Shown here: positions 1 to 64,000 of the stretch, in pieces | Position numbering within the stretch: the first letter of the stretch is position 1 | Layout of the letters: the number at the start of each line of letters is the position of its first letter | NCBI GenBank assembly: GCA_021234155.1 | Contig: JAJEKV010000080.1 | Location: forward strand, 666,182 to 730,181 | Length of the DNA: 64,000 bases | DNA from: Isoetes taiwanensis | Taxonomy: Eukaryota; Streptophyta; Lycopodiopsida; Isoetales; Isoetaceae | Direction of reading: 5' to 3' | The notes under the pieces: generated by a model | Seen by the model: the letters and a program-made list of their open reading frames with translations, nothing else | Database searches by the model: none | What the model was told of the DNA's origin: nothing | Program-made: the position numbers and the translations under genes

Positions 1-812
1 GAATAAAAATGGAGCATTTTGGTGAGGCCATTATTGCCGCTGTGTGCAAAATGAAGAATAGAGTCTGTTTAAAATGAAGTCTGTTTGCTGTTTATGTAGC
101 TCCCTTCTACGAAAATCTCTGCATGACGTGGCGTCCAGATAGGAGCTTACCTGACGGCGCTTGACGGCCGCAAACGGCGCTCTTAATTCTTCGTATTTTC
201 ACTTCTCCTGGAAAATCCTTATCTTCAAAGGCCCAGATCTCTGATTCTAAGCTAACGTGGCCTCCTCCTTACCGTTTGATCTCCATCCCCTTCTTCCTAG
301 AGAATGACAGCATTTGCATGGGAAGGGCTATCTTAGTATTACGAATTATGGAAAATTACAGGGTGACTATTGACCTGTTTATTCCAATGCCTTATTATTC
401 AATACGAAGCATATCAAAAACCATTTCAGACAATGCTTTTCCTGTCGATGTGGAGAAAGCTCTTTCTTCACGTGATATGCACCAAATTCTAGTGGATGAA
501 CTGTAACCTGATCACTACCTTGAAAAATTTTGTTGCACATAGTTGCTTATCATTGTGGTTGCAAGCTTTTTTTTCTTTTTATTAGCCTCCTACTAAGATG
601 AAAAACGTTTTGATCCGAAAACATCAAAGCCGTGAGACCAGGTTAACACAGGTATGGAGTCCAAAATTTATGTGAGCTTTTATTCAGCAAAATGCTTCCT
701 TACTGTACATTACCATGTTTACCTTGCCTGTTTTAACTTTGTCGATACACATAACTTAACCTATGTCCTGAAAGTTACTTTGCTTCCAAAATTGCCCCAC
801 TGCATTGCATTC
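1..812. other. Unassigned left edge and 3' flank of the transporter gene
   Basis: No gene is recognised here. An open frame of 76 codons at 276-506 (+) has no motif I know and may be an exon fragment of a neighbouring gene or chance. The stretch 654-812 would be the 3' untranslated region of the minus-strand transporter gene that ends at 813. No repeat of unit A or B extends into this region. Confidence 0.4.
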
Positions 813-3410
813 TTACATTGGTTTGAAAAAACTGAACTTTACACCTGTATCTACAATACTCCAAATACCACCTGCACTGACTAAAAACATGAGCACAATC
901 GCCAGAATGCCAAGAGTCCAGTTTAAGTACCAACTAAAGCTAAACTTGTCGGGCTTCTTGATGAAAATCCACATAAGGCAGGGATAGCAAAAGGTTACAG
1001 GAATGCTGGTTAGGCCACCCAGAAGGCCTGCAAAACTGGAAAGGAAAGGAAAAGCTATGGCTCCAAGGAAGTTAAGGAACACAAAGAACACGCGGAAGAG
1101 AACACGGACTAGCTTTGGGCATGGCTTGTTTGTTTTACTTGTGTAAGATTGCTCGAAAAAGTCAAATGTAGGCATTGAGTAAATTTGGCAGGTGCTTAAT
1201 GAGTTGAGCGCCACGAATAGAAAAGTTGCAGCTAGCCACCCAGATGGTATGTCTTTGATATGGTAGTTGAACAGAGCTATGAGTATTCCTGCAGAAGGCA
1301 TCTGTTGAAGCCAACACATGATTAGCAGCATATAAGCTGAAGACTATCTGGTGACTCAACATCATGAATAAATTACAACTAGTTCCAGGGACTGATACAG
1401 AAAAGCAATTTTATATTTAGAAGATGCAGCAGATTGATGATATACCTTATTTCCATAAGCCCAATAGCCTGCAATGGCAACTGGAAAGAAGCAAAATGCC
1501 ACAATTGCATAAGCCACCTTTGCGCCTCTCCACATGGGGACATAAGCAGGGTGTTTAAGAGTAGAAGGCATGGTTCCCTAGAACAAAAATATACAGTTTC
1601 CAGTTACCAAAAAACACTTCAATGCTATCTCATTATAGGAAACAAAGATTCCCTACCTGTATTTCCAATGCTAAATTGTGGCCTCTAAAGGCAAATGCCA
1701 CAATTCCAAGGGCATTAAATATAGAGAAAGCAGTTGCTGCTGATGATTCAGGTTTTACTATATCATAAGAAACGCCTGGTGGTCTGGGCTTGGCTACAGA
1801 AAGAGCCCAAACCATTGTAGTGTAGGCAACAGCCATAACAGCTCCGACAAAGGAAATACCAGCTACAGAGTTTAAGTTGGGAAGCTGGGCCACAATTGAG
1901 CAGAGCACAGCAAAAGTCAAGTACCATTCCACAGTTGTTAATCCGGGGCCTTTGCATGACAGGCAAAGAGTTGTGTAAAAGAGCTTGAGAGCAGCTCCCC
2001 CAAAGATTATGAGCCCTGTAGCTGTGCCAGCAGAGAGACTTAGCACTGGAACCACTCCTAGATATGTGCCTAATTTCTCTCCTGCATTAAAAAAGGAAAC
2101 ATGTTACAAGAACATTCCCTCTGATCATGTCAAATTTTTCATGAAAATCATTTAATGTTGTATGCCCAAAGAATTCTATATCATGTCAGTGAATTGAATT
2201 TGCTGCAAACATCCACGTTCTTTGAGTTTGATGCCAAGCATTCTAGATCATGGGCGGCGAAGCATATTCAGATTGCACATGATTTTTTCTAGCACATGCC
2301 ATCCTATCTGGACCACTTTAAGAAGAAAAAGGAAGCAGAACAAGAAGAAGAGAAGAAGAAGGCATGGACCGATTTAAAACAATCAATATCATAGATACAG
2401 CCAAGTTGCATGTGGGAAAGCGTCAACCTATTCTATTAAAAAATACAACTGATTGTATGCCCTGAAATCTGGGTCCTAGGCATTTTCCCGTGTGATTACA
2501 CTATATGATCCTAAATCAATTTGTTTAAAAAGCACCCACCAAAAGCTACTTGTACCAATTCAACATATCTGCTGTACCGCTTCCCTGGAATGGCTTCGTG
2601 CAGCTGGATTAGAAGCCAGAGGGTATACATTTGCCAGCAAAATGCAATGACCAGTGCCAAGAGTCCCCAAGACCTGCGTTTTACAAACCCACAAAAAATA
2701 TTTCGTCGGAAACCAAGAAAAGCCGATTTGCAAGATCAGAAGCCAAAAAAGAAAATAATGTAGCAGAGAAACCACAAAATCTGTTAGATTGTTAATTAAA
2801 CATGTAAAAAACATTCAATGCAAACTACCCAAGGATCAAACCCAAGACAAAACAGTAGACTGAAGAGAAATCTACATATTCTAGACTGATAGGAGATAAA
2901 TGCGTACCAGCCGAGGAATGTGAATGCAACTGGTAGAAGCAGAGCTTGGAAACCGATTCCGGCATTGAGATTGTGAAAAGCAGAGTAATAAGCATTTCCA
3001 TTCCTGGACTCTGTAATGGGTAACCAAGCATCTTGAGGATTGAGCTTGGTAACATGTCCTATTTCTTCAAGATACAGCTTCATACTGACAAATGCATTTC
3101 TCATAGGAGTTCCTATTGTCGGAGTTAAAAATCTGGGGGAACGAAAAGCCCCTCTCGGAGATCTAGGAGCCGAAGGGGACATGAGAGTGGAAGGGGGTCT
3201 TGTGCTTGCCGGAGTAATATTAGATGGAGGTCTTGGAGAATATGTCCCTGGAGTTAAAAACCCAGGAGAAAATATTGGTGGGGATCTTTGCCCTGGTGTT
3301 AATGGAGGAGTAACACCATACGGAGTAGATGGATTCGATAGCAGTTCTAGCTTTTCTTGAGTTCGATCTGATCGCCCAGAGCATGGAGTAGATGTTTCCA
3401 CAGAACCCAT
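813..3410 (-). CDS. AAAP amino-acid transporter, lysine/histidine transporter-like 8 (AATL1) type, five exons
   Basis: Putative proton-coupled amino-acid permease of the AAAP family, membrane-located. Five exons join in frame: 3410-2908, 2673-2540, 2081-1657, 1577-1446 and 1301-813, all with GT-AG introns and phases that agree, giving 1,683 nt and 560 residues. Residues 1 to about 110 form a Ser/Pro/Thr-rich cytosolic tail with repeated SP and TP pairs. The family core follows, with LNPQDAWLPITESRNGNA, then FHNLNAGIGFQALLLPVAF, LSAGTAT, QLPNLNS, AFRGHNLALEIQ, MPSTLKHPAYVPMWRGAK and a C-terminal FFKPM. About ten to eleven hydrophobic segments are expected and the hydrophobic blocks are present. 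The start is the first ATG of exon 1, as in homologues with the same kind of tail. The gene is single copy here, lies outside the 32-kb repeat and shows no disruption. Substrate cannot be read from sequence; lysine/histidine or GABA transport are family guesses. Confidence 0.92.
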
Positions 3411-4264
3411 CTTGAAGAAAATTTTGGAAACCTATTCAATCCGATCAGGAACTGTATCTCGCATTTGCCTTGAAGGGTTACCTTGAATGCAAAAAAATCA
3501 CCTCTGCTGATGATAGAAGTACATGTTGTTCTTGCTGAATGAATGCTTATATTTGAGCAGAGCGACTTGAATGAGCATCTGCATTCAAGATGAGAATGCC
3601 CTTTTATGCCTTGCCGACTTTAGGCCTGGGTAGCCCTTTGGAAGCAAGAAAAAATATTCTAGGACCGGAGTTCCGGAACCAGGTATATGGCATTTAGGAA
3701 CTGGCTGGCTATGAAGTGGAGTCAATGCTTTACTTTGAGACCCAAAACCCTAAAACTAAAGCTCCTCGATAAGCTACTGTCCAAATCCATATTTTAATGA
3801 GAAAATGTTGTTTCGGGACCGGATCAGCTTGACCACGCTCTTGGCCTGGTATTCTTTATCATTTGTTTGGTACACCGAGCTCCATTCTGTCCTGGATTTG
3901 CCATAACCAATGCAGTCGTTAGCTCTGTTTTGTGCCCTGGCGTCCAAATTGACTACTATATATTTCGCTTTCAGAAATTTTTTTTATTGATGCTGAAGTT
4001 GGTAAACCCAGACAGTTCACATTGGAATTGGAGCCAATGAACTCTATAATGAGTGCCGGTAGCATGGTCAAGTCCGGCGAACGCTGCCATGTCTGTAAGC
4101 TTGTCTGGCTGATAAATCACAACTGTCTGTCTGGCTGAATAGGGGACCCGTTATCACCAGCGGGAAGTGCGATTTGCGCTGGCATGGTGACGTGGGATTT
4201 TTCTTACCATGGAATAGTAAAACTTCATTGTCTAGGGAATATTTAAGCCCCGAATTTTGAAAAA
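3411..4264. other. 5' flank of the transporter gene up to the repeat boundary
   Basis: Non-coding in all frames. It should hold the 5' untranslated region and promoter of the minus-strand transporter gene starting at 3410. I see no convincing TATA box or repeat. The sequence stops being unique at about 4265, where homology to 36486 onward begins. Confidence 0.5.
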
Positions 4265-5177
4265 CCCTACACTGTGTTCCTCTCTTTTTTGTCTTAAGCT
4301 CACTATTTTGCTCTTGGGACTTGTTTCGATCTTCTTAGGATTGTTCAAAGATATGCATGTCATAGATCCACTCCTTGTCATTTTGTCCCCACGAACCCTA
4401 TTTTTTTATCTCTCCCATTGACTATTTATCCCCTCCATCCCAACGTGGGAGGCCTAAATCCAGATTTATAAATAAAACTACTTGCTTTCAAGTCGTGCGT
4501 TCACGAGATCTAAGTCTGTTCTGTTTACAGAGATCATCTTATCATAAAGCTAATATTTCATTCCTGTTCATGTGATCTCATAGCTGGACAATAAAATCAT
4601 TGTCAACCGTGTGCAAGTATGTAGAATTATCTTTGCCAATCATCCATGCAACATAAGTACATATTATTCAACTCAGATACACATGGGTATGCCAGTGGAT
4701 ATGGCCCACAATAGGACTTTGATGCTTCAAAAGTCTTGTTCCATACTAATTTTAAATATATCTCATTAGATTAGATGAAGTTGGTATTTGATCACAACAC
4801 TCAGATATCAGTCAAATTTTACTATGTTTAGTTGATACTTGTTGCTAGTACTATGAGCATCCCAAGGATAAAACATTACATATAATGGTCTTGGCAAATT
4901 ATACACATAGTATCCAAGACTTTGCAATTTTCATGAATGTGTATCTATAATTAACGAATATAAATTATGTATGTGTACCTTCTAGATGGAATGTTGTAAT
5001 ATACTCATATTTTTGTAGACACATATCAGCTGAAAGCAATAAGAAAATAAAAATAAAATAAAATGTCCATTGGTGCTCTCAAAGATGGTGATGCCCAAAG
5101 CCCATATACAATAGACATGATAGACTAATCATAAAGCATAAGTTGAAATGAAGAAGGTTAGGTGAAGTCGAAACAAA
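4265..5177. other. Unit A, non-coding AT-rich stretch
   Basis: No gene is seen. A 66-codon open frame at 4375-4575 recurs unchanged at 36594-36794, but that only reflects the 32-kb repeat; it has no protein-like composition or motif. The sequence is AT-rich with no recognisable transposon terminus. Confidence 0.5.
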
Positions 5178-5189
5178 ATGAAAAGGACA

Positions 5190-6130
5190 AAATTTAAGGG
5201 TAAGTCGCATTTAAATAAAAGTGGGTCACATCGATTTCCACTTTTCTTAGAACCTGTTATTTTACCACGAAAAAGCGAGGGAAAAGTTTTAGGCCTCTAT
5301 AACCATCAAAATTTGAGTATTTACGTGTTAGGTTGGGTCCAAGCATCCTATATCTTTCCCCTATTTTCTCGGATCGCAGTCGAGAACACCAAGGATACAA
5401 CTCAAATAAAGGAATTTCATTACACATTGAAGACAAAGTTCACGGTTGAAAAGAATTTTTATTAATAAATGAAATAGTTACAAGCGTTTTTTACATGGGA
5501 CCTTGAGAGACCATGGCGGTCTTGTTGTCCTCTGATCACATCATCATGGTAGGTGGTCCACCTTACGGGGAGGAGCGTCGCGGGGGCTTCTTCTTACCGT
5601 CTATAAGCTTTGGGGGCAACTTTGAAAAGGCGTGAAATGCCTCACGAGGAGGTGCCTCGTGAGCCACCTTGGCAGTAGGGTCGAATATGCTCGTTCCCCA
5701 ACCTCGTGGATGTCATGCAATGTTTGCAAGATCCTTTGAGCTTTCTGAAGTTGCAAAATGTTCTTCCTCTCTTCCTCATCCCTTGAGGTCCCATAGCGTC
5801 TACAATCACGAGCAAGCTTATCCCAAAGCCACGGTAAAAGTGTAGCCTGAGCGGGATCTGTGCCATGTAGAACAAAGAGAGTCCATGATCAACAATTACG
5901 GTGCCATTAGTCATGAGTAACGAAGTAAAGGATGCAGAATTCAAAATAGATTGGAGAGCATTCATTCCATATAGTTGCATCCAATTACACAAAGAAGCAT
6001 AAAAACGGTCTCATCATTGGGACAAGCAGTGCCTTTCTCGAGTCGAGAAAGGCCCTAGAAAGTCAATGTACAAGTGTTTTCATTCACAGGAATATAGTAC
6101 AATTGTTCGTTTTTTTTCAAAACTTCACAG
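5190..6130. repeat. Repeat related to the insert in the copia integrase region (unit A)
   Basis: The stretch around 5200-5560 is clearly similar, though diverged, to 13662-14110 inside the copia element. Shared blocks in the same order include AAGTCGNATTTAA, GTTATTTTACAC, TTTTCTCGGAT-CGAGTCGAG and GACCATGGCGGTC versus GACCATAGTGGTC. It is therefore a dispersed element present at least twice per unit. Open frames on the minus strand at 5642-5992 have no recognised domain. Boundaries and class (LTR or non-autonomous element) are unresolved. Confidence 0.5.
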
Positions 6131-6178
6131 AATTTTGCTATCTGAAATCAGAGGTCATGACTGAACTTGATCACCATA

Positions 6179-6690
6179 TTATTTCTCGTCCATAGCCCTC
6201 ATGATCGCCCTGCTCTCCGGATCAACCTGCTTGAGGTTCGGATAGTTCCTAATCACATCGGCCACAAGAATAGAAAACAGGGATTCCGCCAACACCGGAA
6301 CGAGAGTGTAAGACATCCACTTATCCATTTCATGCTCTTCTAGCCGATAACTCTTTGCGATGATTGTATCGTCCGAGTTATGATAGCACTTGTAGGCGGA
6401 GTCATCTATGATCAACGTGTTGTGTTTGTTAAAATCCTAGTATGCTTCATAAACTCTTTCCAGCCTTTTCACCATAATAAGCTTCCCCTTCATGATGGCC
6501 GGATCGAGATATGATACATGGTCGAATCTTTCGTTTCCCCAAACAAACTTGAACTTCAAAACGGGCAGGCGGAGTACACCAAGGATATTGACAACATTTT
6601 TGTTTTGCCACACAAGACCATATGGCAACACCCAACACCCCGAAGGGTTGTTTAGGGGGAGAAAAAAATAACAAACCAGCCCTTTCAGCC
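6179..6690 (-). pseudogene. FCP1/NIF-type HAD phosphatase fragment, broken (unit A)
   Basis: The minus strand encodes the C-terminal half of an FCP1/SCP (NLI-interacting factor) HAD-phosphatase domain. It shows VAIWSC followed by a basic block, then FVWGNERF, then KRLERVYEAY, then NTLIIDDSAYKC-HN. The last matches the family signature NTLLIDDSPYK-NP that supplies the distal acidic residues of the HAD fold. Two breaks are visible: a one-base frame change near 6610, just after VAIWSCVAK, and an in-frame TAG at about 6437, just before DFNKHNTL. The N-terminal catalytic DxDxT motif is not found upstream. The product would be a protein serine phosphatase if intact; here it is a remnant. Both breaks are shared with unit B, so they predate the duplication. 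Confidence 0.6.
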
Positions 6691-6699
6691 CTTCAGGCC

Positions 6700-8480
6700 C
6701 ATTCGTCCCTTCGTCTAAACCTGCTCCAGTGCCATCGCCACTCGGCTGCTCCACCGCCATCGCCAGGACTTTCCAAAAATAAAAACCAAACCATTCAACC
6801 TAAGATTATTTTACCCGCATTCAAAACCCTAGAGTCATCTAGGGTCAAAACTCGCCCTCCAGCTCAGACTTGTACAGTTTTTCTATACAATACTTATACA
6901 TAGCGGGTGAACATAAAGTTAGCCCGGTTATGGTGATTCCATCACAGAACATTCTCTACCGTGGAATCACCAACCTGCCTGGAACGAGTCCGTTCCGGAG
7001 GCCCCCTTATCCATACCTAACGAACCCGTTTAATACCTTGGCGGAATCCACGGCCTCAAATCCGGGCCCGGAATCAGCATCAAGTTATTCCATCACCATC
7101 AGAAATTGATTAGTCGGTGGAATATCCCGATAAAAATTCAAATTTGTTCACGTCATATTCTTGATAGGTTTTGCGGCTCCCTCACGGCTATGGTGGAAGT
7201 AAGAAGGGCTTGCTCCATCCACGGATGTCATTAGAAACGATCTAAGGTTGAGGAAATGCATTGGGCGAAGGTAAAAGATCTAAGCTTGGGGAATGCACGG
7301 AAAGCGGTGCTTGGAGGAGTACATACGGTGACAATAAATATATTTGGTTACCATTTTTTCATGTATTTTCGGAGGCGCCAAGCTATGATCTTCGGGAGGT
7401 TTGGCGGTGCTGCGGCTATGTGGAAGTAAGGAGGGGTTGCTCCATCCATAGATGGTGTTAGAAGCGAGGTTGGGATTAGAATATGTCTATTTTACGGGGT
7501 TATACGAGGTTAGAATAGATGGCATTAGAACAGTACATTTTCCAGTGAGAAGGCGCCAAGCTACTCCACGATGATCGCACACAGTCGCATTGCATAAGAG
7601 CTAAAAGGCGTGGATTTACGGCATTTTGGATGCAGCCATGGTGATAAGGCGCCCGATTCGGTTTCTTTGGACCGAGGCGATATAAAGTGGCAACCAAAAG
7701 GAAATCCACCTCCCTGTGCATGGATTCCCAATAAACCCAACAAAGATCAAAGCCAGGCAACATTCTCTGGTAAGAAATGGGGTTTCTATTCCATTTTTTG
7801 GCATGTTCTTGTTCTTGCTTTAAAAGCGGGCATGTTTCTTGTTTCTTGTTCTTGCCTTGAGGCGACCCATGGCATTCCGATATTGGCAAGGGTTCAAATC
7901 CCCAACCAGAAAAATTCTGGGCAGTGTAGAGCATAACAAACACAATGACCTAGCAAACACACTAATGACCTGTGGTGCAATTGCAGATTCCTTTTTCAAA
8001 AACACGAAAATTTGGCACTTTTGACCTATTTTTATAAAAACATGCACTAAACAAACAAGTCGCATGTCAAATAGAGCAATACTAAAGGCGGAATACTAAT
8101 GTTCATTGTGCAAAAAAATAAATACTGCATTTTGACTAGAAACGCCCAAAAACATGATTAAATTGTATATTCCGAGTTACAAAAAGCATTAGTTTCAGCA
8201 AATAACGAGTAATGCTAATTTTTTTTAAATACCAAGGGGTGATTCTTTGTGAGCAAAGACTTCTTCATCTTCTTGTAAAAGAATTATTAAAACAGCTTTT
8301 AACTATATTGTTTGCATATGTGCTTACAACGAAATTAACATATATGAACGTAATGAAAAATATGAAAAGCATGTGACATTTGGATTCAAGTTGGGCTAGA
8401 GGAGAAGAAAATCAATAGGTTAGAAAGGAAGGTAGATGGGTAGATAGGTTAGAAAGGTAGGACGACGGGTAGGTAAAAAC
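6700..8480. other. Unit A non-coding stretch with short local repeats
   Basis: No gene is recognised. The stretch 7180-7530 contains repeated short words (GGAAGTAAG-AGGG-TTGCTCCATCCA twice, and variants of GGTTAGAATAGATGGCATTAGAAC). The stretch 8400-8470 has several variants of GGTAGATAGGTTAGAAAGG. Open frames in 7500-8065 on both strands lie over this low-complexity DNA and look like chance. The matching unit B stretch is 38920-40820. Confidence 0.4.
6928..7130 (+). repeat. GTGATTCC-type short repeat cluster, left (unit A)
   Basis: Several copies of GTGATTCCAT and its complement GGAATCACC or TGGAATATCC occur in about 200 bp. A second cluster of the same word, mainly as GGTGATTCC, lies 4 kb to the right at 10855-11110. 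Paired clusters of short motifs flanking several kb resemble subterminal repeats of a DNA transposon, but I could not find the outer inverted repeats. Confidence 0.45.
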
Positions 8481-10135
8481 AAAAAGTGGTGGCTAGTGTC
8501 TATGCGCGCATTGCTATGCTTGGCGTATAGCATCAGTAAAAAATTTTTTTTTGGGAAAACTAGGGTTTCTGCAGGCCGATTGAATCTTTTCGCGTACTCT
8601 TCAATCCGGTAGTTCTCTTCTTTCTTTCCTCAGGTGCTTTCAGATTATCTTCAATCCCGAATGGCGGGAGTTTCGCGAGGTTTTGATTTTCGCTTCTTGA
8701 TTTCCGCCGGGTTTCTTGATTTCGCGAGGTTTTGGCGGTACGCTTGACGATTTTGGGCCGAATATCTAGATCGAAACTATCTCTGTTGGTCAGTTATTTT
8801 GCTGCAGGGGATAAGCATGAGGTTTCAGGTGCCGATGTTCTGCTGGCTTCGGTTATAGCATTTGCAAATAATGTGAGAGTTTTTAAGCTTGTTCGGGGCA
8901 TCTTCTTATGCACAAGATCTAATTATATGGTAAGATTATGCAAATTATTGCAGATTATAGCGAAATATTACTCAAGATTCAATTAATATTATATAAATTT
9001 AATGAGTGGATTTGCCCCTTACATTGGTCAAAATCAGCCTTTGGACACATGCAGATTAAGTTCCAGTGATTCTGTCCTTGAATCATAGGTTAATCTGTTA
9101 ACAAATTAGGTGGAGACTGTTAAGTATAGAGCACACACAACGGAAGCAGCCTACAAGTCTTGGGAAACTAAATACATCTGCCGTAGAGATTGGAAATGGA
9201 GTTAAAATGGATATGCTCAAGTGGACGTACAAGATGAAGCAAAGTTCATATTCTGCAATCTAGTCTTGTAATCTGTCTCAGGAACTGTATTGTGGCATAG
9301 TACCTGTAAGGCATGATACTAATGGCAAAACATTGCAGATTATATATTAACAATTACATTTCTTTACAAAGGCGTTTGAGACTTTGGTGTTCTTTGCATT
9401 TCATTTGCCTTGCTCTAACTGCACGCTTTTCCCTAATTTAGCATAGATCTGGTCATCTCATAAATTTGATAAGTTCTGATGCATGAAATATGATACATAT
9501 TTGGCTCAGAATTGCTGCTAATTCATAAGGATTCACATCTTCTGGCCAAATATTTTTGAGCTTAAGCATTAATGCTACATTGCTATTAATTGCTAGAGTG
9601 GTATTGGGCGTTACTGAAAACTATAGCCTTGCTCAAGCCCATGTCTGGCACTTGAAGGCATTTCTTTGATTCAATCGACTAAGTTTTTTGCGGGTTGTAT
9701 GCGAGGAAATTAAAAGCTTCCCTTTCTGAGATATGATGTGGATATGATGTGGTTTTTTGAAAGATAACATGTTAAGCTTCATGTTTGCTTGGCATCATGC
9801 TTTATAGGTTATTTAAAATGTCTCAATAAAATGTCTGATCCAATCATATATAGTTTTGGGTAAGAGCATGTTAGGGTCTACATGTTTTGGAAACTACCTG
9901 GAAAATACTCTGGGTAGTCAAAGATGATGATATATTTGAGTTCTTAACATCTTCTTGACATCACAAAGTACCTTATAACATGTATGTACTACTACTCTTG
10001 AACATAACACAATTTCTTTTAGTCAATCTTGTAGTTTAGGTACTTTAAAATACAATTATGTACTTTGCAGTACCGAGAGAAAAGTACCTTTTTGGTAATT
10101 TTTTATGTAGGCCCTAACATGCTTTCACTCTTTTA
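8481..10135. other. Unit A non-coding stretch, unassigned
   Basis: An AAACTAGGGTTTCTGCAG phrase near 8558 looks like a plant 5' leader, and an open frame of 84 codons follows at 8732-8986. No domain is recognised in it and its unit B copy (41071-41325) differs at CAG sites. A purine-rich AGGTGGAGAC followed by TGTTAAGTATAGAGC at about 9109-9133 resembles a polypurine tract plus LTR start. No matching second LTR is seen. The rest is AT-rich without features. Unit B equivalent: 40830-42475. Confidence 0.35.
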
Positions 10136-10345
10136 GTTGAGGTGCTATGTACTGTTTGTTATGCCGCATAGCCCTCGATCGCCTCGTGATATTTTTTTAA
10201 ATATTGTTTTAGAGTTGAGGTTCTATGCGCGGATAGCTCATAATATTTTTCACTTGTCGTGTTGCTATGCGCGTATAGCATCGTGATATTTTTACAGTAA
10301 CGTTTCTTGTAGTCGAGGTGCTATGTGCCTATACTGCAATGATGT
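10136..10345 (+). repeat. Minisatellite with GCTATGCGCGTATAGC palindrome (unit A)
   Basis: About three to four degenerate units of 65-75 bp occur. Each carries TTGAGGTGCTATG, an imperfect palindrome of the type GCTATGCGCGTATAGC, then CGTGATATTTTT. One isolated unit lies 1.7 kb upstream at about 8500-8535. Function is unknown. Confidence 0.6.
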
Positions 10346-10854
10346 TTAGGAGCCTTGTTGCCGCGTTTCTTTATTTCTACTTTTTACAATGTGGTTTTAC
10401 TATAATTTTTAAGTGGTCTTTTTGTTTTCGTATGTTATCAAGTTTGTGGAAAAACTAAACATAGCTTAAGTTATTTCACCCTTAAAAATGCATGTGAAAT
10501 TTAAAACATGTCTATGTTCTACTTTTGACCACCCTAAAAGGCACATCGTAATTAAAATCGAGGACCATTTTTTAGAATTATTTAAAGGGCATATTTTAAG
10601 GGTATTTTAGGGAATCTTTGAAAGATGCTTTTTATTAGTGCAAGCATAAGCCATTAGTGTGTTTGCTAGGTCACCTTGTTAACAATAGACATGCACAAAT
10701 AAAATGGAGTAGCAGAGCTTGTTTTTGCACCATTGGTTTAGTAGTAATTTCATTCATGATCAAATAGCGTAGCCTTCTACTTAAACCATCTTCAACCATT
10801 TTTTATAAAATCAAGCATAAACCTGGGGATTGAGCCATCGCCAATTTTTCTTCC

Positions 10855-11110
10855 ACACTGCGGAGTTATTCTGATTCAGCGGTCTCGGTGATTCCTTCAG
10901 ATGAATATAGTAGTACGGTAATTCCGCAGGGGAAAATTATCATCTGCGGTGATTCTGAGGGGGAGAATGTTATGGTATCGGTGATTCCATGGGATAGAAT
11001 ATTCTTGTTATGTGATTCCGCGGCGGGGATCAACTCCATATGATTGATCCACGTAGAATAGAAGGGTGGTGATTCGTCCGTCGGTATTTTCTTGAGATGT
11101 GATTCAGGTA
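10855..11110 (+). repeat. GTGATTCC-type short repeat cluster, right (unit A)
   Basis: At least five copies of (C)GGTGATTCC or TGTGATTCNG occur at 25-50 bp spacing, with related GGTAATTCCG words. This is the partner of the cluster at 6928-7130. The unit B equivalents are 39178-39470 and 43215-43470. Confidence 0.45.
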
Positions 11111-11404
11111 GGAAGGTAGGAAATGGAGCTTGTTAGATGCGGATAACTTGGCGGTAGGGATAGGGGGGTAGGAGGGTTAGTGATTGGGTAAAAGCTATTG
11201 TGGTGTATCAAAAATCGCATTTTGGCCACATTTTGCACCTTATTTGGGGTAGAATCGGGTTGGTGTATCACAAGGCGGAGATGCGAGAGTCTTGAATTAA
11301 TGGCGTCGGTTATTTTGAATTTTATGCCCGTCATTGTCCCTCATTTCAAATTAGAAAATAATCACCTCTTCTTTTGTTTTTTTGCCGCTTCTTGCCGATT
11401 GAAC

Positions 11405-12093
11405 TGTTAGAAGTTAATTGTCATGTACATCTTTCATGAAGTTGAATGCAGAGATTGAAGAATAAAGAAATGGAAGAACTCAGTTGATGCATGGTATGAT
11501 GATCTTTTGAAACCTAGGTTGAAATACAATGGTTATCAAGGTTGAAATACAATGGTTATCAAGGTTAAATGGTGACAATGAATAATGTCTTTTATTGAAA
11601 TGAGGTTTAATGGTTTCAATGGTTCAATATAGCATGGAATCTCGAATATGTTGATAAAAGCAGTTGAGCCTGTGGGATAATCCGGTGAAGACGAATTCCC
11701 AGTTAGGAATTCTTATCCTCTGCCTAAATGGCTGGGGATCTATGTTTTAAGCTAAGAAGAATTGATTGGAGGCGTGCACTGCCTTGAATAGAGTGGGAAT
11801 CGACGGATAAAGCAGGCTCGACGTGCTACAGTGTTTTCTTTGATCACTCTGCTACAGTAATTCTAATATTTATGACTATGATTTATGGCAATGGTTGTAA
11901 ATAAATAACACATAGGGGTTAGATTGATCAAGAGATTAGAGACCACAATTTGGCTCTCTTGCTTCAATTTAAAACCTCTTAGAAGTGTAGGAGACTTGTA
12001 GCACTTGAAAAATTATTGATCTTGAAGTTGTGTGATTCTCAAATATTGTTGTTACTGCTAAAGATTGATCTAGTAGACACTTAAATTCTATCA
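11405..12093 (+). repeat. 5' LTR of copia element (unit A)
   Basis: The 689-bp segment begins TGTTAGAAG and ends CTATCA, directly before the primer-binding site TTGGTATTAGAGCC. The unit B copy has exactly the same length. It contains a 23-bp tandem duplication at about 11519-11566 (GGTTGAAATACAATGGTTAT repeated). The left edge is inferred from the TG start because no partner LTR is available. Confidence 0.6.
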
Positions 12094-12094
12094 T

Positions 12095-12110
12095 TGGTAT
12101 TAGAGCCAGG
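12095..12110 (+). promoter_or_regulatory. Primer-binding site, initiator tRNA-Met type (unit A)
   Basis: TGGTATTAGAGCCAGG matches the usual plant copia primer site TGGTATCAGAGC, complementary to the 3' end of initiator tRNA-Met, with one mismatch. It lies one base after the LTR end. Confidence 0.8.
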
Positions 12111-12127
12111 TTGGCTTAAAGTCATAA

Positions 12128-13159
12128 TGTCTACTAGATTTGCAGCCAATTTGTTAAATCAAATTGAAGTCTTTAAGGGGGACATTGGATTCCAAGTCTG
12201 GAAGGAGTCTATTAAGTACATTTTGGAATTTAACCATTTGTGGCATCTTGTAGATGGTGGTGGTTTGGAGTCACTAGTCACGCTAGTTACGGTAATGCAA
12301 GCCCGGTGCGGCTCAAATAATCCGGGGAGGAGGGAGTGGAACTCCGGGGAGGATCACAGGTATCTTGACTCCTACTATTCTTTGTGGCGAGATGACACCA
12401 AAGTTATGGAAGCACAACAGATAATTCTGAGTAAGGTAGGAACTGCTCTTAAGTTGAGATTAAGAGGGTTGAAGCCACATGAAATGTAGCAGTATCTTAT
12501 AAGTCAATATGAGGTAAAAAGCTCATCCCAAATAGATTTGTTGGAAAAGCAACTAAGGAAGCTAAAATTATTTAAAAAGGATGGCAGATCTTGAAGGGGC
12601 TGGAAATGTTTTAAGTGAGCAATATCAAATATTGGCATTGTCTAGGGCTGTTTCTCACAACACTCACCTTGCAACATTAGTGAGAAATATAGCCACTTCA
12701 AAGGAACATGCTTTGAGGATTATTAGAACTGAATTTGAGCAGTCCAAAGGTATGCAAGAGGATGATCAATCTCCTGAAGTGTTGTTTACAAGGAAGCAAA
12801 AAAGAGGAGGCAGTTCCAGCTTTGCAAAAGATAGATTGGGGCCCTGCTACACCTGCAACCAATATGGACATCTCAAAAATGAATGTCCAAGTGAAGGTAA
12901 GCAATTTAAATGCTTTAATTGTGATGGTAAAGGTCACATATCTGCAAATTGTCCAAGTCCCAAGAGTATTGGGGGAAGAGGGAGAGGTCGAGGAAGAACT
13001 CAAATGGACTCTAAAAGGGGAAGGGGGAGATTTAAAAGAAACACTAGTGTGAATATCATGGAAGAGACAAATGAAGAAAATCCTGATGACATTGAGGTAA
13101 TACATGCACTTAATGTTTCCAAGATTTTAACAAAAGTGATAACATGTTTCTCATTATAG
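12128..13159 (+). pseudogene. copia gag, broken (unit A)
   Basis: This is the retrotransposon capsid/nucleocapsid protein. It starts at MSTRFAANLL and carries two CCHC zinc knuckles (CYTCNQYGHLKNEC and CFNCDGKGHISANC) followed by a basic Gly/Arg-rich tail. Unlike unit B it has a TAG at about 12487 where unit B reads TGG (Trp), and frame changes at 12285-12390 and near 12580. The damage at 12285-12390 coincides with CAG, CTG and CCAGG sites in unit B, so much of it may be sequencing error. Confidence 0.8.
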
Positions 13160-13661
13160 ATTCAGGAGCAGAAAGATCAGTAGTACATGATTTGAAGATA
13201 TTAAAAGAATGTAAAAAGGAGAATGGTCAAGTTCAGCTTGGAGATGGTGGGGTGCAGAAAATTAGAGACTCTGGAATATTAGAGCTGTTTGATTTAAATG
13301 GAAAAAGTGTGATGCTTAAAGAGGTTTTGTGTATTCCAACTCTTGTGAGAAATTTAATCTCAGTTTGCCAACTTGTGGATCTTGGTTATAAAGTTGTTTT
13401 TGAAAAGCTTGAATGCAAAATATTTTCTTCATAACATTTTGAAGTTTATTGGAAGGAGAGTAGGAAATTTGTTTGGCTTTGACAAAGATCATATCTTGTC
13501 TATCAATCTTGTTGAGTGTCCATCAAAGACAACTTGGCACAATAGATTATGCCATACTCATTCTACCAATATTGATTTGCTATAACAGCAAAAAAGGATG
13601 ATGAAAAATTGCAATGTGCAGGATGCCAACTTGGTAAGCAATCAAGGCTTGCATTTAAAGC
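13144..13661 (+). pseudogene. copia pol: protease and GAG-pre-integrase part (unit A)
   Basis: The aspartic protease signature IIDSGAERSV is present at about 13153, followed by LGDGG and VLCIPTLVRNLISVCQL, as expected for copia proteases. The frame breaks near 13430. The GAG-pre-integrase HNRLCH motif and a zinc-type CAGCQLGKQ follow in other frames. The segment stops at the 0.6-kb insertion. It is non-functional as it stands. Confidence 0.8.
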
Positions 13662-14270
13662 ACATAAGTCGTATTTAATTAAAGTGGGACTCATTCCATT
13701 CCCACTTTTTTTCGGAACTCTGTTATTTTACACAAGAAGGAGCACCAGGCCAGCGTCCTTAATTCAAATTTTTTATGCATTCTTGTGCATCCAAGCTTTC
13801 TCCCAGTTTTTGTCGGATAGCGAGTTGAGTCCCTGTTTTGGGGCTTATTTGTCATTCAAAATAAGAGTTTTTCGCGTGAGGGTGAATTCCTTTACCAAGA
13901 CATTTTGGCTCTATTTTCTTAGGTGGGTAGATAAAGAGATCACAAATTCCAACAAAAATTAAAGCAAATTGTTTACTTAATCACCAAAAATACTACTTTT
14001 GAGATACCTTATATTTATAAATGGGCTCATTACAATATATATTACGATTGGGTGGAAGCGACCATAGTGGTCGTATTATCACAATGATTACACCCTCTTC
14101 ACACATGAACCACCTAGTGCAAGCGGTAGCGTGGAGCTCTGTCCAAGTCGCGGGCAACTTCTGGGGCGATAGAAATTTGTATGAGAAGTTGGTTCATAGG
14201 CCCCGTGCTTGTATGTCAATGATGTCACCACCCTCTTCTCGGCATCTTTCTTCAATGGTGGTCTTTTCAT
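13662..14270. mobile_element. Insertion of about 0.6 kb in copia integrase region (unit A)
   Basis: Copia coding sequence stops after GKQSRLAFKAHKS and resumes at the AKRAKRTLDLIHTN block, with about 600 bp of unrelated DNA between. The inserted DNA is related to the repeat at 5190-6130. It has no coding capacity I recognise. Exact ends and a target duplication could not be fixed. Confidence 0.65.
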
Positions 14271-14279
14271 TGCTAAAAG

Positions 14280-15110
14280 AGCTAAAAGAACTTTAGATCG
14301 ATACACACAAATCTGTGTGGACCTATCAATATTACAAGAATAGAAGGACATAGATATTTTATGACCTTCATAGATGATTTTAGCAGAAGAACAAGATGTT
14401 ATCTGCTAAAGAGAAAAAGTCAAGCCTTTGAAGCCTTGAAATTATTTGTAGCTGAAGTAGAGCTAGAAACAGAAAGAAAAGTTAAATGTATAAGATCAGA
14501 CGGAGGGGAGGATATTTATCAAAGGAATTCAAGTGGTCTTGTGCTACTTGGTGGTATTAAAAGGCAGGTTGACTTGTAGATATTCTCCACAACAAAATGG
14601 AGTAGCTGAAAGAAAAAATAGGACTCTGCTCAATGTTGTTCGTTCAATGCTAAAATACTCTGGCCTACCAAATTTCTTATGGAGTGAAGCTCTGAAAGTA
14701 GCAGTTCTTATTCAAAACATATTGCCATCTGTAAGTACAAAAGGTACGATTGCACGAAATGATGATGCAGAGGGGGGAAAATTCCTGTTTATGAACATTT
14801 AAGGTCATTTGGATGTTTGGGTTTTGTTCATACTCCTGAAGAAACTAGAAAAAAACTTGATGATCGAGCATGTATTGCATATATGGTGGGATATGATTTG
14901 CATTCAAAAGCTTACAGATTATATGATCATGCTCATAGAAAAATCCTAATTAGCAGGGATGTAGTATTCAATGAAAACAAGTTTTACAAAGCAATTTTTA
15001 ATATTAATGATGATAATAATTTGAAGGCTAATCAAACTAAATGCTTGATGTGAAAGAACGGTTGAGCATCTTGCTTTCGAGGTGAGGTTGGAATCTGAGG
15101 GATACAAGAG
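14280..15110 (+). pseudogene. copia pol: integrase core (unit A)
   Basis: The retroviral-type integrase shows TFIDDFSR (first catalytic Asp), CIRSDGGED (second Asp, changed from SDRGGGY in unit B) and SPQQNGVAERKNRT (catalytic Glu). LRSFGCLGFVHTPEETRKKL and the copia C-terminal GYDLHSKAYRLYD follow. Frame changes at about 14510, 14570 and 14760 break it; the unit B frame is open through these points. Confidence 0.82.
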
Positions 15111-15399
15111 GAATTCTTAGCGGTGATAATGAAGATGGAGATGAAGATACAATTGAATCACAAGATCTTGAAAGTCATCGAGGAGAGGTTGAACCTCTTG
15201 ATTGAATCTGCATTACACGAATTTTGAGATAGCGAGAACTGAGCCATTTGTAATTTTGGCGAGAACTGAACTGCTATACCCATGGCAAGACCAAAAAGGA
15301 AAGCCAAAAAATTTTGAAGCACAAATCTTGGTGATGAAAGCAAACTTCAACTAGAGTTGCATGGTAGAGCGAAGAAGGAAGAAGTAAAAGGCATCATGG

Positions 15400-16415
15400 C
15401 GACAAAGGTGAAATCCATTCTATATTTGATATTCTTGTTTTAAGCCCGATAAAATTTTGCCAAGTAATTTTGAAGAAGCTATTAAAATAATGATTGAAAA
15501 AGCGGAGCAAAGCTATGGAGAATGAGATGCAATCTTTCAAAAAAGCGAAACCTATCTTGTGGTTGACAAGCCACGAGGTAAAAATATTGTTGGCAATAAA
15601 TGGATTTTTAGAATAAAGCCGAGGCATTGATGGAAAAACAAAAAAAGTATAAAGGCAAGGTTTGTGGCACAAAGCGTTTACTCGGAAAAGAAAAGGGTTA
15701 GATTTTGATGAAACATTCTCACCATTGGTCAAGATTAATAGTTTGAGAATGCTACTAGCCATTGCAAACTCGTGTCACATGGAAATTCATCATATGGATG
15801 TAAGCCTGACATTTCTTAATGCAAAACTTGAAGAAGAAATCTATTTGAAACCTGCACCGAGTTGAGGAAGGAAGAAGAAGGAAAAGTTTGGAGATTAAGC
15901 GAGGCGGGTCTATGGGCTGAAACAAGCACCAAAGGGGTGGTACAAATGTATGGACAATTATCTTCTAGAGCAAGGTTTTGAAAAGTTAAAGTGTGATGGG
16001 AATTTATCTACGGATATAATCTTTGGAAGCGGTGGTGTATTATAGCTTTATATGTTGATGACAATATCATGGTTTGCAAATGACAAAGATATTTTGACTC
16101 AATGCAAACAAGCTGCTCAATAAAGCGTTCCCAAATGGCGATTTAGGTGAACTTAAAAGGTTTCTTGGCATTGAAGTATCTGAGGGACGAGAAAACATAA
16201 GCTGCGACATTGAGCCCGACAAACTCATATCCTAAATATGTTGAAGAAATTTAATATCGTGATTGCAACATAGCACAAACTCCCTTAGTACCGGAGGAAG
16301 ATCTCGACTAATATGTCTCCAAAAATAGAAAGAAAAAAAGCAAATGGAAAATGTGCCTTATAGATCAGCGATTGGTTGCTTGTCTTATGTAGCAAATTGC
16401 ACAAAACCCGGATAT
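15400..16415 (+). pseudogene. copia pol: reverse transcriptase (unit A)
   Basis: RT pieces are present in changing frames: FDETFSPLVKINSLRMLLAIA, HHMDVSLTFLNAKLEEEIYLKPAP, a GLKQAP block, and YVDD at about 16050. Frame changes are dense and nearly all fall where unit B has CAG or CTG. The domain stops at CTKPDI, where the 8.3-kb transposon is inserted. Confidence 0.8.
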
Positions 16416-16763
16416 AACAAAGTTGCGTATTAAGCGGGGAGCAAATCATTGAAAGCGAGAGCAAAAGGAATATTCCTCAAAAGATTCCTTTTTTTTTACA
16501 AAAAGGGGTAAAAGCGAGGTTAAAAAAAAAAAAAAGATGCATGAAATTCTATTTTGACCCCCCCCCCAAATGACTAATTTTTTTTTTCAATGAAAAATTG
16601 ACTTTTTTTAAAGTGTCACTTTTCTTAGCAAATAGAATGTTCTTAAAGTATGTTTTAAGAGACAAACTCTAATTTTAGGAGGATAAAATATTTAACAAAA
16701 ATTGAAGTAAGTGCATGCTTGAAGCTGTAGTATTCTCAAAAATTGAAGATAGAATCTTCATAT

Positions 16764-19700
16764 TCACATACAAAATTCTGATCTTTTCTAAGACTTCGGT
16801 TATGTGCAAAAGTGTGAGGAGTGATGAGAGAGGGATCGGGGCGTCTTCATATTCATTTTATGCCATCGTCATCACCTTCACTTCTTTCTTTGTCATCAGG
16901 AAGTGCTTGAGTTATCTTCCTCATCACTATCAACAGACGGTGAAGCATTGTCACCACCTTCTTCATCATCTTCTTCGTAATTACAAGCTTTTTAAGCAAA
17001 TTGATAGTCTTACGGCGTGAGCGATTGTCGATTTCAATTTAAAATCATAGCACAAAATAGTCCGTCATTAAGGTTCATTTCGTCCCTACAACCCACCTTC
17101 TTGGACTTTCTCCCTTTTCCTTGGCTTCTCATTTCTAACTCATATCTACCTTCAAAAGCATTTTACGGCGTGTTGCAAGCCAATGAATCTTGAGTTTAGT
17201 GACTAAGCCTTCCTCCTTGGCTGTGTCAAGCACTTTTACTATCGAGCGATTCGACCTTTGTCATCCTCCTCGGTCGGAAGAGCAATTAGCATACCTTTGG
17301 TAATTTACGTGATATTACCTTGAGGCTCATTCTGCGTCTTGGTCAGGGTACATGACTCGGTCCTCCTCGTCTTCTACTGCGAGGTGCAAATGTAGCCTTT
17401 GCTTGGACTGCTTGGTCTTTGGGGTTGATGGAAGGTGTTAGGCCATTGAAATGGTTCTTGCAAGCTGTCTTAGAGCTATATTTTTGTACAACAATTTTAC
17501 GTTAGAAAGAAATTACTCCACCACATCAGATCTTCTTCTAAGAAGTACTTAAAACTGAGGAAATTCCATTTTCAATGGCTTTTAAGGATGACTCTGGGGT
17601 ACTTTTTCTTACCTTGGACTCCTTAGGATTTTTGAGAGCAAGTTGTTCAGCCACGTTCTATGAAGGAAGTGTGCGGAATATATTTAAGGAAGCGTAATCC
17701 CTACGGTGGACTCGGTCCTTAGTTGTGGTATACTTCTTCCCCTGTAAGAAGCTTTGGCCATCCTTCAAGTAGAACTTGATATGATCTTTGAAAGGTGAGA
17801 TCATTCAACTTGTTCGCGACTTGTTCTCTGTTTGAGCGTTGAGAGAAAACAAACTCTCTAAAATCAGCGGTCTCTTTAAGAAGATCGACCCTTTGGAGTA
17901 GGAGTGTAAGAATCTTCAATAATTGAACTAAAGAAGGAAGGAAGGAAAGCCTTCTTCCTTCTAAAGGCGCCTGAGAAAATCTTTGAACATTTGGTCAATC
18001 GATCATGAGTGTGGCCTACAAGTAAGAAACAGAGCTTCACTTTTCTAAAGATCCCTAGCTCCACTAACATGGCCACGATGCAAAGAGTGTTTGATTCTTG
18101 TTCTCCCTTGTAGTATTGTCAAGTTGCAGATAAAAAGCTTTGGTGGTAATTGCTCTTGCTTTCGCCGCGGGACCTTGTTAAAATTGTAATTGTGAGGTTC
18201 GGGTCACCATGCAAGTTTGGATCGTCAAAAATACTTTGCACTTTAGACTTCCTTTGAAGACCATAGCTCCTACAAGGTGGACCTTAACAAAACATTCCTC
18301 GGCACATCCTTAGGAATGTTCAAGAAATGTGGTAGAGTTGTTTTTTTTTGGTCCATTCCATCAATCACATGAGACATGTATTGCGGTGGGCGTTCAAGAG
18401 CTTTTTTTTTCTATGCTTGGCAAGCTTTCTTCTCTCTGCTTTGCTTGTTGTTCACGATGTCGGCAAGGTTACATTTGCACAATATCGTAGAAGAAATCAG
18501 GTCAAAACATTTTTACGAAACAAGTGAGAGATTGGAGAACATGAGCTTACTTCTTTTCGACCTCTGTCTTTGCGGTTTCTTGTTGACTCTTTAATTACGC
18601 ACACCTCGAGCAAGCGGACATTCTATGTTTTCTAGGAATTTTCACAAGACCGAATTCACTTTTCCGCGGTGCGGTGAAGTGTGAGTAAGAGATGTCTTTG
18701 AAGGTGAGTGCAAGTCTCTTTGTACTCATTAAAAACATCTTTTTTTTTGGTGATGTTATCGGTTAAATGATACATGTTCTTTGTTAGGTAGCTTCTCACA
18801 TGTTTCTCTAAAATATTTCTCCATCCATGACCACGGTGACAAGGGCATGCATGGTTACAACTCTTCTTGGTCCACAATGATCATCGATTCTTTGGATTTT
18901 TGTCAGTCTTTTGTGTATTCTAGACATTACGGTGGACCCTAAGCGGTGGACAACCATAAAGCATTTACGGCAAACTTCTTGGCCGGTTAATGTAGTGCAA
19001 GAAGGTGTTGCGATGCTGGTCTTACATGATAAGCTAAGTAGGCATTACGGTGCGCCAATGTCATGGGCGTAGTTGTCTCTAAGCGCTTTCGTAATTTAGC
19101 CATATTAAATCTGTTGATGCAACCCAATGAGCAGCATTTAGTTCTCAAAAGTCTCCTCATTTTGTGTTCATCCATAAGATTTCTTCTTCTTCTTGAGAGG
19201 AGCAAGCCCTCAAACCAAAATCCACCTTGAATTTCTTTGAAGATTGGCTTGAGAACATGTAATCTCTTTGTTCCTCGTTGGTGTCTTCATCTTACGATGA
19301 AACTTCTACTACGGGGGGTGACTTCCTCTGTCACGAGTGGTGTGCTTGTAGAGGAAAAGCAGACCGCGTGAAGTTGTTCAGGAATAGGCGGGGATGCGGT
19401 GTTAAAGGATGGTGATGGCCCATAAGAGGTTGTGGCATCATTTGTTCTTGTACCATCTTGAAAAGGAGTTCTTGCAAACATCTCCTTTAGAAGCGGACTG
19501 GAATTACGCAAATCCATGTGTCTAACCGTTGTTGTGTGAAGAGGAGTGCATCTTTGGGCGTCGTCCTCATTTGTAGTGAAGTCTGGTGAGAGAAATTGTA
19601 GTGAATCTCACGGTCTTCTTTACTTTACTACGTGTTCCTTGTATGTTTGGATGAAGGGTGAAGCAACAAATGGGGGGTAGCTTGTTCTTGAACACCGTTG

Positions 19701-20001
19701 TTGTGGAGCTTCCATAGGTGGTCGGGGGATGGAACAAAGGGTGATGGCAACATGCTCCGGCTGGTGGTGATTCTTTGGAAGGAGATGCGGTGTCTTTGTC
19801 TCTGAGGACTTGGTGGCGGTTGGAAGGGTGGTGGAAGTGCATTACGTCTTTGGACTCGGTGTGTCTTGAGGAAGCAACAACGATGAGTAGAGGTAGGAGT
19901 CGGAGAATGCCGGTCTTCACTAGAAATAGCGTTGTTCCCAAAGCGTGTCCTCGAGAACAGGGCGAGTTTGAGACAACAAAAGGTGGTGGAAGCTTGTTCA
20001 T
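16764..20001 (-). pseudogene. DUF7869-type putative transposase gene (unit A)
   Basis: The probable start is MNKLPPPFVV at 20001 and the probable stop is at 16764. In order on the minus strand: a Ser/Pro/Thr-rich N-terminal region of about 250 codons; KCCSLGCINRFNMAKL at about 19135; a Cys/Lys-rich helical stretch; a DGMDQ-type motif at about 18351-18369; a Leu-rich strand followed by QLDN and ENKN at about 18090-18130; ELGIFRKVKLCFLLVGHTHD at about 18000-18060; and an acidic Ser/Asp-rich tail. DGMDQ, LDN-ENKN and VGHTHD(Q)ID are, from memory, hallmarks of the DUF7869 family in plants, oomycetes and animals, which is spread by repeats. Many frame changes break the gene. Confidence 0.65.
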
Positions 20002-20694
20002 GGCGGTTCGTCATCTTAACAAGCGCAAAAAATAGTAAAGAGATTTGAGAAACTTTACGTGTCGCGAGCTTTTCTTATTCGAATACTGCATACGTAGTAC
20101 AAGTAGAAGTTCGGTACTAATCAAGTGAAAGTCAAAATAAAAGCTATTACGGAATACACAAAGAGTAGGATAGTAAAAGCTAAGCGTATTCCGCTTCACA
20201 TAGAAAAAGAAAAGGCGAAAAGGATACCTTTAAAAGGAAATTTGGCGCCTTGATTGCGTATTCGGTCTCGGGCTCGAGTTGCCCGGCGCCGGTATACCGA
20301 TTATAAATAGGGAGGACCGTATTCCGATTCACATAGGCGAACATGGGCCGGTCGGTAAGAAAGTACAGCGTACAATCATTTGCATAATACGTTTCTTATT
20401 CCCGAATACACTATCGCCTTCCCTCGGAGAAAGTGTATTCCGAATACACTGGCCTTCGCTTTGAAGGCAGGAAAGTGTATTCGGAATACACTGGCAGCCT
20501 TCACGAAAGTGTATAGCGAAAGTGTATTCGAATACACTTTCAGCTTTCAAAATGAAGGCCAAAGTGTATTCGAATACACTTTAAGCCTTCAAGTGAAACC
20601 AAAGTGTATTCGAATACACTTTAAGCTAACCGGTGGCGAAAGTGTATTCAGGAATACACTTTCGTGTTTTTAGGTTTTAAGAGGTTACTTTTCC
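20002..20694. promoter_or_regulatory. Divergent intergenic region of the transposon (unit A)
   Basis: This is the 0.7-kb region between the 5' ends of the two divergent transposon genes. The left half has scattered GTATTCCG half sites; the right half is the palindrome array at 20395-20670. No clear TATA box was identified. It is the natural place for promoters of both genes. Confidence 0.5.
20395..20670 (+). repeat. Palindrome array 1, GTGTATTC(N)GAATACAC (unit A)
   Basis: Six full copies of AAAGTGTATTCNGAATACAC, extended by TTT, plus half copies, occur at about 40-50 bp spacing. The spacers contain a second inverted pair, GGCCTTC/GAAGGC, so the array alternates two palindromes and could form a run of hairpins. 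The centre varies between TTCGAA, TTCCGAA and TTCGGAA, consistent with a 17-bp palindrome whose central CCG/CGG is variably called. Confidence 0.85.
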
Positions 20695-22507
20695 ATGCGT
20701 TTTTTAGTTATTTTAGGCGTTTTTTCTGCCTTTAAAGCTTGTTTAGACCTTTTTCTTCGTCAAGATTGCAGTGCTTTTTTGGCATTTTTGTCCTCTTTTT
20801 GCCCTCTTTTTTCCCTTTTTGCAAGACATTTTGTGATACGGAATAGTTTTTGGCCCTTGTTTTTCTCTAACAAGGTCGTGTTTACAAACAATTTGCCTGA
20901 GACAAGAAGGCGACAGAAAAACAACGAAGAGGCCCTTAAAATCCCACGAAAGCCGCACCCTGAGAGAGAAGGCTTGAGGAGTCAATTGCGCCTACTATCT
21001 CTGAAAACTTTCAAACTCAATGGTTCTTTACAAAGGGGTATACGGAAAGTACAGCACCCTTACTTTCCTACATATCAGTTGAGACCACGGAACCAAAAGA
21101 TGCGATGGCGAGGGAATTTATGCGCATGGGCACCATCCTTCGCCGTGAGTGAAGTATTTGGGGAGTCGGTCGGGTAGGGAGGCTGTCTTTTCGGACATCC
21201 CAAGGCTTTATTCATGTTGATGAATCCTACCTTAGAGTGGTGAAAGTAAATCCACATCCTCTTTACAAGTATGTTTCTCACTACGAACAAAAGTAAGCTC
21301 TGTTCCATCATTAACTTCGTTCGAAGCACAACGGCGAGGACTTCCCCTGACGAGAGTCGAGAACAAGGGGAAGAGGATAACCTAGAGAGCGGCGGTGCAT
21401 CATCACCATCACGGGAGTCCATCGGAGACCGAAGAAAGGCCACCGTCACCACCACCAAAGCGGCAAAGGCAAACCGTTGCGCTAAAAAACTAAAAAGCAA
21501 AGCGGCTTTGATTACCTTGAGAAGATGCTCACGAGGCACAAAAAAAAAGAAGAAGGGGAAAGGCAAAGCACACGGTGTTGCTTTCAAAAAAAAAAAAGTT
21601 GATAAAACATCGAGAAAATGGAGGAGATAAAACTGCACAAGTTTGTGCAAGGTGTCATTATTGCCCGATCACTTGTATGAAGCTTCCACCGAAAAATGAA
21701 GGCTGGTGAAAGGCCACCGGGTTCGCAAAATTTCGCCGATCACTTGAGGAACTGAAAAGGCGAGAATAAGGAGCAATCAAATGCTCATGTGGCCCCAATA
21801 GTTGTCCTTGTTGCGGGGGGGCGATGCAAAACCCCGAGGACTATGGCGGAGAAAGCGAGACCTACACTCACTCGTCTTGGGAGGCAATCGACTTCAAGGC
21901 AAGAAGGCAACTTTATAAAAGAAAAGAACCGAGGTACCTCTCAGTCCTCTGTATTTGTTTCTTGTGGTCTTACCGATGAAGAAGCGAAAATCGTTGCCAA
22001 CACCCACAATCGCGACAGCGAATATAAACTAAAGATGAGCCGTCGACAAGATCCGGTTCATGCGAAGTGCGTAATTTTCAAGGAAAAGTCACGGTGAGGA
22101 CTGAAAAGCCGGCGTTTTCCTTGGAGCTTAAGGGCGTGTGCCATTGAATCTTTTGAAATATGGCGAGGCCAATAAAAGCGATCTCTCATTGGTTTCAATT
22201 AGCTTTTAGAGATGGCAAGGTAAGCACAAAAGCGTATTCGAATAACAAATCAACTATCTCCGTGAAATCTTTTTGAGCAGATTTGGGAACTCGGGGCGAG
22301 ATATTTTCAATGTTGAGCGAGGGGAGTTAAAGAGCAAGGAGCAAGGGGACAGCCAAGAAAAAATCATCGGCGTGCCCAAAAAAAATGACCATTACCGTGC
22401 GGCGAGAAATGCGGGGCTTCTCAGAACCACGAGAGATTACGGGAGGCTTCTCCAAAAGTTGTTGATAAGGAGTTTAGCCTAGAAGAAATGTCAAAGGAAT
22501 TGCACAA

Positions 22508-22916
22508 GTAAGATCTACGCCACAAACTTTACTCTTTAGGCGTTAGAGTCCCAAAAACATCGGGGTAGATAGTGTATTCGGAATACACATACCTTTCTTC
22601 ACATGGGCCTTTGTGTATTAGGAATACACAATGCTTTTCTAGAGACAAGCAATGTGTATTAGGAACATTATATAAAAGAAAGCATGTGTGATACGGAACT
22701 CACATGTCCTCTTCTAAAAAGTATTGTGTATTCGAATACACATTGCTTCCTTCCGGAGATGCAATGTGTATTAGGAATACCACAATGCATTGTTCGAGTA
22801 GCATCACCGGTTAACCGGTTTGTATTCGAATACGTTTAGCTTGACTTTTATTTGTTTTTCTTCTACTTTGACTTGTTCCTCACTTTTTAACTCATTCTTT
22901 CCTTAGCGTCTTGCAG
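22508..22916 (+). other. Intron of methyltransferase gene carrying array 2 (unit A)
   Basis: The donor is CACAA|GTAAGA and the acceptor is TCTTGCAG with AG at 22915-22916. Splicing joins KELH to NQKNVITCQTC in frame. The intron is mostly palindrome array 2. Confidence 0.6.
22568..22835 (+). repeat. Palindrome array 2, TGTGTATTC(N)GAATACACA (unit A)
   Basis: About seven copies of the same GTGTATTC(N)GAATACAC core occur as in array 1, but with different flanks: GCAATGTG on the left and CACATTGC on the right. Spacing is about 40 bp. Some cores read TTAGGAA, probably miscalls of TTCGGAA. The array lies inside the intron 22508-22916. Confidence 0.82.
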
Positions 22917-24719
22917 CCAAAAAAGCGTCATAACATGTCAAACATGTTTGATGGAGCGACTAAGCGTAGAGACATGGGAAAGGTGCAAGGAACTCTACCC
23001 AATAGCCGCCGGCGTGGCGCATTGTGCAATATGCACCAAATTTTGAGGGCTGGGTAAGTACTCTCAACATTCCTCGTCTTTGCACACCACGATCTCCTTA
23101 CGGTTGTTGTTTATGTTTTTCCTCGAGCAAAAGAAAAACAAAGACCTTCAGGGATTTATGCATTTGGTTAGAACAACACGGGAAGAGAGGTCGTTAAATT
23201 TGAAAGAAGAAGCTGTTGAGCGAGAACCATCCGACTACGAGAGATTTTGCATGTTTGATCAAAACAATTTATATTCAATCATTCACGGTGATTGCACGAA
23301 ACTTTGTCGAACGGTTAAGCCCGCGAGGACTTCACTTTGGTTATTCTGATCTTCCCTACGGGTTTAAGCTTAAAGGCGTGAATCTGACGACCAGCCCTTC
23401 AAATTTTCAGAATTTAATGCTTTTATTGATGGAATCAAGCGGATCCTGCTTGACTAAACATTGGCGTTTAGTTACTTTCCATTCGAGCATGCGGTCGGCT
23501 TGGTAGAATCAGCTTTCAAAAACCACTTTGGTTCTCGGTTCGAGGCGGGATATGAAAACCTTATGCGGTAAGTCTTATTCGAATCTGATTACTTTTCTCT
23601 TTGATTCGTGGTGTATTAGGAATAGTATTTTCTGTTTACGGTTTTGAAGTGTTTTCTCTTTTTTGCTAACATCACTTTAAATGTTTCACTAGGTACAAAG
23701 CGAACATCAACTACCATGGTGGAGGTCCAAGGTTGCTTAGCAAGGTAGAGTACCTTCATGTAGCTTATTGGAGTTTTGATGGGAAGAGGACCATGGAACA
23801 CTTCAACAACTTTGCCTTTGTCAAAACTTTTCAAGCGTCCTTGAGTTTCCAGCGGTCTTCACAATTGCGGGACCCAAGCGCACAAAGGCGGGATTGTGAA
23901 TCACTACGAAACCACAAAAGCTCATCAACCATCTCACGGACATGTTCTCGCGTCGTCCGGAGATTGGAGATGCTGATACTTTCTCACAGTTCTGGTACTA
24001 CTATCGCATGTGCACTTAAGAAGGGCATAGCTGTATGGTAGCCGTGGATATTGATAAGGATCTTTGTTAATTTTGTGAAGATGATGGTTTGCCTTACCTA
24101 CTTTACCGGATGAACATCAAGAGCTAGGGGCCAAGTCTTCATCGATTATGCTAAACTAAGCGTCCTCGGAGATCTGACCTCCATTCTCCGGCTCACTAGG
24201 CGATGAGGCAACCTTTGCGAGCTTAAAAAGTAGCTTTAGCTACCATTCAGGAAGGACAAGGAGGATACAAAACTTAAGTCTCCGGCAAAGGGCGGCCCGG
24301 CCTGAGAAGGACGAGGCGGCGGAAGCGAAAAAAAATGATGAGGACTATGATGTAGATCTTTGACTACTGCACATTAAAATTATCATTATTTATTACAATG
24401 AATCTTCTATATTGATGTACGAAAATTTATTAAAAACATATTACTTTTTTTTCCTCTCCATTTTGGTGCTTGTTTTTTTTCATGCTTTCAGTCTCTTCAA
24501 GTCTCTGCCTAAATTTAAGCTATTTGTATGATTTACGTTTTCATAAGTACAAAGTTATAAGCCTAATAATGGCCCAAAATTACCGAAAAAAAAAATCACG
24601 AACCTCTAGAAATTCTCAACAACTTTCAAAAAGGCTTATTTTAGAAACATGGTGTTTTTTAAAAGGGAATCTTTGAAACGGGAGTGATGCAACACTCCCG
24701 TTTAATTTGCTATCGTGTT

Positions 24720-25290
24720 ATATAGCCTTTGGAGTAAACTTGTTGAGCAGGTACAACAATAACCCTGGTTTAGAACATTGGACAGCTGCTAAAAGAATTT
24801 TGAGATATCTGAAAGGTACCTTAGATATTGGTATTAGGTATAACTCAGATGAACTTAAACTTAAGGCCTATTATGACTCTGACTGGGCAGGTGATTGTGC
24901 CCCTATAGCTTGGAAATGCAAAAAGCAAGGAAGTATAGCCCTATCTAGTGCAGAAGCAGAATATAATGCTGCAACTTTGCTAACTAAGGAGGTCATTATG
25001 GGAGAAAGGCGCTGCTGAGCTGGGGGTAGAACAAGCAGAACCTACAATAATTTTTGTGATAGCACAAAATTTTGCATAGCCATGTCGAAATCTGTGTTGC
25101 ATGAAAGATGCAAGCATATAGAAATGGAAGTCCATTTTATTAGAGATATGGTTGAAAGAAAGCGGGTACATCTTGCATATGTTATACGAGGTCGATCAAA
25201 TGGCGGTTACTAACAAAGGCCTTGTCCTTGGAAGATTTAAGGTTCTAAGAGATGCGATGCGATTACATGGAAAAAATTAGTGGCTAAACT
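24720..25290 (+). pseudogene. copia pol: RNase H end (unit A)
   Basis: Continues the copia pol after the transposon: AFGVNLLSRYNNNPGLEHW, AKRILRYLKGTLDIGIRY, YYDSDWAGD and SIALSSAEAEYNA are readable up to about 25010. After this, frame changes break the remainder (HERCKHIEMEVHFI block, about 25100). Confidence 0.82.
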
Positions 25291-25740
25291 TAGCTAAAGA
25301 AATTTTGGCCTTGTTTGGAAAAAAAATTGGCTAAACTATAGCCCTTTTGGGCTAAAAAAAAATAAAATTTTAGCCAAGTCTATTTCATGCCCCACCTCCA
25401 TTTAGATCCAACTTTAGCTAATCCAAGAAAGTGTATGCCAAAATTTGGAAGATTTAGCCAAAACTTAGAAGCTTTTAGTCAAATTTTAGTGTACTTTAGC
25501 TAAATTATCCTATAGCCTTTATATTTATTATGGTGGGTTAATATTTAGGTCTTGAGTTAGTGCAAAATAGTCAAAAGATAGAAGATTTTTTTTTTTTTAA
25601 ATAAAAGTTTAGCTAAGCGTAAGAAAATCAGTGTGGCAAAATTTAGAAAGTTTAGCTAAACATTAGAAGCTTTTACCTCAAATTTTGGCATACTTTAGCC
25701 TAGTCTATTTCACCACTTTGAATATAAAAGTTTCTTAATT
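25278..25740. repeat. TTTAGCTAAA-rich element, MITE-like (unit A)
   Basis: It starts immediately after the copia stop region. It contains GGCCTTGTTTGGAAAAAAA, then many alternating TTTAGCCAAA, TTTAGCTAAA and complement words. GGCCTTGTTTGG is typical of the ends of plant miniature inverted-repeat elements; this is inference. No coding capacity is seen. Confidence 0.5.
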
Positions 25741-27043
25741 TTTTCCACAGTGCGGTATAATCATGCACTCTGAGAGAAGGGGTCAATTAGTGTCGACAAA
25801 GCGTCACCACAACATTGGCAAATATACCGACATTATGGGTGACATTACTTGGGCCGAGACACTTATACATGCTTATTTATTAGGGAGGATTTCATGATGT
25901 CGACATCTCATTTATTCTGAGGAGAATTTTGTGGCGTCGACCTTTAGGTCTTAAATGGCCAGATGGACTCATCTATTAGGAAGATTTACATGCCATGCCA
26001 CTCTCTCTAAATTTAAACCCATATGCTATAGGGCACGAGACATCAAACATCGTTACAAGGGGCAAGCTACCAATTACAACTTCTTAGATCAATGCATTAA
26101 GACCATAGGGTTGGCATCAATTCACAATTATACCGAGGTTAACACATTACACAATTTCTCACTATGCTATGGCGTCTTATAACTTGCACCATGGTTATAT
26201 AGAAATGCATAAAATTGATTGGGATTATTAATTATGGATTTAGATTTTGGGACATTTTCAAATGTGGAAAAAGAATATTTCATATTTTTGTCTTTGGTTA
26301 TCCTACCATATATGGAGGCTCAAATTTGAAATTTCCCAAGCATAGGCATGAGCAATGCAATTACTTTAACTTTCACATGTCTAGAAGCCCGACATTGTTT
26401 CAACTTAACAATATTCGATGGAGAAATGTTCATGGGGGCCTTGGCAGCGATAAATTCTTGTACACATAAATTGATATTTCATATTTGCTAAAATCCACCC
26501 TAATGTATTGGGTTGCATATAAACTTGTGATCGAATACCCTTCAACAAGCTTATCTGCTCAAGATGGGTTGTTCGTCCTCCTAATACTCATTTCAAGGAA
26601 AAGACAAATGTTAGCGGCGGCTTCGACAATCTTAGCCGTCGACTTACCAACATTCATAAAGGAGTTAAAAGAAAACCTAGCACACTTCATACATTTCACT
26701 TGCAATCATGTAAGTTTTCTAAATGAAGTAGATAATGCTTGAGCATACGTGCAAGAAGTTGGAACATAGAACAATGACCATTACAACCCTCTCTTCATGT
26801 TGCTTAGCAGCCACTTCCACTTTGTTAAGTTTACCACGAACTCTCGGATATAAAGCTATGAAAAATAAACTTTGGCTTCCAAAGATGATATGTGGAGAGA
26901 TGGAGAAGGAATCAAAAGGCTGTGTTTATGAGCATTGCTTCGCTTGAAGGTCGGGAACCGAAAACTTGCTTTGTTTGAAGATGAGAAAGATGCATGACAT
27001 TTACTAATCTGTTTCTACGCATGATTTTCCAAGTAAATACGTG
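25741..27043. other. Unit A spacer upstream of eL24
   Basis: No gene is recognised; short open frames at 25955-26182, 26215-26469 and 26485-26742 look non-coding. The segment 26505-26930 recurs, diverged and with one extra block of about 70 bp, at 35960-36485, so it is part of a dispersed repeat. Unit B equivalent: 58266-59580. Confidence 0.45.
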
Positions 27044-27123
27044 TATAGTATATTGGGATTAGGGCTTCTTTGGGCTTAGGGTCCTTTGTCTTTCTAGGGT
27101 ATGAAGAGAAACCGCGAGCAGCT
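27044..27123 (+). promoter_or_regulatory. Core promoter and leader of eL24 (unit A)
   Basis: A TATAGTATAT element at about 27046 lies roughly 75 bp before the start codon. It is followed by TTTGGGCTTAGGG, which contains a site II element (TGGGCY) of the kind common in plant ribosomal protein promoters, and several TAGGG words. The unit B copy at 59580-59658 is identical. Confidence 0.5.
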
Positions 27124-27612
27124 ATGGTGTTGAAGACGGAGCTATGCCGGTTTAGCGGGGCGAAGATCTACCCAGGCCGGGGCATTCGCTTTGTAAGGGG
27201 AGATTCACATGTTTTTCTCTTCGTCAATTCAAAATGTAAGAGTTACTTCCACAACAGGTTGCATCCTGCCAAGCTCCCATGGACAGCCGTTTACCGGAAG
27301 TGGCATAAGAAGGATGCCCATGCTGAAGCTGTAAAGAAAAGACGTCGCACTACTAGCAAGCCTTATTCTAGATCGATTGTGGGTGCTTCTTTGGAGGTTA
27401 TTCAGAAGAAAAGAAGTGAGAAAACGGAAGTTCGTGTTGCTGCCCGTGAAGCTGCATTGAAAGAAATCAAGGAGCGGATTAAGAAGACTAAGGATGAGAA
27501 GAAGGCTAAGAAGGCTGAGGCCATAGCCAAGGCAACCAAAGTGAAGGGTGCTGTTCAGAAGGGCCCTGTTGGTAAAGGTCCCAAGCTTGGTGGTGGTGGT
27601 GGAAAGCGTTAA
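27124..27612 (+). CDS. RPL24: Ribosomal protein eL24, cytosolic large subunit (unit A)
   Basis: A component of the 60S subunit at the subunit interface. The 162-residue frame is uninterrupted, close to the usual plant length of about 160-165. It begins [20 protein letters not shown] with the zinc-ribbon-like N-terminal domain, followed by [40 protein letters not shown] and [19 protein letters not shown]. The coiled Lys-rich helix [20 protein letters not shown] and the GGGGGKR end follow. The start is the ATG of MVLKTELC; an in-frame upstream ATG at 27070 is not family-like. There is no intron, whereas I recall plant RPL24 genes having introns, so this may be a retrocopy that acquired or kept a promoter. 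A 22-base A run follows the stop at 28074. Confidence 0.93.
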
Positions 27613-28073
27613 TCTTGGTAAGAGAAAGCAAATGTTAAGTTTTGTTTTCCTTTGTAGTTTACATAAAGTCTTATTGTTCGGAAGTCTGTTTGAGTGGTTG
27701 GGATCTTGTACCAAAATTGTAAGTAGTCTGCCTTTGTCGAAAGGAGCAAGAACCTGGACTCGGTCGAAAACATAGATTGTTGGGCTTGGCCTGATTGTTA
27801 GGTCTTTTGGAAGTATAAGTCCTGAGATAAGCTGATATGGACTATTATCTGTTCATGTATGGTGGCCTAAGAAGATGATCCGCAATGGCAAAGGACTATA
27901 AAGTAAAACGATAACGCTATGTTGTAGAGCAGATAAACAGGCCTGCATAATAATAGAATTGATGTGAGTTGTTTGGGTAATAGATATGGAGCAGACCATC
28001 TGGAGAGGTAACAATAGAGTTTTATTTGCTATGTGTTAGTTAATGTATGTGAAAATGGTAATTTGATTGGAAG

Positions 28074-28095
28074 AAAAAAAAAAAAAAAAAAAAAA
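28074..28095 (+). repeat. A-rich tract 3' of eL24 (unit A)
   Basis: A run of 22 A about 460 bp after the eL24 stop. It could be the trace of a poly(A) tail of a retrocopy, or a simple repeat. The unit B equivalent at 60610-60630 is interrupted by G. No AATAAA signal is seen just upstream and no target duplication was found. Confidence 0.5.
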
Positions 28096-28099
28096 GAGA

Positions 28100-30239
28100 A
28101 TGCTCGGATATATGAAAACCAGATTTTTGTGATTTTATGGTTTTGCATTGCTTGCTTGTGGAAGAAAAAGGAGAGAATTGAAAAAACAAGGGGCAATCAA
28201 TGTGTGAATCCATCTGCATAAGCATAGGAATAGTCCCTGCCTTTTGGGGCGGGGGCTGCTTAGATGTGCATTGCGGTGGGGTTTTGAATCCTCCGGTTTG
28301 TTTCTTCTTTCTACTTGCGGTGGCAAAATATTGCATTTGGTATCGGCTTTTATGGAAAACATTATCAATCAGTTTGGTAGGCGTAGACACAACATAGGAC
28401 TGGTTTATAGTTTGCGGCCCCCTTCCGGTGAACACGACGGCCAACAAGCGGTCTTCTTTCTTGCGGCGTGAAATACATCAAGATTATTTGTTTTGTCTTT
28501 CGGGTTATTGGGGTTGATTGGTGGTTGTTGGGGTTGATTGTTGGCGAGAATCAAGCGATTGGAACGAAGGCGTGCGAGAATCAAGCGGTGTTTTTGTCTT
28601 CTTTCTTTGTTTTGTCTTATTCACTGCTGCGGGCTGTAGTGTTCAGGGACAAGGGAGGGGCCAAACTAGAAGTCACCCCAACATAGATCCATGTGTGTGT
28701 TTTTGTGGCCATGAATCTTGTGATAAGGTTCCCAAATTATCTTTCACTATGATTTTGTGAATGGTTTAGCGGAAAATAGGGGTTAGCGTTTTATTCTAGT
28801 TTTTTGGACCTTTGGGCAATGTTGTAAATCGTGGTGGCCCGGTCCAGAGCATGGTGGGGCCCGATTGGAAGGCGGTGATCCCAGAGCATGGTGGGCGGTC
28901 AGAACATCTTTGGGCGGTAGCGGGGGATGGCCTTGAGGAAATCCGACCTTAAACTTTGTGAGGAAGATCAGGCATCCACGGGAGGAAAAACAAGTGGAGG
29001 CGAAGTCGGCGTAAGCAGGGGAGAGCTCTGCTTAGGTCGATTTGGCGCTTGGGTTCTAGCTAAAGCTCGAGGTCGATTTACGCTCACGGAGGTCGATTCT
29101 GCGCTAGAGGTTTTCTGCTCACGGAGGTCGGTTTACTGCTTTCGGGCGTCAATTTACGCATAAAGCCCGGTTGCGACTATGTACTCCAGCTTGGGTTTCT
29201 AGTTATGGCTACTCCAGCTATGGTTATTCCAGCTATGGCAGGAGGAGATAACCCAGGACTGCCTCGATGTTGCGGCTCTTATTGGCGAAATTTGGGGAGT
29301 TGCTTTGCTGATTCTTTCTTGTTCAAGCATGTAAAATTTTTGATGAAATTGCAGTGGCGTTCTGATCTATTCTTCACTCTTGTTCTTATTTGTTCACTTT
29401 AAAGTTCTTTGTTCACTTCAAGTTCTCATCTCTTCTTCCTCCTCCTGTTCTTATTTGTTCTTATATGTCTTACGTAGAATACAATGGTGTTGGTGCATTT
29501 CTCATGTGTATGGATTGAGGTATACCATTATATATATATATATCATTATAATAGCTGTATGGGGTGCACAAGTTTATACGTGGGTTTCATGTGGAAATGC
29601 CCGATGACCCTTGATTTGGCATATTCATGGAACTATACTTGGATCAATGATAAAAAAAAGCAATAAGGATATAGCAATAAGGATATGTGTTGTTTTTGTG
29701 GCCATGAATCTTGTGATATACAAGATGGTTGATGCTAATGTAACATTCTTATCCTTTCCTTGCTTTCTATTGGGGACTAGAATCTAATTTAAGCTTGTTT
29801 CTATTCTGGGTCAACCTAGCATAGGATTTAATTTCCATGGTTGTCAAACCCCCTAAAACAGAGCCATCTAAGTGTTTGACCCCATATGACACTTAGATGT
29901 AGGGGCTCACGATGCTTCAGGAGGATATTTATGGAAATATTCGAGATCAAGGGCTGGAAATCCACTAGAGCACTCGTCAACCATAAGAACCAGCAAGATG
30001 TGAATCAAAGCGGAGAGAAAAAGGGAAGATGGGGTGAAGCGATTTGTTGAAAGGAGACTGATTTCTTTGGAAGGACTTGCTAGAAAGCAGGCTGATTCTT
30101 TGGAAAGGAGACCAATTTGCGGGAGCCAGAAAAATAGGGCTTCATCATGCTTTATTCTTACGCATCGTTATCGCCATCTCAAATGAGGTCGTTGGAAAGC
30201 ATAGTAAATGGAAATGTGTTCTTGTTTTATAAATATGGG
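28100..30239. other. Unit A spacer with minisatellites
   Basis: No gene is recognised. Contents: a GTTGGGGTTGATTGTTGG repeat at about 28510-28550; a GAGCATGGTGGG repeat at 28838-28910; a GGAGGTCGATTTNTGCTC tandem at 29045-29160; and direct repeats of TTTTGTGGCCATGAATCTTG at 28701 and 29694 that bracket about 1 kb. A 35-codon frame beginning MATPAMVIPAMAGGDNPGLP occurs at 29205 and 61748 and is not recognised. Unit B equivalent: 60640-62740. Confidence 0.45.
29045..29160 (+). repeat. GGAGGTCGATTTCTGCTCT minisatellite (unit A)
   Basis: About five degenerate units of 19-20 bp. In unit A several CTG triplets read ACG, whereas the unit B copy (61612-61702) reads CTG. Confidence 0.65.
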
Positions 30240-31375
30240 TAAGACTAAGATCTAGGCTTTGGAATCTGAGAATGCTACCCTAATGTGCCGGGGAATATGA
30301 TAGATCAAGCTCAATCCTATAAATATTTAGGACATGAAATTTTACGGGGCGTAAACCACGGACAAAGGGTGTTGATCTCGAATTTGCAGCTGACTTTAAA
30401 AGCGTTTTCACGCCATGGCAAATATGTGGAACATTCTCACATCACCTATTGGCCACTTGGAAGAGACTTTTTGAGACTCTAGTCATGCGATAATTGCGTA
30501 TGCTAGTGAAATATAGGGACCATCACTTTCTCGTTCTAAATGGCGAGAAGTTGAAGCAATTCAAAAAGACATTTTGGCATATGGTTTTGAAAGTGAAAAG
30601 GCGGTTCCATATGAGCTGCATTATTTGAGTGTGGATCGTTTCCCTTGGAGATACACTCTATAAACAACTGCAGCTTAGATACCTTGATCAGAAACATCAA
30701 GCAAATGAGAACTCCTTGATTGGCTTGCTCTTAAAAGGCAAATGAAACTTCTAAAGCGGATGGGCGAGCTCTTTGGTACAAAGATGTGCATGGATGGTTA
30801 TCCAGATGGGGCTTATGCTCCTTTTTACGGATAAATTTAAGGCTCATGCCTTTCTTGCATATTGTGAGGCATCGATAAAAAAAACTCAATATTATATTAG
30901 ATATTTTAATCGAGCATAGTCATGCCATATCTGTGTCTTCCGGCATGTTCCCAGGACAAATCGGGGCCATTGCTGCGCCTCAGGTGTGAGTTCTCCTTTG
31001 CCTAATGATTGAGAAGGGAGATGGTTGAAAATTGAGGAGCGGAGGATTTATGCGTGCAAAGAGGATATAGAAGCAGAGAAACATGCCATATACTTTTGTC
31101 ATAGACATGACACCCTTTGCGTAAATATTCCGAGTTGATTGGACTCTACCTATGCATTTGTTTCCACACCTTCCCTCCTCCCTCACCTAGGGAATTTTCT
31201 TGAGAGCTTTTTGAACAATGTTGGACTCTGCTAGTGTTTTTATTATATGCGAGATAGAGTTTTGATCAGCTCTCTCTTACTCTACCTCATTGATTGTACT
31301 AGACATGTATCTTTCTTGTCCCATAGCCCGGGCTTAGAGGGGCGTTAATATATTATTATTATTATAAATCTTTGC
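30240..31375 (+). pseudogene. 5'-truncated LINE (non-LTR retrotransposon) remnant, unit A
   Basis: This is the C-terminal part of a LINE ORF2: the YKYLGHEI motif after the RT palm, the block around SRSKWREVEAIQK, and a 3' tail ending in TTAATATATTATTATTATTA at about 31350. Frame changes are dense compared with unit B. The catalytic RT and endonuclease parts are absent, as in a 5'-truncated insertion. Confidence 0.75.
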
Positions 31376-33184
31376 GGATGGAGATCTTGTGGGAGTATAC
31401 CATTAGTAGTACTTAAACTAGACTTAGCAAATCTTTGCTATTGTCATAGAATGATTGTAGCTTAAAGGGAGGCCAGACCCTTTGGTGTGCATTTGTCTTA
31501 AAGGGGATTCGAATCCTTTGGTTTGTCTATGAATTTGTTGCTTGTAGATTTTATGTACATTCATTGAATCGTGGTAGTTTTGTTGGAGAATCGATTGGTT
31601 GAAAGCTTAAGCATAAATTATGGTGAAGTGGTGTCATTTATGAGCAAGAAATATGAAGGTTTTCTTTCAAACTATCCTTTTGCATCTTTGTCACTAGTAA
31701 GCAAGTCTGCTTGAGCCGTGAGTCTGTTGTATATTATGATGTTATGGCTTGCTTCTTGCTGCATGATCAGCGCGGTACGCATTACATGTACTTACATTGC
31801 CTTTCATTAGAATAGTAGTTCTTGGCGCAAGGTAATATTGGCTTATTAAATTTTTAATGGCATAAAATTTACGTAGTTTTTGGTTTATGTTTGGGATATG
31901 GTTGGGGCATCGATGTTCTAAAGGATGATGTCAACATAACTTATTGAAACTACTAACTAGCTAACTATACTAATGTTATATGATTTTAGTGTATACATAG
32001 ATATGAAGTTTTAGAGCTACATATATATGCGTAATAACCTATAATCCTTAGATACTTTTGGATTGTCTTGGTTTTGTGATGATGATGATGAACTAATATG
32101 TAGCATAATTACAAGGGCTTCCAAGCCCGGTTTGATATGGATGTATAAATGCTCATATCACGAGACCACAAACTATATATCCTAAAACAATTGGATGAGT
32201 TGCTAAAAAGTGTCTGATTTGATAGGAAAAATAATCATGTTAGCTCCTTGATTGTATTGGTGCAGTGCATTGCGCATGCCTTGTTGGCTTGCCTTAGAGG
32301 ATTTTCCACTAGGCTTGCAAGTGTGTCGATTTCATGATTACTATTACCAATGGATTGGGTATGCATCTTGCCCATTCTATTGTTAATGGTCCTCGAATTT
32401 GTGTATCTCTTCCTACTTGTCTCTATTCCCCGGTCGGTAGTGGTCAAAAGTGGCCCACTTTTTTCAAGTACAAACTTCGTGCCTTAATGGACTTAGTGGC
32501 CAAGATGTTTCCCAATGTTGAGGCTTTAAGCTGCTTACGGTCTAGGCATACTTTTGTCTCTACCTCCCCAATTGCTCCTATCCCTGTCACATAGCGACCA
32601 CTTCTTTGAGTGTCGTGTTGTATCATCTTCTTCCCCTTACGCCTCTGCACTAGTTAATTTCCCGGTATTACCGGCTCGTATGCCTTCTTCTCTAGCTATT
32701 TACGCACCATCGCCTTCTTTGAGTGCATCTCGAGTCTCGGTCTATATCGGTAGACCCTCTTAATGAGGATCAACACTCTCGTCTTACGGACATTGCTCAC
32801 AAGCAAAATTATTGGAAGAAGGATGGTCTACTCCGCGGGAAGAAGCTTGCGTGTAAAAATAGCTTCGGCTCCTCAATCTGCGTTAGTTCACTCTGTAGCG
32901 GTATGCGCTTCACGATTATTCTGATGGATGTCCACGATTGATGGTATTGAAACAGAGAGGCGAGATCAAGTTCTTTGTTAATGATTCTATGGATGTGGAA
33001 GTTGACACTGGTTAAAATAACTTTTTCTATAAATATGATTATATATTATTCTTCTCTTTGTAGGAGAGGAAAATAGTGTGCGCATTATCTTGTCATGCTT
33101 AGATGGGTGGCCCCTTTCGGTTGGATCTGATTGTCCTTTGGGTTTTATTTGTCTGTCTGCATTGTATTATGTATTATGATGGAG

Positions 33185-33236
33185 TGTTATTAATAAAGTT
33201 TGGCGTCCTTCAAAAAAAAAAAAAAAAAAAAAAAAA
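33185..33236 (+). repeat. Poly(A)-terminated retroposon 3' end
   Basis: TTAATAAAGTTTGGCGTCCTTC is followed by a run of about 26 A (33211-33236). An AATAAA signal 15-20 bp before a long A tract is how plant LINEs and processed copies end. The body upstream, possibly from about 32,300, is not identified. Confidence 0.55.
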
Positions 33237-35580
33237 TCTTATTAGGATACTAAATTGTTTTGATAGAGGTTCAAGTCACCGTATTTTCATATTCCAAAAG
33301 CTTAGATGCATCAATATACATTAGAGCTATAGGATTTAAGATACATTCAAGCTATAGGATTGACGGATCCGACAAATCGAGATAGCTAGAGGCGACCTCA
33401 TGTAGAATATATTACCAAACATTACTATTACATTTTCAAAACTTCACGATGATCCATTGGTGTATATCGGCTTCAAACTTTTTTGAACCAATAGGAATGA
33501 GTTTTACTTTCCTAAGTTGACTTATTATAGTCTTTGATAGTTTTCTAGTATTGCCATTCTTGAGAAGATTTTTCCGTTGAAAAGACTTAAGAGGCTAATG
33601 GTTTTTAATCCTAGTAGTAATGATTGCACTATTTCAATTGCACAAGTCCCATGACGGTTGGTCTCATTGGATATAAGAAAATCATTCTATTTTTATTTTA
33701 TATTTATCTAAAAAGAAAAATTACGGGGAATGATAGATTCATCTTCCCAACTAAGAAAGGGGATCCTTTAAAATTTTCTTCCTACCAACCTAATGGTAAC
33801 AATGGCGGTGGTAATCAAGGATTGGGCACACACTTGAAGAAGATAAGTTTGTAGTAATTGTCTTTTGGGGGAAGATAGATTATTTTGCTATCGTAGTTAT
33901 AAATGGTGTGGGCAACCCTTTTTAGTACATAAGTTGTTGGACTTAACTCATTGTGACGTTCTTCCTATATATCAACTACTCTAGAAGATGGCTTGGTTGC
34001 TCTAATGAGGAGACATCCATGTGTAGATTGTGACATCAATGAATATTCTAGAACAATGAGAACCACGGTGGCACCTTGATTAGCCTTTTTTAGAGGTAGA
34101 TCCGTTGGGCGGAAATCATCGCCATATCAATTTATTCTAAATAAGCACCAGATCATCCAACTTTCTCTTTATTACTATGATTAACCTTTGATTTTAGTTC
34201 AACTAAGTGTCTATTTCATTCATTCATATCATTTCCTAAGAAGGATGATGCGGAAATATCTTACGCACTACATTTTAAGGACACGATGTTGAAGAATATC
34301 TTCAAGGGGAATTAAGCGACAAGGAGAGTTTTCTAGGAATAGAAAGCATCAAATTTCAATTAGATGGGGCTCACTTCAAAGATGGGGGCTTCTTTGAAAA
34401 GGTACATGACCTAATTCTACAGTCTTATTCTCATTTTTTTGTATTAATCTGTTCAATCGCATCGAAGACAAAAGTGATGAAAAAGCTGAAGAGGGATTAC
34501 CTGGCCTGAGCAGACTATTGGTCAAAAGTCCTTAACCATATGCACTCATAGGGAGGATTTCAAGGTATGTGTTATTTGTATTGTCCTTTTATTCAATTTG
34601 ATTGGACTTCTAAGGTGTAATATATGCCTTGCAATCGAGGATCTCGATGGATCATACAAAGCAATCAGAAGAAGATCACGAGATCAACAAAGAAGGCGAA
34701 ATTTGGGGCGATCAAACTCCACCTCACTTGGGCTCTTGTGGTGGCGTTTTAACTAGATTCGTAAAGTGCTATAAACATTTAGTTAATTAATTTTACTGTA
34801 GTAATAGGAACTTTTAAATGTCATCGGGTAATATTGGTGTATTGTCACGGGAATGGCTATCTGGTTCCCTTACCCAAGACACGAGGACCCAGCTCGCACA
34901 GTGTAGGGAGCTACACAATCAAGAGCGATCTCAAGGTGAAATGCGGGGTTTGTGGGATATGAATGATTGTAATTCTAGGAGCGACATGGATATCTTGTTA
35001 GCGTTATCTTCTTTTGTTTTCTATAGGAAGCGATGGAGGTTACATGCGGAAGCGGTTTAGTAGGGACATCCTTAGATCTAACAAAAGAGCATTGAACTTC
35101 GAGGGCCAAGGCTCACGGACCCCAACCTTAGTTCAAAAGTAGCCTCGAGCTTGGCTTCAAAAACTTGCTTCGAGGGAATACGCTTGGCGATTTCAAGCTA
35201 AAAATCATGCCACAGAGAGAAAAGCCATACCGGATCAATACTTGAAAGATGATGAAAAGATACAAGTAATAGCGGATGTGTAAGGCAAGGGGTAGCTCGG
35301 CGATCCTTTAGAAGAAAGAGCCAACTTCCCATTTTACTCTGTTTCGCAGCTCCCAAATAAGAACATCCCATTCTTCTTAAATCAATTCTTTGAGTAAATT
35401 TTAATTGAGAGGGGTTGCAATGATTTTGAGTTCAAAATATAGGTGAAAAAAGAAAAGAGGCCGAACAAAACATAGGAAAAGGAAAGCACCAATGGAACCT
35501 ACATATGCAATTGCTCGATTGGCTAATGTTTTCGGCAAAACCTAGAAGAGGAAGAAAAAAAAATAAAAAGTGGGTTGGGT

Positions 35581-35625
35581 GATGGCGATGGCAATGGCGA
35601 TGGCTATGACTATGGCTATCAACAT
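35581..35625 (+). repeat. GATGGCNATGGC simple repeat
   Basis: About seven imperfect hexamer units of the type GATGGC/AATGGC/TATGGC, followed by CAACATCAACAAC. Confidence 0.6.
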
Positions 35626-35959
35626 CAACAACTAACCTTGGAAGAATGCGCAGATTTGGAATCACCAAAACTTCATCTTGGATGAATGCTTGCGGTCGAT
35701 TGAGCATCCACAAATAGTTCACTTTGATGGGCCACAAATTTTCTTAAGGCCTTTTAGACCCTAGGTTAGGTCTCGTGTTCGAACCTCACTAGGATCTTGG
35801 CATCCTGGGACCTTTTGGCCCTGGTATCCTTGGGGGTGGTGCTCCTTGAAGGGGATTGCAAAAACATGCCATGTAATGTAGTCGTATGTCCTATGGGATG
35901 GCTTGTGCTACGGCAGTAAAAATACACCTTCCTTCCTTTTCAGTTTCCATGTCCATTTT

Positions 35960-36485
35960 CTATACATTTCAATGCTAAAATCACCTAATGTATTGGTTTG
36001 CATATAAACTTGCGTGGAATACCCTTCAACAAGCTTATCTGCTCCAAGATTAGTTGTTAAGTCCTCTAATACTCATTTCCGGGAAAAAGGCGAATGTTCC
36101 CGCCGACTACAAACTTCTTTTAGATATAAGGTTGTTTGATGCAATATCATGTATAAACGACATGTCAATTTTATCCGACAACCTTACTTCATCGACTTAC
36201 CAGCATTTGTAAAGGAGTTAAAAGGAAACCTAGCACACAACTTCATACATTTCACTTGCAATCTTGTAAGTTTTCTAAATGAAGTAGATAATGCTTGAGC
36301 ATACATGCAAGAAGTTGGAACATAGAACGATGACCATTACAGCCTCTCTTCATGTTGGCTTAACCGCCACTTCCACTTTGTTAAGTTTACCCTGAACTCT
36401 AAGATATGGAGCTATGAAAAATAAACCTTGGCTTCAAAGATGATGTATGTGCTGCAGAGATGGGAAGGAATCAAGAGCTGTGCTT
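35960..36485 (+). repeat. Diverged third copy of the eL24 upstream segment at the unit junction
   Basis: Aligns with 26505-26930 and 59036-59455 (shared blocks include ACCCTTCAACAAGCTTATCT, AAAGGAGTTAAAAG and GAAGTAGATAATGCTTGAGC), with clear divergence and an extra block of about 70 bp. It stops exactly at the start of unit B, after GAATCAAGAGCTGTG. The eL24 promoter and gene do not follow. Confidence 0.75.
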
Positions 36486-37404
36486 CCCTACACTGTGTTC
36501 CTCTTTTTTGTCTTAAGCTCACTATTTTGCTCTTGGGACTTGTTTCGATCTTCTTAGGATTGTTCAAAGATATGCATGTCATAGATCCACTCCTTGTCAT
36601 TTTGTCCCCACGAACCCTATTTTTTTATCTCTCCCATTGACTATTTATCCCCTCCATCCCAACGTGGGAGGCCTAAATCCAGATTTATAAATAAAACTAC
36701 TTGCTTTCAAGTCGTGCGTTCACGAGATCTAAGTCTGTTCTGTTTACAGAGATCATCTTATCATAAAGCTAATATTTCATTCCTGTTCATGTGATCTCAT
36801 AGCTGGACAATAAAATCATTGTCAACCGTGTGCAAGTATGTAGAATTATCTTTGCCAATCATCCATGCAACATAAGTACATATTATTCAACTCAGATACA
36901 CATGGGTATGCCAGTGGATATGGCCCACAATAGGACTTTGATGCTTCAAAAGTCTTGTTCCATACTAATTTTAAATATATCTCATTAGATTAGATGAAGT
37001 TGGTATTTGATCACAACACTCAGATATCAGTCAAATTTTACTATGTTTAGTTGATACTTGTTGCTAGTACTACGAGCATCCCAAGGATAAAACATTACAT
37101 ATAATGGTCTTGGCAAATTATACACATAGTATCCAAGACTTTGCAATTTTCATGAATGTGTATCTATAATTAACGAATATAAATTATGTATGTGTACCTT
37201 CTAGATGGAATGTTGTAATATACTCATATTTTTGTAGACACATATCAGCTAAAAGCAATAAGAAAATAAAAATAAAATAAAATGTCCATTGGTGCTCTCA
37301 AAGATGGTGATGCCCAAAGCCCATATACAATAGACATGATAGACTAATCATAAAGCATAAGTTGAAATGAAGAAGGTTAGGTGAATTCGAAACAAAATGA
37401 AAGG

Positions 37405-38345
37405 AACAAAATTTAAGGGTAAGTCGCATTTAAATAAAGTGGGTCACATGCGATTTCCACTTTTCTTAGAACCTGTTATTTTACACGAAAAAGACGAGGG
37501 AAAAGTTTTCGGCCTCTATAACCATCCAAAATTTGAGTATTTCTGTGTTAGGTTGGGTCCAAGCATCCTATATCTTTCCCCCTATTTTCTCGGATCACGA
37601 GTCGAGAACACCAAGGATACAACTCAAATAAAGGAATTTCATTACACATTGAAGACAAAGTTACAGTTGAAAAAGAATTTTTATTAATAAATGAAATAGT
37701 TACAACGTATTTTACATCAGACGCAGAGACCATGGCGGTCTTGTTGTCACTACAGTCACATCATCATGGTAGGTGGTCCACCTTACAGGAGGAACGTGCG
37801 GGGCTTCTTCTTACCGTCTATAAGCTTTGGGGGCAACCTGAAGAACGTGAAATGCCTCACGAGGAGGTGCCTCGTGAGCCACCCACTGGCCGCCGGGTCG
37901 AATATGCTCGTTCCCCAACCTCCGTGGATGTCATGCAATGTTTGCAAGATCCTTTGAGCTTTCTGAAGTTGCAAAATGTTCTTCCTCTCTTCCTCATCCC
38001 TTGAGGTCCCATAGCGTCTACAATCACGAGCAAGCTTATCCCAAAGCCCTGGTAAAAGTGTAGCCTGAGCGGGATCTGTGCCATGTAGAACAAAGAGAGT
38101 CCATGATCAACAATTACGGTGCCATTAGTCATGAGTAACGAAGTAAAGGATGCAGAATTCAAAATAGATTGGAGAGCATTCATTCCATATAGTTGCATCC
38201 AATTACACAAAGAAGCATAAAAACGGTCTCATCATTGGGACAAGCAGTGCCTTTCTCGAGTCGAGAAAGGCCCTAGAAAGTCAATGTACAAGTGTTTTCA
38301 TTACAGAATATAGTACAATTGTTCACGTTTTTTTTTCAAAACTTC
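37405..38345. repeat. Repeat related to the insert in the copia integrase region (unit B)
   Basis: This is the unit B counterpart of the element at 5190-6130, nearly identical to it apart from small indels. It has the same relationship to the copia-internal insert of unit B at 46066-46675. The minus-strand open frame at 37857-38210 is conserved only because the unit is duplicated, and no domain is recognised in it. Confidence 0.5.
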
Positions 38346-38397
38346 ACAGAATTTTGCTATCTGAAATCAGAGGTCATGACTGAACTTGATCACCATA

Positions 38398-38909
38398 TTA
38401 TTTCTCGTCCATAGCCCTCATGATCGCCCTGCTCTCCGGATCAACCTGCTTGAGGTTCGGATAGTTCCTAATCACATCGGCCACAAGAATAGAAAACAGG
38501 GATTCCGCCAACACCGGAACGAGAGTGTAAGACATCCACTTATCCATTTCATGCTCTTCTAGCCGATAACTCTTTGCGATGATTGTATCGTCCGAGTTAT
38601 GATAGCACTTGTAGGCGGAGTCATCTATGATCAACGTGTTGTGTTTGTTAAAATCCTAGTATGCTTCATAAACTCTTTCCAGCCTTTTCACCATAATAAG
38701 CTTCCCCTTCATGATGGCCGGATCGAGATATGATACATGGTCGAATCTTTCGTTTCCCCAAACAAACTTGAACTTCAAAACGGGCAGGCGGAGTACACCA
38801 AGGATATTGACAACATTTTTGTTTTGCCACACAAGACCATATGGCAACACCCAACACCCCGAAGGGTTGTTTAGGGGGAGAAAAAAATAACAAACCAGCC
38901 CTTTCAAAA
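38398..38909 (-). pseudogene. FCP1/NIF-type HAD phosphatase fragment, broken (unit B)
   Basis: This is the unit B copy of the fragment at 6179-6690 and is essentially identical through the coding part. It carries the same frame change and the same in-frame TAG (about 38656) before the DDSAYKC signature. The sequence upstream of 38909 diverges from unit A abruptly, with odd local rearrangement, so nothing further of the gene can be recovered there. Confidence 0.6.
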
Positions 38910-39177
38910 ATTCTTCCCTTCGCCCATTCGTCCCTTCGCCTAAAATTAAAATTCGATTACCATCGCCAATAAAATAATGATTAACGCTCCCACCGCCATC
39001 GCCAAAGACTTTCCAAAAATAAAACCAAACCATTCAACCTAAGATTATTTTACTCAGATTCAAAACCCTAGAGTCATCTAGGGTCAAAAACTCGCCCTCC
39101 GCAAATGACTTGTACGCTTTTTCTATACAATACTTATACATAGCGGTGAACATAAAATTTGTTAGTTCATAATGGTT

Positions 39178-39470
39178 ATGGTGATTCCATCCTCGCGTAA
39201 CATTCTCTCCACCGCCATCGGAATCACCAACCTAAGATTATTTTACGATTCAAAACGAGTCCGCTCCAGGCCCCCTTATCCATACCTAACATAGCGGTGA
39301 ACATAAAGTTAGTTTGCTATGGTGATTCCATAATACCTTAACCCGCCTCGAACGGTCCGCCCCAATCATCCATACCTCCAAATCCCACAGATTCGGCACA
39401 GTCTCGGAATCATCACTCTCCGTTATTCCATCACCATCCGAAATTGATTCCGTCCAGTGGAATATCCCCA
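39178..39470 (+). repeat. GTGATTCC-type short repeat cluster, left (unit B)
   Basis: This is the unit B counterpart of 6928-7130. It is longer and contains locally duplicated phrases (CCTAAGATTATTTTAC at about 39033 and 39230; CATAGCGGTGAACATAAA twice) that unit A lacks. That looks more like a patching artefact than biology. Confidence 0.4.
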
Positions 39471-42400
39471 GTAAAAATTCAAATTTGTTACGTCATATTC
39501 TTCGATAGGTTTTGCAGCTCCTACGGCTATGGTGGAAGTAAGAAGGGCTTGCTCCATCCACAGATGTCATTAGAACAGTCTAAGGTTGAGGAAATGCATT
39601 GGGCCAGAGGTAAAAGATCCTAAGCTTGGGGAATCGCCTGGAAACGGTGCTTGGAGGAGTACATACAGCGGCAATAAATATATTTGGTTACCATTTTTTC
39701 ATGTATTTTCCAGGCAGAAGGCGCCAAGCTATCTTTCAGGAGGTTTGGCAGCTGCTGCGGCTATGGCGGAAGTAAGGAGGGGTTGCTCCATCCATAGATG
39801 GTGTTAGAACAGGTTGGGATTAGAATATGTCTATTTTCTGGGGTTAGCACAGGTTAGAATAGATGGCATTAGAACATGTCTGTTTTCCCAGCAGAAGGCG
39901 CCAAGCTACTCCCTGATGATCTGCACCTGGTCGCATGACTGCATAAGAGCTAAAAGCTGTGGATTTCTGGCACACAGATACCTGGCCATGGTGATAAGAC
40001 GCCAGTTCGGTTTGCTGGACAGGGCAGTATAGTGGCAACCAAGGGCAGAAATCCACCTCCCTGTGCATGGATTCCCAATAAACCCAACAAAGATCAAAGC
40101 CAGGCAACATTCTCTGGTAAGAAATGGGGTTTCTATTCCATTTTTTGGCATGTTCTTGTTCTTGCTTTAAAACGGGCATGTTTCTTGTTTCTTGTTCTTG
40201 CCTTGAGGCAGCCCATGGCATTGCCGATATTGGCAAGGGGTTCAAATCCCCAACCAGAAAAATTCTGGGCAGTGTAGAGCATAACAAACACAATGACCTA
40301 GCAAACACACTAATGACCTGTGGTGCAATTGCAGATTCCTTTTTCAAAAACACGAAAATTTGGCACTTTTGACCTATTTTTATAAAAACATGCACTAAAC
40401 AAACAAGTCGCATGTCAAATAGAGCAATACTAAAGGCGGAATACTAATGTTCATTGTGCAAAAAAATAAATACTGCATTTTGACTAGAAACGCCCAAAAA
40501 CATGATTAAATTGTATATTCCGAGTTACAAAAAGCATTAGTTTCAGCAAATAACGAGTAATGCTAATTTTTTTTAAATACCAAGGGGTGATTCTTTGTGA
40601 GCAAAGACTTCTTCATCTTCTTGTAAAAGAATTATTAAAACAGCTTTTAACTATATTGTTTGCATATGTGCTTACAACGAAATTAACATATATGAACGTA
40701 ATGAAAAATATGAAAAGCATGTGACATTTGGATTCAAGTTGGGCTAGAGGAGAAGAAAATCAATAGGTTAGAAAGGAAGGTAGATGGGTAGATAGGTTAG
40801 AAAGGTAGGACGACGGGTAGGTAAAAACAAAAAGTGGTGGCTAGTGTCTATGCGCGCATTGCTATGCGCGTATAGCATCAGTAAAAAATTTTTTTTTGGG
40901 AAAACTAGGGTTTCTGCAGGCCGATTGAATCTTTTCGCGTACTCTTCAATCCGACCGTTCTCTTCTTTCCTCAGGTGCTCAGATTATCTTCAATCTGAAT
41001 GACAGCAGGTTTCGCAGGTTTTTGATTTCGCTTCTTGATTTCACTTCAGGTTTCTTGATTTCGCAGGTTTTTGGCAGGCTGCTTGACGATTTTGGGCCGA
41101 ATATCTAGATCGAAACTATCTCTGTTGGTCAGTTATTTTGCTGCAGGGGATAAGCATGAGGTTTCAGGTGCCGATGTTCTGCTGGCTTCAGTTATAGCAT
41201 TTGCAAATAATGTGAGAGTTTTCAGCTTGTTCCAGGGCATCTTCTTATGCACAAGATCTAATTATATGGTAAGATTATGCAAATTATTGCAGATTATAGC
41301 GAAATATTACTCAAGATTCAATTAATATTATATAAATTTAATGAGTGGATTTGCCCCTTACATTGGTCAAAATCAGCCTTTGGACACATGCAGATTAAGT
41401 TCCAGTGATTCTGTCCTTGAATCATAGGTTAATCTGTTAACAAATTAGGTGGAGACTGTTAAGTATAGAGCACACACAACGGAAGCAGCCTACAAGTCTT
41501 GGGAAACTAAATACATCTGCCGTAGAGATTGGAAATGGAGTTAAAATGGATATGCTCAAGTGGACGTACAAGATGAAGCAAAGTTCATATTCTGCAATCT
41601 AGTCTTGTAATCTGTCTCAGGAACTGTATTGTGGCATAGTACCTGTAAGGCATGATACTAATGGCAAAACATTGCAGATTATATATTAACCCAATTACAT
41701 TTCTTTACAAGGCGTTTGAGACTTTGGTGTTCTTTGCATTTCAACTGCCTTGCTCTAACTTGCACGCACTTTCCCTAATTTAGCATAGATCTGGTCATCT
41801 CATAAATTTGATAAGTTCTGATGCATGAAATATGATACATATTTGGCTCAGAATTGCTGCTAATTCATAAGGATTCACATCTTCTGGCCAAATATTTTTG
41901 AGCTTAAGCATTAATGCTACATTGCTATTAATTGCTAGAGTGGTATTGGGCGTTACTGAAAACTATAGCCTTGCTCAAGCCCATGTCTGGCACTTGAAGG
42001 CATTTCTTTGATTCAATCGACTAAGTTTTTGCAGGTTGTATGCAGGAAATTAAAAGCTTCCCTTTGCAGATATGATGTGGATATGATGTGGTTTAGCTGA
42101 AAGATAACATGTTCGCTTCATGTTTGCTTGGCATCATGCTTTATAGGTTATTTAAAATGTCTCAATAAAATGTCTGATCCAATCATATATAGTTTTGGGT
42201 AAGAGCATGTTAGGGTCTACATGTTTTGGAAACTACCTGGAAAATACTCTGGGTAGTCAAAGATGATGATATATTTGAGTTCTTAACATCTTCTTGACAT
42301 CACAAAGTACCTTATAACATGTATGTACTACTACTCTTGAACATAACACAATTTCTTTTAGTCAATCTTGTAGTTTAGGTACTTTAAAATACAATTATGT

Positions 42401-42475
42401 ACTTGCACAGAAGTACACAGAAAAGTACCTTTTTGGTAATTTTTTATGTAGGCCCTAACATGCTTTCACTCTTTT

Positions 42476-42690
42476 AGTTGAGGTGCTATGTACTGTTTGT
42501 TATGCCGCATAGCCCTCGATCGCCTCGTGATATTTTTTTAAATATTGTTTTAGAGTTGAGGTTCTATGCGCGGATAGCTCATAATATTTTTCACTTGTCG
42601 TGTTGCTATGCGCGTATAGCATCGTGATATTTTTACAGTAACGTTTCTTGTAGTCGAGGTGCTATGTGCCTATACTGCAATGATGTTTAG
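42476..42690 (+). repeat. Minisatellite with GCTATGCGCGTATAGC palindrome (unit B)
   Basis: This is the unit B copy of the array at 10136-10345, nearly identical to it. An isolated unit, with a perfect palindrome, is at about 40855-40880. Confidence 0.6.
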
Positions 42691-43214
42691 GAGCCTTGTT
42701 GCCACGTTTCTTTATTTCTACTTTTTACAATGTGGTTTTTACTATAATTTTCGTGGTCTTTTTGTTTTCGTATGTTATCCAAGTTTGTGGAAAAACTAAA
42801 CATAGCTTAAGTTATTTCACCCTTAAAAAATGCATGTGAAATTTAAAACATGTCTATGTTCTACTTTTTGACCACCCTAAAAAGGCACATCGTAATTAAA
42901 ATCGAGGACCATTTTTAGAATTGACCCCCCCCAAAAGGGCATATTTTAAGGGTATTTTAGGGAATCTTTGAAAGATGCTTTTTATTAGTGCAAACGCAAG
43001 CCATTAGTGTGTTTGCTAGGTCACCTTGTTAACAATAGACATGCACAAATAAAATGGAGTAGCCGAGCTTGTTTTTTTGCACCATTGGTTTAGTAGTAAT
43101 TTCATTCATGATCAAGTAACGTAGCCTTCTACTTAAACCATCTTCAACCATTTTTTATAAAATCAAGCATAAACTTCTGCTGGGATTGAGCCATCTGCCA
43201 ATTTTTCTTCCCTG

Positions 43215-43470
43215 CCTGCAGTTATTACAGATTCAACGGTCTCCAGGTGATTCCTTCCCGATGAATATAGTACACGGTAATTCCACCGAGGAGAAAATTA
43301 TCATACGCGGTGATTCTACAGGGGAGAATGTTATGGTATACGGTGATTCCATGGGATAGAATATTACTGTTATGTGATTCCACGGCAGGATCAACTCCAT
43401 ATGATTCCGTCACGTAGAATAGAAGGGTGGTGATTCCGTCCAGCGGTATTTTGCAGATGTGATTCAGCCG
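43215..43470 (+). repeat. GTGATTCC-type short repeat cluster, right (unit B)
   Basis: This is the unit B counterpart of 10855-11110, with the same spaced GGTGATTCC words. Differences from unit A are mostly at CAG/CTG/CCG positions. Confidence 0.45.
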
Positions 43471-43770
43471 GAAGGTAGGAAATGGAGCTTGTTAGGTACG
43501 GATAACTTGGCAGGTAGGGATAACAGGGTAGGAGGGTTAGTGATTGGGTAAAAGCACGCTGTGGTGTATCAAAAATGCGCATTTTGACGCCACATTTTTG
43601 CACCTTATTTGGGGTAGAATCGGGTGGTGTATACCGAAGCGGAGATTGCGAGAGTGCGAATTAATGAGCGTCGGTTATTTTGAATTTTATGCCACGTCAT
43701 TGTCCCTCATTTCAAATTAGAAAATAATCACCTCTTCTTTTGTTTTTTTGCCGCTTCTTGCCGATTGAAC

Positions 43771-44459
43771 TGTTAGAAGTTAATTGTCATGTACATCTTT
43801 CATGAAGTTGAATGCAGAGATTGAAGAATAAAGAAATGGAAGAACTCAGTTGATGCATGGTATGATGATCTTTTGAAACCTAGGTTGAAATACAATGGTT
43901 ATCAAGGTTGAAATACAATGGTTATCAAGGTTAAATGGTGACAATGAATAATGTCTTTTATTGAAATGAGGTTTAATGGTTTCAATGGTTCAATATAGCA
44001 TGGAATCTCGAATATGTTGATAAAAGCGCTTGAGCCTCAGTGGATAATCCTAAGAAGACGAATTCCCGCTAGGGAATTCTTATCCTCTGCCTAAATGGCT
44101 GGGGATCTATGTTTTAAGCTAAGAAGAATTGATTGGAGGCGTGCACTGCCTTGAATAGAGTGGGAATCGACGGATAAAGCAGGCTCGACGTGCTACAGTG
44201 TTTTCTTTGATCACTCACTGCAAGAATTCTAATATTTATGACTATGATTTATGGCAATGGTTGTAAATAAATAACACATAGGGGTTAGATTGATCAAGAG
44301 ATTAGAGACCACAATTTGGCTCTCTTGCTTCAATTTAAAACCTCTTAGAAGTGTAGGAGACTTGTAGCACTTGAAAAATTATTGATCTTGAAGTTGTGTG
44401 ATTCTCAAATATTGTTGTTACTGCTAAAGATTGATCTAGTAGACACTTAAATTCTATCA
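43771..44459 (+). repeat. 5' LTR of copia element (unit B)
   Basis: This 689-bp segment has the same TG...CA ends as the unit A copy and is followed one base later by TGGTATTAGAGCCAGG. Differences from unit A are few. Confidence 0.6.
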
Positions 44460-44460
44460 T

Positions 44461-44476
44461 TGGTATTAGAGCCAGG
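44461..44476 (+). promoter_or_regulatory. Primer-binding site, initiator tRNA-Met type (unit B)
   Basis: Same sequence and position relative to the LTR end as in unit A: TGGTATTAGAGCCAGG. Confidence 0.8.
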
Positions 44477-44492
44477 TTGGCTTAAAGTCATA

Positions 44493-45563
44493 ATGTCTAC
44501 TAGATTTGCAGCCAATTTGTTAAATCAAATTGAAGTCTTTAAGGGGGACATTGGATTCCAAGTCTGGAAGGAGTCTATTAAGTCTGTTTTGGAATTTAAC
44601 CATTTGTGGCATCTTGTAGATGGTGGTCGAGCTGGAGTCACTAGTCCTGCTAGTTCTGGTAATGCAAGCCCAGGTGCCAGCTCAAATAATCCAGGAGGAG
44701 GGAGTGGAACTCCAGGAGGATCTGGAGTATCTTCAGCTCCTACTATTGCTGTGGCAGATGACACCAAAGTTATGGAAGCACAACAGATAATTCTGAGTAA
44801 GGTAGGAACTGCTCTTAAGTTAAGATTAAGAGGGTTGAAGCCACGTGAAATGTGGCAGTATCTTATAAGTCAATATGAGGTAAAAAGTTCGTCCCAAATA
44901 GATTTGTTGGAAAAGCAACTAAGGAAGCTAAAATTATTTAAAAAGGATGATCTAACAGATTTTTTGGAGAAGTTTGATTCAATTGTGGCAGATCTTGAAG
45001 GAGCTGGAAATGTTTTAACTGAGCAATATCAAATATTGGCATTGTCTAGGGCTGTTTCTCACAACACTCACCTTGCAACATTAGTGAGAAATATAGCCAC
45101 TTCAAAGGAACATGCTTTGAGGATTATTAGAACTGAATTTGAGCAGTCCAAAGGTATGCAAGAGGATGATCAATCTCCTGAAGTGTTGTTTACAAGGAAG
45201 CAAAAAAGAGGAGGCAGTTCCAGCTTTGCAAAAGATAGATTGGGGCCCTGCTACACCTGCAACCAATATGGACATCTCAAAAATGAATGTCCAAGTGAAG
45301 GTAAGCAATTTAAATGCTTTAATTGTGATGGTAAAGGTCACATATCTGCAAATTGTCCAAGTCCCAAGAGTATTGGGGGAAGAGGGAGAGGTCGAGGAAG
45401 AACTCAAATGGACTCTAAAAGGGGAAGGGGGAGATTTAAAAGAAACACTAGTGTGAATATCATGGAAGAGACAAATGAAGAAAATCCTGATGACATTGAG
45501 GTAATACATGCACTTAATGTTTCCAAGATTTTAACAAAAGTGATAACATGTTTCTCATTATAG
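44493..45563 (+). CDS. gag: copia gag polyprotein, intact frame (unit B)
   Basis: This frame encodes the virus-like-particle protein of the Ty1/copia element in 356 residues. The start is the ATG of MSTRFAANLL, 33 nt downstream of the longest possible frame and just after the primer site. Residues about 60-110 are a Ser/Gly/Pro-rich linker, followed by a copia-type gag core with many Leu and Lys, then two CCHC knuckles at roughly residues 270-310. A Gly/Arg-rich basic segment follows. The stop lies 15 nt inside the beginning of the protease frame, which is in the -1 frame. Plant copia elements usually have one fused gag-pol frame, so this offset is a defect or an unusual expression device. 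It is identical in unit A. Confidence 0.85.
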   Translation: MSTRFAANLLNQIEVFKGDIGFQVWKESIKSVLEFNHLWHLVDGGRAGVTSPASSGNASPGASSNNPGGGSGTPGGSGVSSAPTIAVADDTKVMEAQQIILSKVGTALKLRLRGLKPREMWQYLISQYEVKSSSQIDLLEKQLRKLKLFKKDDLTDFLEKFDSIVADLEGAGNVLTEQYQILALSRAVSHNTHLATLVRNIATSKEHALRIIRTEFEQSKGMQEDDQSPEVLFTRKQKRGGSSSFAKDRLGPCYTCNQYGHLKNECPSEGKQFKCFNCDGKGHISANCPSPKSIGGRGRGRGRTQMDSKRGRGRFKRNTSVNIMEETNEENPDDIEVIHALNVSKILTKVITCFSL

Positions 45564-46065
45564 ATTCAGAGCCAAAAAGATCAGTAGTACATGATTTGAA
45601 GATATTAAAAGAATGTAAAAAGGAGAATGGTCAAGTTCAGCTTGGAGATGGTGGGGTGCAGAAAATTAGAGACTCTGGAATATTAGAGCTGTTTGATTTA
45701 AATGGAAAAAGTGTGATGCTTAAAGAGGTTTTGTGTATTCCAACTCTTGTGAGAAATTTAATCTCGGCCACCAACTTGTGGATCTTGGTTATAAAGTTGT
45801 TTTTGAAAAGCTTGAATGCAAAATATTTTCTTCATAACATTTTGAAGTTTATTGGAAGGAGAGTAGGAAATTTGTTTGGCTTTGACAAAGATCATATCTT
45901 GTCTATCAATCTTGTTGAGTGTCCATCAAAGACAACTTGGCACAATAGATTATGCCATACTCATTCTACCAATATTGATTTGCTATAACAGCAAAAAAGG
46001 ATGATGAAAAATTGCAATGTGCAGGATGCCAACTTGGTAAGCAATCAAGGCTTGCATTTAAAGCA
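45548..46065 (+). pseudogene. copia pol: protease and GAG-pre-integrase part (unit B)
   Basis: This is the same region as in unit A. The catalytic DSGAE reads DSEPK here, and a frame change near 45765 replaces ISVCQLVDLGY. Unit A keeps the canonical residues at both places, so these are late changes or errors in unit B. HNRLCH and CAGCQLGKQ are present downstream, with a shared TAA after NIDLL. Confidence 0.8.
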
Positions 46066-46675
46066 CATAAGTCGTATTTAATTAAAGTGGGACTCATTCC
46101 ATTCCCACTTTTTTTCGGAACTCTGTTATTTTACACAAGAAGGAGCACCCCGACCCGAAAACTGTCCTTAATTCAAATTTTTGTCTGTTACTGTGCATCC
46201 AAGCTTTCTCCCAGTTTTTGTCGGATAGCGAGTCGAGTCCCTGTTTTGGGGCTTATTTGTCATTCAAAATAAGAGTTTTTCGCGTGAGGGTGAATTCCTT
46301 TACCAAGACATTTTGGCTCTATTTTCTTAGGTGGGTAGATAAGAGATCACAAATTCCAACAAAAATTAAGCAAATTGTTTACTTAATCACCAAAAAATAC
46401 TACTTTTGAGATACCTTATATTTATAAATGGGCTCATTACAATATATATTACAGTGGGTGAAGCGACCATAGTGGTCGTATTATCACAATGATTACACCC
46501 TCTTCACACATGAACCACCTAGTGCAAACGGCGCGTGGAGCTCTGTCCAAGTCACGGAGCAACTTACAGACGATAGAAATTTGTATGAGAAGTTCGTTCA
46601 TAGGCCACGTGCTTGTATGTCCAACTGATGTCACCACCCTCTTCTCGGCATCTTTCTTCAATGAACTGGTCTTTT
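46066..46675. mobile_element. Insertion of about 0.6 kb in copia integrase region (unit B)
   Basis: This is the same insertion at the same place as in unit A, so it predates the 32-kb duplication. It shares words with 37405-37800. Confidence 0.65.
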
Positions 46676-46689
46676 CATTGCTAAAAGAG

Positions 46690-48098
46690 CTAAAAGAACT
46701 TTAGATCTGATACACACAAATCTGTGTGGACCTATCAATATTACAAGAATAGAAGGACATAGATATTTTATGACCTTCATAGATGATTTTAGCAGAAGAA
46801 CAAGATGTTATCTGCTAAAGAGAAAAAGTCAAGCCTTTGAAGCCTTGAAATTATTTGTAGCTGAAGTAGAGCTAGAAACAGAAAGAAAAGTTAAATGTAT
46901 AAGATCAGACAGAGGGGGAGGATATTTATCAAAGGAATTCAAGTGGTACTGTGCTAACCGTGGTATTAAAAGACAGTTGACTTGTAGATATTCTCCACAA
47001 CAAAATGGAGTAGCTGAAAGAAAAAATAGGACTCTGCTCAATGTTGTTCGTTCAATGCTAAAATACTCTGGCCTACCAAATTTCTTATGGAGTGAAGCTC
47101 TGAAAGTAGCAGTTCTTATTCAAAACATATTGCCATCTGTAAGTACAAAAGGTACAGTACCTGAAATGATCTGGTCAGGGAAAATTCCTGTTTATGAACA
47201 TTTAAGGTCATTTGGATGTTTGGGTTTTGTTCATACTCCTGAAGAAACTAGAAAAAAACTTGATGATCGAGCATGTATTGCATATATGGTGGGATATGAT
47301 TTGCATTCAAAAGCTTACAGATTATATGATCATGCTCATAGAAAAATCCTAATTAGCAGGGATGTAGTATTCAATGAAAACAAGTTTTACAAAGCAATTC
47401 CTAATATTAATGATGATAATAATTTGAAGGCTAATCAAACTAGTACTGATGTGAAAGAACCAGTTGAGCATACTGCTCAGACTGAGGTTGGAATGCAGGA
47501 TACAAGAGGAATTCTTGACAGTGATAATGAAGATGGAGATGAAGATACAATTGAATCACAAGATACTGAAAGTCTGTCAGAGGTTGAACCTGCAGTTGAA
47601 TCTGCATTACCTGAGGCTGAGATAGCAGAACCTGAACCGGCTGTAATTTTGGCAGAACCTGAACCTGCTATACCCATGGCAAGACCAAAAAGGAAAGCCA
47701 AAAGGACTGAAGCACAAATCTTGGCTGATGAAAGCAAACTTCAACTAGAGTTGCATGGTAGAACTGAAGAAGGAAGAAGTAAAAGGCATCATGGCAGCAA
47801 AGGTGAAATCCATTCTATATTTGATATTCTTGTTTTAGAAACTGATAAGCTGCCAAGTAATTTTGAAGAAGCTATTAAAAGTAATGATTCAGAAAACTGG
47901 AGCAAAGCTATGGAGAATGAGATGCAATCTTTCAAAAGAACAGAAACCTATACTGTGGTTGACAAGCCACCAGGTAAAAATATTGTTGGCAATAAATGGA
48001 TTTTTAGAATAAAGCCAGGCATTGATGGAAAAACAAAAAAGTATAAGGCAAGGTTTGTGGCACAAGCGTTTACTCAGAAGAAAAGGGTTAGATTTTGA
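46690..48098 (+). pseudogene. copia pol: integrase and start of reverse transcriptase (unit B)
   Basis: An open frame from 46770 to 48098 carries the complete DDE integrase core: Asp in FIDDFSR, Asp in IRSDRGGGYLS and Glu in QNGVAERKN. An acidic linker with repeated EPEPA-type words at about 47560-47680 leads into the RT domain (NEMQSFKRTETY, NKWIFRIK). The frame fails at about 48078, where an extra A in AGAAAAGGG shifts GLDFDETFSP out of frame. It is called a pseudogene because the pol reading frame is broken upstream and downstream. Confidence 0.85.
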
Positions 48099-48800
48099 TG
48101 AAACATTCTCACCATTGGTCAAGATTAATAGTTTGAGAATGCTACTAGCCATTGCAAACTCGTGTCACATGGAAATTCATCATATGGATGTAAGCACAGC
48201 ATTTCTTAATGCAAAACTTGAAGAAGAAATCTATTTGAAACCTGCACCAGGATTTGAGGAAGAAGAAGGAAAAGTTTGGAGATTAAACAGGGCAGTCTAT
48301 GGGCTGAAACAAGCACCAAGGGAGTGGTACAAATGTATGGACAATTATCTTCTAGAGCAAGGTTTTGAAAAGTTAAAGTGTGATGGGAATTTATACAGAT
48401 ATAATGCTGGAAAGCAGTGGTGTATTATAGCTTTATATGTTGATGACAATATCATGGTTGCAAATGACAAAGATATTTTGACTCAATGCAAACAACTGCT
48501 CAATAAACGTTCCCAAATGACAGATTTAGGTGAACTTAAAAGGTTTCTTGGCATTGAAGTATACAGGGACAGAAAACATAAACTGCTGACATTGAGCCAG
48601 CAAACTCATATCCTAAATATGTTGAAGAAATTTAATATGCGTGATTGCAACATAGCACAAACTCCCTTAGTACCAGGGCAGAAGATCTCAGCTAATATGT
48701 CTCCAAAAATAGAGAAAGAGAAAAAGCAAATGGAAAATGTGCCTTATAGATCACTGATTGGTTGCTTGTCTTATGTAGCAAATTGCACAAAACCAGATAT
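48022..48800 (+). pseudogene. copia pol: reverse transcriptase (unit B)
   Basis: A nearly complete RT domain: LDFDETFSPLVK, MDVSTAFLNAKLEEEIYLKP, VYGLKQAPREWYK, the catalytic LYVDDNIMV, LKRFLGIEVY and SLIGCLSYVANCTKPDI. It is interrupted after CTKPDI by the transposon that begins at 48801. The continuation, AFGVNLLSRY, is found at 57237 onward. Confidence 0.88.
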
Positions 48801-49142
48801 AACAAAGTTGCGTATTAAACGGGAGCAAATCATTGAAACGAGAGCAAAAGGAATATTCCTCAAAGATTCCTTTTTTTTTACAAAAAAGGGGGTAAAACGA
48901 GGTTAAAAAAAAAAAGATGCATGAAATTCTATTTTGACCCCCCCCCAAATGACTAATTTTTTTTTGCAACGAAAGAATTGACTTTTTTAAAGTGTCACTT
49001 TTCTTAGCAAATAGAATGTTCTTAAAGTATGTTTTAAGAGACAAACTCTAATTTCAGAGGATAAAATATTTAACAAAAAATTGAAGTAAGTCCAGAATCG
49101 AAACAGTAGTATTCTCAAAAATTGAAGATAGAATCTTCATAT

Positions 49143-52100
49143 TCACATGCAAAATTTACGCCTTTTTCTAAGACTCCGCTTATGTGCAAAAGTGTGAGGA
49201 GTGATGAGAGAGGGATCCAGGACGCCTTCATATTCATTTATGCCATCGCCATCACCTTCACTTCTTTCATCATCATCCGAGGAAGTGCTTGAGTTATCTT
49301 CCTCATCACTATCAACAGACATCTGAAGCATTGTCACCACCTTCTTCATCATCTTCTTCGTAATTACAAGCTTTTTTAAGCAAATTGATAGTCTTCATGT
49401 AGACGATTGTCGATTTCAATTTAAAATCATAGCACAAAATAGTCACGCCATTAAGGTTCAGCTCGTCCCTACAACCCACCTTCTTGACTTTCTCCCTTTT
49501 CCTTGGCTTCTCATTTCTAACTCATATCTACCTTCAAAAGCATTTTCTCGAAAGCGTGTTGCAAGCCAATGAATCTTGAGTTTAGTGACTAAGCCTTCCT
49601 CCTTGACTGTGGTCAAGCACTTTTGCTATCCGTAATCCGCCGACCTTTGTCATCCTCCTCACTCGGAAGAGCAATTAGCATACCTTTGGTAATTTCTCGT
49701 GATATTACCTTGAGGCTCATTCCCCGCCTTTGGTCCGAGGTACATGACTCGTCCTCCTCGTTTTCATCTAGAGGTGCAAATGTAGCAATCGCTTGGACCC
49801 GCTTTGGTGTTTGGGGTTGATGGAAGGTGTTAGGCCATTGAAATGGTTCTTGCAACCGCCTTAGAGCTATATTTTGTACAACAATTTTCTCTGCTCGAGA
49901 AAGAAATTACTCCACCACATCCGATCTTCTTCTAAGAAGTACTTCAAGCCTCGAGGAAATTCCATTTTCAATGGCTTTTAAGGATGACTCGGGGTACTTT
50001 TCTTCCTCGCTTGGACTCCTTAGGATTTTTGAGAGCAAGTTGTTCAAAGACGCTCTATGAAGGAAGTGTCCGAATATATTTAAGGAAGCTGCAATCCCTC
50101 CTGGTGGACTCCAAATCCTTAGTTGTGGTATACTTCTTCCCTCAGAAGAAGCTTTGGCCATCCTTCAAGTAGAACTTGATATGATGTCGAAAGGTGAGAT
50201 CATTCAACTTGTTCACAAAATTTGTTCTCTCGCTTGAACGCTGAGAGAAAACAAACTCTCTAAAATCAGCAGCCTTTTAAGAAGATCGACCAATCGGAGT
50301 AGGAGTGTAAGAATCTTCAATAATTCAACTAAAGAAGGAAGACGTAAAAGCCTTCTTCCTTCTAAGGCTAACGTAAAATCAATAACATTTGTCAATCTGA
50401 TCATGAGTGTGGCCTACAAGTAAGAAACCGAGCTTCACTTTTCTAAAGATCCCTAGCTCCACTAACATGGCACAAGAGACGCAAAAGAGTGTTTGATTCT
50501 TGTTCTCCCTTGTAGTATTGTCAAGTTGCAAATAAAGCACCGGTGGTAATTGCTCTTGCTCGCACAGACCTTGTTAAGAATTGTAATTGTGAGGTTCGGT
50601 CACCATGCAAGTTTGGATACGCCAAAAATACTTTGCACTTTAGACTTCCTTTGAAGACTATAGCTCCTACAAGGTGGACCTTAACAAAACATTCCTCCGC
50701 ACATCCTTAGGAATGTTCAAGAAATGTGGTAGAGTTGTTTTTTTTTGGTCCATTCCATCAATCACAAATGTATTACATGTATTGCAAAGGGACGCTCAAG
50801 AGCTTTTTTCTATGCTTGGCAAGCTTTCTTCTCTCTCACGCTTGTTGTTCACGATGTGTCCGGCAAGGTTCTCATTGCACAATATCTCAGAGAAGAAATC
50901 AGGTCAAAACATTTTCTCTCAAACAAGTGAGAGATTGGAGAACATGAGCTTACTTCTTTTCGACCTCTGCCTTTGCAGCTTCTTTGTTGACTCTTTAATT
51001 CTCGCACACCTCGAAAGCAAAATGCATTATTCTATGTTTTCTAGGAATTTTCACAAGACCAATTCACTTTTCCACATACCGTGAAGTGTGAGTAAGAGAT
51101 GTGTCAAGCCGAAAGTGCAAGTCTCTTTGTACTCATTGAAAACATCTTTTTGGTGATGTTATCGCTTAAATGATACATGTTGTCGTTAGGTAGCTTCTCA
51201 CATGTTTCTCTAAAATATTTCTCCATCCATGACACAAAGAAGAAGGGCATGCATGGTTACAACTCTTCTTGGTCCACAATGATCATCGATTGCTGGATTT
51301 TTGTCCGCCTTTTGTGTATTCTAGACATTCTCGTGGACCCTAAATGGTGGACAACCATAAAGCATTTCGCAAAACTTCTTGACGGTTAATGTAGTGCAAG
51401 AAGGTGTTATGGTCTGGTCTTACATGATAAGCTAAGTAGGCATTCTGTCCGCGCAATGTCATGGAACTCAGAAGTTGTCTCTAACCGCCAGTAATTTAGC
51501 CATATTAAATCTGTTGATGCAACCCAATGAGCAGCATTTAGTTCTCAAAAGTCTCCTCATTTTGTGTTCATCCATAAGATTTCTTCTTCTTGCAGAGGAG
51601 CACGCCCTCAAACCAAAATCCACCTTGAATTTCTTTGAAGATTGGCTTGAGAACATGTAATCTCTTTGTTCCTCGTTGGTGTCTTCATCTTCTGATGAAA
51701 CTTCTACTCTGGGGGTGACTTCCTCCGTCCTGAGTGGTGTGCTTGTAGAGGAAAACAGACCACGTGAAGTTGTTCCCTAATAGGCGGGGTACAAAGAGTT
51801 AAAGGATGGTGATGGCCCATAAGAGGTTGTGGCATCACCGTTTCTTGTACCATCTTGAAAAGGAGTTCTTGCAAACATCTCCTTTAGAGCGGACTAGAAT
51901 TCTCAAGAATCCATGTGTCACAACCCGTTGTTGTGTGAAGAGGAGTGCATGCCGAGCCGTCGTCCCTCATTTGTAGTGAAGTCCCGTGAGAGAAATTGTA
52001 GTGAATCTCACGCCTTCTTTACTTTCTCGTGTTCCTTGTATGTTTGGATGAAGGGGCTAAGCAACAAATGGGGGTAGCTTGTTCTTGAACACCCGCTGTT

Positions 52101-52396
52101 GTGGAGCTTCCATAGGTGGTCCCGGGATGGAACAAAGGGTGATGGCAACATGTCTCAACCGGTGGTGATTCTTTGGAAGGAGATGCCGCAGGCCGCCTAC
52201 GTGACTTGGTGACGGTTGGAAGGGTGGTGGAAGTCCGTTACGGCCGGACTCGGTGTGTCTTCGAAGCAACAACGATGAAGCAGAGGTAGGAGCCTGAGAA
52301 TGCCTGGTCTTCACTAGAAATGACGCTTGTTCCCAAGCCGTCCTCCTCGAACCGCACGAAGTTTGAGACAACAAAAGGTGGTGGAAGCTTGTTCAT
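49143..52396 (-). pseudogene. DUF7869-type putative transposase gene (unit B)
   Basis: This is the unit B copy, from an ATG at 52396 to the stop at 49143. The most readable part is the catalytic-like core on the minus strand: DGMDQKKTTLPHFLNIPKD at 50761 and down; VHLVGAIVFKG; a continuous frame LPPVLYLQLDN, then ENKN, then LVELGIFRKVKLGFLLVGHT ending HDQID at 50535-50392. The C-terminus, 49352-49143, is acidic (SDEEDNSSTSSDDDE) and then basic. The family is widely associated with repeats, and conserved Asp residues in DGMDQ and QLDN suggest an RNase H-like nuclease; that is inference. It is divergent to the methyltransferase gene, sharing the array-bearing intergenic region 52397-53090. Whether introns exist is unclear. 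Confidence 0.68.
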
Positions 52397-52799
52397 GAAG
52401 CGTTCGCCATCTTAACAACCGCAAAAATAGTAAAGAGATTTGAGAAACTTTCAGAATGCAGCTTTTCTTATTCCCTCAATACACGCCTATGAGTACAAGT
52501 AGAAGTTCCAAAGACTAATCAAGTGAAAGTCAAAATAAAAGCTATTCGAATACACAAGAGTAGGATAGTAAAGCTAAACGTATTCCGCTTCACATAGAAA
52601 AAAAAGAGAAAGACGAAAAGGATACCTTTAAAAGGTAATTTCGGGCGCCTTCGCCATGTATTCCAGCCTCGAGCTCGAGTTGCCAGCCAAATACTTCGAT
52701 TATAATATTCGAGACCGTATTCGATTCACATAGAGTGAACATGGACAGTCAAGAAGAAAGTACAACGCATAATCATTTGCATGTTCGTTTCTTATTCTC

Positions 52800-53065
52800 G
52801 AACACACTATCGCCTTCCCTCGGGCTTAAAAGTGTATTCGAATACACTTTGGCCTTCACTTGAAGGCTTAAAGTGTATTCCGAATACACTTTCGCCACCG
52901 GCTTAAAGTGTATAGCAAAAGTGTATTCCTGGACACACTTTCGCCTTCAAGAAAGGCCAAAGTGTATTCCGAATACACTTTTTCAAGTGAAAGGTTGTGT
53001 ATTCCTCCACACTTTCGCCTCGATGAAAGTTTTTCTAAAGTGTATTCCCAATACACTTTCGTTTT
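52800..53065 (+). repeat. Palindrome array 1, GTGTATTC(N)GAATACAC (unit B)
   Basis: This is the unit B copy, with about seven sites, several in the 17-bp form GTGTATTCCGAATACAC. Spacers again pair as GGCCTTCACTTGAAGGC. The array sits about 0.4 kb from the transposase start and immediately before the methyltransferase gene. Confidence 0.85.
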
Positions 53066-54945
53066 TTAGGTTTTAAGAGGTTACTTTTCCATGCTTTTTT
53101 TAGTTATTTTAGGCTTTTTTTTCTGCCTTTAAAAGCTTGTTTAGACCTGTTTCTTCGTCAAGATTGCGCGTTTTTTGGCATTTTTGTCCTCTTTTTGCCC
53201 TCTTTTTTTCCCTTTTGCAAGACATTTTGTATTCGAATAGTTTTTGGCCACTGCTTTCTAACAAGGTCGTGTTTACAAACAATTTGTAATGCACAAGAAG
53301 GCAGCAAGAAACAACAGAAGAGGCCCCTTAAAATCCCACAGAAACCGCACCCACAGAGAAGGCTTGAGGAGTCACCGCCTACTATCTACTTAAAAACTTT
53401 CAAACTCAATGGTTCTTTACAAGGGGTACTTCGAAAGTACAAAGACCCTTACTTTCCTACATGTGTCCGTTGGAGCCCTCGAACCAAAAGGTAATGATGA
53501 CATGGAATTTGTCCGCATGGGCACCATCCTTGCCGCGGAGTGAAGTAGCCGGGGAGTCCTGGCGTAGGGAGACTGCTCTTTTCGCACATCCCAAGGCTTT
53601 ATTCATGTTGATGAATCCTACCTTAGAGTGGTGAAAGTAAATCCACATCCTCTTTACAAGTATGTTTCTCACCACCAACAAGAAGTCGCCTGCTCCATCA
53701 TTAATTACGCTCAAGCAATAACGAATGCAGGACTTCCCCTACAAATGAAGTCAAACAAGGGGAAGAGGATAACCTAGAGAGCCCGAAAGCAAAGGCATCA
53801 TCACCATCCGGGAGTCCATCGAGACCAAGAAAGGCCACCGCCACCACCACCAAAGCGGCAAAGGCAAACCGCTGCCGCTAAAGAGCCTAAAAAGCAAACG
53901 GCTTTGATTGCAAATGTAAGATGCCCCCCGAGGCACAAAAGAAGAAGAAGGGGAAAGGCAAAGCACCTCGGTGTTGCTTTTAAAGAAAAAAAAAAAAGTT
54001 GATAAAACATCCGAGAAAATGGAGGAGATAAACCCGCACAAGTTTGTGCAAGGTGTCATTTATTTGCCGGGCCACTTGTATGAAGCTTCCAATCAAAAAA
54101 TGAAGTCGGGTGAAAGGCCACTTCAGGTTCGCAAAAAATTTACCATCACTTGAGGAACCCGAAAGACGTAATAAGGAGCAATCCAAATGCTCATGTGGCC
54201 CCAATAGTTGTCCTTGTTGACGATGGAGCAAAGGCAAAACCCCCGTGACTATGACAGAAAAACGCAGAGACCTACACTCACTACGCCTTGGGAGGCAATC
54301 ACAGCCTTCAAGGCAAGAAGGCAACTTTATAAAGAGAAGAAGAACCCGAGGTACCTCTCCGCCCTCCTCGCAACAAGCATCGCGGGTCTTACCGATGAAG
54401 AAGCGAAAATCGCTGCCAACACCCACAATGCCGACAACGAAATATAAACTAAAGATGAGCTTCGGCGACAAGATCCTGCTTCATGCACGTGGAGTAATGT
54501 AATTTTCAAGGAAACGTACGGTGAGGACCTCAAGAAGCCGCTTTTTCTTTGGAGCTTAAGGAGGCGTGTGCCATTGAATGTCCTCACGAGGCCAATAAAA
54601 GGCGCTCTCATTGGCCACGATAACCGGTTTCAATTAGCTTTTAGAGATGGCAAGGTAAGCACAAAACGATTCCGTAATAACAAATCAACTATCTCACGCG
54701 GAAATCTTTTTGAACAGATTTGGGAACCCGTGACGAGATATTTTCAATGTTCGAACGAGGGGAGTTAAAGAGCAAGGGCAAGGAGACGCCCAAGAAAAAA
54801 TCATCCGACGCGCCCCAAAAAGAAATGACCATTACCGGCCGGGTGAAAATGCGTGGCTTCTCCGACACGTAGATTCCGAGAGGCTTCTCCAAAAAGTTGT
54901 TGATAAGGAGTTTAGCCTAGAAGAAATGTCAAAGGAATTGCACAA

Positions 54946-55365
54946 GTAAGATCTCTCCCACAAACTTTACTCTTTAGACGCTAGAGTCCCAAAACATCGG
55001 GGTAGATAGTGTATTCCGTATCACACATACCTTTTTCACATGGGCACCGTGGTATTCCGAATACACAATGCTTTTCTAGAGACAAGCAATGTGTATTCCT
55101 AATACACATTGCCCATGTAAAGGAAGGCATGTGTATTCGAATACACATGTCCTCTTCTAAAAGTATTGTGTATTCCGTATACACATTGCTTCCTTCAGAG
55201 ATGCAATGTGTATTCCGAATACACAATGCATTTTGTTTCGAGGTAGCATCACCAAGCAACCAGGCTTTGTATTCCGTATCACGCTTAGCTTGACTTTTAC
55301 TTGTTTTTCTTCTACTTTGACTTGTTCCTCACTTTTTAACTCATTCTTTCCTTAATGTCTTGCAG
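54946..55365 (+). other. Intron of methyltransferase gene carrying array 2 (unit B)
   Basis: The donor is CACAA|GTAAGATC and the acceptor is TAATGTCTTGCAG|CC. The two flanking exons join in phase (AA|C, Asn). Most of its 420 bp is array 2. Confidence 0.62.
55008..55290 (+). repeat. Palindrome array 2, TGTGTATTC(N)GAATACACA (unit B)
   Basis: Seven sites, most in the form TGTGTATTCCGAATACACA or with centre CCTAA or CCGTA. The extended arms GCAATG/CATTGC make palindromes of up to about 27 bp. The array lies inside intron 54946-55365. Confidence 0.82.
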
Positions 55366-57236
55366 CCAAAAGAACGTCATAACATGTCAAACATGTTTGA
55401 TGGAGCAGCTAAACGTAGAGACATGGGAAAGGTGCAAGGAACTCTACCCAATAGCCACTTCTGACGAGCGCATTGTGCAATATGCACCAAATTTTGAGGG
55501 CTGGGTAAGTACTCTCAACATTCCTCGTCTTTGCACACACGATCTCCTTACAGTTGTTGTTTTTGTTTTTCCTCAGAGCAAAAAGAAAAACAAAGACCTT
55601 CCCGAGGGATTTATGCATTTGGTTAGAACAACACGGGAAGAGAGGTCGTTAGTCGAAGAAGAACCTTCACCGGTGGAGCCGTAACCATCCCACTCACTTT
55701 AAAACTTTTGAATTGAGAGATTTTGCATGTTTGATCAAAACAATTTATATTCAATCATTCACGGTGATTGCACAATTCCTAACCTTGTCTGAACGGTTAA
55801 GAACTTTTTAGATGGTACCCCTGCATGACTTCACTTTGGTTATTGTTGATCTTCCCAATCATTCGGGTTTAAGCTTAAAGACAAAGCCAGACTTCAATTA
55901 TTACGACCAGCCCTTCAAATTTTCAGAATTTAATGCTTTTATTGATGGAATCAAGCAGATCACAACGGCTAAACATTGGCGCTTAGTTACTTTCCATTCG
56001 AAAGCATGCACCGCTTGGTAGAATCAGCTTTCAAAACCACTTTGGTTCTCCAACAGCAGATATGAAAACCTTGTTCTGTAAAGTCTTATTCCGTATCACG
56101 CTTATTTTCTCTTTGATTACGTAGTGTATTCCTAATAGTATTTCCCTGCTTCGGTTTTCAAGTGTTTTCTTGTTTTTGCTAACATCACTTTAAATGTTTC
56201 ACTAGGTACAAAACGAACATCAACTACCATGGTGGAGGTCCAAGGTTGCTTAGCAAGGTAGAGTACCTTCATGTAGCTTATTGGAGTTTTGATGGGAAGA
56301 GGACCATGGAACACTTCAACACCGCCGCCACTGTCAAAAACTTTTCAAACGCCCTTGAGTTTCCAGCAGCCTTACGTAAATTGCGGACCCAACCGCACAA
56401 GGCAGATTGTGAATCACTACCGTAAACCACAAAGCTCATCAACCATCTCCGGACATGTTCTCGCCCGTGAGATTGGGTGCTTGATGCTTTCTCGTTCTCG
56501 TACTACTATCGCATGTGCACTTAAGAAGGGCCGCAAATCGTAGCCGTGGATATTGATAAGGATGTCGTTAATTTTGTGAAGATGAGACCGGGTCTGCCTT
56601 TACCTACTTTACCGCATCTAACATCAAGAGCTAGGGGCCAAGTCTTCATCCGATTATGCTAAACTAACGCCCTCGAGATACAAAAACCTCCATTCTCCAA
56701 ATTTCACTAGACGATGAGGCAACCTTTGCAGAGCTTAAAGAAGTAGCTTTAGCTACCATTCCAGAGGACAAGGAGGATACAAAACTTAAGTCTCCAGCAA
56801 AGGAGCAGCCGGCACAGAAGGACGAGACGGCAGAGAGCAGCCAAAAAAATGATGAGGACTATGATATAGATCTTTGACTACTGCATATTAAAATTATCAT
56901 TATTTATTACAATGAATCTTCTATATTGATGTACGAAAATTTATTAAAAACATATTACTTTTTTTTCCTCTCCATTTTGGTGCTTGTTTTTTTTCATGCT
57001 TTCAGTCTCTTCAAGTCTCTGCCTAAATTTCGCTATTTGTATGATTTCTGTTTCATAAGTACAAAGTTATCGCCTAATAATGGCCCAAAATTACACGAAA
57101 AAAAATGCAAAAACCTCTAGAAATTCTCAACAACTTTCAAAAAAGGCTTATTTTAGAAACATGGTGTTTTTTAAAAGGGAATCTTTGAAACGGGAGTGAT
57201 GCAACACTCCCGTTTAATTTGCTATCGTGTTATATA

Positions 57237-57803
57237 GCCTTTGGAGTAAACTTGTTGAGCAGGTACAACAATAACCCTGGTTTAGAACATTGGACAGCTG
57301 CTAAAAGAATTTTGAGATATCTGAAAGGTACCTTAGATATTGGTATTAGGTATAACTCAGATGAACTTAAACTTAAGGCCTATTATGACTCTGACTGGGC
57401 AGGTGATTGTGCCCCTATAGCTTGGAAATGCAAAAAGCAAGGAAGTATAGCCCTATCTAGTGCAGAAGCAGAATATAATGCTGCAACTTTGCTAACTAAG
57501 GAGGTCGTATGGGAGAGAAGACTGCTTGCTGAGCTAGGGGTAGAACAAACAGAACCTACAATAATTTTTTGTGATAGCACAAGCTGCATAGCCATGTCCA
57601 GAAATCCTGTGTTGCATGAAAGATGCAAGCATATAGAAATGGAAGTCCATTTTATTCGAGATATGGTTGAAAGAAAACGGGTACATCTTGCATATGTTAG
57701 TACAGTCAATCAAATGGCAGATTTACTAACAAAGGCCTTGTCACTTGGAAGATTTAAGGTTCTAAGAGATGCAGTACAGTACATGGAAAAAATTAGTGGC
57801 TAA
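57237..57803 (+). pseudogene. copia pol: RNase H end (unit B)
   Basis: The open C-terminal part of pol in one frame to the stop at 57803: AFGVNLLSRY, YDSDWAGDCA (RNase H catalytic Asp), SSAEAEYNA (Glu), FCDSTSCIAMSRNPV (Asp), HERCKHIEMEVHFIRD and QMADLLTKAL. Family length and order are normal. It is separated from RT by the 8.4-kb transposon. Confidence 0.88.
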
Positions 57804-58265
57804 ACTTAGCTAAATGGCGAAATTTTGGCCTTGTTTGGAAAAAAATTGGCTAAACTATAGCCCTTTTTGGGCTAAAAAAAATAAAATTTTAGCCAAGTCT
57901 ATTTCATGCCCCACCTCCATTTCGTCCAACTTTAGCTAATCGCAAGAAAGTGTAGCTGCCAAAATTTGGAAGATTTAGCCAAAACTTAGAAGCTTTTACG
58001 TCAAATTTTAGTGTACTTTAGCTAAATTATCCTATAGCCTTTATATTTATTATGGTCAGTTAATATTTAGGTCTTGAGTTAGTGCAAAATAGTCAAAAGA
58101 TAGAAGATTTTTTCTTTTTTAAATAAAAGTTTAGCTAAACGTAAGAAAGTACAGGTGGCAAAATTTAGAAAGTTTAGCTAAACATTAGAAGCTTTTACCT
58201 CAAATTTTGGCATACTTTAGCCTAGTCTATTTCACCACTTTGAATATAAAAGTTTCTTAATTTTT
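57800..58265. repeat. TTTAGCTAAA-rich element, MITE-like (unit B)
   Basis: This is the unit B copy of 25278-25740, nearly identical to it. It takes the place where the copia 3' LTR should begin. Confidence 0.5.
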
Positions 58266-59658
58266 TCCCTGGTACAGTATAATCATGCACTACAAGAGAA
58301 GGGGTCAATTAGTGTCAGCAAAACGTCACCACAACATTGGCAAATATACACTTCGACATTATGGGTGACATTACTTGGACGAGACACTTATACATGCTTA
58401 TTTATTAGGGAGGATTTCATGATGTCGACATCTCATTTATTACAGAGAATTTTGTGACGTCGACCTTTAGGTCTTAAATGAAGCCGATGGACTCATCTAT
58501 TGCAGAAGATTTACATGCCATGCCACTCTCTAAATTTAAACCCATATGCTATAGGGCACCCGAGACATCCAAGCATCGTTACAAGGGCAAGCTACCAATT
58601 ACAACTTCTTAGATCAATGCATTAAGACCACCGGAGTTGGCATCCAATTCACAATTATACCCCAGGTTAACACATTACACAATTTCTCACTATGCTATGG
58701 CGTACTATAACTTGCACCATGGTTATATAGAAATGCATAAAAATTGATTGGGATTATTAATTATGGATTTAGATTTTGGGACATTTTCAAATGTGGAAAA
58801 GAATATTTCATATTTTTGTCTTTGGTTATCCTACCATATATGGAGGCTCAAATTTGAAATTTCCCAAGCATAGGCATGAGCAATGCAATTACTTTAACTT
58901 TCACATGTCTAGAACTGACATTGTTTCAACTTAACAATATTCGATGGAGAGAAATGTTCATGGGGGCCTTGGCCGCCGCGATAAATTTCTTGTACACATA
59001 AATTGATATTTCATATTTGCTAAAATCCACCCTAATGTATTGGGTTGCATATAAACTTGTGATCGAATACCCTTCAACAAGCTTATCCTGCTCAAGATCA
59101 GTTGTTCGTCCTCCTAATACTCATTTCAAGGAAAAGACAAATGTTCGCGGCAGCTACGACAATCTTACTTCGTCGACTTACCAACATTCATAAAGGAGTT
59201 AAAAGAAAACCTAGCACACTTCATACATTTCACTTGCAATCATGTAAGTTTTCTAAATGAAGTAGATAATGCTTGAGCATACGTGCAAGAAGTTGGAACA
59301 TAGAACAATGACCATTACAACCCTCTCTTCATGTTGGCTTAACCGCCACTTCCACTTTGTTAAGTTTACCCTGAACTCTCAGATATAAAGCTATGAAAAA
59401 TAAACTTTGGCTTCCAAAGATGATATGTGGAGAGATGGAGAAGGAATCAAGAGCTGTGTTTATGAGCATTGCTTCGCTTGAAAGGTCGGGAACCGAAAAC
59501 TTGCTTTGTTTGAAGATGAGAAAGATGCATGACATTTACTAATCTGTTTCTACGCATGATTTTCCAAGTAAATACGTGTATAGTATATTGGGATTAGGGC
59601 TTCTTTGGGCTTAGGGTCCTTTGTCTTTCTAGGGTATGAAGAGAAACCGCGAGCAGCT

Positions 59659-60148
59659 ATGGTGTTGAAGACGGAGCTATGCCGGTTTAGCGGGGCGAAG
59701 ATCTACCCAGGCCGGGGCATTCGCTTTGTAAGGGGAGATTCACATGTTTTTCTCTTCGTCAATTCAAAATGTAAGAGTTACTTCCACAACAGGTTGCATC
59801 CTGCCAAGCTCCCATGGACAGCCGCTTACCGGAAGTGGCATAAGAAGGATGCCCATGCCGAAGTCAGAAGAAAAGACGCGCGCACTACTAGCAAGCCTTA
59901 TTCTAGATCGATTGTGGGTGCTTCTTTGGAGGTTATTCAGAAGAAAAGAAGTGAGAAAACGGAAGTTCGTGTTGCTGCCCGTGAAGCTGCATTGAAAGAA
60001 ATCAAGGAGCGGATTAAGAAGACTAAGGATGAGAAGAAGGCTAAGAAGGCTGAGGCCATAGCCAAGGCAACCAAAGTGAAGGGTGTTGCTCGTAAGGGCC
60101 CCCGTTGGTAAAGGTCCCAAGCTTGGTGGTGGTGGTGGAAAGCGTTAA
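59659..60148 (+). pseudogene. RPL24: Ribosomal protein eL24, frame-shifted copy (unit B)
   Basis: The same gene in unit B, with one extra base (CCCCC near 60101) that shifts the last 15 codons and ends the frame at 60111 instead of 60148. In addition, 59860-59886 reads AEVRRKDAR where unit A has the conserved AEAVKKRRR. Because both differences sit near CTG, CAG or homopolymer sites, they may be base-calling errors and the gene may be intact in the plant. Leader and 3' flank match unit A closely. Confidence 0.8.
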
Positions 60149-61387
60149 TCTTGGTAAGAGAAAGCAAATGTTAAGTTTTGTTTTCCTTTGTAGTTTACAT
60201 AAAGTCTTATTGTTCGGAAGTCTGTTTGAGTGGTTGGGATCTTGTACCAAAATTGTAAGTAGTCTGCCTTTGTCGAAAGGAGCAAGAACCTGGACTCGGT
60301 CGAAAACCTAGATTGTTGGGCTTGGCCTGATTGTTAGGTCTTTTGGAAGTATAAGTCCTGAGATAAGCTGATATGGACTATTATCTGTTCATGTATGGTG
60401 GCCTAAGAAGATGATCCGCAATGGCAAAGGACTATAAAGTAAAACGATAACGCTATGTTGTAGAGCAGATAAACAGGCCTGCATAATAATAGAATTGATG
60501 TGAGTTGTTTGGGTAATAGATATGGAGCAGACCATCTGGAGAGGTAACAATAGAGTTTTATTTGCTATGTGTTAGTTAATGTATGTGAAAATGGTAATTT
60601 GATTGGAAGAAAAAAAGAAAAAAAAAAAAAGAGAGAATGCTCTCGGATATATGAAAACCAGATTTTTGTGATTTTATGGTTTGCATTGCTTGCTTGTGGA
60701 AGAAAGACAGAGAATTGAAAAAACAAGGGGGCAATCAATGTGTGAATCCATCTGCATAAGCATAGGAATAGTCCCTGCCTTTTGGGGGCAGGGCTACTTG
60801 GATGTGCATTGCACAGTGGGGTTTGAATCCTCCAGTTTGTTTCTTCTTTCTACTTGCAGGTGGCAAAATATTGCATTTGGTATCACGGCTTTATGGAAAA
60901 CATTATCAATCAGTTTGGTAGGCGTAGACACAACATAGGGCTAGTTTATAGTTTGCGGCCCCCCCCTGTCCCGGTGAACACGACAGCCAACAAGCAGTCT
61001 TCTTTGCCGCGACGTGAAATACATCAAGATTGACTGTTTTTGTCACTCGGGTTATTGGGGTTGATTGGTGGTTGTTGGGGTTGATTGTTGGCGAGAATCA
61101 AACAAAGGAACGGCGGCGTGGTGAAATCAAACAAAGTTTTTTGTCTTCTTTCGACTGTTTTGTCTTATTCACCTGCTGCAGGCTGAGTGTTCACCGGGAC
61201 AAGGGGAGGGCCGCAAACTAGAAGTCACCCCAACATAGATCCATGTGTGTGTTTTTTGTGGCCATGAATCTTGTGATAAGGTTCCCAAATTATCTTTCAC
61301 TATGATTTTGTGAATGGTTTAGCGGAAAATAGGGGTTAGCGTTTTATTCTAGTTTTTTGGACCTTTGGGCAATGTTGTAAATTCGTG

Positions 61388-61460
61388 GCGGCAGTCCGAG
61401 CATGGTGGGCGGTGGAGCAAGGCGCAGTCCGAGCATGGTGGGCAGTCCGAGCATGCTGGG
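61388..61460 (+). repeat. GCAGTCCGAGCATGGTGGG minisatellite (unit B)
   Basis: Three near-perfect units of about 19 bp. The unit A equivalent at 28838-28910 is more garbled. Confidence 0.6.
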
Positions 61461-61611
61461 CAGGCGCGCAGGGGATGAGGCGCAGGAAATCCGACCTTCA
61501 GCTTTGTGAGGGAAGATCCGCATCACAGAGGAAAAAACAACCGAGGGCTTAAGTCAGCGGCGTAAACAGAGGCTCACGGCCGATTTCGGCGCTTGGGTTC
61601 TAGCTAAAGCT

Positions 61612-61702
61612 CTCGAGGTCGATTTCTGCTCTGGAGGTCGATTTCTGCGCTAGAGGTTTCTGCTCTGGAGGTCGGTTTCTGCTCTGGACGTCAATTTCTG
61701 CA
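61612..61702 (+). repeat. GGAGGTCGATTTCTGCTCT minisatellite (unit B)
   Basis: Five units with a consistent TTTCTGC-CTGGAGGTCG core; cleaner than the unit A copy. Confidence 0.65.
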
Positions 61703-62746
61703 TAAAGCTTCGGTTGCAGCTATGTACTCCAGCTTGGGTTTCTAGTTATGGCTACTCCAGCTATGGTTATTCCAGCTATGGCAGGAGGAGATAACCCAGG
61801 ACTGCCTCCGATGTTGCAGCTCTTATTGGCGAAATTTGGGGAGTTGCTTTGCTGATTCTTTCTTGTTCAAGCATGTAAAATTTTTGATGAAATTGCAGTG
61901 GCGTTCTGATCTGTTCTTCACTCTTGTTCTTATTTGTTCACTTTAAAGTTCTTTGTTCACTTCAAGTTCTCATCTCTTCTTCACTCCTCCTGTTCTTATT
62001 TGTTCTTATATGTCTTCTGTGAATGCAATGGTGTTGGTGCATTTCTCATGTGTATGGATTGAGGTATACCACGTATATATATACGTATAATAGCTGTATG
62101 GGGTGCACAAGTTTATACGTGGGTTTCATGTGGAAATTGCACAGCCCTTGATTTGGCATATTCATGGAACTATACTTGGATCCAATGATAAAAAAAAAGC
62201 AATAAGGATATAGCAATAAGGATATGTGTTGTTTTTTGTGGCCATGAATCTTGTGATATACAAGATGGTTGATGCTAATGTAACATTCTTATCCTTTCCT
62301 TGCTTTCTATTAGGGGACTAGAATCTAATTTAAGCTTGTTTCTATTCTGGAGTCAACCTAGCATAGGATTTAATTTCCATGGTTGTCAAACCCCCTAAAA
62401 CACAGAGCCATCTAAGTGTTTGACCCCATATGACACTTAGATGTAGGGCTCTGATGCTTCCAGAGGATATTTATGGAAATATTCACAGATCCAAGGGCTG
62501 GAAATCCACTAGAGCACTCGTCAACCATAAGGGCAAGCAGATGCGAATCAAACGGAGAGAAAAGGGAAGATGGGGTGAAGCAGATTTGTTGAAAGGAGAC
62601 TGATTTGCTGGAAGGACTTGCTAGAAACAGGCTGATTTGCTGGAAGGAGACCAATTTGCAGGAGCCGAAAAATAGGGCTTCATCATGCTTTATTCTTCTG
62701 CATCGTTATCGCCATCTCCAAATGAGGTCGTTGGAAAGCATAGTAA

Positions 62747-63925
62747 ATGGAAATGTGTTCTTGTTTTATAAATATGAGTAAGACTAAGATCCTAGGCTTT
62801 GGAATACAGAATGCTACCCTAATGTACCAGGGGAATATGATAGATCAAGCTCAATCCTATAAATATTTAGGACATGAAATTTTTACGGGACGTAAACCCT
62901 GGACAAAGGGTGTTGATCTCAGAATTGCAGCAGCTTTAAAAGCGTTTTACGCCATGGCAAATATGTGCAGACATTCTCACATCACCTATTGGCCACTTCA
63001 GAAGAGACTTTTTGAGACTCTAGTCATGCCAGTAATTCTGTATGCTAGTGAAATATGGGGACCATCACTTTCTCGTTCTAAATGGCGAGAAGTTGAAGCA
63101 ATTCAAAAGACCTGGCTGCATATGGTTTTGAAAGTGAAAAGGGCGGTTCCATATGAACTGCTGTTATTTGAGTGTGGATCGTTTCCCTTGGAGATACACT
63201 CTATGAGCAACACGCTTAGATACCTTGATCAGAAACATCAAGCAAATGAGAACTCCTTGATTCGGCTTGCTCTTAAGGCAAATGAGAAACTCGAAACAGA
63301 TGGGCAGAACTGCTGGTACAAAGATGTGCATGGATGGTTATCCCGATGGGGGCTTATGCTCCTTTTACGATAAATTTAAGGCTCATGCCTTTCTTGCATA
63401 TTGTGAGGCATCCGATAAAAAGAAACTCCAATATTATATTAGATATTTTAATCCGAGCATAGTCATGCCATATCTCGTGTCTTCACCAAGATGTTCCTCG
63501 ACAAATCGGGCCATTGCTCACCTCCGTGAGTTCTCACCGCCTAATGATTGAGAAGGGGAGATGGTTGAAAATTGAGGAGAGCCAGAGGATTTGTGCGTGC
63601 AAAGAGGATATAGAAACAGAGAAACATGCCATATACTTTTGTCATAGACATGACACCCTTTGCGCCAAATATTCCAGGATTGATTGGACTCTACCTATGC
63701 ACGAGCTGTTTCCACACCTTCCCTCACTCCCTCACCTAGGGAATTTTCTTCGAGAGCTTTTGAACAATGTTGGACTCTGCTAGTGTTTTTATTATATGCA
63801 GATAGAGTTTTGATCAGCTCTCTCTTACTCTACCTCATTGATTGTACTAGACATGTATCTTTCTTGTCCCATAGCCTTCGGGCTTCCGAGGACGTTAATA
63901 TATTATTATTATTATAAATCTTTGC
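62747..63925 (+). pseudogene. 5'-truncated LINE (non-LTR retrotransposon) remnant, unit B
   Basis: The better copy. An open frame at 62747-63373 shows NMSKTKILGFG, QSYKYLGHEI, MPVILYASEIWGPSLSRSKW, EAIQKTWLHMVLKVKRAVPY and ELLLFECGSFPLEIH, the typical thumb and connection region of plant LINE reverse transcriptases. After a frame change, a zinc-binding C-terminal block (CACKEDIETEKHAIYFCHRH) leads to a stop at 63783. The 3' end is an ATT-rich tail at about 63898-63915. The N-terminal endonuclease and the RT catalytic YADD are missing. Confidence 0.82.
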
Positions 63926-64000
63926 AGATGGAGATCTTGTGGGAGTATACCATTCGAGTAGTACTTAAACTAGACTTAGCAAATGCTGCTATTGTCATAG

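Follow-up and report, generated by a model that had tools for sequence, protein, structure and literature searches.

A multicopy DNA transposon of Isoetes taiwanensis pairs a DUF7869 gene with a predicted amino-methyltransferase gene

An insertion in a copia element of the Isoetes taiwanensis genome raises the question of whether one plant DNA transposon encodes both a transposase and an amino-methyltransferase, and what such a methyltransferase would act upon. The window (the whole 64-kb stretch of DNA that was analysed) contains the insertion at exactly 48801-57231, reading AACAAAG...GTGTT. The element is bounded, as class II transposons are, by terminal inverted repeats (TIRs), at 48801-48825 and 57207-57231, with target-site duplications of ATAT on the left (48797-48800) and right (57232-57235). 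A reading made without database searches had described a clean 8.4-kb insertion with ~25-bp inverted ends, an ATAT duplication and two divergent genes, and these coordinates and parts held up. Removing the element and one ATAT from the flanks appears, by eye, to restore an open copia frame. The window copy by itself allows a duplication of 4, 2 or 0 bp, since ATAT is self-complementary; perfect 4-bp duplications in 13 of the 14 fetched copies with both ends found fix it at 4 bp. L039, whose ends are degenerate, has no perfect 4-bp duplication. The duplicated sequences vary among the fetched copies, including CCAG, GGAT and AGTC, and that of L064 is TTAA. A degenerate 25-mer of the left TIR has 505 exact matches in the genome as compared to 0 for the reversed control, hundreds of 5' ends of the family are present, and members are ~8.0-8.8 kb long. 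By its sequence, the element belongs to a multicopy family of plant DNA transposons of the cut-and-paste type (class II).

The window is itself a ~32.4-kb duplication in which the same insertion is present twice. The sequence-only reading had exact bounds for its single insertion (here copy B) and overlooked both the duplication and the second copy. Copy A lies in the other half at 16416-24719 on the plus strand, with ATAT at 16412-16415 and 24720-24723, and is not an independent insertion because the duplication holds one insertion twice. Of the CG dinucleotides in the element, 87% are at a difference between copies A and B. The share is 29-31% for AT and TA, and 30-58% for the remaining dinucleotides that were counted; elsewhere in the duplication, some kilobases have a low difference rate at CG. 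The genome is a nanopore assembly polished with racon and pilon (PMC8566536). Since the A/B frameshifts cluster at CG and the assembly is from nanopore reads, base-calling error at methylated CG appears a likelier source of them than decay, which was set aside.

Both genes are found in the same place and orientation in all 14 fetched copies with both ends. Among the best-scoring genome matches (82 for DUF7869 and 150 for the methyltransferase), 22 gene pairs lie within 15 kb, representing 21 distinct elements; all are divergent and no other arrangement was found. These copies agree with the earlier proposal of one self-contained element carrying both genes, and the contrary case, different elements inserted side by side, was looked for in other genomic copies and not seen. 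An artefact of two adjoining elements or of contaminating bacterial DNA is exceedingly improbable, as the genes contain introns and the same structure recurs at 14 sites, of which 13 each have a duplication of their own.

The first gene lies on the minus strand at approximately 49170-52420, limits set by analogy with L063 and L064, its frames being broken in the window copy. It had been read as encoding a DUF7869-type protein, and one unbroken minus-strand piece from the window does match PF25273 (DUF7869) in Pfam at E 3.5e-24 (85.9 bits against a cut-off of 26). The catalytic core motifs fall within 50382-50756 on the same strand (GMDQKK at 50739-50756, QLDNT at 50514-50528 and VGHTHD at 50400-50417), and their residues D42, D119, H157 and D161 are invariant in 59 aligned homologues. 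Homologue P0001 has an RNase H-like catalytic fold in which D39/D42 end strand 1, D119 is just past strand 4 and D161 is in the helix following strand 5, which makes them candidates for the acidic catalytic triad. From these motifs and the modelled fold we strongly infer that the DUF7869 protein is a transposase with an RNase H-like DDE/D core and putative strand-transfer activity. A database search found relatives in Riccia sorocarpa, Adiantum nelumboides and marine invertebrates; the composite query held a few guessed residues, for which its own Pfam score was discounted, and its matches are proteins in their own right. We found no mention of DUF7869 in the literature searched. If it acts, as is probable, as a DDE/D transposase, liverworts, one fern and many animals have gene models that would be affected.

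Sola2, or some other known superfamily that makes 4-bp duplications, may be where this transposase belongs, though this is rather doubtful; only the methyltransferase would then be new. Sola2 is described as having AT-rich 4-bp duplications that include ATAT, and one of its families as having a putative 888-aa transposase (PMC3627910), whereas the CCAG, GGAT and AGTC duplications here speak against membership. Such an assignment would be compatible with the explanation favoured below.

The second gene lies on the plus strand at 53260-56877 (start approximate), has several exons and is likewise broken in frame in the window copy. HGDC (55760-55771) and motif IV occupy 55760-55856, and the region of motifs X, I and II occupies 56412-56557 (NHYRKP at 56412-56429, VLDAFS at 56477-56494, TTIACAL at 56502-56522 and VAVDID at 56540-56557). 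Motif IV is read as VDLP in the window copy, whereas copy A and 15 of the 20 fetched copies have DLPYG there. The motifs first cited for the two genes come partly from copy A, DLPYG and SGTT being unreadable in copy B. Breaks in the window gene prevent it from being scored by itself: a composite built from copy B alone matches PF01555 at E 0.13, a second one restricted to residues that either copy A or copy B encodes does so at E 2.8e-7, and neither the individual window pieces nor the first composite gave a significant Pfam methyltransferase match. A later composite (PF01555, e.g. 5.7e-11) was discounted for residues guessed at the joints and in motif I that are encoded in neither copy. The proposed plus-strand amino-methyltransferase is borne out by the unbroken exons 3 and 4 of another copy, L049, which match PF01555 at E 1.5e-18 (68.0 bits against a cut-off of 26.7), and by similarity to CcrM across 246 residues (E 5.4e-13), which supports the predicted methyltransferase fold. 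While none of 4,349 candidates was a homologue at E <= 0.01 for a 914-aa composite query that held guessed residues, a shorter query found P0121 and P0122, both of which match N6_N4_Mtase (PF01555) above the cut-off, P0122 containing just half of the domain.

In several copies DLPYG lies upstream of FSGSGTT, the order (IV then I) of the beta class. Motif IV is DLPYG or DIPYG in place of the canonical DPPY/SPPY, and similar variants occur in phage enzymes. We filed the protein under the N6_N4_Mtase beta class on profile and motif order, motif IV being the exception, and its identity as a beta-class amino-methyltransferase is a strongly grounded prediction. A motif IV that begins with D indicates N6-adenine rather than N4-cytosine; because motif IV here starts with D and CcrM is the closest enzyme of known structure, an N6-adenine product is predicted to be the more likely. 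Phage relatives are distant (621 records at E <= 0.001, with identities of ~24-27% among the best listed), and IMG/VR yielded no confirmed relative of either gene. A GTDB set of 18 loci, matched over 25-103 residues around motif I, was dropped: the two loci read, L002 and L006, show the opposite motif order, with motif I preceding an HPPY.

An alternative is that the element took up the methyltransferase in a single capture from a bacterium or phage and carries it as hitch-hiking cargo that plays no part in transposition. First-look genome candidates numbered 10,889 for DUF7869 and 3,059 for the methyltransferase exon, in line with cargo, although these are loose counts from queries of different lengths. 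None of the 120 DUF7869 proteins among the matches listed has a methyltransferase domain, which says little, the methyltransferase being a separate gene here too. The dN/dS of ~0.02 for the amino-methyltransferase core between lineages with saturated synonymous sites, and the presence of the gene in 14/14 two-ended copies, argue against cargo, which we regard as quite improbable.

The best explanation, and in our judgement a reasonably probable one, is a two-gene class II transposon whose methyltransferase would mark the element's own DNA at or near palindromes. An array of GTGTATTCCGGAATACAC-type palindromes, clearer in other copies, lies between the divergent genes at 52798-53061, and a second array lies in the methyltransferase intron at 55010-55230. 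At the intron position at least one palindrome is present in 14 of the 17 copies scanned, and it is absent from L027, L064 and, at 3 mismatches, copy B. Upstream of the methyltransferase domain, 54022-54650 (plus strand) is weakly assigned to a ParB/sulfiredoxin-like domain, with weak profile matches (phrog_723, E 0.31; sulfiredoxin, E 2.6). All nine of its nine plasmid matches are named ParB, but at E 0.5-9 and with clear mutual relationship, and no match was found in phages. The 18-bp palindromes of both arrays, intergenic and intronic, would be recognised by the ParB-like domain or by the transposase, and the element would be marked at these sites or nearby by the methyltransferase. The sequence-only reading had suggested that base modification could affect the element's own silencing, its recognition by the transposase, or host DNA. 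The mark may protect the function of the divergent promoter from 5mC silencing by the host or, alternatively, let the transposase distinguish its own copies. A more specific version, tentative at best, is a bacterial/phage-type self-marking module in which the ParB-like domain is fused to a CcrM-like adenine methyltransferase, the palindromes form parS-like arrays in the divergent promoter, and 6mA on the element's own copies opposes host 5mC silencing or licenses transposition.

The target of the methyltransferase could instead be RNA, or host DNA or chromatin generally, with the transposon benefiting from altered host gene expression or silencing. Strong constraint on the catalytic core says that activity matters and not where, and the assignment of a ParB-like targeting domain is weak; both leave room for a host target. 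We nevertheless consider this unlikely, since the 18-bp palindromes are found in the elements and none occurs in the 47 kb of the window outside them, suggesting an own-DNA target, and the nearest enzymes are sequence-specific DNA methyltransferases. If self-marking is true, a parasitic sequence in a plant may place a chemical mark of its own on DNA. The controversy over 6mA extends to land plants, and the existence and function of this mark in eukaryotic DNA are under debate. Both have been called controversial (PMC12695648). A multicopy plant transposon with so constrained a core offers a defined enzyme, candidate sites in the palindromes and a species for a 6mA search.

Among known systems, CcrM (PDB 6pbd) and other beta-class amino-methyltransferases share with the protein here the order IV then I and the HGDC start, but the gene here is spliced and lies in a plant, and its product carries several hundred extra residues at the N terminus and a DLPYG motif IV. 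The DUF7869 proteins of Riccia sorocarpa, Adiantum nelumboides and marine invertebrates share the domain and conserved motifs with the element, and to our knowledge no methyltransferase partner has been described for other DUF7869 proteins. Mariner transposons in virus genomes likewise encode a transposase and a methyltransferase; they carry a mariner transposase, an endonuclease gene and Methyltransf_26 or a C5-cytosine methylase, in contrast to the DUF7869 transposase, beta-class amino-methyltransferase, plant genome and hundreds of 5' ends here, where no endonuclease gene was noticed. Mariner duplicates TA, unlike the varied 4-bp duplications of this element. Sola2, compared by description only, shares short imperfect TIRs, 4-bp duplications and a long transposase, but the duplications here are not limited to AT-rich sequence (PMC3627910). 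DIRS1-like retrotransposons, also eukaryotic mobile elements with an adenine-type enzyme, carry a Dam-like methyltransferase whose function is described as unknown (PMC3266345, PMC5890265). The enzymes of DIRS elements are a reverse transcriptase, an RNase H and a tyrosine recombinase, whereas the element here has TIRs and a DDE/D-like transposase; no reverse transcriptase or tyrosine recombinase was among the Pfam matches of the element pieces scanned. Dinoflagellate and charophyte DNMT-carrying retrotransposons have also captured a DNA methyltransferase, but theirs are C5-cytosine enzymes in retrotransposons (PMC5890265). Mobile elements with methyltransferases were already known, and the apparent novelty here is a plant DNA transposon that pairs DUF7869 with a predicted amino-methyltransferase.

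The element at 48801–57231 (copy B) begins with AACAAAGTTGCG, ends with GCTATCGTGTT and has ATAT on either side. It breaks the frame of a copia polyprotein that, judged by eye, continues in CCAGATATAGCCTTTGGAGTA, the flanks joined without the element and without one ATAT. These features bear out the sequence-only reading of an insertion in copia with inverted ends and an ATAT duplication. Because ATAT is self-complementary, the target duplication read from copy B alone is 4, 2 or 0 bases. The window is a direct duplication of 32.4 kb (4265–31449 and 36486–64000), within which 7069–31449 and 39405–64000 match at 90.9% and 4265–7021 and 36486–39290 at 94.5%. A repeat of ~500 bases lies inside each duplication unit (26486–26927 and 59018–59461) and at the junction before the second unit (35973–36485). 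Copy A (16416–24719) is the same insertion in the other half of the duplication, and therefore provides no independent evidence.

Differences between copies A and B are clustered (384 events, mean 4.9 columns) and touch 87% of CG dinucleotides as compared to 29–31% of AT and TA, 57–58% of GC and 30–57% of the remaining dinucleotides counted. We take most of them to be base-calling errors at methylated cytosines, and frameshifts in the window are therefore poor evidence of decay. CG-clustered differences occur in the element and in some other stretches of the duplication, and differences are rare at CG in further stretches, for example at 4–5 kb and 27–28 kb. The Isoetes taiwanensis genome paper describes an assembly made from nanopore reads with racon and pilon; it totals 1658.30 Mb, divided among 204 scaffolds plus 909 contigs that were left unplaced (PMC8566536). 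Cytosine methylation is a possible source of the CG pattern, having left its trace where polishing of the nanopore assembly was imperfect.

A 25-mer from the 5' end matches the genome exactly at 505 places (266 + 239), and the reversed 25-mer, used as a control, has no match. A 604-base 5' query yielded 1,623 loose candidates; 40 were scored, one of them being the window and the remaining 39 matching at 94–97%, and 20 of these were fetched. Both ends were found in 14 of these 20 copies, which range from 8039 to 8805 bp in length, and 13 of the 14 are flanked by perfect 4-bp duplications (TTGT, GGAT, TTAA, ATGA, TTTT, TTCA, AATA, CCAG, AGTC, CCAA, CAAA, TTAT and GGTA). The remaining one, L039, has degenerate ends and is without a target duplication. 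For L028, L032, L035, L041, L044 and L046, the 3' end was not found within ~9.1 kb. Three further copies were picked for paired genes: L064 is 8373 bp long with TTAA on each side, L063 was located by its 5' end only, and L062 was not placed by the end search.

All 14 two-ended copies carry a DUF7869 match on the minus strand at ~0.4–2.1 kb and a methyltransferase exon match on the plus strand at ~7.1–8.4 kb. The six copies without a 3' end all have the DUF7869 match; a methyltransferase match among them occurs only in L041, where it is weak (39%) and on the opposite strand, and L035 contains the DLPYG motif. Genome searches with the methyltransferase exon protein (best 150 scored of 3,059 candidates) and the DUF7869 protein (82 matches from 78 scored of 10,889 candidates) placed 22 pairs within 15 kb of each other. 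All 22 pairs of these best-scoring matches are divergent, with no other arrangement among them, and they represent 21 distinct elements, one being counted twice through a split DUF7869 match. Unpaired matches mean little, since both lists hold best-scoring candidates only. The earlier proposal of a single element with two divergent genes thus holds across the two-ended copies and the pairs.

The sequence-only reading had also called the second gene an amino-methyltransferase and asked for a profile search. Methyltransferase exons are open in several copies; exons 3 and 4 of copy L049 read ...SIIHGDCTNLVGTVKPQDFTLVIADLPYGFKLKD... and ...GDWVLDAFSGSGTTIACALKKGRNCVAVDIDKEAV... and agree with that assignment, matching PF01555 (E = 1.5e-18, the motif I half being the part matched), phrog_67 (1.1e-25) and CcrM (246 residues covering both halves, 5.4e-13). 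Motif IV comes ahead of motif I, as in the beta class. The DLPYG motif can be read in 16 of the 22 sequences examined (A, B and the 20 fetched copies); five of the six that lack it are copies in which no 3' end was found, and the sixth is B. Two matching loci, L050 and L056, have DIPYG in motif IV, which marks a diverged subfamily. The first residue of motif IV follows a D/S rule, D standing for N6-adenine. As motif IV here starts with D and the protein matches CcrM, N6-adenine is favoured as the predicted target. The database holds two closely related proteins of exon size, P0121 (66%) and P0122 (63%), each aligned across 37% of the query, and a search limited by shared words found no further close relatives among the database candidates. 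An extra stretch with inverted repeats was seen by eye in an intron of the methyltransferase gene in L031 (~6240–6800, element coordinates).

We estimated dN/dS (Nei-Gojobori) from stop-free natural copies, using pairs with dS above 0.3. The exon-4 core of the methyltransferase has a median dN/dS of 0.019 at a median dS of 1.99 (42 pairs, 13 copies), the exon-4 tail 0.155 (73 pairs, 16 copies, some cut short) and the DUF7869 exon 0.086 (5 pairs, 4 copies); exon 3 and the ParB-like domain had no pairs above the dS filter. The values show strong constraint and do not give its exact size, because conserved copies are over-represented among those used and dS has reached saturation. The methyltransferase is kept by selection; a rival account of its presence is that it is cargo.

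Upstream of the methyltransferase domain, 11 of 23 fetched copies scanned have a match of more than 190 residues to the corresponding domain of L064, stop-free in six (L027, L031, L040, L041, L063 and L064). In L031 it contains YVLGGNHSFKARRQLYKE and LTDEEAKIVANTHN. Matches to phrog_723 (E = 0.31) and sulfiredoxin (E = 2.6) are weak, as are nine plasmid matches (E = 0.5–9), all nine named ParB family protein; the phage search found no phage matches. Pfam DUF6551 fell below cut-off in all four members scanned, and Pfam also returned two unrelated families, in one member each. From these sequence matches the domain is likely, but unproven, to be ParB/sulfiredoxin-like. In L041, a ParB-like domain that is further removed from the others (53% to L064) lies past the 5' end region and may belong to a second family.

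Allowing up to 3 mismatches, 88 sites of the palindrome GTGTATTCCAGAATACAC are present across 17 element copies (the 14 two-ended copies, L064, B, and L063 taken as the 8.5 kb from its 5' end), from 0 in L027 and 1 in B up to 14, with a mean of 0.0 in 20 base shuffles per element. Its most frequent form is GTGTATTCCGGAATACAC. At least one lies between the genes (3.6–4.3 kb) in 13 of the 17 copies, and at least one at 5.8–6.5 kb, where a methyltransferase intron lies, in 14. Arrays of the 18-bp palindrome span 3939–4249 and 6229–6452 in L063 and 3940–4289 in L064 (numbered along the element, with both loci read on the reverse strand); most are 41–42 bp apart there, and their variable 23–24-bp spacers form imperfect inverted repeats. 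At up to 3 mismatches the palindrome is absent from the 47,220 window bases outside the elements, and at 4 mismatches from 228,501 bases of bacterial loci. Self-marking by the methyltransferase through these palindromes would be the simplest account; alternatively, the enzyme may act host-wide.

The element belongs to a family of DNA transposons that encode a probable DDE/D-like transposase together with a predicted beta-class amino-methyltransferase. Among the open-licence PMC papers covered, none names DUF7869, and the titles and abstract openings listed for transposons with amino-methyltransferases and for Isoetes DNA transposons show no element of this kind; passages of the Isoetes taiwanensis genome paper do not mention the element (PMC8566536). 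Precedents for mobile elements with methyltransferases, as described in excerpts of the respective papers, are virus-borne Mariner elements (PMC3627910), DIRS elements (PMC3266345, PMC5890265) and DNMT retrotransposons (PMC5890265).
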